Under the pieces are notes generated by a model. The model was not told the DNA's origin and did not search any database. It was given only the letters and a program-made list of their open reading frames with translations. From Eremomyces bilateralis CBS 781.70 (lineage: Eukaryota > Ascomycota > Dothideomycetes > Eremomycetales > Eremomycetaceae), in contig NW_022985068.1 of assembly GCF_010015585.1 (NCBI RefSeq), positions 1,022,123 through 1,086,122 on the forward strand: a DNA stretch of 64,000 bases, read 5' to 3'. Of this stretch, positions 1 through 64,000 are shown piece by piece (positions within the stretch are counted from its first letter, which is position 1; every line of letters starts with the position of its first letter). A program made the translations under genes and the position numbers.

Positions 1-1030
1 CCGGCAAACTCCTGTTCAGGTCTTTCTCAATCTCATCGATTGCAAGGGACTGTTTCCCCTCGTGCTCCTTGAGCATCTCCGCATATAGATCCGGATTCTG
101 GAATCGAAGAAACAGAGAGCCGGACGTGAGTTCCCAGATCTCGCCTCGAAGTCGGTTCGGCAATCCCACGCGAATCAGCTTATGAAATGTCGGTTGGCGG
201 ACTATGGTGGCATTCCGCCCATTTTCACGCATGTACTCCTTCCAAAGACGCATCTTCGCTTTGTCCCTCAGCTTCCGTGCATCGCCAGGATAGCGATATA
301 TCGCACCGAGGCCGGTGTCCGGGGGATCCCGCTGTGTTGTGGTAGACCCCTCCTTGTCAGACGTGGCTGTATCCGCTAAATGATACTCCGAGTACAATTC
401 TCCCACCACCTTATTCAGGTTCTGAGTATCCTTGTATGCTGCCCGGAGCCCTTTCTTCAACCCATCGCAGAATCGTTCGCATTGCTGTCGGCTGCCGGCA
501 AGCTGCACGATCAATCTCTGTGGGTTCGGATTCGTCGATTGCTTTTTATCCACGTCCCGGTAGCCGTTTGATGTGGTGATGGCGAGGGAGAACTGGAAGC
601 TCTGGCTATTCAATCGCTCGACCCTTCGAACGGCACACAGGGGCAACGTGAATCCATTCCCAGAAGGTCCCGTGCCGTGCGTCTGACCTGTAAAACTACT
701 CGAAGAACTGGTGGTTGCCGTGCTCAGGAAGCTGGACCCTTGCGTCGAAAAACAGATATAGTGTTCGCTGAGGTGCAACCGTCCGACATAATGGTTCCCT
801 CTCAGCTGACTGCTAACGTCGTTGGCGTCTTGTGGTTGTCGGCCGCTTCGGGGTAACGGCAGCGTGAGCTCCGATGTGATCTCATACAAAGGGGATTCGC
901 TGTCCGGCAGGCGGAATTGATGCTGGAACAAGGTGGATTTCGAGGGTGACTTGGACGGGGAGGCAGTAAGACCGGCGGTATCGATCAAGGTCTGGGCCTT
1001 CTGGACGAGGGAGGTGAAGTTGTTGAACAT
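1..1030 (-). CDS. GYP2: Rab GTPase-activating protein, GRAM + TBC (GYP2/MDR1-like), partial
   Basis: The reading frame starts at ATG 1030-1028 and stays open without an intron to the window edge, giving about 343 residues of the N-terminal part. It begins MFNNFTSLVQKAQ. Residues ~60-190 (YVGRLHLSEHYICFST, later RRVERLNSQSFQFSL) look like a GRAM domain, a lipid-binding module. Residues ~270-343 carry the start of a TBC domain with the family hallmarks RLWKEYM and GLPNRLRGEIWELTSGS. Known proteins of this type (yeast Mdr1/Gyp2, human TBC1D8/9) stimulate GTP hydrolysis on Ypt/Rab GTPases in Golgi and endosome traffic. The catalytic Arg/Gln fingers lie outside the window. The call rests on the GRAM-TBC order and the RGEIW motif. 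Confidence 0.87.
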   Translation of the reverse strand, partial: MFNNFTSLVQKAQTLIDTAGLTASPSKSPSKSTLFQHQFRLPDSESPLYEITSELTLPLPRSGRQPQDANDVSSQLRGNHYVGRLHLSEHYICFSTQGSSFLSTATTSSSSSFTGQTHGTGPSGNGFTLPLCAVRRVERLNSQSFQFSLAITTSNGYRDVDKKQSTNPNPQRLIVQLAGSRQQCERFCDGLKKGLRAAYKDTQNLNKVVGELYSEYHLADTATSDKEGSTTTQRDPPDTGLGAIYRYPGDARKLRDKAKMRLWKEYMRENGRNATIVRQPTFHKLIRVGLPNRLRGEIWELTSGSLFLRFQNPDLYAEMLKEHEGKQSLAIDEIEKDLNRSLP

Positions 1031-1743
1031 GGTGGAAGGTCGAGTCCAAGACGCGAGGTCCGGAACATGTTATATGCTGTACTTAACGACTAGCTGGCGG
1101 GCTCTTCAAAAGGTGGTTGATACATGGAAAAAGGGTAATTGTGAGTGCGGCTATGTGACGTTGGACATCGGAAACAATGGAGAAGAGGTGGGAAACGTTT
1201 TAACGGTACGTGACGCTCAGCAAGCTCCAAGCTGCTAGAAGCTTAAACGGTTAAATCTCCCGCCTCCCCGCGCTTTAAGGCTTTCTGCAGCCACACATGG
1301 TACGGAGTAATAATGTACCATCTTACGGCGCTTCATCCTCCCTGGCGTTAACACTTCCAACCTCCAGTTATGAGAACACCCAAGTTATGTCCACGGGTAT
1401 TGTAGCCCATGGTGTTCAAGCGGATCTCATCATTCAATGTATGCATTGCAGGTAGGTCTCCTTCCTGAAGCTGTGCAGTGCATGCTCTATCCACGACCAT
1501 ACCAAACCTCACAGTCCTCCATCCGATTGGGGGCCATCCCTGGCTGCATGATCACCTTCACAGCCGCCGGAGGAGGCTCAGCGGTTGCTGCGTTGCTGGA
1601 CTAGTCTTTTAGCGATGGTGCAACAGACGAGGTATGAACCTCCGACGTCTTCGACGGGGCTGTCCTTCGTAGTAGATTTTGAAGTCTCCCTTCTCTGTTT
1701 TCCACGGTATGTTTCCATGGATGATTGAGAGCACGTTACTGGT
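1031..1743. other. Intergenic region between divergent genes
   Basis: This 713 bp stretch separates two divergently transcribed genes and should hold both promoters. No long frame with coding character, tRNA, or transposon similarity is visible. A reading frame at 933-1238 on the plus strand is antisense to the Rab-GAP and is not believed. Confidence 0.5.
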
Positions 1744-3669
1744 ATGGATCCATTATCAATAGCCGCGGGCGCAACCGGGCTCGTCACTGCCTGTGTAAAG
1801 GTAGGCGACCGCATTGGCATTTCCCGTTGTATGTATATCGTTTGAATTGACCGGATGTGCAGATCTCTGCCGCCCTTTATACATTCATCGACGACACTCG
1901 ACATGTAGATGACAACCTAGTTGCGCTAAACGACGAAGTCCTCGGACTGTCGCGAGTACTGGGCGCAATATGCAAGAGTTGGAAACAAAGTCCGCTAACA
2001 GCGATAGCCCAAGCTGATCCAGATGGGTCGCTCTGGTCTAGTGTCAAGGCCTCACTTGATGACTGTGGGAGGACTTTGGGGAGACTCGAGAAGAACGTGA
2101 ATGATATCCAACAAAAGGATAGCTTTTTCGGGCGCCTGAAGGTCACAAGGTCTATCCGATTCAATCTGAAGGCAAAGGATGTTATGGTCTTTCGTCAGCA
2201 GATCCAAACCTACAACGGCGCCATGCAAAGCTCCCTACAAATGATAAATGTGTTCGTAATGTCTCCGATCATCTGCATTCATGTACTAACTTGGACTCCC
2301 AAGGTGCCTACTCATATATGGACAATCTTCCCAAGACATGGTTATTCGTGGCCTTGACGGTCTCAAGGACCAACTTGGACGGCTCGAGTCCGAAATCGGG
2401 ACCATGAATGCTCTGCAGGTTCCTGATGCATCCGGCCAAGAGATCCAATTCAACAGAAAAGTTACAGATACTTTACGACGCCTCGCAAGGGCAGCAGAAA
2501 CCTTTCACTCAAGTGCTAGCACAGTAGCAGGTGGATCAACTGTTTGGGGAGGAAGCGTTTCCGGAGAACCTCTCCATCCTGACCAATACCGCAGTATCGA
2601 AGAATGGATCCCTCCTCCTATTGAAGAAGAGTCTCCCGTGGAAACAGTATCGGAGACATCGAGGGTGACGTCGCCGTCTGCCAACTCGTCGATAAACTAT
2701 ACCCTGTCGAAAACCATGAGGGCGACGACGCCATCTACAAATGTGTCGACCAATGTCCCAACAGCCCCTTCTACTATCCTGCCGGATGAGCATCCCGCAA
2801 ATGAATCCGAGGACTCAGAATTAGATGTGGAAGCGGAACTGGCCAAGAAATTCGAAGAACTCGCATTGAGCAATTTTCGTCGGGAAGATTACTCGAAAGC
2901 AGAGCTGTTCCTAAGAAAGCTCGCTGCTCGATATAAAAACGACCAAGAATCGCCGGCAGCCATCGCCTCGATCGATTTGAAGATTGCGTTCGCATGCTGT
3001 ATGCAGTGGCGATGGGATGAGGCGGAGGCCATCGCATTCCCGTTGACGACGGGGAAAAGTCGCATTGATATCGCGCCTTTCCACCTCCTTCATGCCATCG
3101 CATTGCAACGAATGAACGATGGAGGTGATGAGGGGCTCGGAAAAGCAATGAAGCTCTGCAAGAGAGCGCTGGGGGGTAAAAAGAAGCTTCTTGGGAAAAA
3201 CAGCGAGTCGTTTCGCCAGACTACCGAACTGCTGGGCCGTATTTATGAAGCACAAGGAAACCACATCGAAGCGGAAGCCTGTCGTGAGCTCTACCCGGCC
3301 CCGGCTTATGCGGATGACAGCCCGGCTCGACTCGACGCTCGCAATTACTTGACGGAAAACGTAGACTTGCAGGTTAAGTCTCTCCCTCCGCCCGAGAACC
3401 CGAAAGGACCGTTATTAGGAGATATTCAAAGTTCCGGAGGATTATCCCCTCAGCGCGTCCCCCTTGAAGGAGAAACGTCGAGTCCATCAGCCCTGTTGCC
3501 CTCGAGAGACGAACCTCGTGACACCAATGAGGGCGCTACTACTTTGTTCGATCGGGAACGACTAGCTAGCTCAACCCAGAGTAGAAGCCCCTTCGGCCGC
3601 CATCCCCCCGCGCCCCGCGCCCTCTCGCCCCCTGGCCCCCCTTCCGCCCAGCTGTCTCGGACTAGGTGA
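1744..3669 (+). CDS. Fungal STAND N-terminal domain protein with TPR-like C-terminus
   Basis: Three exons fit: 1744-1800, 1863-2251 and 2304-3669, giving 603 residues. All three join in frame; the first donor is GTAGGC and the second GTTCGT. The N-terminus MDPLSIAAGATGLVTACVK and the segment ALYTFIDDTRHVDDNLVALN are typical of the fungal N-terminal domain found in front of NACHT/NB-ARC receptors (PigL_N-like). Here no nucleotide-binding P-loop follows. Residues ~330-460 contain helical pairs rich in A/L spacing, for example ALSNFRREDYSKAELFLRKL and LLGRIYEAQGNHIEAEACRE, which look like TPR motifs. The tail is Pro/Ser-rich and disordered. Function is unknown; a signalling or scaffold role is an inference from the domain. 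Confidence 0.75.
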
Positions 3670-4887
3670 GATCATATCGAACACATTAGAGCTACCCGAG
3701 ACCCCAAGGCGAGCATTGATCCAAGCGCAGTGGCGACCAGCGCGGATTGGGTCCAGAGAGCCAATACACCATAACGAATAACGGAGGCTTGTCCTACTCT
3801 AGGGTGGCCAGCTCGCTTTTCCTTACAACCAGACTACGGATGATAGGAAGTTAGGAATTCGGCAGCCGCCAACCAGGAATACCCATCCAAAAAGGGCTAC
3901 GCTTGAGGACTTCATCGTTGTGCAGGGCCTGTCGGTGGTTAAGGCGCCGCCATCGTCAACAAGCCCAGCAGCGACAATATCAAGACGACCTCCGGTTTTA
4001 GCGCTTTTTGCTTGCCTACGATGTCTCGGTTTCCTTCTACATCGGGCATTGGAAAGCTCTAAATAAAGGACGAAGCTAGGACGCTGCCATCGTTCCTACT
4101 GGATACCCCCATCGCCCGATTCAAGTGAAGCAATAAATTAACATTCATAAGCATCAGTGCATGACAGTCTATTGGCATTTGACAGGCCCGTCATCCGACG
4201 TACCTGCGTATCCACGTGTTTCATAGCCTCCCAACTCCCTAATCCCAACGGCCCAGGCCCCAACCCCATGAATTGCAACCTTTTTTTGGCCATGGCTAGA
4301 CGGAAATTGGCTTCGGCGGCAAGGGTCGATGGCTGACACATCGCGGGGAACTGGGGGTTTGACGGTCTCCCGCTGCATAAATTGCATTCCTCTAAGCGAG
4401 TGCAACGAGGTCGAGACAAGCCCCTTCGTGGAATTCGATGCGACTGGGCCACCTCGGTAGGGCTCCCATGTCGGATAATTTCCGTCCCCCGAGCCAGGAA
4501 CTAGCCACCCGCTACCAATCGGCACCACTGCTCCACACCACGATCCAGGTCACGATCCAATGTCCCTCCATCTCGATATGAACTCTGGGCCTCTCGTCTC
4601 TCTTCACCTTGTCGTCGACCAGCCTCACCAATCTTTGTCTGCATCCCCCGCCCTGCGGTTTGTCGGTCATTACCAACACAATCACTTAGAATCGTCGAAC
4701 TCGTTCGACTTGTCACTCGTTTTCTTCAATTTTTTGAAGTTCCACCGGCTTCGAGCCTTGCACGATCTTTAGTTATATCCGAGGAACCACGCTACAGGCA
4801 ACCCGCTCTGCTGGAAAACCGCGTATCGCGACGTCCATTATTATTTTTATATCAATTCATATTTACTTGTGAATATCTATACCCAAG
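3670..4887. other. Intergenic region, nothing recognised
   Basis: About 1.2 kb without convincing coding content. Minus-strand frames of 104 and 119 codons at 4138-4528 overlap each other and have no recognisable motif. The last 300 bp are pyrimidine-rich and probably form the promoter and 5' leader of the next gene, with an AT-rich stretch at 4838-4870 just before its ATG. Confidence 0.45.
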
Positions 4888-5699
4888 ATGCGATTCTCCA
4901 CCGTTTTCGCCCCGTTCATAGCGTTGACTGTCACGGTCTTGGGACCCTTCGCTTTTGCGACCATGCAACCCCTCGACATGCAGAACTCCGGAAACTCCCT
5001 CGCGCGCATGGCGTTCGACTTAAAGGACCTTATCGCTACAATCAACGAGTCGCAGAATGGAGGTGCCATGAGTGTACGGACATCCGGACGTCTTGAGTGT
5101 ATGGATTGGTCCCGCTAACTCGAATTGTCTCGAACTAGGACGTCTTCGACGAATTCGACGACATCTTCGACAGCGTCCTGTCGAACATCTCCCTGCTGAC
5201 CGGCACCGCTGTCGTCACCGATCCCCTCGACGTACAACTCGTTTACGAGGCATACTCCAACGTGAGTCGTAGTGCTTGAGAAACCATCGGATCCATTCGT
5301 TCTGACCCTATTCAGTTCGTCCAAGGCGTCTTCGAGCTCATGGACGGCGTCGCCGACAGCGCCCCCACATTCATCCAACTCGACAAGCAGAACGAGTTCC
5401 GTATCCCCGCCGCCGTGCGTGAACTCAGCGGCGTCGTCGATGTAAGTATCCTGATTGGAAACCTAAGTCGCTGCCATCCCTCAAAGCTGACAATTTCCCA
5501 GGCATACTTGTTCAACATGATCGGCATCTTCCCGTCGAACAGCAGCTACGCCTACCAGAGCGCCAACCAGAAGTCCCAGGTCGACACGCACCTTCGCCGC
5601 GCCGTCCATTCGTACCATCTTGCGACCGCGAGGACACCCACCCCATACTCGAATACCTCAGCGCTTCCGGAGCGCCGACGACATAGGCTGGGGGCGTAA
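4888..5699 (+). CDS. Small secreted protein, possibly HsbA/cell-wall mannoprotein-like
   Basis: Four exons join in phase 0: 4888-5073, 5139-5261, 5316-5441 and 5502-5699, giving 210 residues. The first ~25 residues (MRFSTVFAPFIALTVTVLGP) form a clear signal peptide, so the product enters the secretory pathway. The mature part is predicted helical (VFDEFDDIFDSVLSNISLL, FVQGVFELMDGVAD) with few Cys, which recalls the all-helical hydrophobic-surface-binding/cell-wall galactomannoprotein family, but no decisive motif is seen. The end is basic and low in complexity. The family call is tentative; secretion and gene structure are better supported. It runs towards SEN15, with 190 bp between the two stops. 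Confidence 0.7.
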
Positions 5700-5889
5700 T
5701 GTCCGACGCTGTAATCCCAAACAGGATCGGTCCCTGTAATTTCTTGGCCATATATTCGGAGGAATCGGCGTTGATCTATACGGTTCGAGAATATAGACAC
5801 GCCCATTTCGTTGTGCTTTGCTTCTATGTAATTATTAGTTGGGTCACCATTTCGGAGGAGGATATAATGTCCATAAAATTTGGCTCACC

Positions 5890-6558
5890 TCAGTTCTGCC
5901 GCGGCTTGACGATCCCGTCGTGCGTGATGTAGAACACGATAGTGCTGTCGTCGTCCACCGTCGCCAGCAGCACGCGTTTCGTCGTCCTCCATTTGTTCTT
6001 CAGGACAGGTTCGCCACTGCTCGTTTCTCGAGCCGAACCACTGCCAGCGTTCGCCGGCTGCCCCTCTTGAGGGAACAGTTCCGTCCCTGCCTGCGGATCG
6101 TCTACCTCTGGCGGCTCATGCGATACCTCATCGAACACCGCCGCCATCTGCTTCAAGCTCCACCGCTCCCTCAAATGTGTCGGCAAGATCCACTCGCGCT
6201 CCGGCTCCGGCTCCTCATCATCCTCATCCTCATCCGCAGCATCTCCACCGCCGTTTTTCCTCGCCTCCCGCCGCTGATCCCCCAGCTTCACCTGTTCGAT
6301 CTGCTCGTCGGGATGCACATAGATCCGCCGCGGCGGCAGCCCTGAGATCAGCGGACGCGGGAGCGGCGCAAAGGGAGTGGTCGGGGAGGTGTGGTGGATG
6401 GTGATCTGCTCCCATTGGTGCTGGTAGCGGAGGTTATGGGCCACTTGGAGCGCGAGGTGGAGGTATGGATCGGGGGCAGGAGATCGGTCGGCGAGGCGGT
6501 AGGATGAGATGAAGGTTTGCAGAGGGCTCGCGGCGGGCGGGGAGGTGGGTTTTGACAT
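5890..6558 (-). CDS. SEN15: tRNA-splicing endonuclease subunit Sen15
   Basis: Single-exon gene of 222 residues. The N-terminal half contains a helical segment (DPYLHLALQVAHNLRYQHQW) followed by ISGLPPRRIYVHPDEQIE, and the C-terminus ends TKRVLLATVDDDSTIVFYIT then HDGIVKPRQN. This is the Sen15 fold, which ends in the beta strands used for pairing with Sen34 in the Sen2-Sen34-Sen15-Sen54 complex that removes introns from pre-tRNAs. An acidic insert (DAADEDEDDEEPEPE, ~residues 103-117) lies between the conserved parts. Sen15 is a structural, non-catalytic subunit, so no catalytic triad is expected. The size fits other filamentous fungi. Confidence 0.85.
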   Translation of the reverse strand: MSKPTSPPAASPLQTFISSYRLADRSPAPDPYLHLALQVAHNLRYQHQWEQITIHHTSPTTPFAPLPRPLISGLPPRRIYVHPDEQIEQVKLGDQRREARKNGGGDAADEDEDDEEPEPEREWILPTHLRERWSLKQMAAVFDEVSHEPPEVDDPQAGTELFPQEGQPANAGSGSARETSSGEPVLKNKWRTTKRVLLATVDDDSTIVFYITHDGIVKPRQN

Positions 6559-7372
6559 GTTGGAATCTAGGTCTTTAGGCGTCCACGGAGGTTCATTGCG
6601 GAACAGATCGAGAGGTTGATCGTGCAGTCATAAGCACAAAATTCACGGGCTTCCGCTGGGAAATTTCCAGATGGGATTCAACGCGGGCGATGATTGGCTG
6701 AAATTGGAAGTCTGGAGTAGTGAGCCGGCGAATCTGCAGCTAGCTCTTTATGGAATAGTGTAATATTAGCGCACTAATGGTTGCAAGGCTAACCAAATAG
6801 GGAAGAATTTTATTCGATAATTACCAGTAACGGCCGTAATATTTGACCATGGTCGCGATTTGGGGGAATGTTGAGCAGTTCGTCATCTTTCCGCCCCCAA
6901 CTGAACTTCCTAGAGACAGGCCCAGATAGGATCGGCAGGATTCGTGTTCAACGAAATGTATTAATATTGCTTGATTTATATGTAGTGCAGTCGGCAGTGC
7001 CATCTTCCACTCCTCATCTCTGCTTCTTCTCCTTACAATCGGGTTTTGGATATCTCATAGGGCCTAGCATCCAAAACCGGTTTATACAGTCGTCAACAAG
7101 GGTCTCAAGACCATTGCTGGGGTGATCGCATTCGCGTTCAACTGAACAATCATTGTGCTACTACCTACGTCAATTGCCACTGCCGCAAACTTGGAATCGC
7201 TTTCTAGCCGATTGGAGAATTAAGGGCACGTTGAGGACCTCGTCTACGATCAAAATTAAGCCGTCTCGCCAGACCGCCTGGGAAGCATGCCCTTCCATCT
7301 CAAAGACAACCACAGTGTTCACTGAACATTCATACGGAGGCTAGGAGCATCGACAAGTCCGTTATAGCGGAG
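6559..7372. other. Intergenic region between divergent genes
   Basis: About 810 bp between the SEN15 start and the DUF2985 gene start. It should hold two promoters. No protein, RNA or repeat is recognised. Confidence 0.45.
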
Positions 7373-8914
7373 ATGACGTCCAACGACGCTTCGCAATCCT
7401 CTTCCTCCCGTTCTCCGCCGCAAGATGCTCTTCCCCAGACATCGCACCCCCTACCGCCGACCATGCCTTCCGCTCCCTCGCCCTCGCGGCCTCATTTCCC
7501 AGCCCCTGGACGCACCACCACCGCATCATCATCCACATCCAGGACATCTATTGCTACAGCGGGCACCCGATTACGATCCGCATCGCAGAAACTGCTGGAC
7601 GCCGACGTGCCGCTCGGATTCATGTCGGCGAGCGGCGCCGTCGTATCGAAGGCCCCGACGTTGGCGGATATCCGCACGGGAGGTTTTGGGTTGAATGGAT
7701 GGACCGGGGAGGGACAGGATCGCTCACCGAGGAGGAGAGGTAGTGGAAGCGGTGGAGTACTGGGGCCGCCGTCAAGAAAGGCGACGGGAGGACTTGAGTC
7801 GGAGCCGTTCCCCGTTGTGAAGGAGGAGTCGCATGTGGCCAACCCAGAGAAACCCGCACACAATCATCCCGAGCACGCACAATTCGAGCCACAAGAGGGG
7901 AAGAACAAAGACTTTGGCGTTCAGTCCATTACCAAATCCACCACCACCTCCACCGAACCCCCTCCCGGCCTCCCTCGACGAGTCACATACGGCTACGTCC
8001 CCCCTCCCCACGTCCCCTGGACGACCAGCACCGCCATCGCCCTAAAAGCCTTCCTCCACTGGTTCATCACCCCCTTCGGCTTCCTCATCACCCTCTACGG
8101 CCTCAACATCGTCGCCTGGGGCGGCATGCTCTTCCTCCTCCTCTGCAACGCCGCCCCCGCCATGTGCCACCCCTCCTGCAACGACATCAACTCCCCCCGC
8201 CGCATCTGGATCGAAATCGACTCGCAGATCCTGAACGGTCTATTTTGCGTCACCGGCTTCGGCCTGATCCCGTGGCGCTTCCGCGATCTCTACTGGTGGG
8301 CCGTGTGGCGGCTGGGGATCCGTGGTGGAGCGCGCGAGAAGCGCATGGGCGGCATCCGCCGGCTGGCGGGCATTCATCGCGGTTGGTATCGATTGGCCGG
8401 CAGCGAAAAGCGGCCGTTGACTGCGTCGGCTGCGCCGACCAAGTCAGAACAGGGAGTCGACACGCCGGACGATCTGAACGAGGCATTGCCGATCCCTCCG
8501 TCCAAACAGCCGGATGATCCGCTCACCGGCGTACGTGCCACGCCGACCCGTCCGTGGAAGATGGACTTCGTGGTCTTGATGAATGTCGCGAACACGTTCC
8601 TGCAAGCGTGCCTCGCAGGGTTCATGTGGGGATTGAACCGGTACGATCGGCCGTCGTGGTCGACAGGATTCTTCGTGGCGTTGGCGTGCATCGCGGCCGC
8701 TGCGGGGGGGTTGATGATATTTCATGAGGGTAAGCGAGCAATGTATCTTGATGTTCGAGACAATGGCTGATGGTGAATAGGCAAATGCGTGAAGAAAGTT
8801 GAGGGGCTGGCGCCGAAACTTGATCCGAAACCCAAAGATGTCGAGAGGGCCGAAGTCTCGAATGATGAGAAACCCGCCATCGACGACCGGAAGTCGCATG
8901 CTACAAGCAGATAG
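7373..8914 (+). CDS. DUF2985 family integral membrane protein
   Basis: Two exons, 7373-8729 and 8781-8914, give 496 residues; the donor GTAAGC and acceptor ATAG restore the frame. The first ~215 residues are Ser/Pro-rich and disordered. Residues ~225-330 hold the fungal DUF2985 core: a hydrophobic helix (FLHWFITPFGFLITLYGLNI), the Cys-containing stretch NAAPAMCHPSCNDINSPRRI, and a second hydrophobic part ILNGLFCVTGFGLIPWRFRD. Two further membrane helices lie near the end (FLQACLAGFMWGLNRYD and GFFVALACIAAAAGGLMIF). The C-terminus is charged and presumably cytosolic. DUF2985 proteins are widespread in ascomycetes and of unknown function. No paralogue is visible in the window. Confidence 0.85.
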
Positions 8915-9782
8915 CGATCCTTTTGACTAGTCCAATCCATTTTCAATATTTCTATGAGCCGTTTTTAATGTTGCTTTTGTCTATCCCTTGAGCCTGGTCT
9001 ACTTTCCGTAGTCCATTAAAGATATAGACCTTACTGCTTGAGCCGCCATTGTACCATTAAGCCTGCACTGGTTCATGACGCTCTCATTCACTCTCGATGT
9101 CTTACTAACCAGTATGTCGACCTTCTTCAGCCACTTAAGACAGGCGAACTAATTACTACATCGATGAATTTCGGGTCTAAGGAGGCATATTCACGTCTAA
9201 GGCACTATCTCACTGCAGGAAAGCGCATGCATGGCTGCGGCAAGGATGGAGGCCGCCACTGAAATCACTCCACTGCCACCGGATTTGACACCGGCAATTC
9301 CTTTCATATCCTTGGGAATATAAATGGACTATTTCATTGAGTTTCTGGACGGGGACAGACTACCACAAAGGCATTGGATCGGAATAGGCACCCTTGGATG
9401 GGATTGACGGACGTGAGGGAGCGGGTGGGAGATTTTGTATCTGGAAAAATCCCCACCTTAAGGGTGAAACTCAAGGGCGAAAAGATGGCGTTCTGCCGCT
9501 AATATGGACATTTAAATGTCTAACTGCCCGATCAAGTTACCATGGCATTAACAATTAACCATCTAAGAAATCTAGTAAGATGGCGGTCGAGGCCGGTCTA
9601 CAGACTTGTACTTCGTTGGGCGTGCAGCTTGCTGGTCCTCTCCACATTTATGAATACGCACATGCGAGGCTGTTGGAGGATTGAGAGCTTGGATTGATAT
9701 AAATCCCAATACATACCTCCAATATCAATTTCGTGAGAATCAAACTCAAGACTTTCCTGTCATTATTCTCAATTCCTAATCG
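8915..9782. other. Intergenic region with likely promoter
   Basis: About 870 bp with no coding signal. A TATA-like stretch (gatataaatccc) near 9695-9706 lies some 290 bp before the preferred ATG at 9987 of the next gene, close to its likely leader. Confidence 0.45.
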
Positions 9783-11021
9783 TTGATGTGGAAGCGATCA
9801 TTCAACGTTTTAAGCCCGTTGGAAATTGACACATTCGCAGTCACATCCCGTGCAATACCGCGATTAAAGTCGCTCTCTTCAGCGACCTTCACCAGGACGA
9901 CTCCTAATCAGCAAACCAGTACACCCGAACTTTCCTCCTTTAATATCAAGGTCCCCCTTCTGACTCTCTCCTCCCAGCCGACCAACATGTCCGCCCCTCC
10001 CAAAGAAGACATCCAAACGATGCACCACCACATCGTGGGCCTCGAAGAGATCCATACCCCCTACCCCACCCCCTCCTTTCCCCACCCGTACACCCAAACC
10101 AACCACCACACCACCTCCCCCTCCGAACTCCGCTCCCGCATTGCCGATGCCACCATTCTTATCGCCACCACCGTCAAACTCACCGCCGACATCCTCCGCC
10201 CCTCCGTCACCCCGCGCCTCCGCCACATCGCCGTCATGGCCAGCGGCACTGACCACGTCGACCTCACGGCCGCCCAGGCGCGAGGGATCCGCGTCACCAA
10301 CACGCCCGGCGTGATGATGGAGGCGGTGGCGGAGCACGCGGTGGGGCTGTACTTCGCGGCGCGGCGGCGGATCGTGCGGACGATGGACCTGAGCGTGGGG
10401 CGGGCGACTGAGTGGAAGACGCGGGAGAGCGTGGCGGGGCGGATGCACATGGCGGATGGGGGTGCGCCATTGACGTGTCGGGAGGAGGTGGTGGGGGTGG
10501 TGGGGTGGGGGAAGATTGGGCGGGAGATTGGGCGGTTGATGAGCGCGTTGGGAATGAGGGTGGTGGTGGCGGGGAGAAAGGGCGCGACCGGGGGGGAGGT
10601 GGGGGAGGGGAGGGTGGAGTTTGAGGAAGTGTTGAGGACGTGTACAGTAGTGGTGTTGGTGGTGCCGAGGAAGAAGGAGACGACGGGGTTGATTGGGGAG
10701 AGAGAATTGGGGATGATGAGGAAGGAGGCGGTGATTGTGAATGTTGCGAGAGGTGGGATCGTCGATGAGGAGGCCATGGTGAAAGCGTTAAGAGATGGGA
10801 CCATTAGTGGATACGCTACGGATGTTTTTCGAGTCGAGCCGGCCGACGAAGAGGATACGCCGATCTTGAGCGAAGAGATCATTCGAAACGAGGGGTTGAA
10901 TATCACGGCCACTCCACATGTTGCCTGGTATGGCGACAGTACGCAAAAGAACCTCAACAGGGTTCTAAAGGAGAACATAGAGAAATGGGTACGCGGGGAG
11001 GACCAGAACATCATTGTATAA
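9783..11021 (+). CDS. D-isomer specific 2-hydroxyacid dehydrogenase
   Basis: Single-exon frame of 412 codons; the internal ATG at 9987 (MSAPPKEDIQTMHH) gives 344 residues, closer to the usual 310-350, and is the more likely start. The enzyme class reduces 2-oxo acids to D-2-hydroxy acids, or the reverse, with NAD(P)H. Visible hallmarks: VMASGTDHVDLTAA in the substrate domain, the Rossmann loop VVGVVGWGKIGREIG (GxGxxG), the catalytic Arg in NVARGGIVDEEAM, Glu in VFRVEPADEEDTP and His in TATPHVAWYGD. The middle of the gene is unusually G-rich on the plus strand (10480-10640). Substrate cannot be told from sequence; glyoxylate or hydroxypyruvate reductase-like activity is possible. Confidence 0.88.
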   Translation: MMWKRSFNVLSPLEIDTFAVTSRAIPRLKSLSSATFTRTTPNQQTSTPELSSFNIKVPLLTLSSQPTNMSAPPKEDIQTMHHHIVGLEEIHTPYPTPSFPHPYTQTNHHTTSPSELRSRIADATILIATTVKLTADILRPSVTPRLRHIAVMASGTDHVDLTAAQARGIRVTNTPGVMMEAVAEHAVGLYFAARRRIVRTMDLSVGRATEWKTRESVAGRMHMADGGAPLTCREEVVGVVGWGKIGREIGRLMSALGMRVVVAGRKGATGGEVGEGRVEFEEVLRTCTVVVLVVPRKKETTGLIGERELGMMRKEAVIVNVARGGIVDEEAMVKALRDGTISGYATDVFRVEPADEEDTPILSEEIIRNEGLNITATPHVAWYGDSTQKNLNRVLKENIEKWVRGEDQNIIV

Positions 11022-11129
11022 TGCATTCGTAATTAGATATTAGTCAGATAGCTAACCCCATATCAAGCGTTTATTGACATGGATCCAGAAGGTTGCTCTG
11101 CAAGAGGTGAAGTATAGGTGACGCAGAGA

Positions 11130-11799
11130 TTAGGACGACTTCCCATGGATGAACACTCTCTCTTCCAGGGGTTTGAACGTCTTCTCCCCAGGTTCGCCCG
11201 CCCGTCCACCAAAAACGAGCTGTGCCTTCATCATCCAGTCCGTCGGAATATTCCATTCCTGCTTCGCACGCGCGTCGACGATCGGGTTATAGTGCTGGAG
11301 ATTGCAACCCAATCCCTCCTGCTCCAATGCGGTCCATAACACGTATTGGTGCATGGCGTTGGTATGCTCGCTCCACTGCGTGAACTTATCCGCGTACATG
11401 GCAAACTTCGTCTCGAACTCGTGGATGACGGATGCGTCTTCGAAGAAGAGGATCTGGAAGTGCGTTAGCCCGTGCTTCATTGCTGGATATGAGGGGATGA
11501 TGTACCGATCCGCATCCGCCTTGGAAGCCGTTCAATCTCGCTTCAGACCCTTTCCATGCCTCGGGAGTTGGCACATGGGGTTTCACGACCTCCTTGACAA
11601 GCTCCCAGAATTTCTCATGCTCTTTGCCGAGTAGGACGACTAATCGCGTGCTCTGGGAATTGAAGCTGCTAGGGATGTGGAGAACGGCGTGATGGACGAT
11701 CTCTTCGATCCGTGAATCGGGGATGGGGGATTTCTTGTTGAGCCCATAGATGGTGCGGCGGGCCTTGACGGCCTCGAGGAACGTGTCCGAGTTACCCAT
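11130..11799 (-). CDS. Nitroreductase family protein, Frm2/Hbn1-like
   Basis: Two exons, 11799-11506 and 11453-11130, join in phase 0 over a 52 bp intron and give 205 residues, the family's usual length. The N-terminus FLEAVKARRTIYGLNKKSPI is the FMN-contacting RRT(I/Y) segment of this class, followed by VLHIPSSFNSQSTRLVVLLG, which matches the conserved S-FNSQS-R flavin-binding motif of yeast Frm2 and Hbn1. The C-terminal half has WSEHTNAMHQYVLWTALEQE and GLGCNLQHYNP. Such enzymes are soluble, FMN-dependent and reduce nitroaromatics; in yeast they are linked to lipid signalling and oxidative stress. The 3' end faces that of the dehydrogenase, 108 bp away. Confidence 0.88.
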
Positions 11800-12089
11800 C
11801 TTGGTGAAAGTGATCGAGAAAGCTCGAGGACGGGAGAAGATCTTCGGACTCGGAGTGTATGGTACTTTGGGAACTGATGATCGGATAGAGACTCAGAGAA
11901 TTGAAGGAGATGCCAATGACTTTACAGACAACAGACATCCGGCTCCACTAACCGCAGTATGCCGATATGACATGACAGAAGCAATGGAAATTTAAGAAGC
12001 TGGTAGACTACCGGTTGAGAGTCCGATAGACGAGGTCATGCTAAAGTACTAACTTAACTAGTAAACTTACCTTAGCGGAGGGAACAGGG

Positions 12090-12420
12090 GCATAGCACCA
12101 GTGTCGATACCGTGGTAGCACCGTAGTGTCGTTTCCCTGTATAGATCATCCACACGGAGTGGTTTTAGTGTCGTTCGTCACTCGTGTTAGTAGGAGTTAC
12201 GGAGATCCTGGACATTATGGAGTATATATGCCGCAGTGTCAAGTTTTGACACCATGTCCTCGAAGACCTGTATCGTGCGAAGTTCACGTGCTAGTCGTCG
12301 TACGGTGTCAAATTCCTCGTCGTGTCAAGTGGCGGTCCGTGTCAAACGGTCCGCCGTGTCAATCTCTCTTCGGTATCAGGGACGTCCCGTGTCTGCCTCA
12401 TTCTCCGTATAGAGATCACA
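12090..12420. repeat. Left subterminal GTGTC repeat array
   Basis: The pentamer GTGTC, often as CGTGTCAA or AGTGTCG, occurs about ten times in 330 bp, on both strands and irregularly spaced. The matching right-end array lies at about 18805-19035. In known Spm/CACTA elements short subterminal motifs are bound by the element's own DNA-binding protein; that role here is inferred. Confidence 0.6.
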
Positions 12421-13102
12421 TGACCTTGAAATTGCTCAATTCACCAGCTGTTACGGTTATTGTCTATATCTAGGCTCCACTATGTAGCCTCCATAGTAAT
12501 CATCATCTTCTTCGTCTACTACTGTCGCCAATTGCAACACCAGCTAGCTCCTATCCACCGATCCACCTGCCCACGCCGCCAGAATATCCCGTCGTCCATC
12601 ACCGAATCGATCTAATCCTGCAACCTGTGTCCACCGCCTTGGGTGCGATGTAATGTTGATACTAGAGTCGTCTGGTCGGGCTGCAAGAAGGGAGCGTTGG
12701 TTTGAGACTAAGTGATGGGGATAGAACAAGATACCTGCACAGGTATCGATCGGTTCGGGGGAGCAGCGCTGTGATATGGAGCGATCAGCTTGGGAATACT
12801 AGAAACGGGTACGGTGCTTACTTGTAGTGATTGTTTCGGTTAACTACCATAGAGCTGTGATGAGGGAGCGATCAGCTTAAGAGATATAATAGAAGATGGG
12901 GACACTAACTCGTATGGACTGATTGACAGTAGGAACTATATTCGTGGAACGATCGGTTTAGTTAGTACCGGTATGATAATATGGGGAGGGAATAATTACA
13001 TGTATCGTACCTCTTGGGAGTTATTAGAGCCATAGCAGTGCCTTCTTAACCCAGATATACTCGTCCGTCTCTTTCGAATTCGATAAGGTGACGAATCTAT
13101 TA
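12421..13102. other. Internal non-coding part of the Tnp2-like element
   Basis: About 680 bp between the GTGTC array and the transposase stop. It contains short dispersed similar segments (GAGCGATCAGCTT at about 12780 and 12865, with a GAACGATCGGTTT variant at 12947) but no gene. It is probably the element's untranslated 3' region. Confidence 0.4.
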
Positions 13103-16100
13103 TCATCCTTCTTGATTAGAACAAAGTAGAGCTGATCCGTCGATGACAGGGAGGCCAAGGATAAACGGAGCCATTGCCTCGTTTTGACCATCTTCTGAAG
13201 GAACTATGCGCACCCGGCGGTAACCTATACCGAGTCGGTCGTCGACGATAGCTGTATCCGGGTTCGCACAGGGACCACCGATAACGAAGAGACGCCGGAC
13301 GCGATCGAATGTATGGATAAAGATATGGTCGATGCGAATGATAGACCTGCCAGTATCGACCACTCCTCGAGTCCTAATATAGATAAAGTCTCCCAGCTTG
13401 AACGTAAAACGCTTCTCTTGCTTGGGGTCAGTGAACGAAAGCTTCTTACACCACTGGAAAGTGCTACCATAAAACTGGACAATGTTAGGCAGGCCGTAGT
13501 CTGCGTAAGCGGTGATAAGAGCACGTAGGAAAACTGTATCCATATGCGTCCATCGGGTTGGAAGCCCAAGTTGCTCACGGCAATGCTTCGCCTGGATACA
13601 ACCGATAGCTGTTGGTCGCTCATGGGTATCGTCGGGGCGGACGCGGCAGTCATCATCGTCGTCGTCTATAGCTCTATCAAGGGCTATTAGCTCAGATCGA
13701 GGGAGAATTGAAGTAAATAGTGTCGGGAACTGGCGAAGGAGATCCTGAGTAGCTATAGTCAAGTTGCGGTAGGCCTCAGAATCGCTATAGGCGAAGGCGT
13801 TGAGTAGTAATAGTCGAATGGTTTACCGTAAGTCCTCCTGGATAAGGGTTCTCGCTCAACCTTTTGATGGTTCGTCTGGTAGATGACCTTCTTAAAGAAG
13901 CGATGCTTGTCCTCGCCGACGAGGACGTTACAGTTGCTCGGCATAGCATACTCTTCTGCGAGTTGAGGATAATGAAGAGCAGTATGCATGTTCGGCTTTT
14001 TGATGTCGCTTAGATATAGCACGGCCTTTGCTGCCGATTCCTTAGGGACGTCTACCGTATGCTCGACGCCGGGCCTAGGGCCTTGAGTACGCTGAGATTG
14101 GGTCGTCCCGGTTGGCTGAGATTCCCGAGAAAGCGATCGACGACGGCGGGGATTCTCTGTCAACGAATCAGCTGCTTGTTGGAGGAGAGATTGGAGCTGA
14201 TTGCGGTGTCTTGAAACAATCTCGGTCATTCGTTGACGGTCAGCTGCATCGATGTGATCTCCCATCAGAACACAATTACTCTGCGCGGCGGCTGCGTAGC
14301 AGTTGATAATCACCTTAACCGGACTCTCTCCGGTTCTCCTCAACGACGCCAAGAAATATGGCTAGATATGAGTCTCCCGTAACCAACAGCGTAATAGGAC
14401 TGGGATTACTAGCGACCACCGGGCATGCTCAGACAAGGAGTAGCTCTTCAAGTGGCGAAGTGGGCCTTGGACATGCGGCCAATTCGGGGGGAAGGGGAAC
14501 GATCGGAGCGTTTCGGCGTAGCTCTGGCAGCCCTTCGTCGTAAGGATCGCATCGAGGAGGAGGCTATGCATCATCCGACTAAGTCCCAGATACTCTGAGT
14601 GAGCAGGATCTCCCGGTCTTGACATGATAAGATCGAGGGCAGGGGATATCTTTATAAGGGAAGGGGCAGCCAGGTTGAGACCCCATCTTGTAGCATACCT
14701 CTCCCGTGCGGCCTGCGTAATACAGGCGTTCATAACCTCGCGCATCGCGAGGGTTTGATGATGATATCGCCCGTTTCGGAACGTATCGTAGAAGAGGTCT
14801 CCGCGGGATTCGTTGTCTATGAAGCAATTGCGACAGCCAAGCTTTGCACGCTGAGACTTCATACCTGCATTTTCCTGCTGCTGTGGCATATCACCAAGGT
14901 ATGCCATAGTAAACGCACAGAGGAGGACCTTCTCCCCTCCTTGAAGGGTGACTTCTTGCCCTCGGTCAAGCCGTTTCATAAACGGCTCGAGGGCAGAGAT
15001 AACGTCGTCGAAGTTGCTGCCATGGGGACCAAGCGTAATTGGGAAGACGTTCGCTCGACGAGCTCTCTCCTTAAAGGATAGTCCCGCAGGGATGATATAC
15101 ATCCCCATTAACGTTCGGTACGTTGTCCGGTATAGACCAAAGCCGTCAATGAATATATTTAGGGCGATTGAGACGGTACGCCCGACAGATGATACTCTGT
15201 ATCAAATCCAGTAAGGTGGTCGCCTCCAAATTCGGCCAACTCTAGCTTGCCACGGAGGGGATTGCTAAGGCAGAGCGGAGTAACAGTCGGTTGATAGATC
15301 TCGGAACCCTGATCGTCGTAGATACGCCGGATGAGGAGGCTCGGTCGAATTGTTAAAAGGCGAATACTTTCCCCTTCCCAGATCGATCATCTCCAAAGTT
15401 GTAGTCTAGCTGGACGTCTGGGATATAGGAAATGATCTGACACTCGGAGACAAAGTAGTAGAAGTTCCATGAGAGGAGCCCCTCATAATCAAGGACCGGA
15501 GGATCTAGCTGTACCGTAATATCGGATTTCAAGAGCACTAGCTCGATCTCAATCACGATATGGCCTGTCTGACCGGATCTGAAATCCCGTCCAACGCCGT
15601 AGACCCGGCCAGTATGTAGCTTCTGGTTCTCGGCGCCCTGGGAGCAGTGGCAGGGCGCTTCACCACAAATGAAAGTGACAAAGTCGGATGGAAAAATCGG
15701 CATCCCCGACTGGTAATGCGCGAATGCCCCAGACGTCGCGCGAATCGATGATGCCCAGGCGTGAGAATGCCATAGCTCAGAGGGCTCGTCGTGATACTCC
15801 GCCATTCCAGTATGGATCTTATCCATCAAATCAGAGCTAGCAATGTTGCAGAAGAGGGAGAAAGGATTGATAAAATAGAGGTCATCCGTAAGCTTATCCA
15901 ATGCCGCGTGATGCTGCTGCTCCCGGGCAACCTTCTCGGGAACCAGTGGAACTGGCTTCCTTCGGAGGTCCATTAGCGGAAGCTGGCCACGAACCTGACG
16001 TTTCAACGTTGAGAGGCCCGTAGGTAGGCTGCGAATTGCCCGAGGTAGATCGTTGCCGGCCATAGTCAGTGCTTCGAGTAAGGCGGTATATTGTGGGCGA

Positions 16101-16702
16101 GAAATCCCGGCATCGATACACCAGAGTCCGATAGCAAGATGGAAACCAGACTGGAACTCCGTACGGGGGTAGTCAAAGGGAATAGACTTATCCTCGGGGA
16201 TATCGGTAGCTTTGGGATTTCCCCCTGATGTCGTAACGGGTGAGGGTGCTTCCTCGGTCTCGTTGAAGGATTGAGTCGGGATGCTTTCGTACCTAACAGA
16301 CTCGACCACGTCATCGTATTGATCGGCTTGTTGGAGCTCCTGGAGGTCAAGATCGATTGGTAGAGTTGCGGTCGTGGTAGGAGTATCGTCCTCCTCGGTA
16401 TCGAGACGGGATACGATATCGCGTAGGTCAACAACACTCCCGCGTTCATCCGGCTAGTTGATGTCATGAAGCTGGAGGCCACCGATATCGTTGTCGTCAC
16501 TCCCACTGTCGATATTAGCCCGCTTGCTGCTGCTTTCGACTGGGTTTGGATCCTGGTTGACGGCTGCCATACGGCGGATCCTAGAACGGCGGAATTGTTG
16601 GCGGTTCTGCCCCGATATCACGACTCGTGGAGCCATGAAACCGGTATCTGAAGCACCCTGAGCGTAGCAAATCGAGTCAGGGGGGATTAGGGGTTTGAAC
16701 AT
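13103..16702 (-). pseudogene. Tnp2-like transposase, degraded
   Basis: Reading on the minus strand from ATG 16702-16700 (MFKPLIPPDSICYAQG) to the stop at 13103 gives one long transposase-like product broken by defects. The core around 15108-14362 carries FIDGFGLYRTTYRTLMGMYI, NVFPITLGPHGSNFDDV, FTMAYLGDMPQQQENAG and LGCRNCFID, which match the central conserved block of fungal Tnp2-type transposases. Two in-frame TAG codons (16456-16454 and 14364-14362) sit where CAG would restore the frame, and the frame changes about three times (near 15370, 15200 and 13770; the last could be an unrecognised intron). The CAG-to-TAG pattern fits repeat-induced point mutation. The gene is divergent from the plus-strand gene at 17052. 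Confidence 0.75.
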
Positions 16703-17051
16703 AAACGGAGTACTAATCCGAGAGAGAGTCCGGGAGACGATAAGACTTGAGGATAGTGGGTAGAAGGAAAATAGACTGAGTGAGTGCGCTTGAAAACGAG
16801 TAGGCGCCTACCCATGTGACTTCGATGGAGGAGTAAGACAGACTCGTATCAACCGTACGGTACGCTTCTATCACCTTGCCTCGATTTCTCGCTCTTCCTC
16901 CCTCCCTCTCTCTTCTCCTCCTTCTTTACGCGATAACATCATCACCGTTTGTCCGTTTGTTCCTCTCTGGATCTAGGACATCAAGATCGGTCTCATCGGT
17001 TCAAAACCAGCACGGCAGTGCTCAGCTTCAACGCGAATTTCCCCGCAGAAA

Positions 17052-18528
17052 ATGGCCACCCCGAGAGGGGGTCGTGGAAGGCGGCGTAGTACGAGGGGTA
17101 GGGATGAAGTCTCTATAGAGGTAGTTAAGGGCAAGAAATTAACTGCTTGGTTCCCTCCCAGTTTTATACTAACCTAGTGGTTATACCTAGGGTCCCCGAG
17201 GACGCGGTATTGGACCAAGTGGCCTTAGCGCTTCTACTGGTTCCGGAACTTACACTCCAACTCTCAGCGGTTCTAGGAGAGGTCAGCAGGCTCGAACCGA
17301 CCCGATGCCGATAGAACCTCTCCTCCGGTTTTTCGGGACTACCGATAGCGGCGATACCGCTGTCGGTAGTCCCCTTCCCGGAAGTGTGGTTCATTCGGTC
17401 AGCCTCGACGATGATACCGAGCTTCCTGCGACCCCTGAGTCTCAGGGGTCGGCCGGTACGCCTCCTGTGAAGAGCTTCCTTATCCTGATCTCGAAGGAAA
17501 CTCGGATGAAGATGCGTTCCCGCCTCATCGATGGTGAGCGACTCGACCACGTCACCCGGGCTTCAGAGGCCGTAAGTGGATTCGTTCCGAAGGAGGAACT
17601 CAGCGAGTATATCCGTCGCCTCGACCGCGTCATCCGCTGGAATACCTTCTTGACGCACAGTAACATCAATGCCTATAACATGATCGACTTCGTTACCGAC
17701 GGAAAGGTTGCTGTAGATGCCTCCGAGTTTTGGATCCTTCGTACAAAGATCCTCGACAATGTCCGCACCTATAAGAACAAGATGCTGGCACGCTTCGAGG
17801 TAGGCTTACTCTATTCTACTAGTCTAGATACTAACATTACCGTGAGATCCATATCAAGAGCCTTATCGAGATCGAACCCTGGATCAAGAACATGAACGAG
17901 GATGGTCTCCGCAAGCGTCTAGAATCGAAGTTCAACGCCCAGAACTTCCTGTTCGTCTGGTACTACATGAAGGACTACATAGACGTCGACAACTCTGCCC
18001 CTCTTGGGAAATGGTTTATGAAGAGTATATTACTTCCTAAAACCTCGCTTTCCCGCGACTTAGACTCACCAGTGTTGCTTCTAGATATGTACGTCAATAT
18101 GGGCGTGTACGTCAAGTCCTGGATGGACGAGAACGAGAGTAAGGATATCCGGGAGCGGCTTCTTCAAGCCTATGACCTATGGGCCCTCAACGAAGCGTTC
18201 GATGACGTCGATAAGGGCGACTTTATGGAGTTGTCTCAGAAGTTCCGCAATGAGCGTAAGAAGAAGAAACGCGACTTTGCCACTATCAACAAAAATGTTC
18301 ATCGTTATAGGCGATCGTCCTGCGAAACAGTCTCCGCTTCGTTCTCGCCATGATGGAGATTCTGAGCCGGAGCAGGCCGCGAGCCTGACGTCGCGTAGTG
18401 GTGAGGACCCATTCGGTGACGACGGCATCAACCGGGCTAGCGGTACGGGAGATGGCGATACCGAGTCCCAGTTTGGTGGGGATGCCACTCAGGACGATGA
18501 ATACGAGTTCGCTTATCGAACCATTTGA
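17052..18528 (+). CDS. Unknown protein carried by the Tnp2-like transposon
   Basis: Four exons fit without a stop: 17052-17120, 17191-17799, 17847-18255 and 18311-18528, giving 434 residues. The introns have good donors (GTAGTT, GTAGGC, GTAAGA), and the first two have clear TACTAAC/ACTAAC branch sites. The N-terminus is basic (MATPRGGRGRRRSTRGRDE). The middle (~residues 90-320) is helical and hydrophilic with YIRRLDRVIRWNTFLTHSNI, NAYNMIDFVTDG and KFNAQNFLFVWYYMKDYIDV. The C-terminus is acidic (SQFGGDATQDDEYEFAYRTI). No known family is recognised. Its place opposite the transposase within the terminal repeats suggests a second element protein, such as a DNA-binding partner for the GTGTC arrays; this is inference. 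Unlike the transposase, it shows no break. Confidence 0.6.
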
Positions 18529-19065
18529 CCGCCGACTCATCGCCCCTAAGGTGGGATAGTGCCGCCGAAGGTGAGGTCGTGTGTAAGGTCGGTCGTGGGT
18601 GAGGTCGTGGGTTAGGAACCGCCTGTTAACTAAGAAACGTCAGTCAGGTAGTCGAAAGCAGTATACCAAGCAACGCATGTGGATTCCGTGACCGGTTTGA
18701 TGCTATGGCCTATGGGAGATGCAGATGCAGGGAAATGTGGGGTGGGAAACGGGGGGGGAAATCCCCTGTGGGGGGCCCTGTGGGAGCCCCTCCCCTCCAG
18801 ATACCGTGTCGACACAGTGTCAGAAACCTTCCCGTGTCAACAGTATTCCCGTGTCGATAATGCACCGTGTCGTAGAACATGAACAGTGTATCTCCTGCGG
18901 CATTAGGAGTATCCGTGACGATAGAGTATTAAGATGGGTACGCTTCGCGGACCAATTACGAGAAGATATAGCTACTAAGAAATATATTGGCACTGTATCA
19001 CCACAGCGGAACCCCCCACATGGAGTCGACACAGTTGCATTCCCCCTGTTCCCTCCGCTAAGGTA
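18529..19065. repeat. Right subterminal region of the Tnp2-like element
   Basis: Contains the right GTGTC array (about 18805-19035: CCGTGTCGACACAGTGTCAG, CCCGTGTCAACAG, CCCGTGTCGATAATG, CACCGTGTCGTAG) and the right terminal inverted repeat 19043-19065. A G-run lies at 18740-18775. No gene. Confidence 0.6.
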
Positions 19066-19100
19066 GTTACTACTAACTGCTAAGTAACCAAGTTACCAAT

Positions 19101-20369
19101 AACCAAGCCAAAAGTCTGCGCACAGACCCCTTACTTTGACAATCAATAACTTTACCAAAATGAGGTCTTTTGGCACAAAAATAAGTGATAATCGAGGGCC
19201 TAATAAGGAGCTATCAGTTGCTCAAAGAGCTGGGGTTGTTCAGGCTGCTGAAGATGGGAAACCAAAGACTGAAATCGCGCGCAACTTTCGCGTCTCTCGA
19301 AGCGCGGTGTATGGGACCCTAGAGAGGTGGGAAGAACACCAAACCACCGTATCTTTACCCCGTAAAGGGAGTCCCCATAAGCTATCACGCTCTGGCGAAC
19401 GGCATATCGTTCAAATCGCGCGTCGATTTCCTGAAATGGAATATGGAGAGCTCCTCGCAGGTATTTCGTACCTCCGCGTTTCTAGGAAGACTATCTACCG
19501 AATCCTTAAGAAATATCACCTTACGAAATGGCGAGCGAAGAAGGGACCTTACCTAAAACCCTACCACGTAAAAGGCCGCCTCCGATTTGCCCACGAATTC
19601 CTTGAATTCGACTTCTTCAGGACCCACTCTACAGACGAGTGCTCGTATGAGAAGGGGACAGGCGGTAAGCAGGTATGGGTATGGCGCCTGTACCACGAAG
19701 CGTATGAGTCGCGAATGGTAGAGCCAAAGACGTCAGGGAAGGTGATTTCGTAGATGATTTGAGGCTTAATTTCGCGTGATGGGCGATCAGATCTGGTGAT
19801 TATGGACCGCGACGAAACCTCCGCAAGACAGGGCTATTCCGCAAAATCCTACATCGCTGCATTAGAGGAGAGACTCCTCTCTACGTACGAACCCGGAAAT
19901 GTTGTTATCCAGGATAATGTAAAGATCTATACGGCTAAAATTACCTAAGAATGGCTGGAGACGCACGGTATCTGGGTCACCGATTGGCCGGCCAATTCCC
20001 CAGATATTAACCCTATCGAGCATATATGGCATCTATTGAAAACCAAGGTCCTAGAGCTCCACCCTGAATTAAAGCCGATAGGCACCTCAGAGGAGGCACG
20101 GGAGGCTATGAATGCGGCGTTAGAGGAGGTATAGTGGGCGATCCCTTAGGAGACGATCCGAGAGCTGATCGACTCAATTCCGCGACGTCTACAGGCGGTA
20201 ATCAAGGCAAAAGGGTGGCATACGAAATATTAGATATTTCCCAATTAAGAAATCAAAAAAGTAGACTGAATTTGCATTTGTATGTGTTTTGCAGCGTATC
20301 TAAAGATACGGTGTATAGCGATTAGATTTGGTGATTTTCGGGGGTGTGTGCAGACATTTGTCTACTTAG
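19101..20369 (+). mobile_element. Tc1/mariner element, copy 1 (decayed)
   Basis: About 1.27 kb, nearly the same as the element at 38585-39899. The left end reads CAAAAGTCTGCGCACAGACC and the right end, reversed, CAAATGTCTGCACACACCCC, an imperfect inverted repeat. It starts about 35 bp after the right terminal repeat of the Tnp2-like element. The target TA is likely at 19100-19101, but the right flank no longer shows a clean TA. Confidence 0.82.
19160..20231 (+). pseudogene. Tc1/mariner transposase, broken by stop codons
   Basis: Reading from ATG 19160 (MRSFGTKISDNRG) gives an N-terminal helix-turn-helix (LSVAQRAGVVQAAEDG, IARNFRVSRSAVYGTLERWE), a second winged part (ISYLRVSRKTIYRILKKYHL), and the catalytic DDE_3 region with IMDRDETSARQGYSA, VIQDN and WPANSPDINPIEHIWHLLKT. 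The frame has five stop codons after GKVIS. Compared with copy 2, stops replace CAG and TGG (first two), CAA (in KITQEWLE), and probably CAG and CAG/CAA near EEV. All are C-to-T or G-to-A changes, typical of RIP. It cannot encode an active enzyme. Confidence 0.85.
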
Positions 20370-20516
20370 TGTACTCTATGATGTTGGTCACTAGAGTAAC
20401 TATACGGGATAATTAACTTACCCTAGGAGTTCCGCGACGATCAACACAAATATCAAGGCTTGTAAACATTCCTAAGTAAGAGGCGACTAACCTTCACTTA
20501 CAAGCCGTGATAGTAA

Positions 20517-21479
20517 CTATTGCTTGAAAAAATCATTCATGTCAACGTCTTTATCGAACACTCCCACAGCTGCAGAAGAGTTTCTTTGTGTTGTTACATC
20601 CCTGATCCGCAGGTTGACCTTTCCGACAACACTCTCAGGTAATCCTACCAAAGCTCTCGAATCGTCGGACGTTATGATGTTGGAAATATCATGGCCTGTC
20701 CGTTTGGAGCGCACTTGTGAGAAAAGAGCAGCAGAAGCCACCTGATCAGCCTCGAAGAGGCGTGACTGTTCTTCAACTTCCTGAATGGCTAGGGTTCGCT
20801 GTGCACCACCATCTTCTTCGTCGTCTAGCCCTTCCTGTAGCCCTTGCACACGCTTTTGTGCGTCACCTTGCTGCTTCTTGGTAAGATCTATATGCTCTTG
20901 GATCTTGGCCTCGAGAGCCTGCAACTGTGCCTTCAGTTTCTTGCGATCAGTCTCCGACGTTTGTTCGGAGCGGAGTTGAACGATTCTTTCTAGAGAGTCA
21001 GCATACATCCGCGGAAGTGATATAAGATAGCTGACCTACAATTGGGTACTTGTGACGGCAAAATGGACCGTAGTCTGGCAAGACTGGACCTGCATTCTGA
21101 ACGTCCGGAATTTTTCTCTATTCCACACGCCGACTGAAAGGCGATCTCTAAGGGAGAGTTGTGTGCCGCCGGAATGTTTCGTCCATCGCTTTAAATTGTC
21201 CGTAAATTTGGCGCATGCCTGGCCGCAGTTGTTCACGGCTTCGACGACACCGGTCTTCTCCAGATCCACTTTGGCTGCGGTATACATTGCTGCGTCTGAA
21301 ATGATGAGATCCTCCAGGGCGGCCAACGGGCGCTGCACACCCTCTAAGTTTGAAGCAATATCTTGTACTACATCTTTAGCCTCAGCAAGATTGTCAATGA
21401 AGTTATGAAGTTGGACGATGCTGGAGATAGCAAACGTCGTAATGCCTAGAGTGCTTGCAGTAATACTAAGAGGATCCAT
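20517..21479 (-). CDS. Stand-alone fungal STAND N-terminal domain protein with coiled coil
   Basis: Two exons, 21479-21050 and 20989-20517, join in frame over a 60 bp intron (donor GTACCC, branch CTGAC, acceptor CTAG), giving 300 residues. Residues 1-140 (MDPLSITASTLGITTFAISS, then VVQDIASNLEGVQRPLAALE, NNCGQACAKFTDNLKRW) are the fungal N-terminal domain usually fused to NACHT or NB-ARC receptors. Residues ~145-235 are rich in K/E/Q heptads (KLKAQLQALEAKIQEHID) and look like a coiled coil. The end DKDVDMNDFFKQ is acidic. There is no nucleotide-binding or repeat domain. It is divergent from the NACHT-WD40 gene, with 415 bp between start codons, so the two may share a promoter. A role as partner or effector of that receptor is an inference. 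Confidence 0.78.
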
Positions 21480-21894
21480 GGGTTCTGGTTCGAGGACGTG
21501 AGAATTAATGAATGGAACCCGTATGAAATCAGAAGAATCGTAATAGAAGAACGGAGATGTTTCTCTGATAGATACCTACGGATGGATGGATTTTCGTAAG
21601 CATAAAATGGACGAGGCTGTTGAGAAAGGCGAACGGGCTGTATTTCTGTTGGGACTGAAGGCTGCTGTTCAGATGAGGTGATGCTGCACGGCTCCAACAA
21701 ATCATTGTGCATGGCTGAACGCTGCCGTTAAGCGAGCCAGACGAAGCATTTAATTAGAACCGCTTCGAATTGGGAATAACAGTTTTGTTGCTGGACATCC
21801 CATGCTGTCTTGATGCATCACAAATGATAATAGTGCTGATCCTCAAAGCACTAGTTAGCAAAGGCTTGTGTTATTATCGCCACTGTGAAGCCGT
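21480..21894. promoter_or_regulatory. Shared promoter region of the divergent STAND-domain gene pair
   Basis: 415 bp between the two start codons. No recognised gene. A minus-strand frame at 21712-21446 runs into the first exon of the N-domain gene out of frame and is not believed. Specific factor sites cannot be named. Confidence 0.4.
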
Positions 21895-24800
21895 ATGGCG
21901 GGCAGCACTCAACACATCAGCAGCGTGTCCATCGACAACCACTCCCAGGCTGCAGTGGGTACCTTCCAAGCACCAGTGTATATAGGGAACAAAGAAAGCG
22001 AGTATTATAGCTGTACACTAGATGACGAGGCTAATCGGTCGTCTAGATCTGAACGATGCGCTCAATTCCCTCCCTATTGCTAAGGACGCGGCGTTCGACA
22101 CCTATTACCGACATGAGCCGACCTGCCTTCCCAATACCCGCGTCGATCTCCTCAAAGATATATACAACTGGGCAGATGGAGACAATTCGCCGACCATCTT
22201 CTGGCTGAGCGGTTTGGCCGGCACCGGCAAGTCCACAATCGCGCGAACGCTGGCTGCTAAGTACTTGGACACCGGCGGTATTGCAGCTAGCTTCTTCTTC
22301 TCAAGAAATGGTGGAGAAGGTGGATATTTACGTCATGGTGAAAGATTCGTTACAAGCATTGCAGTGCAGCTGGCCAGCAATGTACCGCCTGCAAAACAGG
22401 CCATATGCGGTGCTATTTTTGCGCAGAGTAACATCGCCAGCCGGGCTCTCCGCGAACAATGGCGGCATCTCATTCATAGGCCACTATCGGAGCTACCAGA
22501 CAGAAACTGCCAGTCTCGATATATCCTTGTCGTTGACGCGCTTGATGAGTGCGAGAACGAGAACGACATCCAGACCATTTTACAACTATTAGCGGAGACT
22601 CGGTCCTTAGAGACGGTCCAGCTTCGAGTGTTCCTAACCAGCCGGCGTGAGATTCCGATCCGGAACAGCTTCGTCCAGATCCCCGATGATGTGTACCAGG
22701 ATGCTATCCTCCACGAAATATCGTCGTCGATTGTCGATCATGATATCCGAATTTTCTTGCGGCACGAGCTCGAACAAATTGCTCGTACGCACGGTCTCCC
22801 TGTTAGTTGGCCTGGCGACCAAGTCGTTGATCAACTAGTTGGCAGTTCATGTGGGCTATTCATCTGGGCGGCAACTACATGTCTCTTTATCAACGAAGCC
22901 AGAATGTATGCTCCAGATCGCCTATCTATAATCCTCAAGGCCGACTCTGCGGATGACTCGGCAGACGGGTTGTCTTCAGATAGCTCCACGACAGATGATA
23001 AGAATGACGATCCCGTAATGGCTCCACAACAGCACCTAGACAAACTCTACATCACAGTTCTCCGGAGTTCTGTCCAGAAATACAAGAAGCCGGAAAGAAA
23101 GAAATGTCGCAAGCTACTAGGAACAACCATGGAGACCATTGCTGTCCTATCTTCACCTCTATCTACCCACTCATTAAGCAAACTGCTTGACACTACGCAA
23201 GAAGGAATACACCAAATACTGAACGATCTTCATTCGATCGTGGACGTTCCAAAGAATTCGACTCATCCACTGCGTTTACATCATCCATCATTCCGCGACT
23301 TCATCCTTAACCCAAAGCGATGTGAGGATTTAAAGTTTAGAATTGACAATAAGCAAGTGCATCGGACCCTTGCCATGCAATGCATACAGCTTATGTCCAA
23401 AACTTTTAAACAGGACGACATATGCTGTATAGGCCATCCAGGTACGCTTATAACCCAAGTTAAACACAGCCAAATAGAACAACATCTTCCTCCTGAGATT
23501 CAATATGCTTGCCTCCACTGGATCCAACATCTCCAGAGGGGTGGGTCACAGCTTAAAGACACCGACCAAGTACATACGTTTTTGCAGAAGAATCTCCTTC
23601 GTTGGCTTGAGGCTCTCGGATGGATGAAGAATGTTTCTAAGGGGATTCATGCCATTGTTTCTTTGGAGTCTATGGCAGCGGTAAGCCAGGGTCAAATAAG
23701 ATACGAATACTTGGCTAACTTACGCTTAGTCGCATAAATGTCTACGACTATTCGAGTTTGTTCATGATATAAAGCGATTCGTTTTATATAACCGGTCAGC
23801 GATCGAGCAAGCTCCTCTCCAGACATATTGTTCTGCACTTATATTTGCGCCAGAGGCGAGTATTGTACGGATACAGTTTAAGGGCAGCATGCCCCAATGG
23901 ATGCGAAGATTACCAAAGGTAGATTATGATTGGAATGCGTTGCTGCAGACGCTCGAGGGCCATTCGGCGGGGGTCCACGCCGTGGCCTTCTCGCCGGACG
24001 GCAAGACGCTGGCGTCGGCATCGAACGACAAGACGGTCAAACTGTGGAACGCCGTGTCGGGCGCACTGCTGCAGACGCTCGAGGGCCATTCGACCGGGGC
24101 GATGGCCATGGCTTTCTCACCGGACGGCAAGACGCTGGCGTCGGCATCGTGGAACGGGATGGTCAAGCTGTGGGACGCCAGGTCGGGCGCTCTGCAGCAG
24201 ACGCTCGAAAGCCACTCGAGCGGAGTCATGGCCATAGCCTTCTCGCAAGACGGCAAGACGCTGGCGTCGGCATACGGGGACGGGATGGCCAAGCTATGGG
24301 ACGCCGAGTCGGGTGTGCTGCAGCAGACGCTCGAGCGCTATTCAATCCCAGACATAGCTCTGGTCTTCTCATGGGACAGTAAGACGCTAGCGTCAGCATC
24401 ATGGGACGGGACGGTTAAGCTATGGGACGCCAGGTCAGGCGCGTTGCTGCAGACGCTCGAGGACCATTCGAGCCAGGTTAATACCGTGGCCTTCTCGCGA
24501 GACGGCAAGACGCTGGCGTCGGCATATGGGGACGGGACGATCAAGCTGTGGGACGCCGGGTTGGGTACGCTGCAGCAGACGATCGAGGGCCATTCGAGCG
24601 GAGTCCCGGCTATAGACTTCTCGCGGAACGGCAAGACGCTGGCGTCGGCATCGGCGGATATGACTATCAAGCTGTGGGACGCCAGGTCGGGGGCGCTGCA
24701 GCAGACGCTCGAGGGCCATTCAAGCCTGGTCATGGCCGTGACCTTCTCACGGGACAGTAAGACGCTGGCGTCGGCATCGGTGGATAGGACGATCAAGCTA

Positions 24801-25880
24801 TGGGACACTGGGTCAGGCACACTGCAGCAGACGCTCAAGCGCCATTCGAGCCCGGTTAATACCGTGGCCTTCTCGCGAGACGGCAAGACGCTGGTGTCGG
24901 CATACGGGAACGGGACGATCAAGCTGTGGGACGCCGGGTCGGGCGTCGTGCAGCAGACGCTCGAGTGCTATTCGAGCCCGGTTAATACCGTGGCCTTCTC
25001 GCGGGACGGCAAGATGCTGGCGTCGGCATACGGGAACGGGACGATCAAGCTGTGGGACGCCGGGTCGGGCGCCGTGCAGCAGACGCTCGAGTGCTATTCG
25101 AGCCCGGTTAATACCGTGGCCTTCTCGCGAGACGGCAAGACGCTGGTGTCGGCATACGGGAACGGGACGATCAAGCTATGGGACGCCGGGTCAGGCGCGC
25201 TGCAGCAGACGCTCCAGGGCCATTCGAGCGTAGTTAAGGTTATAGCCTTCTCGCCGGACGGCAAGACGCTGGCATCGGCATCGAACGACAAGACGGTCAA
25301 ACTGTGGAACACCGGGTCGGGCGTGCTGCTGCAGACGCTCGAGGGCCATTCGTTCGGGGTCGTGGCCGTGGCTTTCTCACCGGACGGCAAGACGCTGGCG
25401 TCGGCACCGTGGGACAAGACGATCAAGCTATGGGACGTTGGATCGGGCGTGCTACAATTGATACTCGAGGGCCATTCCCACCGGGTTAACGCCGTGGTCT
25501 TCTCGCGGGACAGCAAGACGCTGGCGTCTGCATCGGCCGACAGGACGGTTAAACTGTGGGACGTCGGATCGGGCGCAGTGCTACAGACACACGATGTTGG
25601 GAATATCTGCTACGATCTCTCTTTCTCCGATAACGGCACTTCTATCCAGACGGACCGTGGATCCTGGCCTATTTTATCGCCTTTCTCTGATGGTACAGGT
25701 GTGACCAGTCCACAATATCTATTTTCTATCTTTGTTCATGACCAATGGGTAAGTAGCCATACCGAGCGGATCCTTTGGCTTCCTTCCGAGTATCGGCCAA
25801 GCGCGATTGCTGTTTATGAGGGTATTGTTGCTTTCGGTTATATATCTGGAAGAGTTATAACCATGGAACTTGCTTTGTAG
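21895..25880 (+). CDS. NOD-like receptor: NACHT ATPase with 13 WD40 repeats
   Basis: Three exons fit: 21895-21958, 22047-23680 and 23730-25880, giving 1,282 residues. Both introns have good branch sites (CTAAT, CTAAC). Only about 20 residues precede the receptor core. Motifs in order: NSLPIAKDAAFDTYYRHEPT (linker), Walker A FWLSGLAGTGKSTIART (~residues 75-90), Walker B YILVVDALDEC (~180), LTSRREIPI (sensor 1 region), a helical block to ~residue 600, and WD40 repeats from ~637 to ~1182 followed by a divergent blade region. Fungal NACHT-WD40 proteins such as HET-E of Podospora control non-self recognition and cell death; ligand binding by the WD propeller triggers NACHT oligomerisation. Repeat units are almost identical at the DNA level (see the repeat entry). 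It is intact as read. Ligand and effector are unknown. Confidence 0.85.
23940..25577 (+). repeat. 13 tandem 126 bp WD40-coding repeats
   Basis: Thirteen in-frame units of exactly 126 bp (42 codons), each fitting LxQTLEGHSSxVxxVAFSxD then GKTLASAxxDxTxKLWDxxSG. Units 8-10 (24822-25199) differ at only a few bases. Variation is concentrated at unit positions 7, 10-13, 15, 19, 28-31 and 38-39, while the framework is nearly fixed. High internal identity with a few hypervariable positions is the known mark of fungal recognition receptors whose repeats are shuffled and homogenised. Confidence 0.9.
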
Positions 25881-26159
25881 TGTTCACCCAAGTTTTCTTG
25901 ACCTCCTACCTACCTACCTCCTTTGTAAATAGTGTCTGTACCGCGTGAATAGCACGAGTATCAACAGCCAGGGAGTAATATTTGATTAGGAACCCAAAGG
26001 CTTTGAATGTCAGCAATGATGATTTTGAGTTGCTTGATTTGAGGGCTGAGTCTGTGGGAGGTGCTTACGAAGAAGTACATTGGTCGATTCTGTGAGCCAA
26101 CTGTCCGAAGAGCATCTTGATTCTTTACAAAACACGCGCTAGCCAGAGTATCCAAATGG

Positions 26160-27716
26160 CTGGTGAGATTTTACATTCCGTTTTTGAGATTTCACATACG
26201 GCTGGTGAGATGTCTCCCTCCGTATTTGAGATTTCTCCCACGCGCTAGTAATTGTAGAAATTAATCGCTCAACTGGACCTAGTGCGCAATTTCCTTTATT
26301 TTCGCCTAAGGGACAACTTCAATTAGTTATCAATGTTCAATCTATTCCTTCTCTCACAGACCTCAGCATGGAGGATATCATCATGGAGGATATCACCCCT
26401 CCTCCAGATGGTCTTCACGCGTCTTATGAAGAAGCCTACAATGCTCTCAAAATTCATGGTATGCAGCATGGTTACGGCTTCGTTCTCAAACGGAGCAAAC
26501 CTTACGGTTCTGATATAAAGACGCGATATTACTATCAATGTGATCGATCCGGAAACTATCAGTCAAGAGCAAGGATTCTAAGCACAAGTACACGCACAAT
26601 AGGGTGTAATTTTAGGCTTGTCATATTCAAAAACAAAAATGACGACCAGTGGAAGCTAGAGGTGCTACACGAGTATCACAACCACCCCCGATCACTTAAC
26701 CCTAGTGCGCATAATGTCTATCGCAGGCGTACATCAGCACAGAAAGACATAATTGAATCAATGACACATGCCGGGGTACGGCCGATGCAGATAATGGCTG
26801 CTATTCAAAAGGAGGACTCGGAAACGCTAGTCTCTGCCACCGATATCCGCAGCGAGAGGAAGGCAATTAGAGAAAAGCACTTAGATGGGAGGAGTCCGAT
26901 TGAGACATTACTAGATGACTTATCTACGCCGGAATGGGTCTTTTCTGTTAAGAAGGACGCGGATAATCACGTACAAGGTCTCTTCTTTGCCCACCAGAAG
27001 CAGATCGAGCTACTGCTTGCGAATCCCGATATCCTATTAATAGACTGTACGTACCGAACCAAGTACAAGCTCCCGCTGTTGCACATACTCGGCTGTACCA
27101 ATCTATAGACCTTCTTCTCTGCCGGGTTCTGCTTCCTCCACAGCGAGAAAGAAGTAGATTACCATTGGGCAATCTCAAACTTCCTCCTCAAGACAGGGAC
27201 ACCGCAGCCACGCGTGTATATTAGCGATCAAGAGGATGCGGCGAAACTAGCAGCTCGCACTCTGTTTCCAAGTGTTCTATAACTCCTGTGCGTATGGCAT
27301 ATCAACAAGAATGTGCAGACAAAGGCTCAAAAGACCTGGCGAGACGCTGATGGCGTGACAAAAGAGGAGAAGGGGAGAATCGCTGAGAAACGGGCTCAAT
27401 TCATGAAACGTTGGAGTCAAGTATGCTCCCCGCTAATGGCCTCTTATAAGTCTTTTATAGAACTAACTAGAGCAGCTTGTCTACGCAAAAGGACTACTTA
27501 TATGTAAGCTGAAGTGGGACGAGTTACTCAAAGACTATGCTGACCAGCAAGAGCTTTGCCAATACTTACGCAAAATCAATGGCATACACGCACTAAGTGG
27601 GCAGCTGCTTGGACGTCTCGGCATCGACATTACAATACAATTACCACTTCTCCTGTTGAAGGAATGCACAAGGTTTTAAAAGACTACCTTATGACTTCAA
27701 CAGGCGACTTCCTATG
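26160..27716 (+). mobile_element. Mutator-like element (MULE), broken
   Basis: The 5' part (26160-26367) is non-coding, with repeats of GGTGAGAT and GAGATTTC. The transposase begins at 26368 (MEDIIMEDITPPPDGLHASY). Residues ~15-125 form a FAR1/WRKY-GCM1-like DNA-binding domain (YYYQCDRSGNYQSRAR, TIGCNFRLVIF, EVLHEYHNHPRS with the zinc-binding C/H pattern). The MULE catalytic part follows: LLANPDILLIDCTYRTKYKL (first Asp), HILGCTNL, then TAG in frame, then FCFLHSEKEVDYHWAISNFL, VYISDQEDAAKLAARTLFPS, a second stop, CVWHINKNVQTKAQKTW and the C-terminal SRHRHYNTITTSPVEGMHKV. It has several stops and at least one frame change and ends abruptly at about 27716, with no 3' terminal repeat recognised. 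Confidence 0.82.
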
Positions 27717-27768
27717 TCGGGATTGACGCGTCCGTAGTATCATCGGCAACGCGTTGTAGCCACATCTC

Positions 27769-28029
27769 CTATGCTGTCCGAATCGCCTCCGCTATGAAGT
27801 AGCTGTCAATCTTGGAGGCAGTCTCGTCGTATATGGCGGCGCCGGCAGAGTAGAAAAGGTCCTCTATTGAAAGTGGAACCTTGCGGTGCAGCATCGACTT
27901 CCTCAATCCACCTGGGGGAATGTCGGCGCCTCTGAAAACTTTCTCCGTTGTCATAGAGCGCATTTCTGCATGGTTTAAGACAACATAGGCATCCAGCAGC
28001 TGGCCGTATCGACGGACCGTCCCCCACAT
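27769..28029 (-). CDS. Unrecognised short frame, probably a gene remnant
   Basis: An 86-codon minus-strand frame, MWGTVRRYGQLLDAYVVLNH to YFIAEAIRTA, with protein-like composition. It lies between the MULE and the cullin-like remnant, downstream of the latter on the same strand but out of frame with it. It shows no cullin C-terminal features and no known motif. It could be the last exon of an unrelated decayed gene. Confidence 0.25.
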   Translation of the reverse strand: MWGTVRRYGQLLDAYVVLNHAEMRSMTTEKVFRGADIPPGGLRKSMLHRKVPLSIEDLFYSAGAAIYDETASKIDSYFIAEAIRTA

Positions 28030-28277
28030 ACGGTCAGTCGATGTCCATTCCGAGAGCCGGTGAGGATGTCTTTGTTTGTTCTACCACAGTTTCGAGATGC
28101 CTGTGGACCCCCCTGTAGCCTTCACAAATCCTAAACTGGTGAAGAAGATCGAGGACACGCCGTTTAACGCCATTGGAGTGTAGAAAGGCACCAAATATGC
28201 GGGGAAACTTGTTGCTTCCTTCCGAGGCTCGAGAATAACAGAAAAATAAACTACAGTACATCTATATCCGTTGACCC

Positions 28278-29520
28278 TCAAGTCTGGCCGAGCTTTTGCA
28301 ATCGAGTGATGAATCTCTCTAACCGTTCCCAAAGTGCTTCATTCTCTCCTGAATATTTTGCCCATGTCAAATCATCATATACTTTCCAAAAAGTCTCACT
28401 TTGTGATATTTGATCGCGAATTTCGCTTCTAGTGCGTCTGATATGTTTTGCCACTTCAAACGGTAGGCGGTGGTATTGATCCTCTGGTGCCAGAGTAAAT
28501 CGAGATCTGATCTGATAAATCCGATCAAGGGAAATCTGAATCCGAGAAATGTCGTCCAAAGTAAGCTTTGCTTGCTGAAATGTTTCGTATATGATAGCCT
28601 CATTCTCAACCAGTAAAGCGGAGACACATGTAGGTAAAATATGCGGTTCAATCTCGGGAAGGATGCGCTTGTACATTGGCAAGTGGTGTAGCTCTTGAAG
28701 TAACATGCACTCAACCTGTAGACCATGGGGTTAGAGCTTACATATCGTTAGGTATATGATCCGCACCTTTTGGCAATACTCAACTGGCCCACAGCTTCCA
28801 AGCAGCTGTTTAGATTCCGTCAAATAAAGGTCCCTTTTATTATCTAGTAGCTTCCTCTGCAAATTCGCTCGATATGGTAAAATCCAAACCAAATCATTTG
28901 TCGCGTCCTGAAAAGGTTTGAGTGATTCCGCAAATCGCTCCAGCCAAGACCCAGAGGAAGTAAGAGGTAGACCATCTGCCGTCTCGTCGCCCTTGTGAGT
29001 GAGACCCTCTCTCGAGGCCGTCAGAGGCATTCCTGCGGCCAATGTTGGGTCATCGACCTGAGACTTACAGGCAGCTTGCACGACTTGGAAGAAAAGGTCG
29101 GCTATGCCTCGTTTTTCATCGAGGAAAGTCGATGTCCAGACAAAAAGCAGGAGCTTTTCATAACCTAACGGATATTCGACAGGATGTTTATATTCCTCTT
29201 CATATTGAAAGAAGCTTCTCTGTTCCCTTTTGACCCAGTGCCTATCCACGTATCGGAAGCTCTAAGATATACGTTTGGCGACAAGTTGGTATCGGTACCA
29301 CTCACGGGTGTAAAATTCCAGGTTTTCTGGCCAGTTCAAATGTTTCACAGCGGCACACACTTCAGCTAGCTGTTGCTTGAAATGATCCTCAAGACAGTAG
29401 TACAGCAGTTCTGTGGTCCAATTCACGATGTCCCCACGGAAGGTATGAAGGTATCGCGCTGGTGATAATTTGATGTAATCAGTTTCCGTGATTTCTATAT
29501 GGCTTATTTGTGCAATTGAG
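28278..29520 (-). pseudogene. Cullin-like protein, N-terminal half only, broken
   Basis: The minus strand reads TETDYIKLSPARYLHTFRGD, LNWPENLEFYTREWYRYQLV, then one in-frame TAG (about 29265), then SFRYVDRHWVKREQRSFF, LLLFVWTSTFLDEKRGIADL, SCGPVEYCQK, a 51 bp intron (28756-28706 region, branch CTAACC), VECMLLQELHHLPMYKRILP, and a final helix block ending RLERFITRLQKLGQT. The order and motifs (YTREW, FRYxDRHWVKRE, PVEYCQKVECMLLQE) match cullin repeats 1-3, the part that binds substrate adaptors. The cullin homology domain, RING-binding site and neddylation lysine are missing; the frame stops at 28278. No initiating Met is clear. It is a divergent or decayed relative of Cdc53/CUL1, not the housekeeping copy. 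Confidence 0.6.
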
Positions 29521-29877
29521 GGTCGAACACCTACGTCTCAGACGGGTGCAATAGGAATACACCGCACAGCTAGAGCATTAGAATTAGCATCTGCATAGAA
29601 TCCACAGTGTGAAAATGGGTTCCCACATACTACGCTTCCATGTAATTATGAATATCCTCTGGCTCCCTGTCCCTGCTCCACATGGCCTTGATGAGCACAG
29701 AAAACACAGTCCTCGACTCAACCGCGAGATTTTCTCTATCTAAGCTTAGAAATCAATTTAGAGTGTAATACAGAATAACTTACGCTGGTTCGAGAGCGGA
29801 TGAGGTATTCTCACAACCTAAATTGTATCAATGTCCAACCTTCAACCACCCCTCTTCACTTCTCCGTCCTCCCCTCC
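29521..29877. other. Intergenic region, nothing certain
   Basis: About 360 bp. A weak pair of pol III-like boxes on the minus strand (see rejected items) is the only pattern seen. Confidence 0.35.
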
Positions 29878-30977
29878 TCACTGTGACTGATCGTCAAACG
29901 TTTCCTCCTCCGTATGAATAATCGTCGATTCTGGTTCCTTTGCGAGAGTATTTGTTGGCCCTGCAGCGTATGATCTCACACACTTTGCACCATTTGGGGT
30001 TATAAATCGTCGATCAATACGGAGTAAGACATAAAGCCAAACCACCATAATCTCTACGCCGAAATTGACGATGTAAAATGCTGCTTTGTGGTAGTAAGCG
30101 GGCAATGGCTGGGTCCGCGGTACTGGGTTTATGTACGACGTTCCTGCATGGTACCACGCACCAAAAGCGAGCAGCGTGGTCGTCGAAAGCAGCACGAAAA
30201 TCTTCGTCCGAAACCTGCCCGAGCCGAATTTCTCAACTCTGGTCTTCTTCTGCAATACCACCCCGATCAACACTATCGGCAGCGGGAGCGTTGCCACAAA
30301 CCCTAGGTATGTCGCCGCGTATAGCTGGATGTCGCGAGCGATCCGCTTCGTATTCGGGTTCAGTGTGTAGAACGTCATCACCGTCACGGTGATGGTCATG
30401 ACGAGCGTGGCCCCAACCAACACGTAGAGGCCGATCAATAAGGCCGAGAAGACGCGATGCCAGCCGAAGTGCGGGTGCTGGGCGCGGATAATATGCCATG
30501 CGAAGATGAGATTGATGATGAACAGCAGCAGCACGCCGGCGAGTACTAAGATCTGGGCGGCGATGGCGGTTGAGATGTTGCGTGGCCAGGTGATGCTCAC
30601 GATGCGGAGGACAAGGGTCGTGATTCTGGCCATGCAGAAGCCTGGGGATTATATTAACAAACAGGAATCGTTCTGATTGTTGCGCTGCAATTGCGTACCA
30701 AAGAGGAGGGCGGAGAAGATGAATTTATGGCCTCTTCTTCTATTTTTCTGGAAGATGGTCATGTGTGCGGCGGCACCGGCGACAAACAAGGCACAACAAG
30801 GCTAGGAACACAGCTGAGATGGGGATATCAGTGCTGGCCGTGGCTAGTCCCCCTAACATCCATACCTGGGGAAGATAGAGAGGTCCTTGTTGGGCCTGAA
30901 GATCCGATGGATTAGCTGGTTGAGGTACGCAAAGAGCATTTGGATGGCCATACCTGAGGATTTAGTTGCTGCAACAT
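29878..30977 (-). CDS. DUF3112 family membrane protein, with apparent frameshift
   Basis: Exons read on the minus strand: 30977-30954 (MLQQLNPQ), 30895 down to about 30713, and about 30633 down to 29878, the last joined by an intron ending CCCCAG just before GCTTCTGCATGGCC. Motifs AQQGPLYLPQVWMLGGLATA, AAAHMTIFQKNRRRGHKF, FIFSALLFGFCMARITTLVL and LLLFIINLIFAWHIIRAQHP are those of the fungal DUF3112 family of seven-helix-like integral membrane proteins of unknown function. Six or seven hydrophobic helices are visible. Between FLALLCLV and AGAAAHM the frame shifts by one base near 30770-30790, which would break the protein unless an error or unusual splice is involved. The rest is well preserved. 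Confidence 0.65.
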
Positions 30978-31689
30978 CTCTTCCTTAGAGGGAAAAGTTA
31001 TCAGATTTGTTGCGAAGTCAGGTTCGTGATGAGCTCAAAAGTTGGCTGTTTGTTACTAGGAGCCTTTGGAGGCTTGCGAATATCATGAAGAACGTCTCGT
31101 CCCCATGACAGTAGGGCTGAACCATCATATATATATGTACATGATGATACGAACGTCGAATTCGTACGTACAAGTAGAGTAGGTGATACCATTGCATATC
31201 TGTGAAATTCTGCTCGCTGAAGCAACTCCAATCGAAATATGGTTGAATGGCATCGGCGTGTCGTAGGGTTTGTCCGGAACAGAGATATCATTCTAATGCC
31301 AGACAGCGATCTATTGCCTCCACCGTTTCACTCCGCAAGTTTTGGGTATTACATTTGCTCACTCATAGTCTCATACGTAAGTCTTTGTCATTGACTCGAG
31401 CGGAGAGGCATTAAACTTCTTATTACCGTATATCGGCAACTCGGCATCTGGCACACCCGGCGATCACCATGTCGGCCATGCTGTGTCGCCGACAAGTGTT
31501 GCTAAATGAACACGTCTCGTCGACTCTCCGTTCATGTCGCTGACGAGCAAATGTGAGGCCCTCGATGATGGACTGGCCATAGGAAAGTAGGTGACTCACC
31601 CTCCCAAACTTTAGAGACTGTAAGAGCAGGCCTGTCCTAGGCGCTGGGAGCCAATAGAGGGATTCTGCTGGGGTTCAAAAAGCTCAAAG
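30978..31689. other. Intergenic region, nothing recognised
   Basis: About 700 bp. A 96-codon minus-strand frame at 31291-31001 has no recognisable motif and is probably chance. Confidence 0.4.
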
Positions 31690-31885
31690 GGTGGTGAGAT
31701 TTTCCCACCAGCGCTTGTATGGTGGAAATTAATCGCTCAACTATGCCTAGCGCTCGATCCCCTTCGTCTTCGCCTGGGGATGACTTCAAATTTCAATGTT
31801 CAATCTGTTCCTTCTCTTACAAATTACAAACCTCAGCATGGAGGATATCGCCCCTCCTCCAGATCATCTTTACGCGTTCAATGAA
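31690..31885 (+). mobile_element. 5' fragment of a second MULE copy
   Basis: This segment repeats the start of the MULE at 26160. Shared stretches include GGTGAGATTTT, GAAATTAATCGCTCAACT, CAATGTTCAATCT, TTCCTTCTCT, and the start of the protein, MEDI, with PPPD following. Similarity ends within the first ~20 codons at about 31885. The remainder of the element is missing, so it is a truncated relic. Identity is lower than for a recent copy, with several indels. Confidence 0.7.
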
Positions 31886-32350
31886 GGCGTAGGAACGGGC
31901 GCAATTGGACGTAGGGCGGTCGAGAACGGCGGCGCAAGAAATGGCCGGAGCCCATATCGGGCGATACGATACGGGGTAGAATAACTAGATCCCACGGTGA
32001 AGCTTCCGGGGACGGCAGGCGAGGTCCGGAGATAACAGGATGAACCCGAAATGAGACATGACTCGTGGTTAATGGCGTTCGCCATCACTTCTTCATCTAC
32101 TCCACCATTGCAGAACTTCAACCTTCATCAGCAGCAGCAATAGAACTACTCTTCCATCTCGCTCGCAGAAGACTCATTACCAAAGGCGCTTCCTCTGGCT
32201 CTCATAGTGGCCACCAGCAGCACACAAGTCCCACAATACTTCCGCCTTTGCAATCCCAGGGGTTGACGCTGATATTGATGTGCCACAGCGCCATCACCTA
32301 ACGTTATTCTTTAGCAGAGGTCTTATCTCCCTATATCTCACTCTCTGGCC
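31886..32350. other. Intergenic region after the MULE fragment
   Basis: 465 bp with no gene seen. A short CAG-type run lies at about 32127-32137. It should include the promoter of the next gene. Confidence 0.35.
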
Positions 32351-33900
32351 ATGAGTTTCCAATTTATCGAGAACGGCAGTACTGATCCAGCCACTCGCAA
32401 GTTGATACGCAGTCATGTTATGAAAGGCAAAAACACCAGCAAAAACACCGGCAAGACACGGCTGCGATCGACTCAAAAAGAAGAGGCCGACTTTAACTTC
32501 TTTAACGAGATTTCTAGTCCAGGAATTGAGTCGTCAGTAACCAATCGAAGCAACTATAATGTCCCCAAGAAGATGGATGTACTGTCTCCATCTCTGGGAA
32601 ACAGCTTCTCTGGTGTCGAATTCGCATGGGAGGTGAGACCGTTCATGATAGATCTTATACATCAATGTGGGTACAGAGATAGCCATTTAAAGCTGCTTCT
32701 ATTTGCTAACGTTTTTAGTCGTACATATCTCCAATCAGGCTGTTTATCCTATCGAATTCTGTAACCCTGTTGATACCAGAAGGCAGCTTTGGTTTCAATG
32801 TTTGTTAACTGACGAAGCTTGTAAGTGATCCAAGTTTGTTAGTGACAGACTGCTAATACCGAACAGTCTTTTACAGCGTGCTTGCTATGTCCGAGTTGTG
32901 TAAAGACTCGTGGACAGGGAAACAAGACACCTCGCCACGTGCCCTTCAGTATCTGTCGAACACCTATCGCTGTATAGCCCGAAATATACGGCATTATGAG
33001 ACTGTACCAGACTCTACAGTCGCTGCAGTCATGTCTATGGCCCTCCATGATGATTTTCGAGGACAGCTGAGTCGTAGTAAGGTCCATATAGATGCATTAG
33101 AGCACTTAATCGAGCTTCGTGGTGGCATCGCTACGCTGGAACCCAATTTCATTTTCGCCCAAAAGGTCTGCAGGTGAGTCCGTACCTGCTCCAGCTGTTC
33201 GTTGTATCTCTGGCTAAATATGGATAGAGCAGATATTGAGTTCGCACTCCACGATGGATCACGGCCACGCTTCTATAGAGACGAGTTTCCTCGGAAGATC
33301 TTCACAATGATGTTAGAGCCCTCGAACACGTGGGGTAATTACACTTATCCGGCTGCAGAGAGGTGCCATCGCGATATAGCACATGTCTACGCGGACATCA
33401 TGGCTGTCTCAGGTCTCCTTAATAGTGACCGTGCCTGCTTCAAACTTGAGCCTGATATATACCAAGAGATTTTAATCTCTGTCTGCTATCGTCTGCTATA
33501 CTCCTACCCGCTAGCTGGTAAAAGACCAGAAAGCAATAAAGAGTGTGCAATTCAGCTTGGACTACTGGCACTAATGACTACTATGCTTTTCCAGCATGGC
33601 AGGTCTCAGCGACTCTCATATAAGCTCCTCGCGATGCTTCTCAGAAACATCTTCCTTAGCCCTACTGGCGAGCTACTGTTAGAGGAAAAGACACGTCTCT
33701 GGCTCCTTTTCATTGGTGGTATTTCCGTGTTTGAAATTAAGGATAGAGACTGGCTTGTCCCTCGCATCAAAACTTCTCTCCGTAACCTAGATGTGAGCAG
33801 CTGGGATGATGCTCTTACCGAAATCAAAAAATTTCCTTGGATCGATGCATTTCATCACGGGCCAGGTCAAGAGCTATGGAAAGTTGTAATCTGGGAATAA
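32351..33900 (+). CDS. Fungal-specific transcription factor domain protein (Fungal_trans_2-like), no zinc cluster
   Basis: Four exons join in frame: 32351-32632, 32739-32820, 32867-33173 and 33228-33900, giving 447 residues. The first intron is 106 bp if the acceptor at 32738 is used. The N-terminus SFQFIENGSTDPATRKLIRS followed by HVMKGKN is the standard opening of this family, whose members often lack the Zn2Cys6 DNA-binding domain, as here. Later come VYPIEFCNPVDTRRQLWFQC, ALHDDFRGQLSRSKVHIDAL and EHLIELRGGIATL, typical of the regulatory region. It probably acts in the nucleus as a regulator, but direct DNA binding is doubtful. Its neighbour is an SDR; co-regulation cannot be judged. Confidence 0.8.
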
Positions 33901-34137
33901 GTTGTGGCTATAAACGTGTTCTCGCTAACTGCGCACGCGCATACATGACCCGCGAACAACTTCCGAACACACAACAATTAGACGCACCCCGAATAGATAG
34001 TGTTCAACTTTTTGCGCAGACTTTCCCAAACACGTTGCTGTATTCGCCTGCCCACTACATTCGTCGCCCACGATGCTACGTGGTCTCTGGCAATCCAAAT
34101 TAGCAGAGTCATAGATATATGACGGGAGATGGATGGC

Positions 34138-35113
34138 TTACTCTTTGACCTCGCAGGCGGATATGTATTTTCCATTGCTATATTTCCCTGCCACAGCCGC
34201 GTAAAGCAGATTCCGGCTACCCACCTCTGCAGATCTTGCCAGCAGTGTTCGCACGATAGCAATAATTAACCACTGTACCCATCCCGCATTTCTACTCAGC
34301 TCGGTGTTGCAAAGTCCAGGATTGACGTAGTTGATGGCGACTCCAGTTTCGCGATATGGATGAAGGGATGCGAACTCTCGCATGGCATATAGGAGGAGCA
34401 GCTTAGAGATTTCGTACCTGTGTGTTCATCAGCGAGTCGCTCTCTTTATTTGAACACTCACATTCTAACAAACCTCTTTCCTGGCATCGGGCTTTGGCTC
34501 ACCCCATCAATTAGGTCTCCGTCTATCTTCTCGAGTTCGCCTTTAGCCTGGAATGCTACCTCACTCCCAACTAGTACCAAATGTGGCACGATCCCAAACT
34601 TCCTAGCGCTCTCTTGCAATTTTGGAAGTACCAGGACGGCCAAAAGCATCGTGCTCACGACATTCACCGTCAAAGTAGACTCCAGTCCTTCCGCGATTAT
34701 GCTCTCTGCCATTGCGATACCGGCATTCTCGATGATGGCGTCGACCCGATCAAGTGTTTCCACCTTCTTTACGAACTCTTTGACAGAGTCGTAAGAACTG
34801 AGGTCGAGATGCCACACCTCTATAACACCTTTTCGACCTGTTTCAGCCTCAATTTTGGCCTTTGCTGCATCACCTCTGCTGAGAAATCGGACGGCGATGA
34901 TGACTTTATTTGCGGACAAGGCGATGAGGTGTTTTGCGCATTCGTAGCCGAGACCTTGGTTGGACCCTGTAATCTGCTGGTAGTCAGGGAGATGTGATGC
35001 TTGTTGATCAATGGGAAACCAACAATATACGTCCCACCTGTGCAGTCCTGAGTCGTCGGAATGAGAGGAAGCTTTTTATGCTGCTCTCGGACGAAAGTAG
35101 TGAAGCTGGCCAT
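34138..35113 (-). CDS. Short-chain dehydrogenase/reductase (SDR)
   Basis: Three exons, 35113-35024, 34976-34462 and 34417-34138, join in frame and give 294 residues, a normal SDR size. The first donor is GTTGGT, weaker than usual. Cofactor motif TGSNQGLG (TGxxxGxG) follows the first junction; DLSSYDSV marks the adenine-ring Asp; ENAG is the NNAG-like motif; the active site is YEISK (YxxxK) with the catalytic Ser expected in LVLVGSEVAF; VNPGLCNTELSR is the conserved PG motif. The enzyme is soluble and NAD(P)-dependent; the substrate is unknown. It is convergent with the transcription-factor-domain gene. Confidence 0.87.
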
Positions 35114-36610
35114 TGTAATGGTGGGATTTTATTTTTCTTTAGTTTCGTTTTGTGGTGTAGATGGCGAATGAATTGGTTAATGGTTCCCGCAACTGATGGG
35201 TTTTCCGGACACGATAGAAGCAGGTTCTTTATACAGTTTAACTACGGACATAATCTCTACACCGCTCTACTTACGACCTTTAAAGCCGCTTAAACTCCAT
35301 GTTACATTATAAAGCATATAAAAAGAAATTTGAAGGCTGAGGATTATGGACTGGAACGGGATATAGGAAAATTTGAACTTTGAAAATCACCTTTGATTGT
35401 TTTCCACTTTTGGAATCGCGGGGTGGTAATTAGTGCAGATGCAATTCAAGGTTCGGGCCTAGTCGCAACAAGGATTGTTATAGGGACGGTTACGAGGACT
35501 CCGATTGGCCCTCATCCATCTTTGCAGAGAACAAGCTGTGATGTGACGGCTACGAAGCACTGCCTCGTACTAAAGCTTATCCCTATTCTTTCCCTTTTTA
35601 GGGGATAGATCACCATTGTAAACTATATAAAGTAGCTGCAGGAACAGCCTGTGTCGCAGGCCAAAGGGACCGTGATTACTGATTACTCTGTATTCTAATC
35701 TTGCCTTTCTATAGTTATCCCAACAGAAGGAGTTTGATTCAGAGAAGCTTATGGTCCGTTTGTTCAATAGGAATTCTACGAAAATAGGCTGTTCCTGCAG
35801 GCCTTTCCAACAATTCCTGCTCTTCAGGATCAAGGCAAATCTTTCTACACTCTTTTGGAATCTAATGGTGTTTTCCCACTGTATCGCTGCACCAATCAAC
35901 AGATTGAGCGAAACCGCTATTTATCTCACAAAATGCATGGGATAGGATCTGTTAATTCTCATCTCTACAAGGATGATGGGCCAAGCCTCATTCAGCATGT
36001 CTTGGCATGTGAAGCCATGCCAAGAGATGGTATGCAAACTTAAGTTACGCCTTGGAGCGTACGAATCAGAACTAAAGGACGGCCCGATCAAACGATGGTC
36101 TCCGAACACGGAAGTAGTTACGGCAACGATACAGTTCATCCAGGACACTGGAAGACTAGACCCAGGAACATGACATCCCTCTACACCTTCTCTCCTACAC
36201 CTTCTCTCCTACACCTTCTCTCCTACACCTTCTCTCCTAGTTATACATTCCCTTCTACTAACTATATGGTCTCAACCCTCCGATCCGACGCTGTGCCCGA
36301 GTAAGAGCAGCGTCACTCTAGATCAGAACCTAGAAGAACAGAGGCATCCAGCAAACTGACCATCTTATTCCCTTAGCACACTTATAATACTTCCCTATGT
36401 TAGACACAGATATAGAAGTCAGTAGAACGAAGATAGAAAATGGGGCACAAGGCCACAAGGCACCAATGTATGTAATTAGTCAGCCTAGGTAGTTCCCCAC
36501 ATGGGCCTCGCAGAGAGGCCTGACGGGCGTATGAATCTCTCTCTCTCACCATAACACACAGATCCATTCCACCCACTAAAAAACTCGGCACAGTAGCCAA
36601 AAAAACAAAA
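35114..36610. other. Long intergenic region
   Basis: About 1.5 kb with short frames only. The first 170 bp lie upstream of the SDR start and should include its promoter. A 14 bp tandem repeat lies at 36181-36236 (separate entry). No gene is recognised; frames such as 35899-35570 (109 codons, minus) have no known motif. Confidence 0.4.
36181..36238. repeat. Tandem repeat, 4 x 14 bp
   Basis: Four identical copies of CTACACCTTCTCTC in a row. A simple pyrimidine-rich microsatellite with no coding frame. Confidence 0.9.
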
Positions 36611-36729
36611 ACATACAGCAATAGGAGTTCCCACGTGGTCACCCACCGTAGTACTATTCCATCTCTAACCTGCTTGAGTACGGCAGAGCGGACGGGATGC
36701 CCTATATTCAGGTTGATATGGCCGTATGT
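36611..36729 (-). rRNA. 5S ribosomal RNA gene
   Basis: The minus strand begins ACATACGGCCATAT at 36729 and ends GCTGTATGT at 36611, 119 bp, followed by a T-rich pol III terminator (TTTTTGTTTTTTT). Internal hallmarks are present: CATCCCGTCCGCTCTGCCGT, CTCAAGCAGG, and the C-box region GGTGGGTGACCACGTGGGAA. The two ends can pair (ACATACGGC with GCTGTATGT) as stem I of 5S rRNA. In filamentous fungi 5S genes are dispersed outside the rDNA, so this location is normal. Some positions look unusual (GATGGAATAGTACT), so it could be a variant or slightly decayed copy. Confidence 0.82.
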
Positions 36730-36789
36730 AGTAGTAATTGAAACTTTTCACAATATCAACCTAGCAATCTGCAAAATTCAACCAAACAA

Positions 36790-36817
36790 AAACAAAAACA
36801 TACAGCAATGGGAGTTG
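36790..36817 (-). repeat. 3' fragment of a 5S rRNA gene
   Basis: The stretch read on the minus strand, AACTCCCATTGCTGTATG plus TTTTTG, repeats the last ~19 bases of the 5S gene and its terminator, about 180 bp upstream of that gene. Upstream sequence does not match 5S, so this is only a 3' end fragment, perhaps part of an insertion that used the 5S end. Confidence 0.6.
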
Positions 36818-37118
36818 CCCTATACTCTCCCAGCGGTATAAACGAGGTTGAAAACAGAGGGTCAATACCGCCGAAAGACGAGGGCCCGTCGAAAATACTC
36901 CCTGGTAAGGATCGTAAAGGTGCTCTTTCTCGCACTCCGTCAGAAGTCCTGTTCGCGGTTCTACAGTCTCGCCCTCAGTCCTCAGCCCTGTTCGCAGTTC
37001 TGTTCGCAGTTCTTTAGTATTCTCAAGTTCCAGTCCCATCGGTTTCGGAGGTAGTCGACGCTATCAACACTCCAAGAAGCCAAAGTTCTCTACATTTATT
37101 CTAAGAAACGTCTTTGAT

Positions 37119-38182
37119 TATGACGCCACGACGCACTATTAAAAAGGGCGAAGCCGGAGAGCAAGAGGCAAAAGAGCTTCTAGCTAGCTTCCAGGGCAAG
37201 CCCCTCGACGATACGGTCCCAGTGTCGGACAGAACTATCTACAAGCGCAGCTACGCCATGTGACTCTTCAAGGAGTACGGAACACCTGGACTTATCATGC
37301 CTATGACCTACACTCACATCCTCTAGATACGTTTGCGACGTCCTACACCGCGAGCCGGACGATACCTGGGAGCTGGTTATCCCTTTGCAGCTCTTCACCA
37401 GTGGAGGTAGCCTCAGCCTAGGATACATGTTGTGCCATTCTCCAGACCTATGTCTCCGACTCTTGGGTCTCTCGGGTTGCGTTGGGAGATCAAGAATCCG
37501 ACGAAGTCCGACAGGTTAATCGAGTATTAACCGTCCTGACTTTGTGGAGAGCTCTTGTGCAGGAAGGAGACTAAGCAGTTCTTACACCTAAAAGAAGAGA
37601 GAATAGGCACGCCGCGAGGCAATGGAGACTCGCTAATCCAAGTGGAAAACTGATTTCAGGACCCGTGTGGGAGATTTCTAATATGAGGTCTGCTCTCTAT
37701 TTCTACGGAGAAGGATACTAACGTCTCTGTAGTGGATTGTCCACGACCTTCCTTTGCTTACCGGTATCTTTAACGAACTTAAGCGCCGAAAGTGGGCCGC
37801 GAATGCTCAGGATATAGTAGTCATTATGCAGGCTCTCCTGAATCGACACCGCGATATCCTCCACTCTACGGCATAACTTAGCGACTTCGCCATGATCATG
37901 CTCTATATGGCAATTGGTGGATTCTGGACTGAATGTCCTAGAAACTTGAAATATATAGACGTCAGGATAGGACTCGCCAACGATGGGGGGAAAACGAACG
38001 TGTTCGTACGAATCCGAATGGCAGAAAACAAACTGCGAGTAGCTTCCCTGAAGCCTGTGAGCCCTGCGCGCGAGTTCACGCATGGAATTCTCACGGAAAA
38101 GCCTCAACCAGTGTTATTGACTTCCCAGAACAATGAGCAAGGACAATCAGAAGAGACAGAATCGGAAAACGAGATGCCCTAG
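37119..38182 (+). pseudogene. Decayed gene, possibly a FluG/DUF3435 (tyrosine recombinase-like) relic
   Basis: Starts MTPRRTIKKGEAGEQEAKEL and reads LDDTVPVSDRTIYKRSYAM before a TGA. Coding character resumes in pieces (VCDVLHREPDDTWELVIPLQ), then LPLLTGIFNELKRRKWAANA, QDIVVIMQALLNRHRDILHS, a stop, and MIMLYMAIGGFWTECPRNLK with YIDVRIGLANDGG to the end at 38182. The order of a helical bundle followed by a hydrophobic helix and an LKYxDV strand recalls the fungal DUF3435/FluG-type domain, which is a tyrosine-recombinase fold. The match is by memory of the pattern only. The gene is broken by at least two stops and one frame change. An overlapping antisense frame (38107-37718) is less convincing. 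Confidence 0.35.
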
Positions 38183-38582
38183 CCGAAAGTCGGCGCCTAG
38201 GGCCTAAGGATAGGAAAGTCTATAGTTAACAAGTTGATAAATGAATGGAATTCATTTAACATGGAAGGAACACTTTTACCATCCCCGCATACGTGAACAA
38301 GCAACATAAGTACATAACGTCCTTACCCTGATCAATAATGGGTCGCAATCTTATAGACTGATCGAAGAAAGAATTACAAGGCGATTAAAGCTTGACAGGT
38401 TTACCTTCCCTGAACCTATCAGGGTATCCGGATTCGAAGAATTATTAAAGAACAAGATCACAGAGTGTGCAATACTGGATTCATTAGATATTAGAGGGTC
38501 TCAATCAGCACGAACACCATCGGGGAAGATTTTCCTTTACATTATCCCTAAGATAGTAGGAAAGCATCAGATGATCCTACTG
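38183..38582. other. Intergenic region, nothing recognised
   Basis: 400 bp between the decayed gene and the Tc1/mariner copy 2. No gene or repeat seen. Confidence 0.4.
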
Positions 38583-38584
38583 TA

Positions 38585-39899
38585 CTACTAAACCAAAAGT
38601 CTGCGCACAGACCCCATTCTCAGCTGAATATCTCTACACCCACCCCTTACTTAGACAACCAATAACTTTACCAAAATGAGGTCTTTTGGCACAAAAATAA
38701 GTGGTAATCGAGGGCTAATAAGGAGTTATCGGCCGCTCAAAGAGTTGGGATTTTTCAGGCTGCTGAAGATGGGAAACCAAAGACTGAAATCGCGCGGAAC
38801 TTTCGCGTCTCTCGAAGCGCGGTGTATGGGACTCTAGAGAGGTGGGAAGAACATCAAACCACCGTATCTTTACCCCGTGAAGGGTGTCCCCATAAGCTAT
38901 CACGCCCTGACGAACGGCATATCGTCCAAATCACACGTCGATTTCCTAAAATGGAGTATGGAGAGCTCCTCGCAGGTATTTCATACCTCCGCAATTCTAG
39001 GAAGACTATCTACCGAACCCTTAAGAAATATCACCTTACGAAATGGCGAGCGAAGAAGAGGCCTTACCTGAAGCCCCACCACGCAAAAGACCGCCTCCGA
39101 TTTGCCCACGAATTCCTTGAATTCGACTTCTCCCGGACCCACTCCACGGACGAGTGCTCGTATGAGAAGGGGGCGGGCGGTAAGCAGGTATGGGTATGGC
39201 GACTGTACCACGAGGCATATGATCCGCAAATGGTAGAGCCTAAGACCTCTGGCAAGGCCATTTCACAGATGATATGGGGCTCAATCTCGCGTGATGGGAG
39301 GTCAGGCCTGGTGATCATGGATCGCGACGAAACCTCCGCAAGACAGGGATATTCCGCGAAATCCTACATCGCTACGTTAGAGGAGGGACTTCTCCCTACG
39401 TACGAACCCGGGGATGTTGTTATCCAGGATAACGCAAGGATCCATACGGCTAAAATCACCCAAGAATGGCTGGAGACGCACGGCATTTGGGTCATCGATT
39501 GGCCGGCCAATTCNNNNNNNNNNNNNNNNNNNNNNNNNNNNNNNNNNNNNNNNNNNNNNNNNNNNNNNNNNNNNNNNNNNNNNNNNNNNNNNNNNNNNNN
39601 NNNNNNNNNNNNNNNNNNNNNNNNNNNNNNNNNNNNNNNNNNNNNNNNNNNNNNNNNNNNNNNNNNNNNNNNNNNNNNNNNNNNNNNNNNNNNNNNNNNN
39701 NNNNNNNNNNNNNNNNNNNNNNNGGCGGTAATCAAGGCAAAAGGGTGGCATACGAAATATTAGATATTTCCCAATTAAGAAATCAAAAAAGTAGACTGAA
39801 TTTGCATTTGTATGTGTTTTGCAGCGTATCTCAAGATACGGTGTATAGCGATTAGATTTGGTGATTTTCGGGGGTGTGTGCAGACATTTGTCTACTTAG
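38585..39899 (+). mobile_element. Tc1/mariner element, copy 2, with assembly gap
   Basis: Flanked by TA at 38583-38584 and 39900-39901, the expected target duplication. Left end CTACTAAACCAAAAGTCTGC and reversed right end CTAAGTAGACAAATGTCTGC are imperfect inverted repeats. It aligns along its whole length with copy 1, but lies in a gap of 210 N (39514-39723). In copy 1 the corresponding stretch is about 194 bp. Confidence 0.88.
38679..39766 (+). pseudogene. Tc1/mariner transposase, copy 2, frameshifted near start
   Basis: The ATG at 38676-38678 region gives MRSFGTKISGNRG, but one C is missing from GGGCCTAAT of copy 1, shifting the frame early. From about 38822 the frame is open through the helix-turn-helix (MYGTLERWEE), RKTIYRTLKKYHL, and the catalytic part with SISRDGRSGLVIMD, VIQDNARIHTAKITQEWLET and IDWPAN, up to the N gap, then AVIKAKGWHTKY and stop. 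It keeps the codons that are stops in copy 1 (KAISQMIWGS). One base change thus separates it from an open frame outside the gap; the gap sequence is unknown. Confidence 0.75.
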
Positions 39900-39901
39900 T
39901 A

Positions 39902-40720
39902 CATGTCTAGCAACCCCAATTCTATACAATGGTGATTACATATCAATGGTCTAAACACCATTACACCGACCGACATTTCCGTTCATTTGTAATGGAGTTG
40001 AGGAACCAAATATTGGCCTGGGCCATTGATATACAAATTGACGTCATAGTGATTGGTTAATACTTGTACGGACGGGGTAATACCGATCACATACTCAGGA
40101 TCCATGGAAGCAGGGCGGTCCGAAGAAGTCACCGGCTTGCCCATTCAAGGTGGCTTGGGAATTGAAAGGGTTCAGATCGTAGTTCGGCGGTGCGTCTGTT
40201 TGACAGTTGCGATGTCAATACCGACTGGTGTGCACTGAAACGCACGCAAAATAGGGGGTGGATTTCCGTTGTGGGGACACCGACGGAACCGATTCCGAAA
40301 TTCTTGCAGAAAGGGGACAACGATAAAGCGAATCACGCATGTGTCGTTGATGGAAAATCGGAAGGGCACTAAGCTCGTACATCCCGTCGTGCATCAATTA
40401 TAAATTCGATTCCAGGTAAATTATGAGATGCCATGAGCCGCAGGGATGGGATTACGTGCGATATCTTATGGTAATCAGCCACGACACTTAATTCCTTCAG
40501 ACCCAAAATCATAACTATGAATATCGAATAGGGTAACTACGCTAAAGTGATTTATAATACACCTGGATTCAACAATATCTCCTCGTCGCATCCAATGGGT
40601 GCCTATTCGCCTTCGCAGGTGCAAGCCCTTTCATGCCCGGAGGCAGTCATCAAGCATTCCGAACACCGGGGCATCCAAGCGCATCCAAGCGCATCCTCGT
40701 TCTTCTCCCTAGTAGACACA
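39902..40720. other. Intergenic region, nothing recognised
   Basis: 820 bp marking the end of the transposon-rich island. No gene, tRNA or repeat seen. A short direct repeat GCATCCAAGC occurs twice at 40670-40690. Confidence 0.4.
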
Positions 40721-43700
40721 TCAAAGAAAGATAGGGCTCTCGCTCTTCCACTTCGACTCCCCCGTCTTATCCCGCCGCTCATTCAAAAACCTCTCCGCGA
40801 GTCGCTGCCCACCAGTCGACGGGGTGGATGATTCCGCGAGGGGAGGCGACGAAATGGGCGCGCGCCGCTGATTTTCCTTTCCAAGACGGCTCGGGGTCTT
40901 AGTCCGCTCCATCCAACTCGGCGTATGCGCCGGAGAGTTCGCTCCATTGCGTCCGCTGTGCGGTGAGTCGTTGTCGTCTTTGGGCGACAATGCAGATGCG
41001 TATGGTCCCGCGCGGATCCGTGTTAGTGTCTCATCTTCCTCGTATACGTTGGACGTAGTCCGAGGTCGAAGGGCCTGAAGTGACATTGGACGTCTGACGC
41101 CGGGCACAGCTTGAGGAAGCGCGAGGTGCCGATTGGGAGGTGCATTCTCCTTATCTCGTCCGGAAAAGATCCTCGTATCTGTCCTGCGGTCGGTGAGCAT
41201 CGGCGTCTGGCTCCGAGAGGGAATCCGAGGAGAATTGGAGCTTCGTTCACCATTATTCCGTCCGGCCTCGAACATTGGAGAGCCTTCGTTTGTCCGGCTC
41301 GCAGATCGCTCCTGCAACCGGGGCCGAATTCGTTCGACACGAATGATGGACTCCCAGTTGCTGACTTGCTTCTCATCTTGAGTCGTGTCTGTTGGCGTCT
41401 CAGCCCCCGAAGTGATGTCGTCAAGAATGGTTGGCTCCTCTTCAACAATTTCAGCATGCTCCCGACGGTGACCTGCTCCGCGTGGTGGCAGGGAGTATCG
41501 CTCCCACTCTTCGACCGAGAGTCCTTCGTTCGGGCTAGAGCCCAGGTCGGCCACTTCCTTGGACAACCATGCTTTCCAGTCCCGGCTACCTTCAGTAGGA
41601 GTCCGCCTATGCGGTGATGTCCTGGAGCTGAGAGCAAATGACTTCACTGGGCTACTCTCCATGATTACTGCAGTTCCCGAATCCCCATCTCCCAAGGGAG
41701 TGTCCCTCCCGTCTTGAGAGTAGACGCTTGGAGACATCACCGTATTCCTCAAATCCAGGGACACTTCCTGCGCGGCCATGGAAGGCGGTGGATTCGCTTC
41801 AATGATTCGGTCAAGCTGGCATTCCACGCTCGAGCGGAAATTTCCATGAGAGGTTCGCGGAAAGAAGAAGCTGCGGTCCTCTTCCAATGGAGCCTGCCAT
41901 CTGTTTCGGTTCCTCTCAACGCGGGATGCAATCAGGCTGGTCGTAGGAAGATCTGCTTGCTGAGGCGCTCCACCAACTTGACGACTAGTCGAGAGTTCCT
42001 CACCAAGCGCGTCATCCAGTTTGGAGTCCGCATTGACATCTGTCTCCGGGGTAACTTTGGCATAGCCTAATCCTAGGTCACCCTGCTCGTCATTAGGATA
42101 CAGGCCTTCTAGAGATGCCGTTGAGAAATTCATCGCAAGCTCAGGAGGGACGGCGCGAATGGTCACTTGGCTCGACCTTGAGGCCAAAGATGCATCCTGT
42201 GACTGGCAATTCCTAGACTTCTGGCTGGGTAGAACCACATCCTCCTCCTTTCCATCATAGGAGATCCTCCTGACATGCTCATGCGCGATTCCGAGAGAGC
42301 CGTAGGCGCAGCCTTCTTGGCCGCACTCTGGATGTGTTTCCGGAGCAGGGGGTTGCTGTTGGTTCTGGCGCTTGGCCTCCTTGTGCTTTGTCAATGACAT
42401 CAACGTGTTGTAAAGACTTCGTCCTAACTGAGATGGTTGGCTTGGTGGATGAGATTCGGGGATCACGGACAGTGGCCCATGCATGCCCGAGTGGAATGGC
42501 GCATCGCGGCCACCCAAGTTGTCAGTGGGGATTGCAGTATAAGTCGAATCCGCCCAGGAAGTCACCCGCGATTTTTCTCCAGTGTTGGATAACTCGCTCG
42601 AAGTTGATGAAAGCTTCCGATGAACTGACGGGGAACTCGGACAAGCAGTCTGCCATGTAAAGGAAGTCTCGCTCGGTTGCCTTGAGGTCCGACGGCTGGC
42701 GGCATCGACGGCGGGCGATACGATGTCAGAAAGCGACCCCGTTCCGTGCCCAGACACAGGGGAGCCGCCGAATGTAGTGGTCTGCACGAAGTCTCCGAAA
42801 TATGTGCGTGACGCTGTAGCTTGTTGGATAGGTAGGTGGGTCGGTGGAGAAGACGCGATCGACATCAGAGAAGTTCTACGAAAAAGCTGTTTCATTTTCG
42901 ACTTCAAGGTAGATGTCATTGACAGTCGTTTGCCCTTGGAATGAAAGAGGGAAGACGATGCGGCTTCCGAACCAAAACCTGTTGCTGGGGAGGCGGGTGA
43001 GAACGTGATATTGCTTGGGGTGCATTGGGACTGCTGCTGTTCCAAAGCATCCGGCATATCGGCCGCTTGATAGGCTCCAGAAGAGTTAGGGGTTTGCTCC
43101 ACACGTTGGCGCCGTCGAGTCTCCTCAGCCCACCAAGATTCCGTGTGGTTCTCGGCACTGGGGCTGACATCGTTCGCGCCAATGAAATTGGAGTATTCCT
43201 CGCTTTCTGGGGAGATATTTGCTTCATGAGCGTCGAACTCATCAGAAACAACAGCGCCTTCGACGGCGGCTTCAGTCGAATTGTTTTGCGAGTTATCGGC
43301 GCGAGGTGCGGTGACTTTTGAATGGTCCTCTGTCTGACTGCCATAGACACTGCATCCCTTCGCGTTCGAAAGGGACTTCGATCGCCGTAGTGCGGCAGTG
43401 ACGTTGCTCGCTCGAGATTCACTCTCTAAATCCGCGCGACTCATTCGTGACAGTAAGCTCCGTGTCCGGGACAACGACTTGGCGATAATGGGCGACGAAC
43501 GCGCACCAACGCCATCGCAAGTGTACCCATCACGATCACGTCGATTCGACGCTGCGAGAGAGGGATTCGCCGACTGCCACGACTTCAACTCGAGCGGCCT
43601 CCGATCGTGCTTCTTGACGGTCTGCCGGCGCATTTGCATTTCCCGCTGCCGCTCCATCAAGGTAAGTCTTTGCGGGGTCCGCTTCTTACCCACATCGGCT

Positions 43701-43924
43701 CGAGGCGTATACGTGTCTCGTTCGGTCACCTGCGCTCGCTCGAAGGCCCGGGTAGCGGCTGCGAGTGCATGCTGTTGTCGTGATTCGGGATCCTCATACT
43801 TCGACTGTATTAGGGAGTCCTGGAAGCTCCGGCGAGTGGATGGAGTGGACTTCGCACGTCGGAGTCGCGCGCCGGCGTCGCTGGATGATCGAGCGAGCAT
43901 TGAAGTATGTAGATTACAAGGCAT
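40721..43924 (-). CDS. Large disordered fungal protein of unknown function
   Basis: Single exon of 1,067 codons. The second Met (MLARSSSDAGARLRRAKSTP, at 43900) may be the true start. The N-terminus has the pattern ARLRRAKSTPSTRRSF and HALAAATRAFERAQ, seen in a conserved family of filamentous fungi. A basic helix (RLTLMERQREMQMRRQTVKK) lies at ~residues 88-107. Most of the rest is Ser/Pro/Thr-rich and disordered, with short conserved blocks such as SLYNTLMSLTKHKEAKRQNQ and DWKAWLSKEVADL (~residue 790). No enzyme domain or membrane segment is visible. A role in cytoskeleton or polarity is possible for such proteins but is not shown by the sequence. Confidence 0.8.
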   Translation of the reverse strand: MPCNLHTSMLARSSSDAGARLRRAKSTPSTRRSFQDSLIQSKYEDPESRQQHALAAATRAFERAQVTERDTYTPRADVGKKRTPQRLTLMERQREMQMRRQTVKKHDRRPLELKSWQSANPSLAASNRRDRDGYTCDGVGARSSPIIAKSLSRTRSLLSRMSRADLESESRASNVTAALRRSKSLSNAKGCSVYGSQTEDHSKVTAPRADNSQNNSTEAAVEGAVVSDEFDAHEANISPESEEYSNFIGANDVSPSAENHTESWWAEETRRRQRVEQTPNSSGAYQAADMPDALEQQQSQCTPSNITFSPASPATGFGSEAASSSLFHSKGKRLSMTSTLKSKMKQLFRRTSLMSIASSPPTHLPIQQATASRTYFGDFVQTTTFGGSPVSGHGTGSLSDIVSPAVDAASRRTSRQPSETSFTWQTACPSSPSVHRKLSSTSSELSNTGEKSRVTSWADSTYTAIPTDNLGGRDAPFHSGMHGPLSVIPESHPPSQPSQLGRSLYNTLMSLTKHKEAKRQNQQQPPAPETHPECGQEGCAYGSLGIAHEHVRRISYDGKEEDVVLPSQKSRNCQSQDASLASRSSQVTIRAVPPELAMNFSTASLEGLYPNDEQGDLGLGYAKVTPETDVNADSKLDDALGEELSTSRQVGGAPQQADLPTTSLIASRVERNRNRWQAPLEEDRSFFFPRTSHGNFRSSVECQLDRIIEANPPPSMAAQEVSLDLRNTVMSPSVYSQDGRDTPLGDGDSGTAVIMESSPVKSFALSSRTSPHRRTPTEGSRDWKAWLSKEVADLGSSPNEGLSVEEWERYSLPPRGAGHRREHAEIVEEEPTILDDITSGAETPTDTTQDEKQVSNWESIIRVERIRPRLQERSASRTNEGSPMFEAGRNNGERSSNSPRIPSRSQTPMLTDRRTDTRIFSGRDKENAPPNRHLALPQAVPGVRRPMSLQALRPRTTSNVYEEDETLTRIRAGPYASALSPKDDNDSPHSGRNGANSPAHTPSWMERTKTPSRLGKENQRRAPISSPPLAESSTPSTGGQRLAERFLNERRDKTGESKWKSESPIFL

Positions 43925-44391
43925 ATGAGAGTTGAGATGATCAGAATCATGCTCTAGAAACTACTGGTAGGTCTTTGTTTCATGAGTAGTAAAAGTCATG
44001 ATGAGAAGAGGTTCTTGTTGCTTCATCAGATATTGACCGCGATATGACACCCGGTTCCAGAACAAGGAAAGGGCGATTTCGCCGAAGTGGCGAGTGAGAT
44101 CATGAAAGGGAAGTCGCGAATCTAAAACACCTGCCAATGGCAGTAGAATGTAAAGGAACGAGAGGCTATAAAATCCATGTCGATAGGAAGAATATGTGTA
44201 CAGCTGCCGTGAGAACAGAATCGATTCGCTTTTGAAGATACTGGCAATGCTCGGGAACTGCCAGAGGAAAATCGTTGATGTCAAGACGCTAGGGGCAAGA
44301 AACACTCGCAAGGCTGACAGGGACGCTAGTCATCGAATTTCCGGAAACAGAAGAATTGACTGGAAGTATAATAGTGCGAAACAGCGTCTCC
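43925..44391. other. Intergenic region
   Basis: 467 bp upstream of the disordered-protein gene and downstream of RTT103. No feature recognised. Confidence 0.4.
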
Positions 44392-45821
44392 CTAATCTCT
44401 CCCCAACATCTCCGCGACATCATCATCTAGCCCATCCATGACGCCTCCATCAGCGAACGCCGTGACCTCTTCCTCTTTCCAGTCTCCGCTCCCCACTCTC
44501 CGCTTCTTCGTAGCGGAGGCGCTCGCGTCATGTACGAAATCGCCGGTGACGGCCGAGATAGGTCGGGTCTGTCCCAGATGTTGCGCGATCTGAACGTCAG
44601 GGGCAGAATCGGCATCGTTCTGCTGCGTGTGATTTCCCGTTCCGTTGGATCCTCCAAACGGCATCGGCGGCGGAGTCCCCGTTGGCGTGAGAGATTCGAC
44701 CGGTGGCGGCGTGATGGATTCGTACTTCGGTCTCCGCGGCTCGTCGACGCCCGGGGCCAGCGCGTCAAGGTCGGTCGGATTCTCTGCGTTCAACCCCCGC
44801 ATGATACTGTCTTCCACCTCGCGCTTCTTTGCTTCGATCTGCTCCTTTCGGCCCTGGAGTTCGAATTTCCGCACCTCCTCGCTCGCAAGGGCGGCATTAT
44901 TCGCCTCAACGATCTTCTCCAGGCCTTCGACGAGCGCCTTGCGTGCCTTGATGCTCGCGCTGACGGCGCCCTCGGCGGTTGCGAGCGTCTTCAGTAGCGA
45001 ACTCAGCCGTGCAGCGTGGACGGGAGGTGTTGGCACCAGAGCGGACGGATCCGTCAGCTTTTCGAATTCGGCTTCAGAGTTGGTCAGGGCGGGTTTGGCG
45101 CTAGAGTCGGCCTTGGTGAGGACGTTGTGCAATGTCACCAACGGCTGCAGTTCTGGCGGCACACCACCGCTGGACGATGAAAGGAGCGAGCCGCCGAGTC
45201 CTTGTTTTCGTGCCGGGCCTTGCGATTTGTCGATGTCGTCCACTTTCGCTTCGATCGCGTCTTGTACGGGCGGGTCGAATATCGCCCGGCTTCTCCAGAC
45301 CTCGATCACGCGCCGGATCTTCTGTCGTATGTCGTTCGTGGCACTTTTGTAGGCATTGGCGACCGCATCGCCGAGGATCTGTCAGAGCGTGTTAGCTGGG
45401 TCGAATAACAGGTCAGATGCTCAAACCTACCGGAGCGAACGCCAGGACAAATTCGTTTTTCTTGCGCGCCTTCGATTGTTGGATAACTTCTGTAGCATTC
45501 GTTAGTTGACTGGTTCTCGAGCTGTTGTCCCAACACCGGGAAGAACCGTACCGTTTGCGAGGTATATAAGATTCAACCTCTTGCTCGACGTCGACTCGGA
45601 TAGCCTCTGGGACCACAACTGGGCGGTCCTGTCGGCATGGCGTCTGCAAGTCACCACGATGTTAGTAATTTGCTTCTACGAGTTTGACACCACATGGGGT
45701 CGCGAATATCGACATAGGCATACCTATGGAACATAATCCACTGCGCGACGGTGACGATGCCCTCCTGCGTCTCATTTAGAGCGGAGAGCTTAGCCTTAAC
45801 GGCATCATCGGTGTACGCCAT
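44392..45821 (-). CDS. RTT103: RNA polymerase II CTD-interacting protein Rtt103
   Basis: Four exons, 45821-45724, 45643-45552, 45489-45431 and 45378-44392, all joining in frame, give 411 residues. Residues 1-135 form a CID domain: MAYTDDAVKAKLSALNETQE, GIVTVAQWIMFHRRHADRT, LNLIYLANEVIQQSKARKKN, EFVLAFAP, and RRVIEVWRSRAIFD. The NLIYLANEVIQQS helix and RVIxVWxxR are the CTD phosphopeptide-binding hallmarks. A helical region with a likely coiled coil follows (ALASEEVRKFELQGRKEQIE), then a Pro-rich part and a nuclear-type basic patch (ATKKRRVGSGDWK). Rtt103 binds Ser2-phosphorylated CTD and assists the Rat1 exonuclease in transcription termination. The size fits filamentous fungal members. Confidence 0.9.
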
Positions 45822-46315
45822 CGGATCGCACTTGGAGAAGACGGATCACAAGATGGGATCTACGAGATATTCGGTCCTCCTTATCACGCTGTCCACTTCC
45901 TCCGTTCTCTAGGTAATCCCAGATCTGTCTGCTGCTTCCCTCTGATGAGCTCAACAACGTGCAATGGCCTTTCAAAGCGATATGAATGACTGAATGTTTT
46001 GATCCTGTGAAATGAAATCCAACATGAAGTTCCAGGGACTAGAGCTTCCGTCAAACACTTTAAGCGGAGCCATGAGGCTAAGCCCCTTTCGACTAGCGCT
46101 GTTCTGGTCACTCCTGGAGCCGCATCTCCAATTGCTATGGAACTCTCATAGAAGCATCAAACCAACACTCAACTAACACTTGGACACTTCACACCACTCT
46201 GCCATCAGTGCAATCATTCTGTTGTAACAATCGAACCTCCAGATTCCTCTAAACTAGTCATCAACCTCTTGAACCCCATCCTCCCGCTTCTGGTCCAACG
46301 CTATTAAATTCCACC
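45822..46315. promoter_or_regulatory. Divergent promoter region, RTT103 / clathrin light chain
   Basis: 494 bp between divergent start codons. The last bases before the clathrin ATG are CCACC, a good Kozak-like context. No other motif can be named. Confidence 0.45.
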
Positions 46316-47169
46316 ATGGCTGACCGATTTCCCTCGCTAGAGGACCTCGATTCCGGTATGTCACACTCCCCAACCGACCCTGTCCCGTATACTGACTGCA
46401 GGACCAGCTCCGATCGGCGTTGCTCCCGCGGACTCGTCAGCGTCGAACTTCCTGGACCGCGAACGCGCCGCCCTCGGTGATGATGCCGATCAGTTCGCAT
46501 CTACAAACGACAACATCGCCACCGTCGAAGACGCCGGCGACGACGACCTCCTCGGCGGCGGCGACCACGCCTTTCCCACCGGCGTCGTCGCGGACGACAT
46601 GTCTGGCTTCGAGAACAGCTTTCCTGCCATTGACACCACCAACGAGGTATGCTACCCCCAATACCGCCCTATGTTGTCCGCTGAAGGTCACTAACCGCCC
46701 GTCTCAGCACATGGCCCCTGGCGGCACAATCACCGGCACCACCGCCCCCTTCCTCCCCGGCGCCCCCGCCGTGAGCACTAGCACCTTCACCGACGAGCCC
46801 GAGCCCGAGGTGATCCGCACGTGGCGCGAGACCCGCGACGCCCAAATCGCCAAACGCGACGCGATCTCCTCGGACCGCAAAGCCACGACCGTCCGCGACG
46901 CGCAGGTGTCGATCGACGAGTTCTACGAAAACTACAACACGAAGAAGGAGAAGGGCTTGGCGCAGACGCGGCGGGAGGCGGAGGAGTTCTTGGAGGGACG
47001 GGAGGATACGGCGGCGGGGGGGACGAGTTGGGAGCGGATTGCGAAGTTAGTGGATTTGAGTGGGAAGGGAACGGTAGGGGGAGCGGGGGGAAGTGGGAAG
47101 GAGAGGTTTCGGGAGTTGTTGGTAAGTTTGAGGAAGGATGAGAAGGCGCCGGGGGCGAGTGGGTATTAA
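46316..47169 (+). CDS. CLC1: Clathrin light chain
   Basis: Three exons, 46316-46355, 46402-46646 and 46708-47169, give 248 residues. The N-terminus MADRFPSLEDLDS and the acidic segment with FLDRERAALGDDADQF are typical of fungal light chains. The central helix that binds the heavy chain is seen as EVIRTWRETRDAQIAKRDAI, then VRDAQVSIDEFYENYNTKKE (~residues 130-185). The end WERIAKLVDLSG and KERFRELLVSLRKDEKAPGA is the conserved C-terminal block. The protein coats vesicles at the plasma membrane, Golgi and endosomes as a regulator of triskelion assembly. Length agrees with the yeast protein (233). Confidence 0.93.
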
Positions 47170-47395
47170 ATTCGGAGAGCGGACGGGGTTCGAAGGGGAG
47201 CGAGAGGGATATGTGTGATATGAGCCGGAGAGACATGGCAATGGAGCGATCAAGGGCTGATTGTAATGTATTTCGTCACCTTTGTATATCACCGACGTGT
47301 CGAGGCGAACCGGTGCATGTGTGGATTTTACCGACGGGAATCGAAAAAGATAGTGTTTAAATTGGGCCTCAGACCGCTTGCTACAATGTATATGG

Positions 47396-49369
47396 CTACC
47401 GCTTGAATGTCTGCAATGGATTACTTGTCCTCCCTCGCGCACCCGCCGCCTTCTTCGGGCCCCTCCTCCCAACCCTCTTACTCCTCCTCAGCTCCGACTC
47501 CGGCTTCCGCAACCCCACAAACCCAACATCCGCCCCCTGCCCCCGATTCATCCCCTTCGGCAGCAAATACTCCGGCACGTGCCGCAGATGCGCCTGCACC
47601 TTCGCCGGCCGCAACTCCCCATCATGCCTCAGCTGCCGCAGCTCCTCCGGATTCTCCTCGAAATGCCGCTTCAGCTTTTCTGACTTCACGATCTCCGTCC
47701 GCAGCTCGCGCAGTCGCGCCTCTCGGATCGCCGTGCTGGTGACCGACCGGATCGCGTCCTGCAGCCGGTAGCGGAACCCCGAGAGCGCCGCCATGTCGAA
47801 CTGGTAGGGGGAGACCGTCTTGCCCTTTTTCTCCTGGCTGGCGGTGATTTTTTCCAGGACCGCCTCGTCGTTCTCGCACCCGGCGAACGAGAGAGCTTTT
47901 GTCTTGCGGAAGTGTTCTTTCGGGACCACGAAGCTGAGGGCCATGCCGGTTTGGTTGGCGCGCCCGGTGCGGCCGATGCGGTGGGTGTAGGATTTGGAGG
48001 TGCTGGGCAGGTCGAAGTTCAGGACGCAGGCGACGTGCTTGAAGTCGATGCCGCGGGACACACCGTATTCCTTGTCGGACGGATGCTTGCTCTTTCGCTT
48101 CTTCGACGGGCGGGCTTCGGTGGGTTTCTCACCCTCTGCAGGCTCTGATTTCTGCTCGGCGTCGCCGTTGGTTTCAGTCTCAGCCTCTTCATCGTCTTCC
48201 TTGCCCTTCTGCTTCTTCCTCCCTTCGTTTCCGATCACCTCGTTCTCATCGGCCGCGATGATGATGTCGTACACACCCTTGTTGAACTCTTCGACGACGT
48301 GGATCCGGGAGTTGACCGGCAGTTCCGAGTTCAAAATGCAGCTCTTGATCCCCACCTGCTCAAAGAAGAGCTTCAGACGGTAACAGCGATCGATGTCGCC
48401 CACGAAGATGATGGACTTGCCCTTGAGGAGCTTCAGTTTGTAGATGGCGTAGGCCAGCAAAAACTTCTCGTCCTCGGCGGACTTCACCACGTACTGCTGC
48501 ACCTTGTCCTCATCGTCTTTCTCTTGCTCCTCCAGGTCCAAGATGGCCGGTGCCGCGTTCTTGCAGAACAGTCCCTTCAGGCTCTCGACCTCCGTGTGGA
48601 GCGTGGCGCTCATCAAGAAGGTTTGGACGTCGGTAGGAAGGGTTTTGGAAATCGTCTCCAGATCGGCGCCATAATCATACGATAGGATCAAATCCGCCTC
48701 GTCAATAACCAGGTGCTTCACTTCGCTGAGCGACAACGCCGAGCTATTGATATGCACCACCGCCCGCCCTGGGGTGGAGACGACGATATCTGGCAAGGCC
48801 GCCAGACGAGCGCGTTGCACCTTATCATCTTCCTTTCGTGCGATGTTCTCCACGCGGAGAGACTGCGAGCAGAAAGAGGACAGCGCCAAAATGCACTTCG
48901 TCACTTGGGATGCCAGTTCTCTCGTGGGAACCAGGATCAGTGCGGCGGTGCATTTCGACGCGGTGGATGAGGTCGACGACTGTTTTCGGGCCAGGATGGA
49001 TTGGAGAATGGGAAGGACGTATGCGGCCGTTTTTCCCGAACCGGTTTTGGATCGTGCTGGAGATTGTTAGCATCCGGACAGACACATGCGGGCAAGGAGT
49101 AGGGTACCTAGGATGTCTCGGCTCTGTAAAGCGAGTGGAATTGCGGTCGCCTGGATCGAAGTCGGGCTGGCGTATTTCTCATGAGCAATGCCCTTCAATA
49201 GTCGGGAATCGAAGTTAAACGAATCCCACGATGCAGGCGGAGCAGGCGTGGAGGCTTGGACGATTTCGGTTGCAACTTTCTCTTCTGACTCGAGATCGGA
49301 TTGTGCTTCGGCCGGGATCTCCTCGGCGATCACCTCCGGGACGTCTTGTTCGTTGAGCTTCCGCTTCAT
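47396..49369 (-). CDS. DBP9: ATP-dependent RNA helicase Dbp9
   Basis: Two exons, 49369-49108 and 49056-47396, give 640 residues, starting MKRKLNEQDVPEV. A longer upstream frame (from 49441) lacks conserved sequence. DEAD-box motifs in order: Q motif FNFDSRLLKGIAHEKYASPT and SIQATAIP, motif I ARSKTGSGKTAAY, Ia VPTRELASQ, Ib TPGRAV, II DEAD, III SATL, IV IIFVGDIDRCY, then GVSRGIDFKHVACVLNFDLP and HRIGRTGRA (motif VI). The acidic/basic insert before the SRGIDFK motif and the C-terminal RRSKRVGRRGPKKA tail are typical of Dbp9/DDX56. It works in the nucleolus in 60S subunit assembly. It is convergent with the clathrin gene, 226 bp apart. Confidence 0.94.
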
Positions 49370-50104
49370 GATTGCTTTGGAACTCGATATCTCACAGTGG
49401 GGTGGTTGTATAATTCTGGTGTAGAAGAGCATTACAACCAAAACGAAATTTCAGATGGATAGGATATGCGCCAAGATTTCGGGGTCTTCTACTTCATGCC
49501 TTAGGTGTCAAGTCCTCCAGCAGGCAGTATCTTTTTCAGGCATCAACTATCCTTGCAATTAGCACGTGATTCCTCCTAGTCACGGGGCCACTGTCGGGAG
49601 TCACGGTACCTTCGTTGTACCAGCAACTCAGAGTCTCAGGCAAGGCTGCAGCGGAGCGCTAAGGGCGGGGAATCCCGTGGATTTCAGGCCATTAGGCACC
49701 AAGGTCGATCTGTCAGCTGTCGAAATGGCGGCAACCAACCACCGATTGATGCGATGGACAGCAATGGACAGCAAAGGCCACCAAGGGATCCTCTCCCCCT
49801 CCAACTCCGCCTCCCGATAAGCTCCACTTCCTTGGTCCGTTGCTTCGTCAGTGCAGTCATCACCTGCCTTCCCCGTACTCTCTCTGCTACTTCGCCATCA
49901 CTATCGACACTAAACTCCCCGTCATCTACTTAACTCGACTTCTCTTCCTCGAGTTCCATCTTCCTTTCTTCTTTAACGCTTGCCTATCTTCTATCCAACC
50001 TCTTTGTCACCTTCTCTTTGTCACTTTCGTTCGTATAGGACCCCCTGCGGTCTCATCCCGAGCTCCGTCGCTCAGCTTGCGTGGTCGCTACCACCACCAG
50101 CACT
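49370..50104. promoter_or_regulatory. Divergent promoter region, DBP9 / subtilase
   Basis: 735 bp. The 250 bp before the protease start are strongly CT-rich (49850-50060), a usual mark of highly expressed fungal genes with long pyrimidine-rich leaders. No transcription-factor site is assigned. Confidence 0.5.
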
Positions 50105-51959
50105 ATGAAGGTCGCTCTCCACCTCCTCCTTCCCCTCCTCGCTGCGGCTTCGCCCATCGTTAACGTCGAGATCGGCACCATCCACAAAGATGCCGCTCCC
50201 GTGATCTCATCCGTTCATTCCCAGGAGATCCCGAACTCCTACATGGTCGTCTTCAAGAAGCACGTCAAGGAGGAGCATATCCAGGCACACCAGTCTTGGG
50301 TTCAAGGAATTCATACCAAGGGCGAGTCCACTCGCATGGAACTGAGGAAACGGTCCCAGTTGCCCATCGTTGACGAGGTGTTTGAGGGCTTGAAGCACAC
50401 GTATAACATCCCCGGCAGCTTGCTCGGGTACTCGGGTCATTTCGACGATGAGGTGATCGAACAAGTCAGACGGCATCCGGATGTGAGTAACTCGTGCTTC
50501 CACAACGTCTCCGTGTTTCGATATCCCTATCTGCTCGTTTCATGTTGTTACTCTCCTGGTAGTCTTGCATGCGTATGGCGGGGAAGCCGAGCTTCGCCAC
50601 CTAAGTCCGATAAGCTCCGCCAAGGCAGTCACGCAATCAAGAACCGGACATGGAATTACACCAGTAATAGACTTGGTAAACATGTGCTGATCCGATGTTG
50701 TACAGGTCGAATATGTCGAGAAAGACTCGACCGTCCACACCATGGAGACCCAGCCGGAGATCGAGAAGAACGCTCCGTGGGGTCTCGCTCGTATCTCCCA
50801 CCGTGACAGCTTAGGCTTTGGGAACTTCAACAAGTACCTCTACACCAAGAACGGTGGTGAGGGCGTCGATGTCTATGTCATTGACACCGGCACCAACGTC
50901 GACCACGTCGACTTTGAGGGTCGTGCACACTGGGGCAAGACCATTCCTTCCGGTGATGACGACCGCGATGGCAATGGTCACGGAACTCATTGCTCCGGTA
51001 CCGTCGCCGGCAAGAAATACGGCGTTGCCAAGAGTGCCAACGTCTACGCCATCAAGGTGCTTCGTTCCAACGGCTCCGGCAGCATGTCCGACGTGGTCAA
51101 GGGTGTTGAGTTCGCTGCCGAGCAGCACCTCAAGCAACTCAAGGCCGCGAAGGATGGCAAGAAGAAGGGCTGGAAGGGCTCCGCCGCCAACATGAGCTTG
51201 GGCGGTGGCAAGTCCCCCACTCTCGACATGGCCGTCAACGCCGCCGTCGAGGCCGGCATCCATTTCGCCGTCGCCGCCGGAAATGACAATGCCGACTCCT
51301 GCAACTACTCCCCCGCTGCCGCCAAGCTGGCCGTCACTGTCGGTGCCTCCACCCTCGCCGACGAGCGTGCGTACTTCTCCAACTACGGCAAGTGCAACGA
51401 CATCTTCGCTCCCGGCCTCAACATCCTCTCCACCTGGATCGGCAGCAAGTACGCCGTCAACACCATCTCCGGCACCTCCATGGCGTCTCCTCACATCGCC
51501 GGTCTCCTCGCCTACCTACTGTCTCTGCAGCCCAGCAGCGACTCCGGCTATGCCGTCGCGGCGATCACCCCCAAGCAGATGAAAGCTAACCTCATCTCTA
51601 TCGCCACCGAAGGTGTCCTCGACGATGTCCCCAGCGACACCAAAAACGTAAGTACCCCCTTCCCCCATCCCATAACCGTCTAACCCTCCTAGATCCTCGC
51701 CTGGAACGGCGGCGGTGCCTCCAACTACTCCGACATCATCGACGGCGGCGGCTACGACGCCCGCACCGCGTCCCTACCCACCGTGGGCTCCCTCCCCCCC
51801 TCCCACGGCCTCAATGCCGAGGCCGACGAATACCTCGATCTTCTCGGTCACCGCGTCTCCTCCGGCGTCACTGGGCTCGCCGACCGGTTCGAGAAGCTGG
51901 GTGAGAAGATCGAGGGACTCGTCGAGGAGGAGCTGAGGGAGATCTTCAGCTCGCATTAA
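50105..51959 (+). CDS. pepC: Vacuolar subtilisin-like serine protease (PepC/Alp2, cerevisin type)
   Basis: Three exons, 50105-50482, 50706-51647 and 51693-51959, give 528 residues; the first intron is long (223 bp). A signal peptide (MKVALHLLLPLLAAASPIVN) is followed by an I9 propeptide (NSYMVVFKKHVKEEHIQAHQ to RRHPDVEYVEKDSTV). The peptidase S8 triad is clear: Asp in VDVYVIDTGTNVDHVDF, His in DGNGHGTHCSGTVAGKKYG, Ser in SGTSMASPHIAGLLAYL, with the oxyanion Asn in AVAAGNDNADSC. The C-terminal tail is typical of the vacuolar forms known as the Pen c 18/Asp f 18 allergens. It degrades proteins in the vacuole and acts in autophagy and nitrogen supply. Confidence 0.93.
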
Positions 51960-53505
51960 GGTGAAATTACTAGCATGTGCCGTACATCGGTGTCGGATCG
52001 TCAATCGGGCTTGGTTCCGTGTGGAGCGACATCGATGAGATCTAGATACCATTTGCTGGACAATTGTCACCAAGCACAGCGTACCAATCGGCGGTATTCC
52101 ATATGAATAACACTTGATCAAAGTGCGTGTGTGGCGTATGAGGCCACAGGCTTCGGGAGGGAGTGCAGGTGTCGGTCATGAGGATCATGGGGATCGCCAT
52201 TTCCTTTCCATGTTGGGAGTCTTTTTGGGAGTCTTGGGTTTCGTATATCATCGCAATACAACTATGGCTTCTTGAAACATGTATGCTTGCTTGCTCTTTA
52301 TGCTGGTGATTTTCTAGGGACTTCCAGTTCTTGTCTACTTGGGCCACTTGCCCACTAAATCAAGGCACTTTGGTTAACATCTAGTATCTTAGACAAAACT
52401 TTGGGGTATGGTCAAACCAAGGTCCTTTTGATCCGCATATCTCATCATTCATGCAACCAACCATCCAATTCCAAGAGCGTGTCAGTGAGTTTGACTCCTT
52501 CGTTCCCCATACCTAAAAACCGCTTCAATCCGCCGTCCTGAATATTCATCCTTCACCCACATGCCACCCTCAACGCATCGCCCCCGACTTACTTCCATCC
52601 ACCCGTCACACAGATGCAAACTTATTTTAACCTCCATCCAACCTATGCGAATTCTTGAGCCAATGCTGCTATTGTCCGTATCTTCACCGCCACTTCAGAT
52701 CTTGTTTTTCAGTCCGATCAGTGCGATCCAATGCGGCAGACACCTGTATTTGCTACCATGTCATTCCCAATGAGGTCTGGCTGTCTTCCCATTGCAGATT
52801 TGCTTTCCGATGTCCCCAGTTTTCGCCTGGGGGTTCCTTGAGGTCGTGGCAAGGTCCTACCTATAGACTCATACGTAGAGGTCTGCTCATGCCTTTCATT
52901 TCCGTATCTAACACGGTTCATTCTGTCCCAAGGGGACTGGTTCCACTGGGCCGGAATCTACCCTCCAGTAGATCTCCCCGTACCGATCAAGTGACCCTCC
53001 CAGTCCCATTGCCGGCTTGTGGATGATATGCTGTCTCCTTCTCTCATATTTCCCGGATGCTAGTGGAGAAGTCCTCCTCCACGAGGTGTATCCTCAGCAC
53101 CCGGAATCCCGTTTCGACTGTCCCTCCCATCCCCCGCCCCTCCGCCATGCCATGCTCGGCCATCGTATAGCATGCGGGTACTCTGGCCCCTCACCCGGGT
53201 CCTCAACCCCTCCTACCCCCCTCAACTTCCTCTAGTGAATGGCTATAGCGACTTTGGCGCCCGCGGCTAACCGGGCAACATCATGTGGCTTCCTCAAGGT
53301 TCCTATGTGTTGTAAATCATTGCCTAACACGCAACCGGGACCCTATAAATATGACCCCCTCCCTTGTCTAAAAACAACCCTTAACTTCCTTCTCACCACT
53401 TTCTCTTCTCCTCTCACTCTCCTCGCCCACCCACAAAGTCCGAAATTCATTCGACTTCCAACCGAAACCCATCATCGCCCCCCCTCTTCTTTATTCTGTT
53501 TATTC
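51960..53505. other. Gene-poor region with promoter at its right end
   Basis: About 1.5 kb without a convincing gene. At 53344-53351 there is a good TATA box (TATAAATA), followed by a CT-rich block at 53395-53500 and an ATG at 53506. This arrangement is a textbook strong fungal promoter and supports transcription into the next entry. Confidence 0.5.
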
Positions 53506-54050
53506 ATGCTCGCTGCTGCTAGATCTACTCCTCTCTCACGGTATGTATAGTGCTTGATGAACTGTGGTGCTGACTTCTACAACAAAGACCCGTCCGTCCT
53601 CGCGCTGCCGGGGGCCCGTGTGCTCGTCCAGTCTTTCCCAAATCTTTGTACGATATAGGTGCCCATCAGGGTAAGTCACTTCCCCTTCCCCTTCTCCTTC
53701 CACTGTAATGAAATCTCATTCTTGTAACATTTGCTGATCGTGTGATGCGCAACAGAGCCTCGGAAAACCCACTGCAAGGGGAGATTCGTCTCCCTAGCCG
53801 ATAAAGGACTGGCCTTTGGGTCAGCCCATGATCCTCGGTGAGTGACTTTTGTCCCCTCTTCATTCCTCAAAATGCGTTGGACATGACTGACTTCATTCGT
53901 TTGTTTGGCTTATCATATAGACCTCGTCGCCGCTGTCCTCATTTCCATCCTCCTCCTCCTCACCCACCCTCCCGGTAAGTTCTGAAATTTTCTTATTGCC
54001 TATGTTCCTTGCCCTCCAGCAGCAGTGAAGCCTGCCCTCGATCTCGATGA
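53506..54050 (+). CDS. Candidate small multi-intron gene, unknown product
   Basis: Five short exons, 53506-53540, 53588-53670, 53756-53837, 53921-53974 and 54020-54050, join in one open frame of 94 residues. Every intron has a strong donor (GTATGT, GTAAGT, GTGAGT, GTAAGT) and an AG acceptor, and each junction keeps the frame. The product begins MLAAARSTPLSR and is rich in Arg, Pro and His (RPRRRCPHFHPPPPHPPSR near the end), with no signal peptide or known motif. A TATA box lies about 160 bp upstream. More donor/acceptor pairs follow the stop (54077-54140 and about 54207-54268), so the transcript may be longer, or a spliced non-coding RNA. Splicing looks believable; translation is uncertain. 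Confidence 0.45.
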
Positions 54051-57000
54051 ATTTTGAACTTGATGAATTTTCAAAGGTGAGTATCCTCCATCTCCTCTAC
54101 CTTTTCTACTGACACTGCTAGTATTCCACTTTCTTGCAGAATACTGACTTTGCATTGTGAGGAATTTTGGGGTGGGGTTCCTGGTTTCAGTGGTTTCAGC
54201 ACATGGTGAGTTTTGGGAAGCACCTGCGCTCCAGTTGATCTCTCACATCTCTTCACTGGTATATGTAGAAATCCTTCATAGCGGAATCTGAATTTAGAAT
54301 CCCCTTTGATCTGACTCCTGAAATTTAAGTGACCCCGATGTATCAGTTGCGGAGGCGTTTGTTGCCCCAGTAGTGTGTTCTCGTTTGTCGTTCTGCAGGT
54401 ATATCCATACTTGTTTGTCGTTATGATGACAAACCTCGTCGTGAGATCTTTTTGCACTTCAGCTTGCCCTCTCAAACGTATAAAATGATACAATTTGCCT
54501 TCAATCCAAAAGCGTTTTCTCCCAATGGCAAGTTCACCCACATCGGTGTGCGACTGCTGGCAGAGGACTGACAAAATGGAAGTTCGATGATGCCATGACC
54601 AAGGAGCATGACCAATCTGACAGCTGCTGGGGCCTGTCACGCTACACGGCCATGGAGAGAAGGGCACTCATCTCGCATGATGATTGTTATGGCCTCCTAG
54701 TCGTGGCGTATATGGATATGGTGGGTGGATTGGACAATCATAGCCTCCTAACCATGCAGTATAAGAACTCGGTGAGCAGACTTGTCAATTCATTTCGGTT
54801 CTATGCTGACCATGCCTAGCATAGGAGCCGGATGAACAGATTTGACATTTATAGCCTCCTATTCATGGCATGTCCGAACATCGTGAGTTGGCTTGTCAAC
54901 GCATTTCAGTTACAGGCTGACCATGCCTGGAACATGAGTCTGGCTACTTCCGTTGAATCAATCTGGACCTCGCATGGGCGGGGGATTCATCGGGTTCAAA
55001 GTGTGGAGAGTCGCCAAGAATGCTTGAGATCAGGTTCTTTGTGGCGCGGGGATAAGTCGACTGGGAAGGGAGTTTGTGGAGGTATACGCTATCCTCATGT
55101 GAAGAACTCGAAATCTTCGATAGCAGCTGCTTAGGAACAATCCCGTCCCCTCGAACGAGTCCCGTTCATCCACTGACGTGAAGGTCGCGAGCTATACCAC
55201 CCAGTTCTGGATGATTCGAAGAGAATCGCATCCAGCGATAGCGGCTTTCTGGAGGAAAAGGTCCAGTTGCGAAGATGTCGAAGAAGCTAGCTGCGACACC
55301 CTTCATGCCCTCTACATTTTCATCTCCCCTCTTTCCGAAACCTTCGAATTGCTAACGCATTCCCTCGACCCATATTTGAGGCCCGACTCGCCCAGGATGC
55401 GTTCAGTCGTGCGGCCGAGCTGGACTGGACGAAGCTGACCAATTTTCACTATTGGGATGGTTCTAGCTAACTAGTCGCATGGGAAGTCGCCGATGCGCTA
55501 CAATTAGCAAAATAGAAACTGGATGGGAAGAAATTCGATACCAACATTAAAGGGAAAAGAGACTAATCATGGATGATGAGGGTCCGGCTGTGAAGGTGGC
55601 GAGGAGGATATTTTCGATATCGACGAGAGACGCTTTCACGCGATTCGACCCGTCGCTGGGAGGAAACCCGTCTAGACCCCTTGGACAGTCTCCACGATCT
55701 GCGGCGGCCTATCGCGCATGCCACCGAGTAAGGAACCTCTCTTGGCTCCAGAGCTTGCAATTGACTGACTCCAATAAAAGCAAGGCCACGGTCGCGACAA
55801 CAAGAGCAGATATAACCTTTTTTCCTAGCTCTTATCCTGTATCCGAACGAAGCAAGTTCACTTTGAACTTCATTTTCACCTCCACGGTTTCCTATTCCAA
55901 ACTCACTTCGCTCTTCTGAGACGTGCACCGACGGCGAGATGAGCGACGATGGTGACAACGCGAGCCGCATTCGCTTGGACAATAACCTCAGCTACGACGG
56001 CACCACCGCAACCGGTCGATTCGAAGGCGAGTGGTAGTTCCTCAACGCACAAGCACAGCATCAAGACCAAAAAAGGATGTTGTTCCCTCGGTCGGTCAGT
56101 ATGGCGTTCTCTGGTCGGCCCAATCAGACATGTCCGGGTGCCTTTTTCAAAATACCTCTAGAATTTTGACAGGATGATGGGTTCCGATTACAGAGAAGGG
56201 TTGTTACTTGTATATAAAACTAGAAAATCTGGAGAGCTGCCCACATGCATTGCCATTCTCGACGATGCGATCAATCAGTACGGCATCCGGTACGATCTCC
56301 CTCAGTGCCGTAGGTACCTCGTTTCCGCGATAGGACAAGGCGGGACCAACTTCCGCATATCCTGCCGCGTCTCAAGGCTATCCCGCCGGAGCTCATTGTA
56401 GCCACTTAAAGACACAAGTATATATCTCCCAGGGATTGGATAGACGAACTCATCGCAACAGAAGGCGCAAATGTATTTTCTGGGGAGACTTTGAATCATT
56501 TATAAACAGAAGAGCAAGAGACGCAGACGGAATAATGCGAGACAAGCAAGTATATTTAGGAACCGTTTCTCCCGGCCAAGCCCTTGGAGATGCGAATGCA
56601 CTGTCGCTCCAAGTCTTGCCCATGCCGAGACGGGTCGAGTCCCGGGTCGATGGCCTTGTCCAACGAAATCTTAAATGGCAAACTGGTCAGTCGTCGTGAT
56701 CGGCGAAGAGACACGGTTGTCTCGATGGTCATGTATATTCTAGGTCTCACGAGCATGGCAATTCGGCATTCCTGCTACCGCTCGGGCGATGACAAGGCCT
56801 TTATTGTCATCGTAGGAATCGCTCTCACGAGTTGGAGCCATCGCGATTGTCTCCGGCTGGCGGTAAGATGTCGAAGAGGGATTGGGTGAATGTACAGGAG
56901 ATGGGGTATGCTTCCTAAGAGATATGACGAGTGTCGAGTGGGAAAGATATATTTACAATATATACCATACTAGGCGATGGGATGTACAGATTACATCGAC

Positions 57001-57613
57001 TAGCTCTTATTGATGGGACTCGCGAACCATTCGCACGCCACCTATTTCAAATCTACCGAGATAGAGATATGTTTGTCGTTCCCTAACGTCTTCAGGACCT
57101 GCATTGGTATAGACAATCACATCAGAAAGAAGTGCTTCCCATGAACTTGCCGAGACAAAACGGTGAAGTCATGGACCAACTCATTTATGATTGGAGGTTT
57201 GTAGAATTGCTCTAGCGAACTGAGAGGCGATACCGGAACCAATCCGGTCATTAATATCCACATCTGGGGAGAACGATAAGACCAGCCTCAAGGATTTGAT
57301 TCCATAATCCGTGGAGTGGGGTTGTCGTTGTTGTGGAGATCCGATCTGCTAAAGAATTATTAGCGGTTTCCCCATCCGCCATCCCCCCATCCCCCCATCC
57401 CCCGCATACTATCTTCAAGCATTTCCCGGCATGACCGAGGGATGCCGCGTCGGATTAGCGAACGGATCGTCGTGCAGATGGAGGTAAGTGCCTGAGTAAC
57501 TTCGTAGATTGATTTCTTTTTTCTTCCTCTACTTGTCTCTGTTCCGTTGAGTCCGTTTGACCAAGTATTTGTTCTTAAATTTGTGAATCTGTTCGCTTCA
57601 ATTGCATACCAAA
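54051..57613. other. Gene-poor region with short repeats
   Basis: About 3.6 kb. Contents: further intron-like signals after the small gene, a 198-codon minus frame at 54667-54071 with no recognised motif, degenerate duplicated segments at 54687-54928 (separate entry), and a plus frame at 55569 (MDDEGPAVKVARRIFSISTR) of about 116 codons that may be chance or part of a small spliced gene. A CCATCCCCC simple repeat lies at 57376-57405. No known protein family is seen. Confidence 0.4.
54687..54928 (+). repeat. Degenerate tandem duplication with intron-like ends
   Basis: Two ~78 bp units (54740-54817 and 54851-54927) share ATAGCCTCCTA, CATG, GTGAG, CTTGTCAA, CATTTC and GCTGACCATGCC in the same order, 111 bp apart. 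A partial third unit (TTATGGCCTCCTAG) starts at 54687. In each unit GTGAG to CTGAC resembles a donor and branch point, so the duplication may have copied an exon-intron block. Confidence 0.55.
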
Positions 57614-59505
57614 ATGGTCATATTCAAGTCAAAACAGCCGGAAGTCCATGGTACATGAAGCCTGCAGAGATTATTGTCGTCCCCTACAGCTCATATAGAC
57701 TAACCATGTCTCTTGTGTAGTCCCGACGGATCTCACGACGTGGGACTGGTTGTTCGATTCCGAGTATTCTCCAATATTCCGGTATCCTGCGTTCGAGCAA
57801 GCCGGATATCAGAATGCGGTCACAAAAGAGCGTGTATCATGGCAGGAGGTGAAGGATTACTCGACCTACGTATCAACCGCCTTGGTTAAGAAGTATGGGT
57901 TACAAGAAGGGAATACCGTTGCGTTGTTCAGCCAGAACAACGTCTGGTACCCGGTTGCAATGCATGGCGCGGTCCGCGCAGGTACGCTTCCAGGCTCTCA
58001 CCAATGTAGACTGCCACTGACTAGGTTGCAGGAGCCAAAGTCTCTGGTGCATCTCCGGCTTATAATGTAGAGGAGATGTCGTACGCGCTGAAAATTGGGC
58101 AAGCCAAGTTCCTCATGACTGCTCCGTCATCGATGGAGGTAGCCGTAGCTGCCGCTAAGAACGCTGGCATCCCGAAGTCTCACATCTTCCTCCTTGAGGG
58201 GAATCTGGATGGATACTCAACCATACATGACTTGATCGCAATCGGCAAGAGTTATGGCGAGAATGGGCAAACTCCTGCGTTCAAAATCCCAGCCGGAAAG
58301 GAGAACAAGGATGTGTGCGCATTCTTGAGCTTCAGTTCTGGGACTACGGGATTGCCAAAAGCTGTAAGTCACAGCTATCCAAGGATGTGTGTCTGGAGTA
58401 GTACTGATTAAAGTAGGTTATGATTGCGCACCAGAACGTCATCGGACAATGTACGCAAATACAACAGATAACACCAGTGGATCAAAAGAAATCTCTTGCC
58501 ATATTACCGCTCTTCCACAGTAAGATTCAGTTATTTCAGATATAAGAGTTCAAGCTAATCGTGTTAGTCACTGGTCTCGTTCATGGCCTTCATCTTCCAG
58601 TGCTATTGAACGCAGAAGTCATTATGTGCCCAACGTTCACAATGGAAGCCATGCTCGATACTGTCGTCGAATACCACTTAAAGGAGCTTTTGCTAGTTCC
58701 ACCTATCCTCATCCGCATGGTTCGAGATCCTATCGTGGACAAGTACGATCTGAGACACCTGACCCGCTTCTCCTCCGGCGCAGCGCCGCTCAGTGAAGAG
58801 ATCATCCAACAACTGGCGAAGAAGTTCCCGGGAACAGGCTTCAAGCAAGGCTACGGCATGACCGAAAGTTGCTCGTGCATCACAGCCCATCCCCCGGAGC
58901 TCTACGACTACAAGTACGCGCACACCGTCGGAACCATCGTCGCCAACACCGAGGTTAAGATCATCAAGGAGGACGGAACCGAAGCCACCTACAACGAACC
59001 GGGAGAGATCCTCGCTCGAGGCCCGCAGGTGGTCATGGGATATCTAGACAACCCCAATGCCACGGCCGAAACCTTCGACGCGGATGGCTGGTTGCACACC
59101 GGCGACCAGGGCGCCATCAACGAGGAAGGGATCATTACGATCCTGGACCGCATCAAGGAAATGATCAAAGTGAAGGGAATCGGCGTTGCGCCGGCCGAGC
59201 TCGAGGATCTGTTGCTCGGCCATGAGAAGGTCGAGGACGTTGCCGTGCTTGGAATCCGCGACGACTATGCTGGCGAGCTGCCGAAGGCGTTCGTGGTGCC
59301 TAAGCCGGGCGTGAAGCCGTCACGGGAGCTGGCTCTGGAGTTGATGAAATATGTCAAGGACAACAAGGTCCGGTATAAGCAAGTCAAGGTGGTCGAGTTC
59401 ACCGATGAGATTCCGAAGAGCGCCAGTGGGAAGATCTTGCGGAGAGTGCTGAGAGATGCGGGCGACAGGGGCTTGGTGGTCAAAGACGAGAAGGCTAGAT
59501 TGTAA
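57614..59505 (+). CDS. 4-coumarate-CoA ligase-like acyl-CoA synthetase, peroxisomal
   Basis: Five exons, 57614-57650, 57721-57981, 58032-58363, 58417-58519 and 58568-59505, join in frame and give 556 residues. The ANL adenylate-forming signature is FLSFSSGTTGLPKA (~residue 200), followed by HQNVIGQCTQ, QGYGMTESCSCITAHPPE (A5), GEILARGPQVVMGYLDNP, DGWLHTGDQGAINEEGIITI (A7), DRIKEMIKVKGIGVAPAELE (A8) and PKSASGKILRRVLRD (A10, catalytic Lys). The chain ends ARL, a PTS1-type peroxisomal signal, so action in peroxisomes on a carboxylic acid (aryl or medium-chain) is likely. Such enzymes form an acyl-AMP and then the CoA thioester. The substrate cannot be named. Confidence 0.92.
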
Positions 59506-59740
59506 TGGACACGATCTTGTACGAATCATAGGAACCAAACCTTGGATTACAATCCCCTTTCCTAGCAGCTCCTTACGAAAGTCAATATTTCAATAGTTCA
59601 TATTCGGTACATGGTCAGATGCTCGCTAATACCCAAACATCAAAACGCCTCGCGCAAGACTAGTTGTCTAATCGCCATGCCCCAGTTCGGCCTTTTTGAG
59701 CCCCATAAACGCCAGTGGTAGGAATGATCCAACGTCCGCC

Positions 59741-60531
59741 TCAAATCACCCACCGATAGCTAGCATATCGCCCGGCCGTCTCACTCCTCCTGATGATCTT
59801 GACGACCTGCCCTCTCCTCAGCCCCATATACCTCGCCACTGGATCGTTCACCTGCATTCTCGGCAGCTGGCTCTCCTTCAACCGATACCGCTCCAACAAC
59901 TTCGCCTTCTCCTCCCGGCTCAGCAGGATATGCTTCGGCACCAGCTCATGCTTCGTGATGTTCACGAGCAGATCTGTCTCCTTGAACAGCTCGATGATGT
60001 GCGGCAGCACCGTGGGGATCAGCTTCCGCGCCGACGGTGTCATGTCGACGCCATGCACCAGAATTCCTGTGTAGAAGTTGTTCTCCGTGATGGTGTGCGC
60101 GAACTGCCGCATTTGCTTGATCCCCAGGTTCTCGTCGTTGTTGAATTCCACGTACACGTTGCCGATCTGCGGCTCGACTTGTTGGTCCTTCTTCGGCGGG
60201 GGCATGTAGAGTTGGAGCATCTCTGCGCTGGGTTTGAGGTGGAATCGCATGCGACCACGGCTGTGATACGGTTAGTAAGCAAGAGCAATGCTTTTGGGAG
60301 AGGGATGGACGCACTCCGCGAAGCCTAATGGGTCGCCGTACTGGGCGCGAAAATCATCGAGAGAGATTTCGATTTCTTCGTCCGTGACTTCGTAACCCTG
60401 AACCGTTTAGCGTTTTCCTATGCTACCAAAGATATTCAATCACCTACCCTGTCGCGACACAATTCCTTGACGGTCTTGTATATACGCCACATCTTCACCA
60501 GATCTTTGCTTCCTTCGCCTGAGTCGTCCAT
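59741..60531 (-). CDS. RPB5: RNA polymerases I, II and III subunit RPABC1 (Rpb5)
   Basis: Three exons, 60531-60448, 60397-60315 and 60260-59741, give 228 residues (yeast 215). The N-terminal jaw domain reads [20 protein letters not shown] and [20 protein letters not shown]. The universally conserved C-terminal domain is seen as [60 protein letters not shown] and [12 protein letters not shown]. Rpb5 sits at the downstream DNA entry of all three nuclear RNA polymerases. The gene is convergent with the acyl-CoA synthetase (235 bp) and divergent from PPM1 (440 bp). Confidence 0.95.
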
Positions 60532-60971
60532 GATGAAAGCCGCTGGATGAAACGATAGGATCCGGTTCTTATGCTCTGTCTGGGTAGACGAGGATGACGG
60601 ACAGGATTATTGAAGGCTTATTCGTTATTGTCAAACTCCCACTGGTTATAGCAAGTTACTAGGTAAGTTGATGCTGTCGGAGTCTAACTTCAATTTGACT
60701 TTCGCGACTATCGCGACGACTGTTGAAGAATTTCTGGTCACGTGAAACGGGGTCCATACCTGGTTTCCTCAGCCAATCAATGCGCGTCGTTGCTCCAATA
60801 TCATTCACAAGCAAAGTCGATGTTGAGGATGTTGATATGTGTGGATAACCAAAGTTGGCTGTAATGTTCTAAAATTCCATCCCCTAATGTCTTAATTCAA
60901 CAAGAGATTTACAAGTACCATGAGCAACCTTCGAACATCTCCTGAGTCTTTCTCTCAAAAGACTGTCCCCG
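60532..60971. promoter_or_regulatory. Divergent promoter region, RPB5 / PPM1
   Basis: 440 bp between divergent start codons, AT-richer than the genes. No specific site is assigned. Confidence 0.4.
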
Positions 60972-62167
60972 TTGGCTCCACCCACTCCTCCACCTAATAT
61001 GGCGTCTCCGAAGCTTCCAAACCTCCTTGATTCGCTCAAGTCGGGCTCGAGTGGCGCTCGCGGTCGCGGACGGGGACGAGGAGGTAGTTCCACTGGAAGT
61101 CGTGGCCTCACGAAAGATCGGGTTATTCAGCGGACCGATCAGGATGCGCTCCTGTCTCGACTGAGTGCCGTGAAGATCGGGTACTTGGAAGATCGATTCG
61201 CGCATGCGTTCGTGGATGAGGAGCCGCCGAAGCGGTTCCCTATTATAAATCGAGGTAGTAAAGTCCCGAGGAATAGTCCGTAATATAAGCTGATTATTCA
61301 TCAGGGACCTATGTTCGATCTATGGCAATTGACCGACTTGTCCAATCATTTGTAAAAGTCTCTCCTGACCAGAAGAAGCAAATCATTTCTCTTGGGGCTG
61401 GCTCTGACACTCGTTATTTCCGCTTAATCTTTTCCGACCCCTCTCTCAATCTGGTCTACCATGAACTGGACTTCAAGGAGAACACCCTGCCAAAGGTCTC
61501 TGCCATCCAGAAGAAACAGTCCTTGCTAAGTGCCATCACATCGCACAGGGACAACGCCACCACCGTTCGTATAGATGTCCACGAAGGGACGATCACTTCA
61601 CAAGGCTATAATCTCCATGCCGTTGATCTTAGACAGTTCATAAACCCTTCAGATGCGCCCTCCCTTCCCAACCTTTCCCGAGATTGTCCCACTCTTCTTC
61701 TCTCCGAGTGCTGTCTTGTCTACCTGCAACCTTCCGAAGTCTCCTCTATCATCACCACCTTCAGTCAGCATCTGATCCCTCCACCTACTCCCATTTCTCT
61801 GGTTTTATATGAGCCGATCCGTCCGGATGACGCTTTCGGTCGCACCATGATTACAAACCTTGAGAACCGTGGCATCAGCATGCCTACTCTCACTGTATTC
61901 CCATCGCTGGCATCTCAGCGGGCACGGCTCGAAGAGGCAGGGTTCAACGGTGGCCAAAGTGCGGCGGATATTAAGTTCTTGTGGGAGCGATGGGTGGACG
62001 AGGGCGAGAAGGAGAGAGTCGCGGCACTGGAGATGATGGATGAAGTGGAGGAGTGGAACCTCCTGGCGCAGCATTACTGTGTCGCATGGGGTTGGAGATC
62101 GGCGGATAATGATCACGACGCATTCTTGCGCAGCTGGGGTAATCTTCCATTTCAGAACGACAAATGA
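60972..62167 (+). CDS. PPM1: Leucine carboxyl methyltransferase 1 (Ppm1, PP2A methylation)
   Basis: Two exons, 60972-61254 and 61305-62167, give 381 residues; the Met at 60999 (MASPKLPNLL) is another possible start. The family hallmarks are VIQRTDQDALLSRLSAVKIG (N-terminal helix), RGTYVRSMAIDRLV, the SAM-binding KKQIISLGAGSDTRYFRL, the acidic VYHELDFKEN, and TLLLSECCLVYLQPSEVSSI, followed by the C-terminal QHYCVAWGWRS. The enzyme methylates the C-terminal leucine carboxylate of the PP2A catalytic subunit, which guides holoenzyme assembly. An Arg/Gly-rich stretch (GARGRGRGRGGSSTGSRG) near residue 30 is a fungal feature, probably disordered. Confidence 0.93.
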
Positions 62168-62278
62168 ATATTGATCCCAATCATTTCCCTCATCAGTCAT
62201 GACATTAATTCTCACATGTCTTCGGCTCAGTCCATCCATCGATCCTCCTCCCAATTCCCGTTCCTGTTTGAATGCTTG

Positions 62279-63178
62279 TCAGTATGACTGGCAGCCTTTG
62301 AGGGTAATAATAGAGAGCACCAACCAGGTACCGTTCCTCCTGAAGTTCAAGTATCTATCCAGTAGGCCAACCAGGAGACCAAGCAGAAAGACGATGAACA
62401 GCACGAAGTCGTAGAATAGCAGTACGATCGTGATGCGATCCCAAGGTATGCTCTTTCGGTTGACCGTTAGCTATCGTCGGACCAGCGTTTCGCACCCTGA
62501 GAGTACCTCGTCCGAGAAATCCAAGCCCAAGTACGTATTCGACTCCCGTTCCGTTTCCGTTTCGTTGTCGGAATCCCTCTTGCCGAATCCATGTGCCGGC
62601 ACCTTGCCGACATACATGCTGTTGTATTCCTTTACCGATTCCTGCCGGTATAATGCAACGACGGGGTCGACCAACCACCTCTTAGCTGCCCTAATCGGGT
62701 TAACAAGCGTATTCGCGCTGGATCGACCCGGCCCGGGTGGTCGCGCGACTTCCGCCCCCATCGTGACCCCGAGCGCGGTCTTTGTTGTCGTCGCCCTCCC
62801 TGTATCCTCGTCGTCCCACCAACACGACATGTCGTAGAGGACCATCATATCAGTGGCAACCGGCTCCCCATCCACCGTGACGCTCGAGATACTCCGTCGC
62901 TTGAGATCTCCCGCATCGTGTGCACTAAAAACGGCTTCTTCTTCGGAGGCAGGGTAGGTGGTGACGGCGACCTGCGTGCATGTTGGTCCGGAGCGGCTGA
63001 GGATCAGGCTCCCGAACTCATCGGTGCGGAAGACGGGGGGCGGGGCGGTGGTGATCGTGGTGAGGGTGGTCACCAGCGTGTAGGTGGCCGTGTAGATGAC
63101 GACTTGAGCATCGGCGGCTTGGATCAAGGAGAGGATGATATAGAGCCATGTTCCGGCGTTCATCAGATGCCCAAGCAT
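62279..63178 (-). CDS. Secreted-entry protein with one C-terminal membrane helix, unknown function
   Basis: Two exons, 63178-62507 and 62452-62279, separated by a 54 bp intron (donor GTACTC, branch CTAAC, acceptor AAAG) that removes an in-frame stop, give 281 residues. The chosen Met (MLGHLMNAGTWLYIILSLIQ) starts a signal peptide; an upstream Met at 63226 would add 16 residues. The lumenal part contains TATYTLVTTLTTITTAPPPV and DMMVLYDMSCWWDDEDTGR. The second exon encodes the hydrophobic helix ITIVLLFYDFVLFIVFLLGL followed by VGLLDRYLNFRRN, so the protein is probably a type I membrane protein with a short basic tail. No family is recognised. Confidence 0.65.
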
Positions 63179-63660
63179 TGTCCTGACGGTGGAGTGGCGA
63201 AGTGAAAGTGAGGGAGCTGGAACCAAAATTTAGGAATGGCGTGGAGGTGTGTTGTGTCGGGAATGGAAATCGTTGGGCAAGGTGAATGGCGAAGGAACGA
63301 TGCAAGCAACTTGACGGACTGTTAGACTGGCGATCGGGACTTTAACGGGTTTAAATAAATGAACAACTCCATCATTCGGTACTCACAGAGGGCGCATGAT
63401 GCAGAAGTTTCAGGAACGTTTGCAGTTCTTCATTCACGGTTCAGCGACGTGAAAGAGTGAAGTCTTAAAAGCATATATACAAACCTGACCTTTGATCTCC
63501 AACGTCCCAGATCCATGAACCGTGACTCCTACATCATGTCAGCCGCCTTGTTGAAATTAACCGCCGACATCCCCGAACGGGCCGTCGCCACCCGATTTCA
63601 TTCCTATCGCATCGTTCCAAAGCCATGATCTTCTGAACGTCACTCATATTCCCTTGAAGC
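63179..63660. other. Intergenic region
   Basis: 480 bp upstream of the membrane-protein gene and downstream of the SHMT stop. No feature recognised. Confidence 0.4.
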
Positions 63661-64000
63661 TCATTTCCCCGGCTTTTCCCACACCAACGCAAACGTGCCC
63701 ACCCAGCTCTTCACCTCCTCCCTTAGCTGCACAATCTCATGGATCTCCTCTCCCTCTTTCAAATACTCCTTGAACGCCGCGACGCTGCCGGGGTTCTTCC
63801 GGTTCCGCGCCTCCGCCGCCTCCTTGGCAGACTTGTCCACTTTCAGCGTGATGGAGACGGCGCGGTCGACGATCTCGGCCACGCGCGCGAAGTCGTCGGC
63901 GTCGAACCCGCGGGTCGTCATCGCGGGGGTCCCCATGCGGATACCACCCGGCTTCATGGCTGACTTGTCGCCTGGGACCGTGTTCTTGTTCGCGGCGACG
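63661..64000 (-). CDS. Serine hydroxymethyltransferase, C-terminal part
   Basis: The frame enters from beyond the window and reads [20 protein letters not shown], then [20 protein letters not shown], ending [10 protein letters not shown] with stop at 63661. NKNTVPGD and [15 protein letters not shown] are universal in SHMT, close to the C-terminal substrate-binding Arg (in GGIRMGTPA). The enzyme is PLP-dependent and interconverts serine and glycine with tetrahydrofolate. The N-terminus, PLP lysine and any mitochondrial presequence lie outside, so cytosolic (SHM2) and mitochondrial (SHM1) forms cannot be told apart. Confidence 0.93.

What the first reader, a model, noticed from the sequence alone, without database searches (positions are those of the whole stretch)
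21895..25880. NACHT-WD40 receptor with 13 homogenised repeats and hypervariable positions
Thirteen 126 bp units differ mainly at a few codons (unit positions 7, 10-13, 15, 19, 28-31 and 38-39), and units 8-10 are almost identical. This is the known pattern of fungal NLRs under repeat shuffling and diversifying selection (HET-D/E/R of Podospora). With an apparently intact frame it may be an active non-self-recognition receptor of unknown specificity.
Basis: partly seen in the sequence, partly recalled or inferred. Interest (0 to 1): 0.75.

Follow-up and report, generated by a model that had tools for sequence, protein, structure and literature searches.

The report
Fungal immune receptor with paired executioner
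This stretch of a probably fungal genome carries a likely immune or self-recognition receptor whose repeated sensor varies at its binding face, next to a gene for a likely cell-death protein that it may switch on through a shared prion-like tag; it looks like a new example of a known kind of two-gene system.

Summary
The repeats are real: 13 tandem 42-codon WD40 units (23931-25568). Their three most variable positions are the published top-face binding positions of WD40 proteins (R1, R1-2, D-1), which are three of the four codons under positive selection in Podospora. The frame is intact once two short introns are inferred (CDS about 21895-25880). Homogenisation is partial: mean identity 78% (DNA), 66% (protein); units 5, 8, 9 and 10 are closest (81-93% protein). 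These positions are also the most variable in bacterial WD40 arrays, so the pattern alone does not identify an allorecognition receptor.

The main new point lies outside the given coordinates. No HET domain was found, so this is not of the HET-D/E/R type. The first exon carries one HET-s-like motif (its glycine 19 uncertain). Divergently transcribed 415 bp away is an open HeLo-like (PF17111) gene ending in two such motifs. This is the NWD2/HET-S layout: sensing, NACHT oligomerisation, amyloid templating, membrane-targeted cell death. The array is also a sharp GC island inside the gene, which may reflect recurrent biased conversion. Most likely a new member of a known kind; no strain, transcript or functional data were available.

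The parts
21895..21958 (+). NLR exon 1 (inferred): MAGSTQHISSVSIDNHSQAAV, a single HET-s-related amyloid-motif-like segment (r0, motif residues 4-24)
   Evidence: Open frame; hydrophobic pattern 5, 8, 10, 16, 18 met, position 19 depends on the splice choice
21959..22046 (+). Inferred intron 1, 88 bp (GTACCT ... GCTAATC ... CTAG); alternative 46-bp intron 21976-22021 would keep the motif's glycine 19
   Evidence: Splice enumeration; inference, no transcripts
22047..23680 (+). NLR exon 2: NACHT/NPHP3_N ATPase with Walker A GLAGTGKS, Walker B ILVVDALDE, winged-helix region (HTH_TANC1)
   Evidence: Pfam PF24883 E 1.1e-28, PF05729 E 9.3e-6 (26 bits, cut-off 26.7), PF25521 E 1.9e-6; motifs
23681..23729 (+). 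Inferred intron 2, 49 bp (GTAAGC ... GCTAAC ... TTAG)
   Evidence: Joins frame 2 to frame 0 without a stop
23730..25880 (+). NLR exon 3: linker, WD40 sensor, divergent C-terminal segment, stop
   Evidence: ORF; 13 WD40 stretches, PF00400 E 7.4e-152
23931..25568 (+). Array of 13 WD40 units of 126 bp; hypervariable codons 14 (R1-2), 16 (R1), 32 (D-1), 34; GC island
24813..25190 (+). Units 8-10, 91-96% identical in DNA, identical at all four hypervariable positions
21480..21894 (.). 415-bp intergenic region between the divergent start codons, a possible shared promoter
   Evidence: Length; no promoter test made
20517..21479 (-). HeLo-like (PF17111, 'PigL_N') cell-death executioner candidate, 300 aa; exons 21479-21050 and 20989-20517, inferred intron 21049-20990 (60 bp)
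   Evidence: PF17111 E 7.9e-19 over residues 1-196; gene model and alternatives
20517..20759 (-). C-terminal 80 residues of the HeLo-like protein with two HET-s-related motif-like repeats, TGHDISNIITSDDSRALVGLP (residues 241-261) and VNLRIRDVTTQRNSSAAVGVF (268-288), joined by a 6-residue loop (ESVVGK), with a tail containing FF

Best explanation
The locus is an NWD2/HET-S-type two-gene cell-death module of a filamentous fungus. Shown from sequence: a receptor gene that is open over its whole length under inferred splicing (short r0-like motif, NACHT with Walker motifs, 13 WD40 units plus a divergent C-terminus) and, divergently transcribed 415 bp away, an equally open HeLo-like protein gene ending in two r1/r2-type motifs; excess variation at the WD40 top-face positions; DNA-level homogenisation of part of the array. 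Inferred: a ligand (a polymorphic self protein in fused hyphae, or a microbial molecule) binds the sensor; NACHT-driven oligomerisation brings r0 tails together; these nucleate a beta-solenoid that templates the r1/r2 tail of the HeLo-like protein; its N-terminal bundle then goes to the membrane and kills the cell. Repeat exchange together with selection on a few binding residues keeps changing the specificity.
For: Domain content. No HET-domain family is among the listed hits for the receptor, and the 77-residue spliced N-terminus matches no Pfam family at E up to 10. The published HRAM rule (hydrophobic 5, 8, 10, 16, 18; G19; PMC4518210), in my regex form, hits the HeLo-like protein exactly twice with a 6-aa loop, inside the published 6-18 range. 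Of 20,000 shuffles of its last 80 residues 2 give such a pair, and of 271 six-frame segments of 80 aa or more in the window 1 has one, this one. The 18-residue receptor motif scores best at exactly those two places out of 283 placements in the HeLo-like protein (20 and 19, next 13). Charges are complementary at positions 4 (D/R) and 12 (D/R) of r1/r2; PMC4518210 reports charge anti-correlation at these among other positions. Divergent transcription of nwd2 and het-s: PMC3321046 (passages). Binding-face variation. Homogenisation: same-residue codons are identical in 78% of 2068 unit comparisons, against 56% expected from the array's own codon usage.
Against: With the intron I favour, the receptor motif lacks the perfectly conserved glycine 19 (D instead); the 46-bp alternative keeps it. 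Position 15 is Q in r0 and S in r2, not R/K. The rule was applied after I had seen the similarity by eye. Neither Pfam nor PDB sequences link the motif region to HET-s; one search's only hit was an LRR protein at E 0.026. Window-wide, at least seven other 18-mers score higher against r0 (23 to 27) than r1 and r2 do. AlphaFold2 on the tail alone was uninformative (pLDDT 47.5). His-to-Tyr or Asp-to-Asn changes hit the structural tetrad in units 2, 4, 8, 9 and 10, so some blades may be weakened. No strain, transcript or functional data.
Confidence: 0.78

Rival explanations
1. [quoted passage not shown]
For: WD40 units of 126 bp, and the four hypervariable positions of the Podospora nwd family (PMC1805685 passages).
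Against: No HET domain was found in the receptor's parts; the start lies 415 bp from a divergent HeLo-like gene. In Podospora NWD2 has the same kind of sensor but no HET domain (PMC3321046, PMC4344463 passages).
Confidence: 0.07
2. An ordinary WD40 receptor whose variable positions only reflect the lax constraint that WD40 repeats have there; no diversifying selection and no recent shuffling. This can hold together with the pairing in the best explanation, so the odds do not add to one.
For: In 33 bacterial locus-frames with at least 9 units the four positions rank 1, 2, 3 and 5 by mean within-locus entropy; over all 567 pooled units 14, 32 and 16 rank 1-3 and 34 ranks 13. Tree-based counting gives N:S 31.7:5.3 at the four sites, not significant against a neutral ratio within those sites (P 0.11). 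Adjacent-unit similarity P 0.056; run test for conversion: 1 of 78 pairs below 0.01, 0.78 expected.
Against: pN at the four sites exceeds the array's pS (bootstrap median 1.85, 1.35-2.44); N:S differs from the other 38 sites (Fisher P 0.0017); codon identity and the GC island point to DNA-level homogenisation.
Confidence: 0.2
3. A decaying or mis-assembled locus: repeats collapsed by short-read assembly, or an allele already losing function among transposons. This too is not exclusive of the pairing.
For: Transposase-like fragments lie on both sides (19136-19753; 26368-27108, weak); PMC12222747 reports that short-read assemblies of such arrays are unreliable (passages); C:G to T:A changes dominate differences from the consensus (134 of 229, though 91 of 126 consensus bases are G or C) and some hit the DHSW tetrad.
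Against: 1282 and 300 open codons in two neighbouring genes; RIP indices in both genes are not RIP-like (composite index -0.30 to -0.66 over four parts).
Confidence: 0.12

Closest known systems
NWD2/HET-S gene pair of Podospora anserina (PMC3321046, PMC4344463; passages read)
   Same: Divergent neighbouring genes; receptor with a single r0 motif at the N-terminus, NACHT and WD40 repeats; partner with a C-terminal motif repeated twice; nwd2 WD repeats are polymorphic and described as under positive selection and concerted evolution
   Different: The partner here is HeLo-like (PF17111), not HeLo; no sequence match to the HET-s prion domain was detected; r0 glycine 19 is uncertain; the array is less uniform than those of the Podospora family
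HRAM-bearing HeLo-related/NLR pairs (PMC4518210, parts 1-3 of 5 read)
   Same: [quoted passage not shown] 98 of its 155 HRAM proteins lie next to an NLR gene
   Different: Subclass not assignable by me: position 3 is Q, H and L in r0, r1, r2
HELLP/PNT1 (HeLo-like with PP motif; PMC12881547 passages)
   Same: HeLo-like executioner paired with an NLR by a shared amyloid motif
   Different: PP motif instead of HRAM; NB-ARC-TPR receptor
HET-D/HET-E/HET-R (HNWD) of P. anserina (PMC1805685, PMC2873952, PMC12222747 passages)
   Same: NACHT-WD40, 126-bp units, the same four hypervariable positions; double propeller proposed there
   Different: They carry a HET domain and repeats with over 80% identity; here no HET domain found and 66% mean protein identity

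Membership tests
NWD2/HET-S-type amyloid-signalling pair | NLR with NACHT and WD40 and no large N-terminal effector domain | tested here: met
   (exon 1 is inferred; the list for the WD40 ORF shows 25 of 64 families)
NWD2/HET-S-type amyloid-signalling pair | Adjacent gene for a HeLo, HeLo-like or sesA protein of at most 310 aa | tested here: met
   PF17111 E 7.9e-19, 300 aa, 415 bp away
NWD2/HET-S-type amyloid-signalling pair | Two HRAM repeats in the partner's last 80 residues, hydrophobic 5, 8, 10, 16, 18 and G19, loop 6-18 aa | tested here: met
   Two hits, loop 6; the rule was applied after the similarity was noticed by eye
NWD2/HET-S-type amyloid-signalling pair | One matching motif (r0) at the NLR N-terminus with G19 | tested here: inconclusive
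   Pattern met except G19, which depends on which intron is used
NWD2/HET-S-type amyloid-signalling pair | Motifs form amyloid and r0 templates r1-r2 | not testable with these tools
   AlphaFold2 on the tail alone was uninformative
NLR repeats with high internal conservation (PMC4986451 passages) | Over 85% identity across at least 100 aa of repeats | tested here: inconclusive
   Whole array 66% protein identity: not met; units 8-10 alone 83-93% over 126 aa, borderline. The published program (T-REKS) was not run
HNWD (HET-D/E/R) | N-terminal HET domain | tested here: not met
   No HET-domain hit in the receptor's parts
HNWD (HET-D/E/R) | Positive selection at codons 7, 9, 25, 27 of the unit | tested here: inconclusive
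   pN/pS 1.78 at these sites against 0.50 elsewhere, Fisher P 0.0017, neutral test within sites P 0.11; no FEL run
HNWD (HET-D/E/R) | Repeat number and order polymorphic between strains | not testable with these tools
   No genome of this organism is held and no fungal collection was on hand

The most novel reading that the evidence does not exclude
The sensor array is a self-maintaining recombination island. Frequent GC-biased conversion among units holds 4-fold-site GC at 0.81 inside a gene whose flanking codons have 0.33-0.34, while C:G to T:A mutation supplies new variants, so base composition alone would mark actively shuffling receptor arrays in any single genome. In addition, the amyloid motif pair may be an HRAM variety outside the five described classes, that is, a separate signalling channel.
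Probability: 0.25. Interest if true: 0.5.

Novelty: new member of a known kind. Interest (0 to 1): 0.42.

Why it matters
It turns 'a receptor of unknown specificity' into a complete, testable receptor-to-executioner pair. If the GC-island signature is general, it would let one find actively shuffling immune-receptor arrays from a single genome, without strain panels.

Tried and rejected
Tried without result: whole genome of the window, not held; NACHT part against viral contigs, 19 pattern matches and no relative; WD40 part against viral contigs, 1 locus, a WD40 match included only among the 81 loci given to the controls; genome contigs, 465 relatives of which the best 80 were kept, none of the 80 titles fungal; PDB sequence searches for the HeLo-like protein's C-terminus (only an LRR hit at E 0.026), the NACHT part and the whole HeLo-like protein; AlphaFold2 on the HeLo-like protein's last 101 residues without alignment, uninformative.

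Considered and rejected: RIP as the current shaper of the gene (RIP indices not RIP-like; the 134 C-to-T changes, both strands, fall at CpG 60, CpC 39, CpA 24, CpT 11, only a mild CpA excess per available site by my hand division counts); lag-10 block duplication (units 1/11 and 2/12 pair in the tree, but the order test gives P 0.34); treating the positional variability as proof of allorecognition (the bacterial control, shows it is generic). Literature on GC-biased gene conversion with fungal NLR WD40 repeats: one search (three of four terms required, 10 of 165 papers listed); one listed paper holds the phrase, in its reference list only. I make no claim that the GC island is absent from print.
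Full report
WHAT IS THERE. No whole genome is held for the window, so species and strain are unknown. I infer a filamentous fungus from the short introns and from the receptor and HeLo-like families (that these, and the DUF2985 and DUF3112 hits, are fungal is recalled or from the papers, not from a search). The finding is a receptor gene on the + strand. Its two large ORFs lie in different frames (22022-23737 and 23889-25880). A 49-bp GT..AG intron at 23681-23729 with a CTAAC branch-point-like sequence joins them. Upstream, an ATG at 21895 opens a short exon; an 88-bp intron (21959-22046) with a CTAAT sequence joins it to the NACHT exon. The result is one open frame of 1282 codons. Splice enumeration shows other frame-preserving choices; of these, a 46-bp intron (21976-22021) matters because it would keep a glycine in the N-terminal motif. 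All introns are inferred; there are no transcripts.

THE RECEPTOR. Pfam finds NPHP3_N (E 1.1e-28), NACHT (E 9.3e-6, just under its cut-off), a TANC1-type winged helix and 13 WD40 stretches. Walker A (GLAGTGKS) and Walker B (ILVVDALDE) are present. No HET domain was found in the receptor's parts.

THE REPEATS. Thirteen units of exactly 42 codons run from 23931 to 25568. Over the 78 unit pairs, mean identity is 77.8% (DNA) and 65.7% (protein); units 5, 8, 9 and 10 are 81-93% alike in protein. Fungal NLR arrays called highly internally conserved exceed 85% (PMC4986451, passages), so this array as a whole is below that mark; for other WD-repeat proteins, identity between units is said to rarely exceed 10-20% (PMC1805685, passages), so it is far above ordinary. 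The three most variable positions are 16, 14 and 32. The Podospora codons under positive selection (7, 9, 25, 27; PMC1805685), set in register by hand with the unit printed in PMC12222747 and the residues tabulated in PMC2873952, fall on 14, 16, 32 and 34. Of all 111,930 sets of four positions, 3 (this one included) have as much or more entropy.

SELECTION TESTS, FOR AND AGAINST. Pairwise counting gives pN/pS 1.78 at the four positions and 0.50 at the other 38; the ratio of pN(four) to pS(all) has a bootstrap median of 1.85 (1.35-2.44). Parsimony counting on a tree of units gives 31.7 non-synonymous and 5.3 synonymous changes at the four, against 79.8 and 56.2 elsewhere (Fisher P 0.0017 on rounded counts), but compared with a neutral ratio within the four sites P is 0.11. 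Pairs of units are not independent and units recombine. As a control I took 42-residue WD40 units from the 81 fetched loci (567 units passing a motif filter, 6 loci giving none). In the 33 locus-frames with at least 9 units, positions 14, 16 and 32 rank first to third and 34 fifth by mean entropy; over the pooled units 14, 32 and 16 rank first to third and 34 thirteenth. The positional pattern is therefore a property of WD40 arrays, not a mark of fungal allorecognition.

HOMOGENISATION. When two units share a residue they share the codon in 78% of 2068 comparisons, against 56% expected from the array's own codon usage and 32% from the NACHT exon's. Units 8-10 are alike also at all four hypervariable positions. 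Weaker results: adjacency of similar units P 0.056; a run test for conversion finds 1 of 78 pairs at P below 0.01 (0.78 expected), units 8 and 10, global P 0.04. A point that I did not expect: GC3 is 0.82 and 4-fold-site GC 0.81 in the array, against 0.49 and 0.45 in the rest of the gene. Per unit, 4-fold GC is at least 0.77 in 12 of 13 units (unit 4: 0.54), against 0.33 in the 67 codons before the array (27 sites), 0.34 in the 103 codons after it (53 sites), 0.48 in the NACHT exon and 0.51 in the HeLo-like gene. Other ORFs with Pfam domains in the window have 4-fold GC of 0.53-0.84 (six checked), so the value is not foreign to the genome; the sharp step inside one gene is the odd part. In the 56 of 81 fetched loci that could be measured, the array-minus-rest difference averages +0.05 for both measures (maxima 0.26 and 0.34) and none reaches this gene's +0.34 and +0.36. 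GC-biased conversion is one explanation; import of units from a GC-rich paralogue, or AT-drift of the rest of the gene, are others. Differences from the unit consensus are mostly C:G to T:A (134 of 229), but 91 of 126 consensus bases are G or C. Some changes hit the structural tetrad: His-to-Tyr in units 4, 9 and 10, Asp-to-Asn in units 2, 8, 9 and 10.

STRUCTURE. AlphaFold2 on 23730-25877, with 24 of the 81 fetched loci as alignment, gave mean pLDDT 74.1 and pTM 0.48. Confidence is high over model residues about 81-370 (units 1-7, one weaker block at 201-210) and 461-630, with a dip between them in units 8-10 and low confidence at both ends. The first Foldseek hit in the PDB is 2ymu, titled a highly repetitive propeller structure (E 5.0e-55, 54% identity, but TM 0.38 and rmsd 14.3 over the whole chain); 1nr0, rank 29, is titled two seven-bladed propellers. 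Two propellers are likely; their boundary and relative placement are not established. The alignment holds only prokaryotic relatives.

THE PARTNER GENE. Divergently transcribed, 415 bp from the receptor's start, is a 300-residue protein (20517-21479, minus strand, one inferred 60-bp intron among several possible) matching PF17111 over residues 1-196 (E 7.9e-19). Pfam now calls this family PigL_N; PMC9815663 uses the same accession for the HeLo-like domain (passages). By the HRAM rule of PMC4518210 (parts 1-3 of 5 read) its C-terminus carries two motifs, TGHDISNIITSDDSRALVGLP and VNLRIRDVTTQRNSSAAVGVF, with a 6-residue loop. Chance is low: such a pair occurs in 2 of 20,000 shuffles, and in 1 of 271 window segments of 80 aa or more, this one; single hits number 8 in 33,017 positions. 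I applied the rule after seeing the similarity by eye. A less circular test: the receptor's STQHISSVSIDNHSQAAV, slid without gaps along the whole protein, scores best at exactly these two places of 283 (20 and 19; next 13). Shuffles give P 0.0057 (r0 with r1), 0.0025 (r0 with r2) and 0.0066 (r1 with r2). Against: among 69,503 window 18-mers at least seven other ones score 23-27, so the similarity is modest; Pfam and the PDB sequences show no link to HET-s, though PMC4518210 says only 38 of its 155 proteins matched the HET-s Pfam family; G19 of the receptor motif is uncertain; AlphaFold2 on the tail alone failed. [quoted passage not shown]

HOW IT MOST LIKELY WORKS. By analogy with NWD2/HET-S, shown experimentally in P. 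anserina (PMC4344463, passages): ligand at the WD40 sensor, oligomerisation through NACHT, clustering of r0, amyloid templating of the partner's tail, membrane targeting and death of the cell or fusion cell. Every step after the gene anatomy is inference here. Whether the ligand is self (allorecognition) or microbial cannot be told; for NWD2 itself the ligand was unknown in that paper.

VERDICT. It is a new member of a known kind. The GC island and the unassigned motif class are the parts a specialist would want to follow.

Noticed in passing
23931-25568 against 23730-23930 and 25569-25877: The WD40 array is a sharp GC island: 4-fold-site GC 0.81 inside, 0.33-0.34 immediately outside.
   Followed up: partly
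19136-19753 (+) and 38822-39763 (+): Tc1/mariner-type transposase fragments (HTH_Tnp_Tc3_2; the second also DDE_3 below its cut-off) upstream and downstream of the receptor.
   Followed up: no
26368-27108 (+): FAR1/MULE-like transposase fragment (weak, below Pfam cut-offs) directly downstream of the receptor.
   Followed up: no
12001-14000, 16001-18000, 36001-38000: Positive composite RIP index (0.19 each) in 2-kb bins, suggesting RIP-touched repeats, whereas both genes of the pair have negative values.
   Followed up: no
units 2, 4, 8, 9, 10 of the array: The DHSW structural tetrad is altered by His-to-Tyr or Asp-to-Asn changes; those visible in the unit comparisons are C:G to T:A transitions.
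   Followed up: partly
40721-43924 (-): A 1067-codon open frame without any Pfam match at E up to 1.
   Followed up: no
36181-36239: Perfect 14-bp tandem repeat, 4.2 copies (CTACACCTTCTCTC).
   Followed up: no
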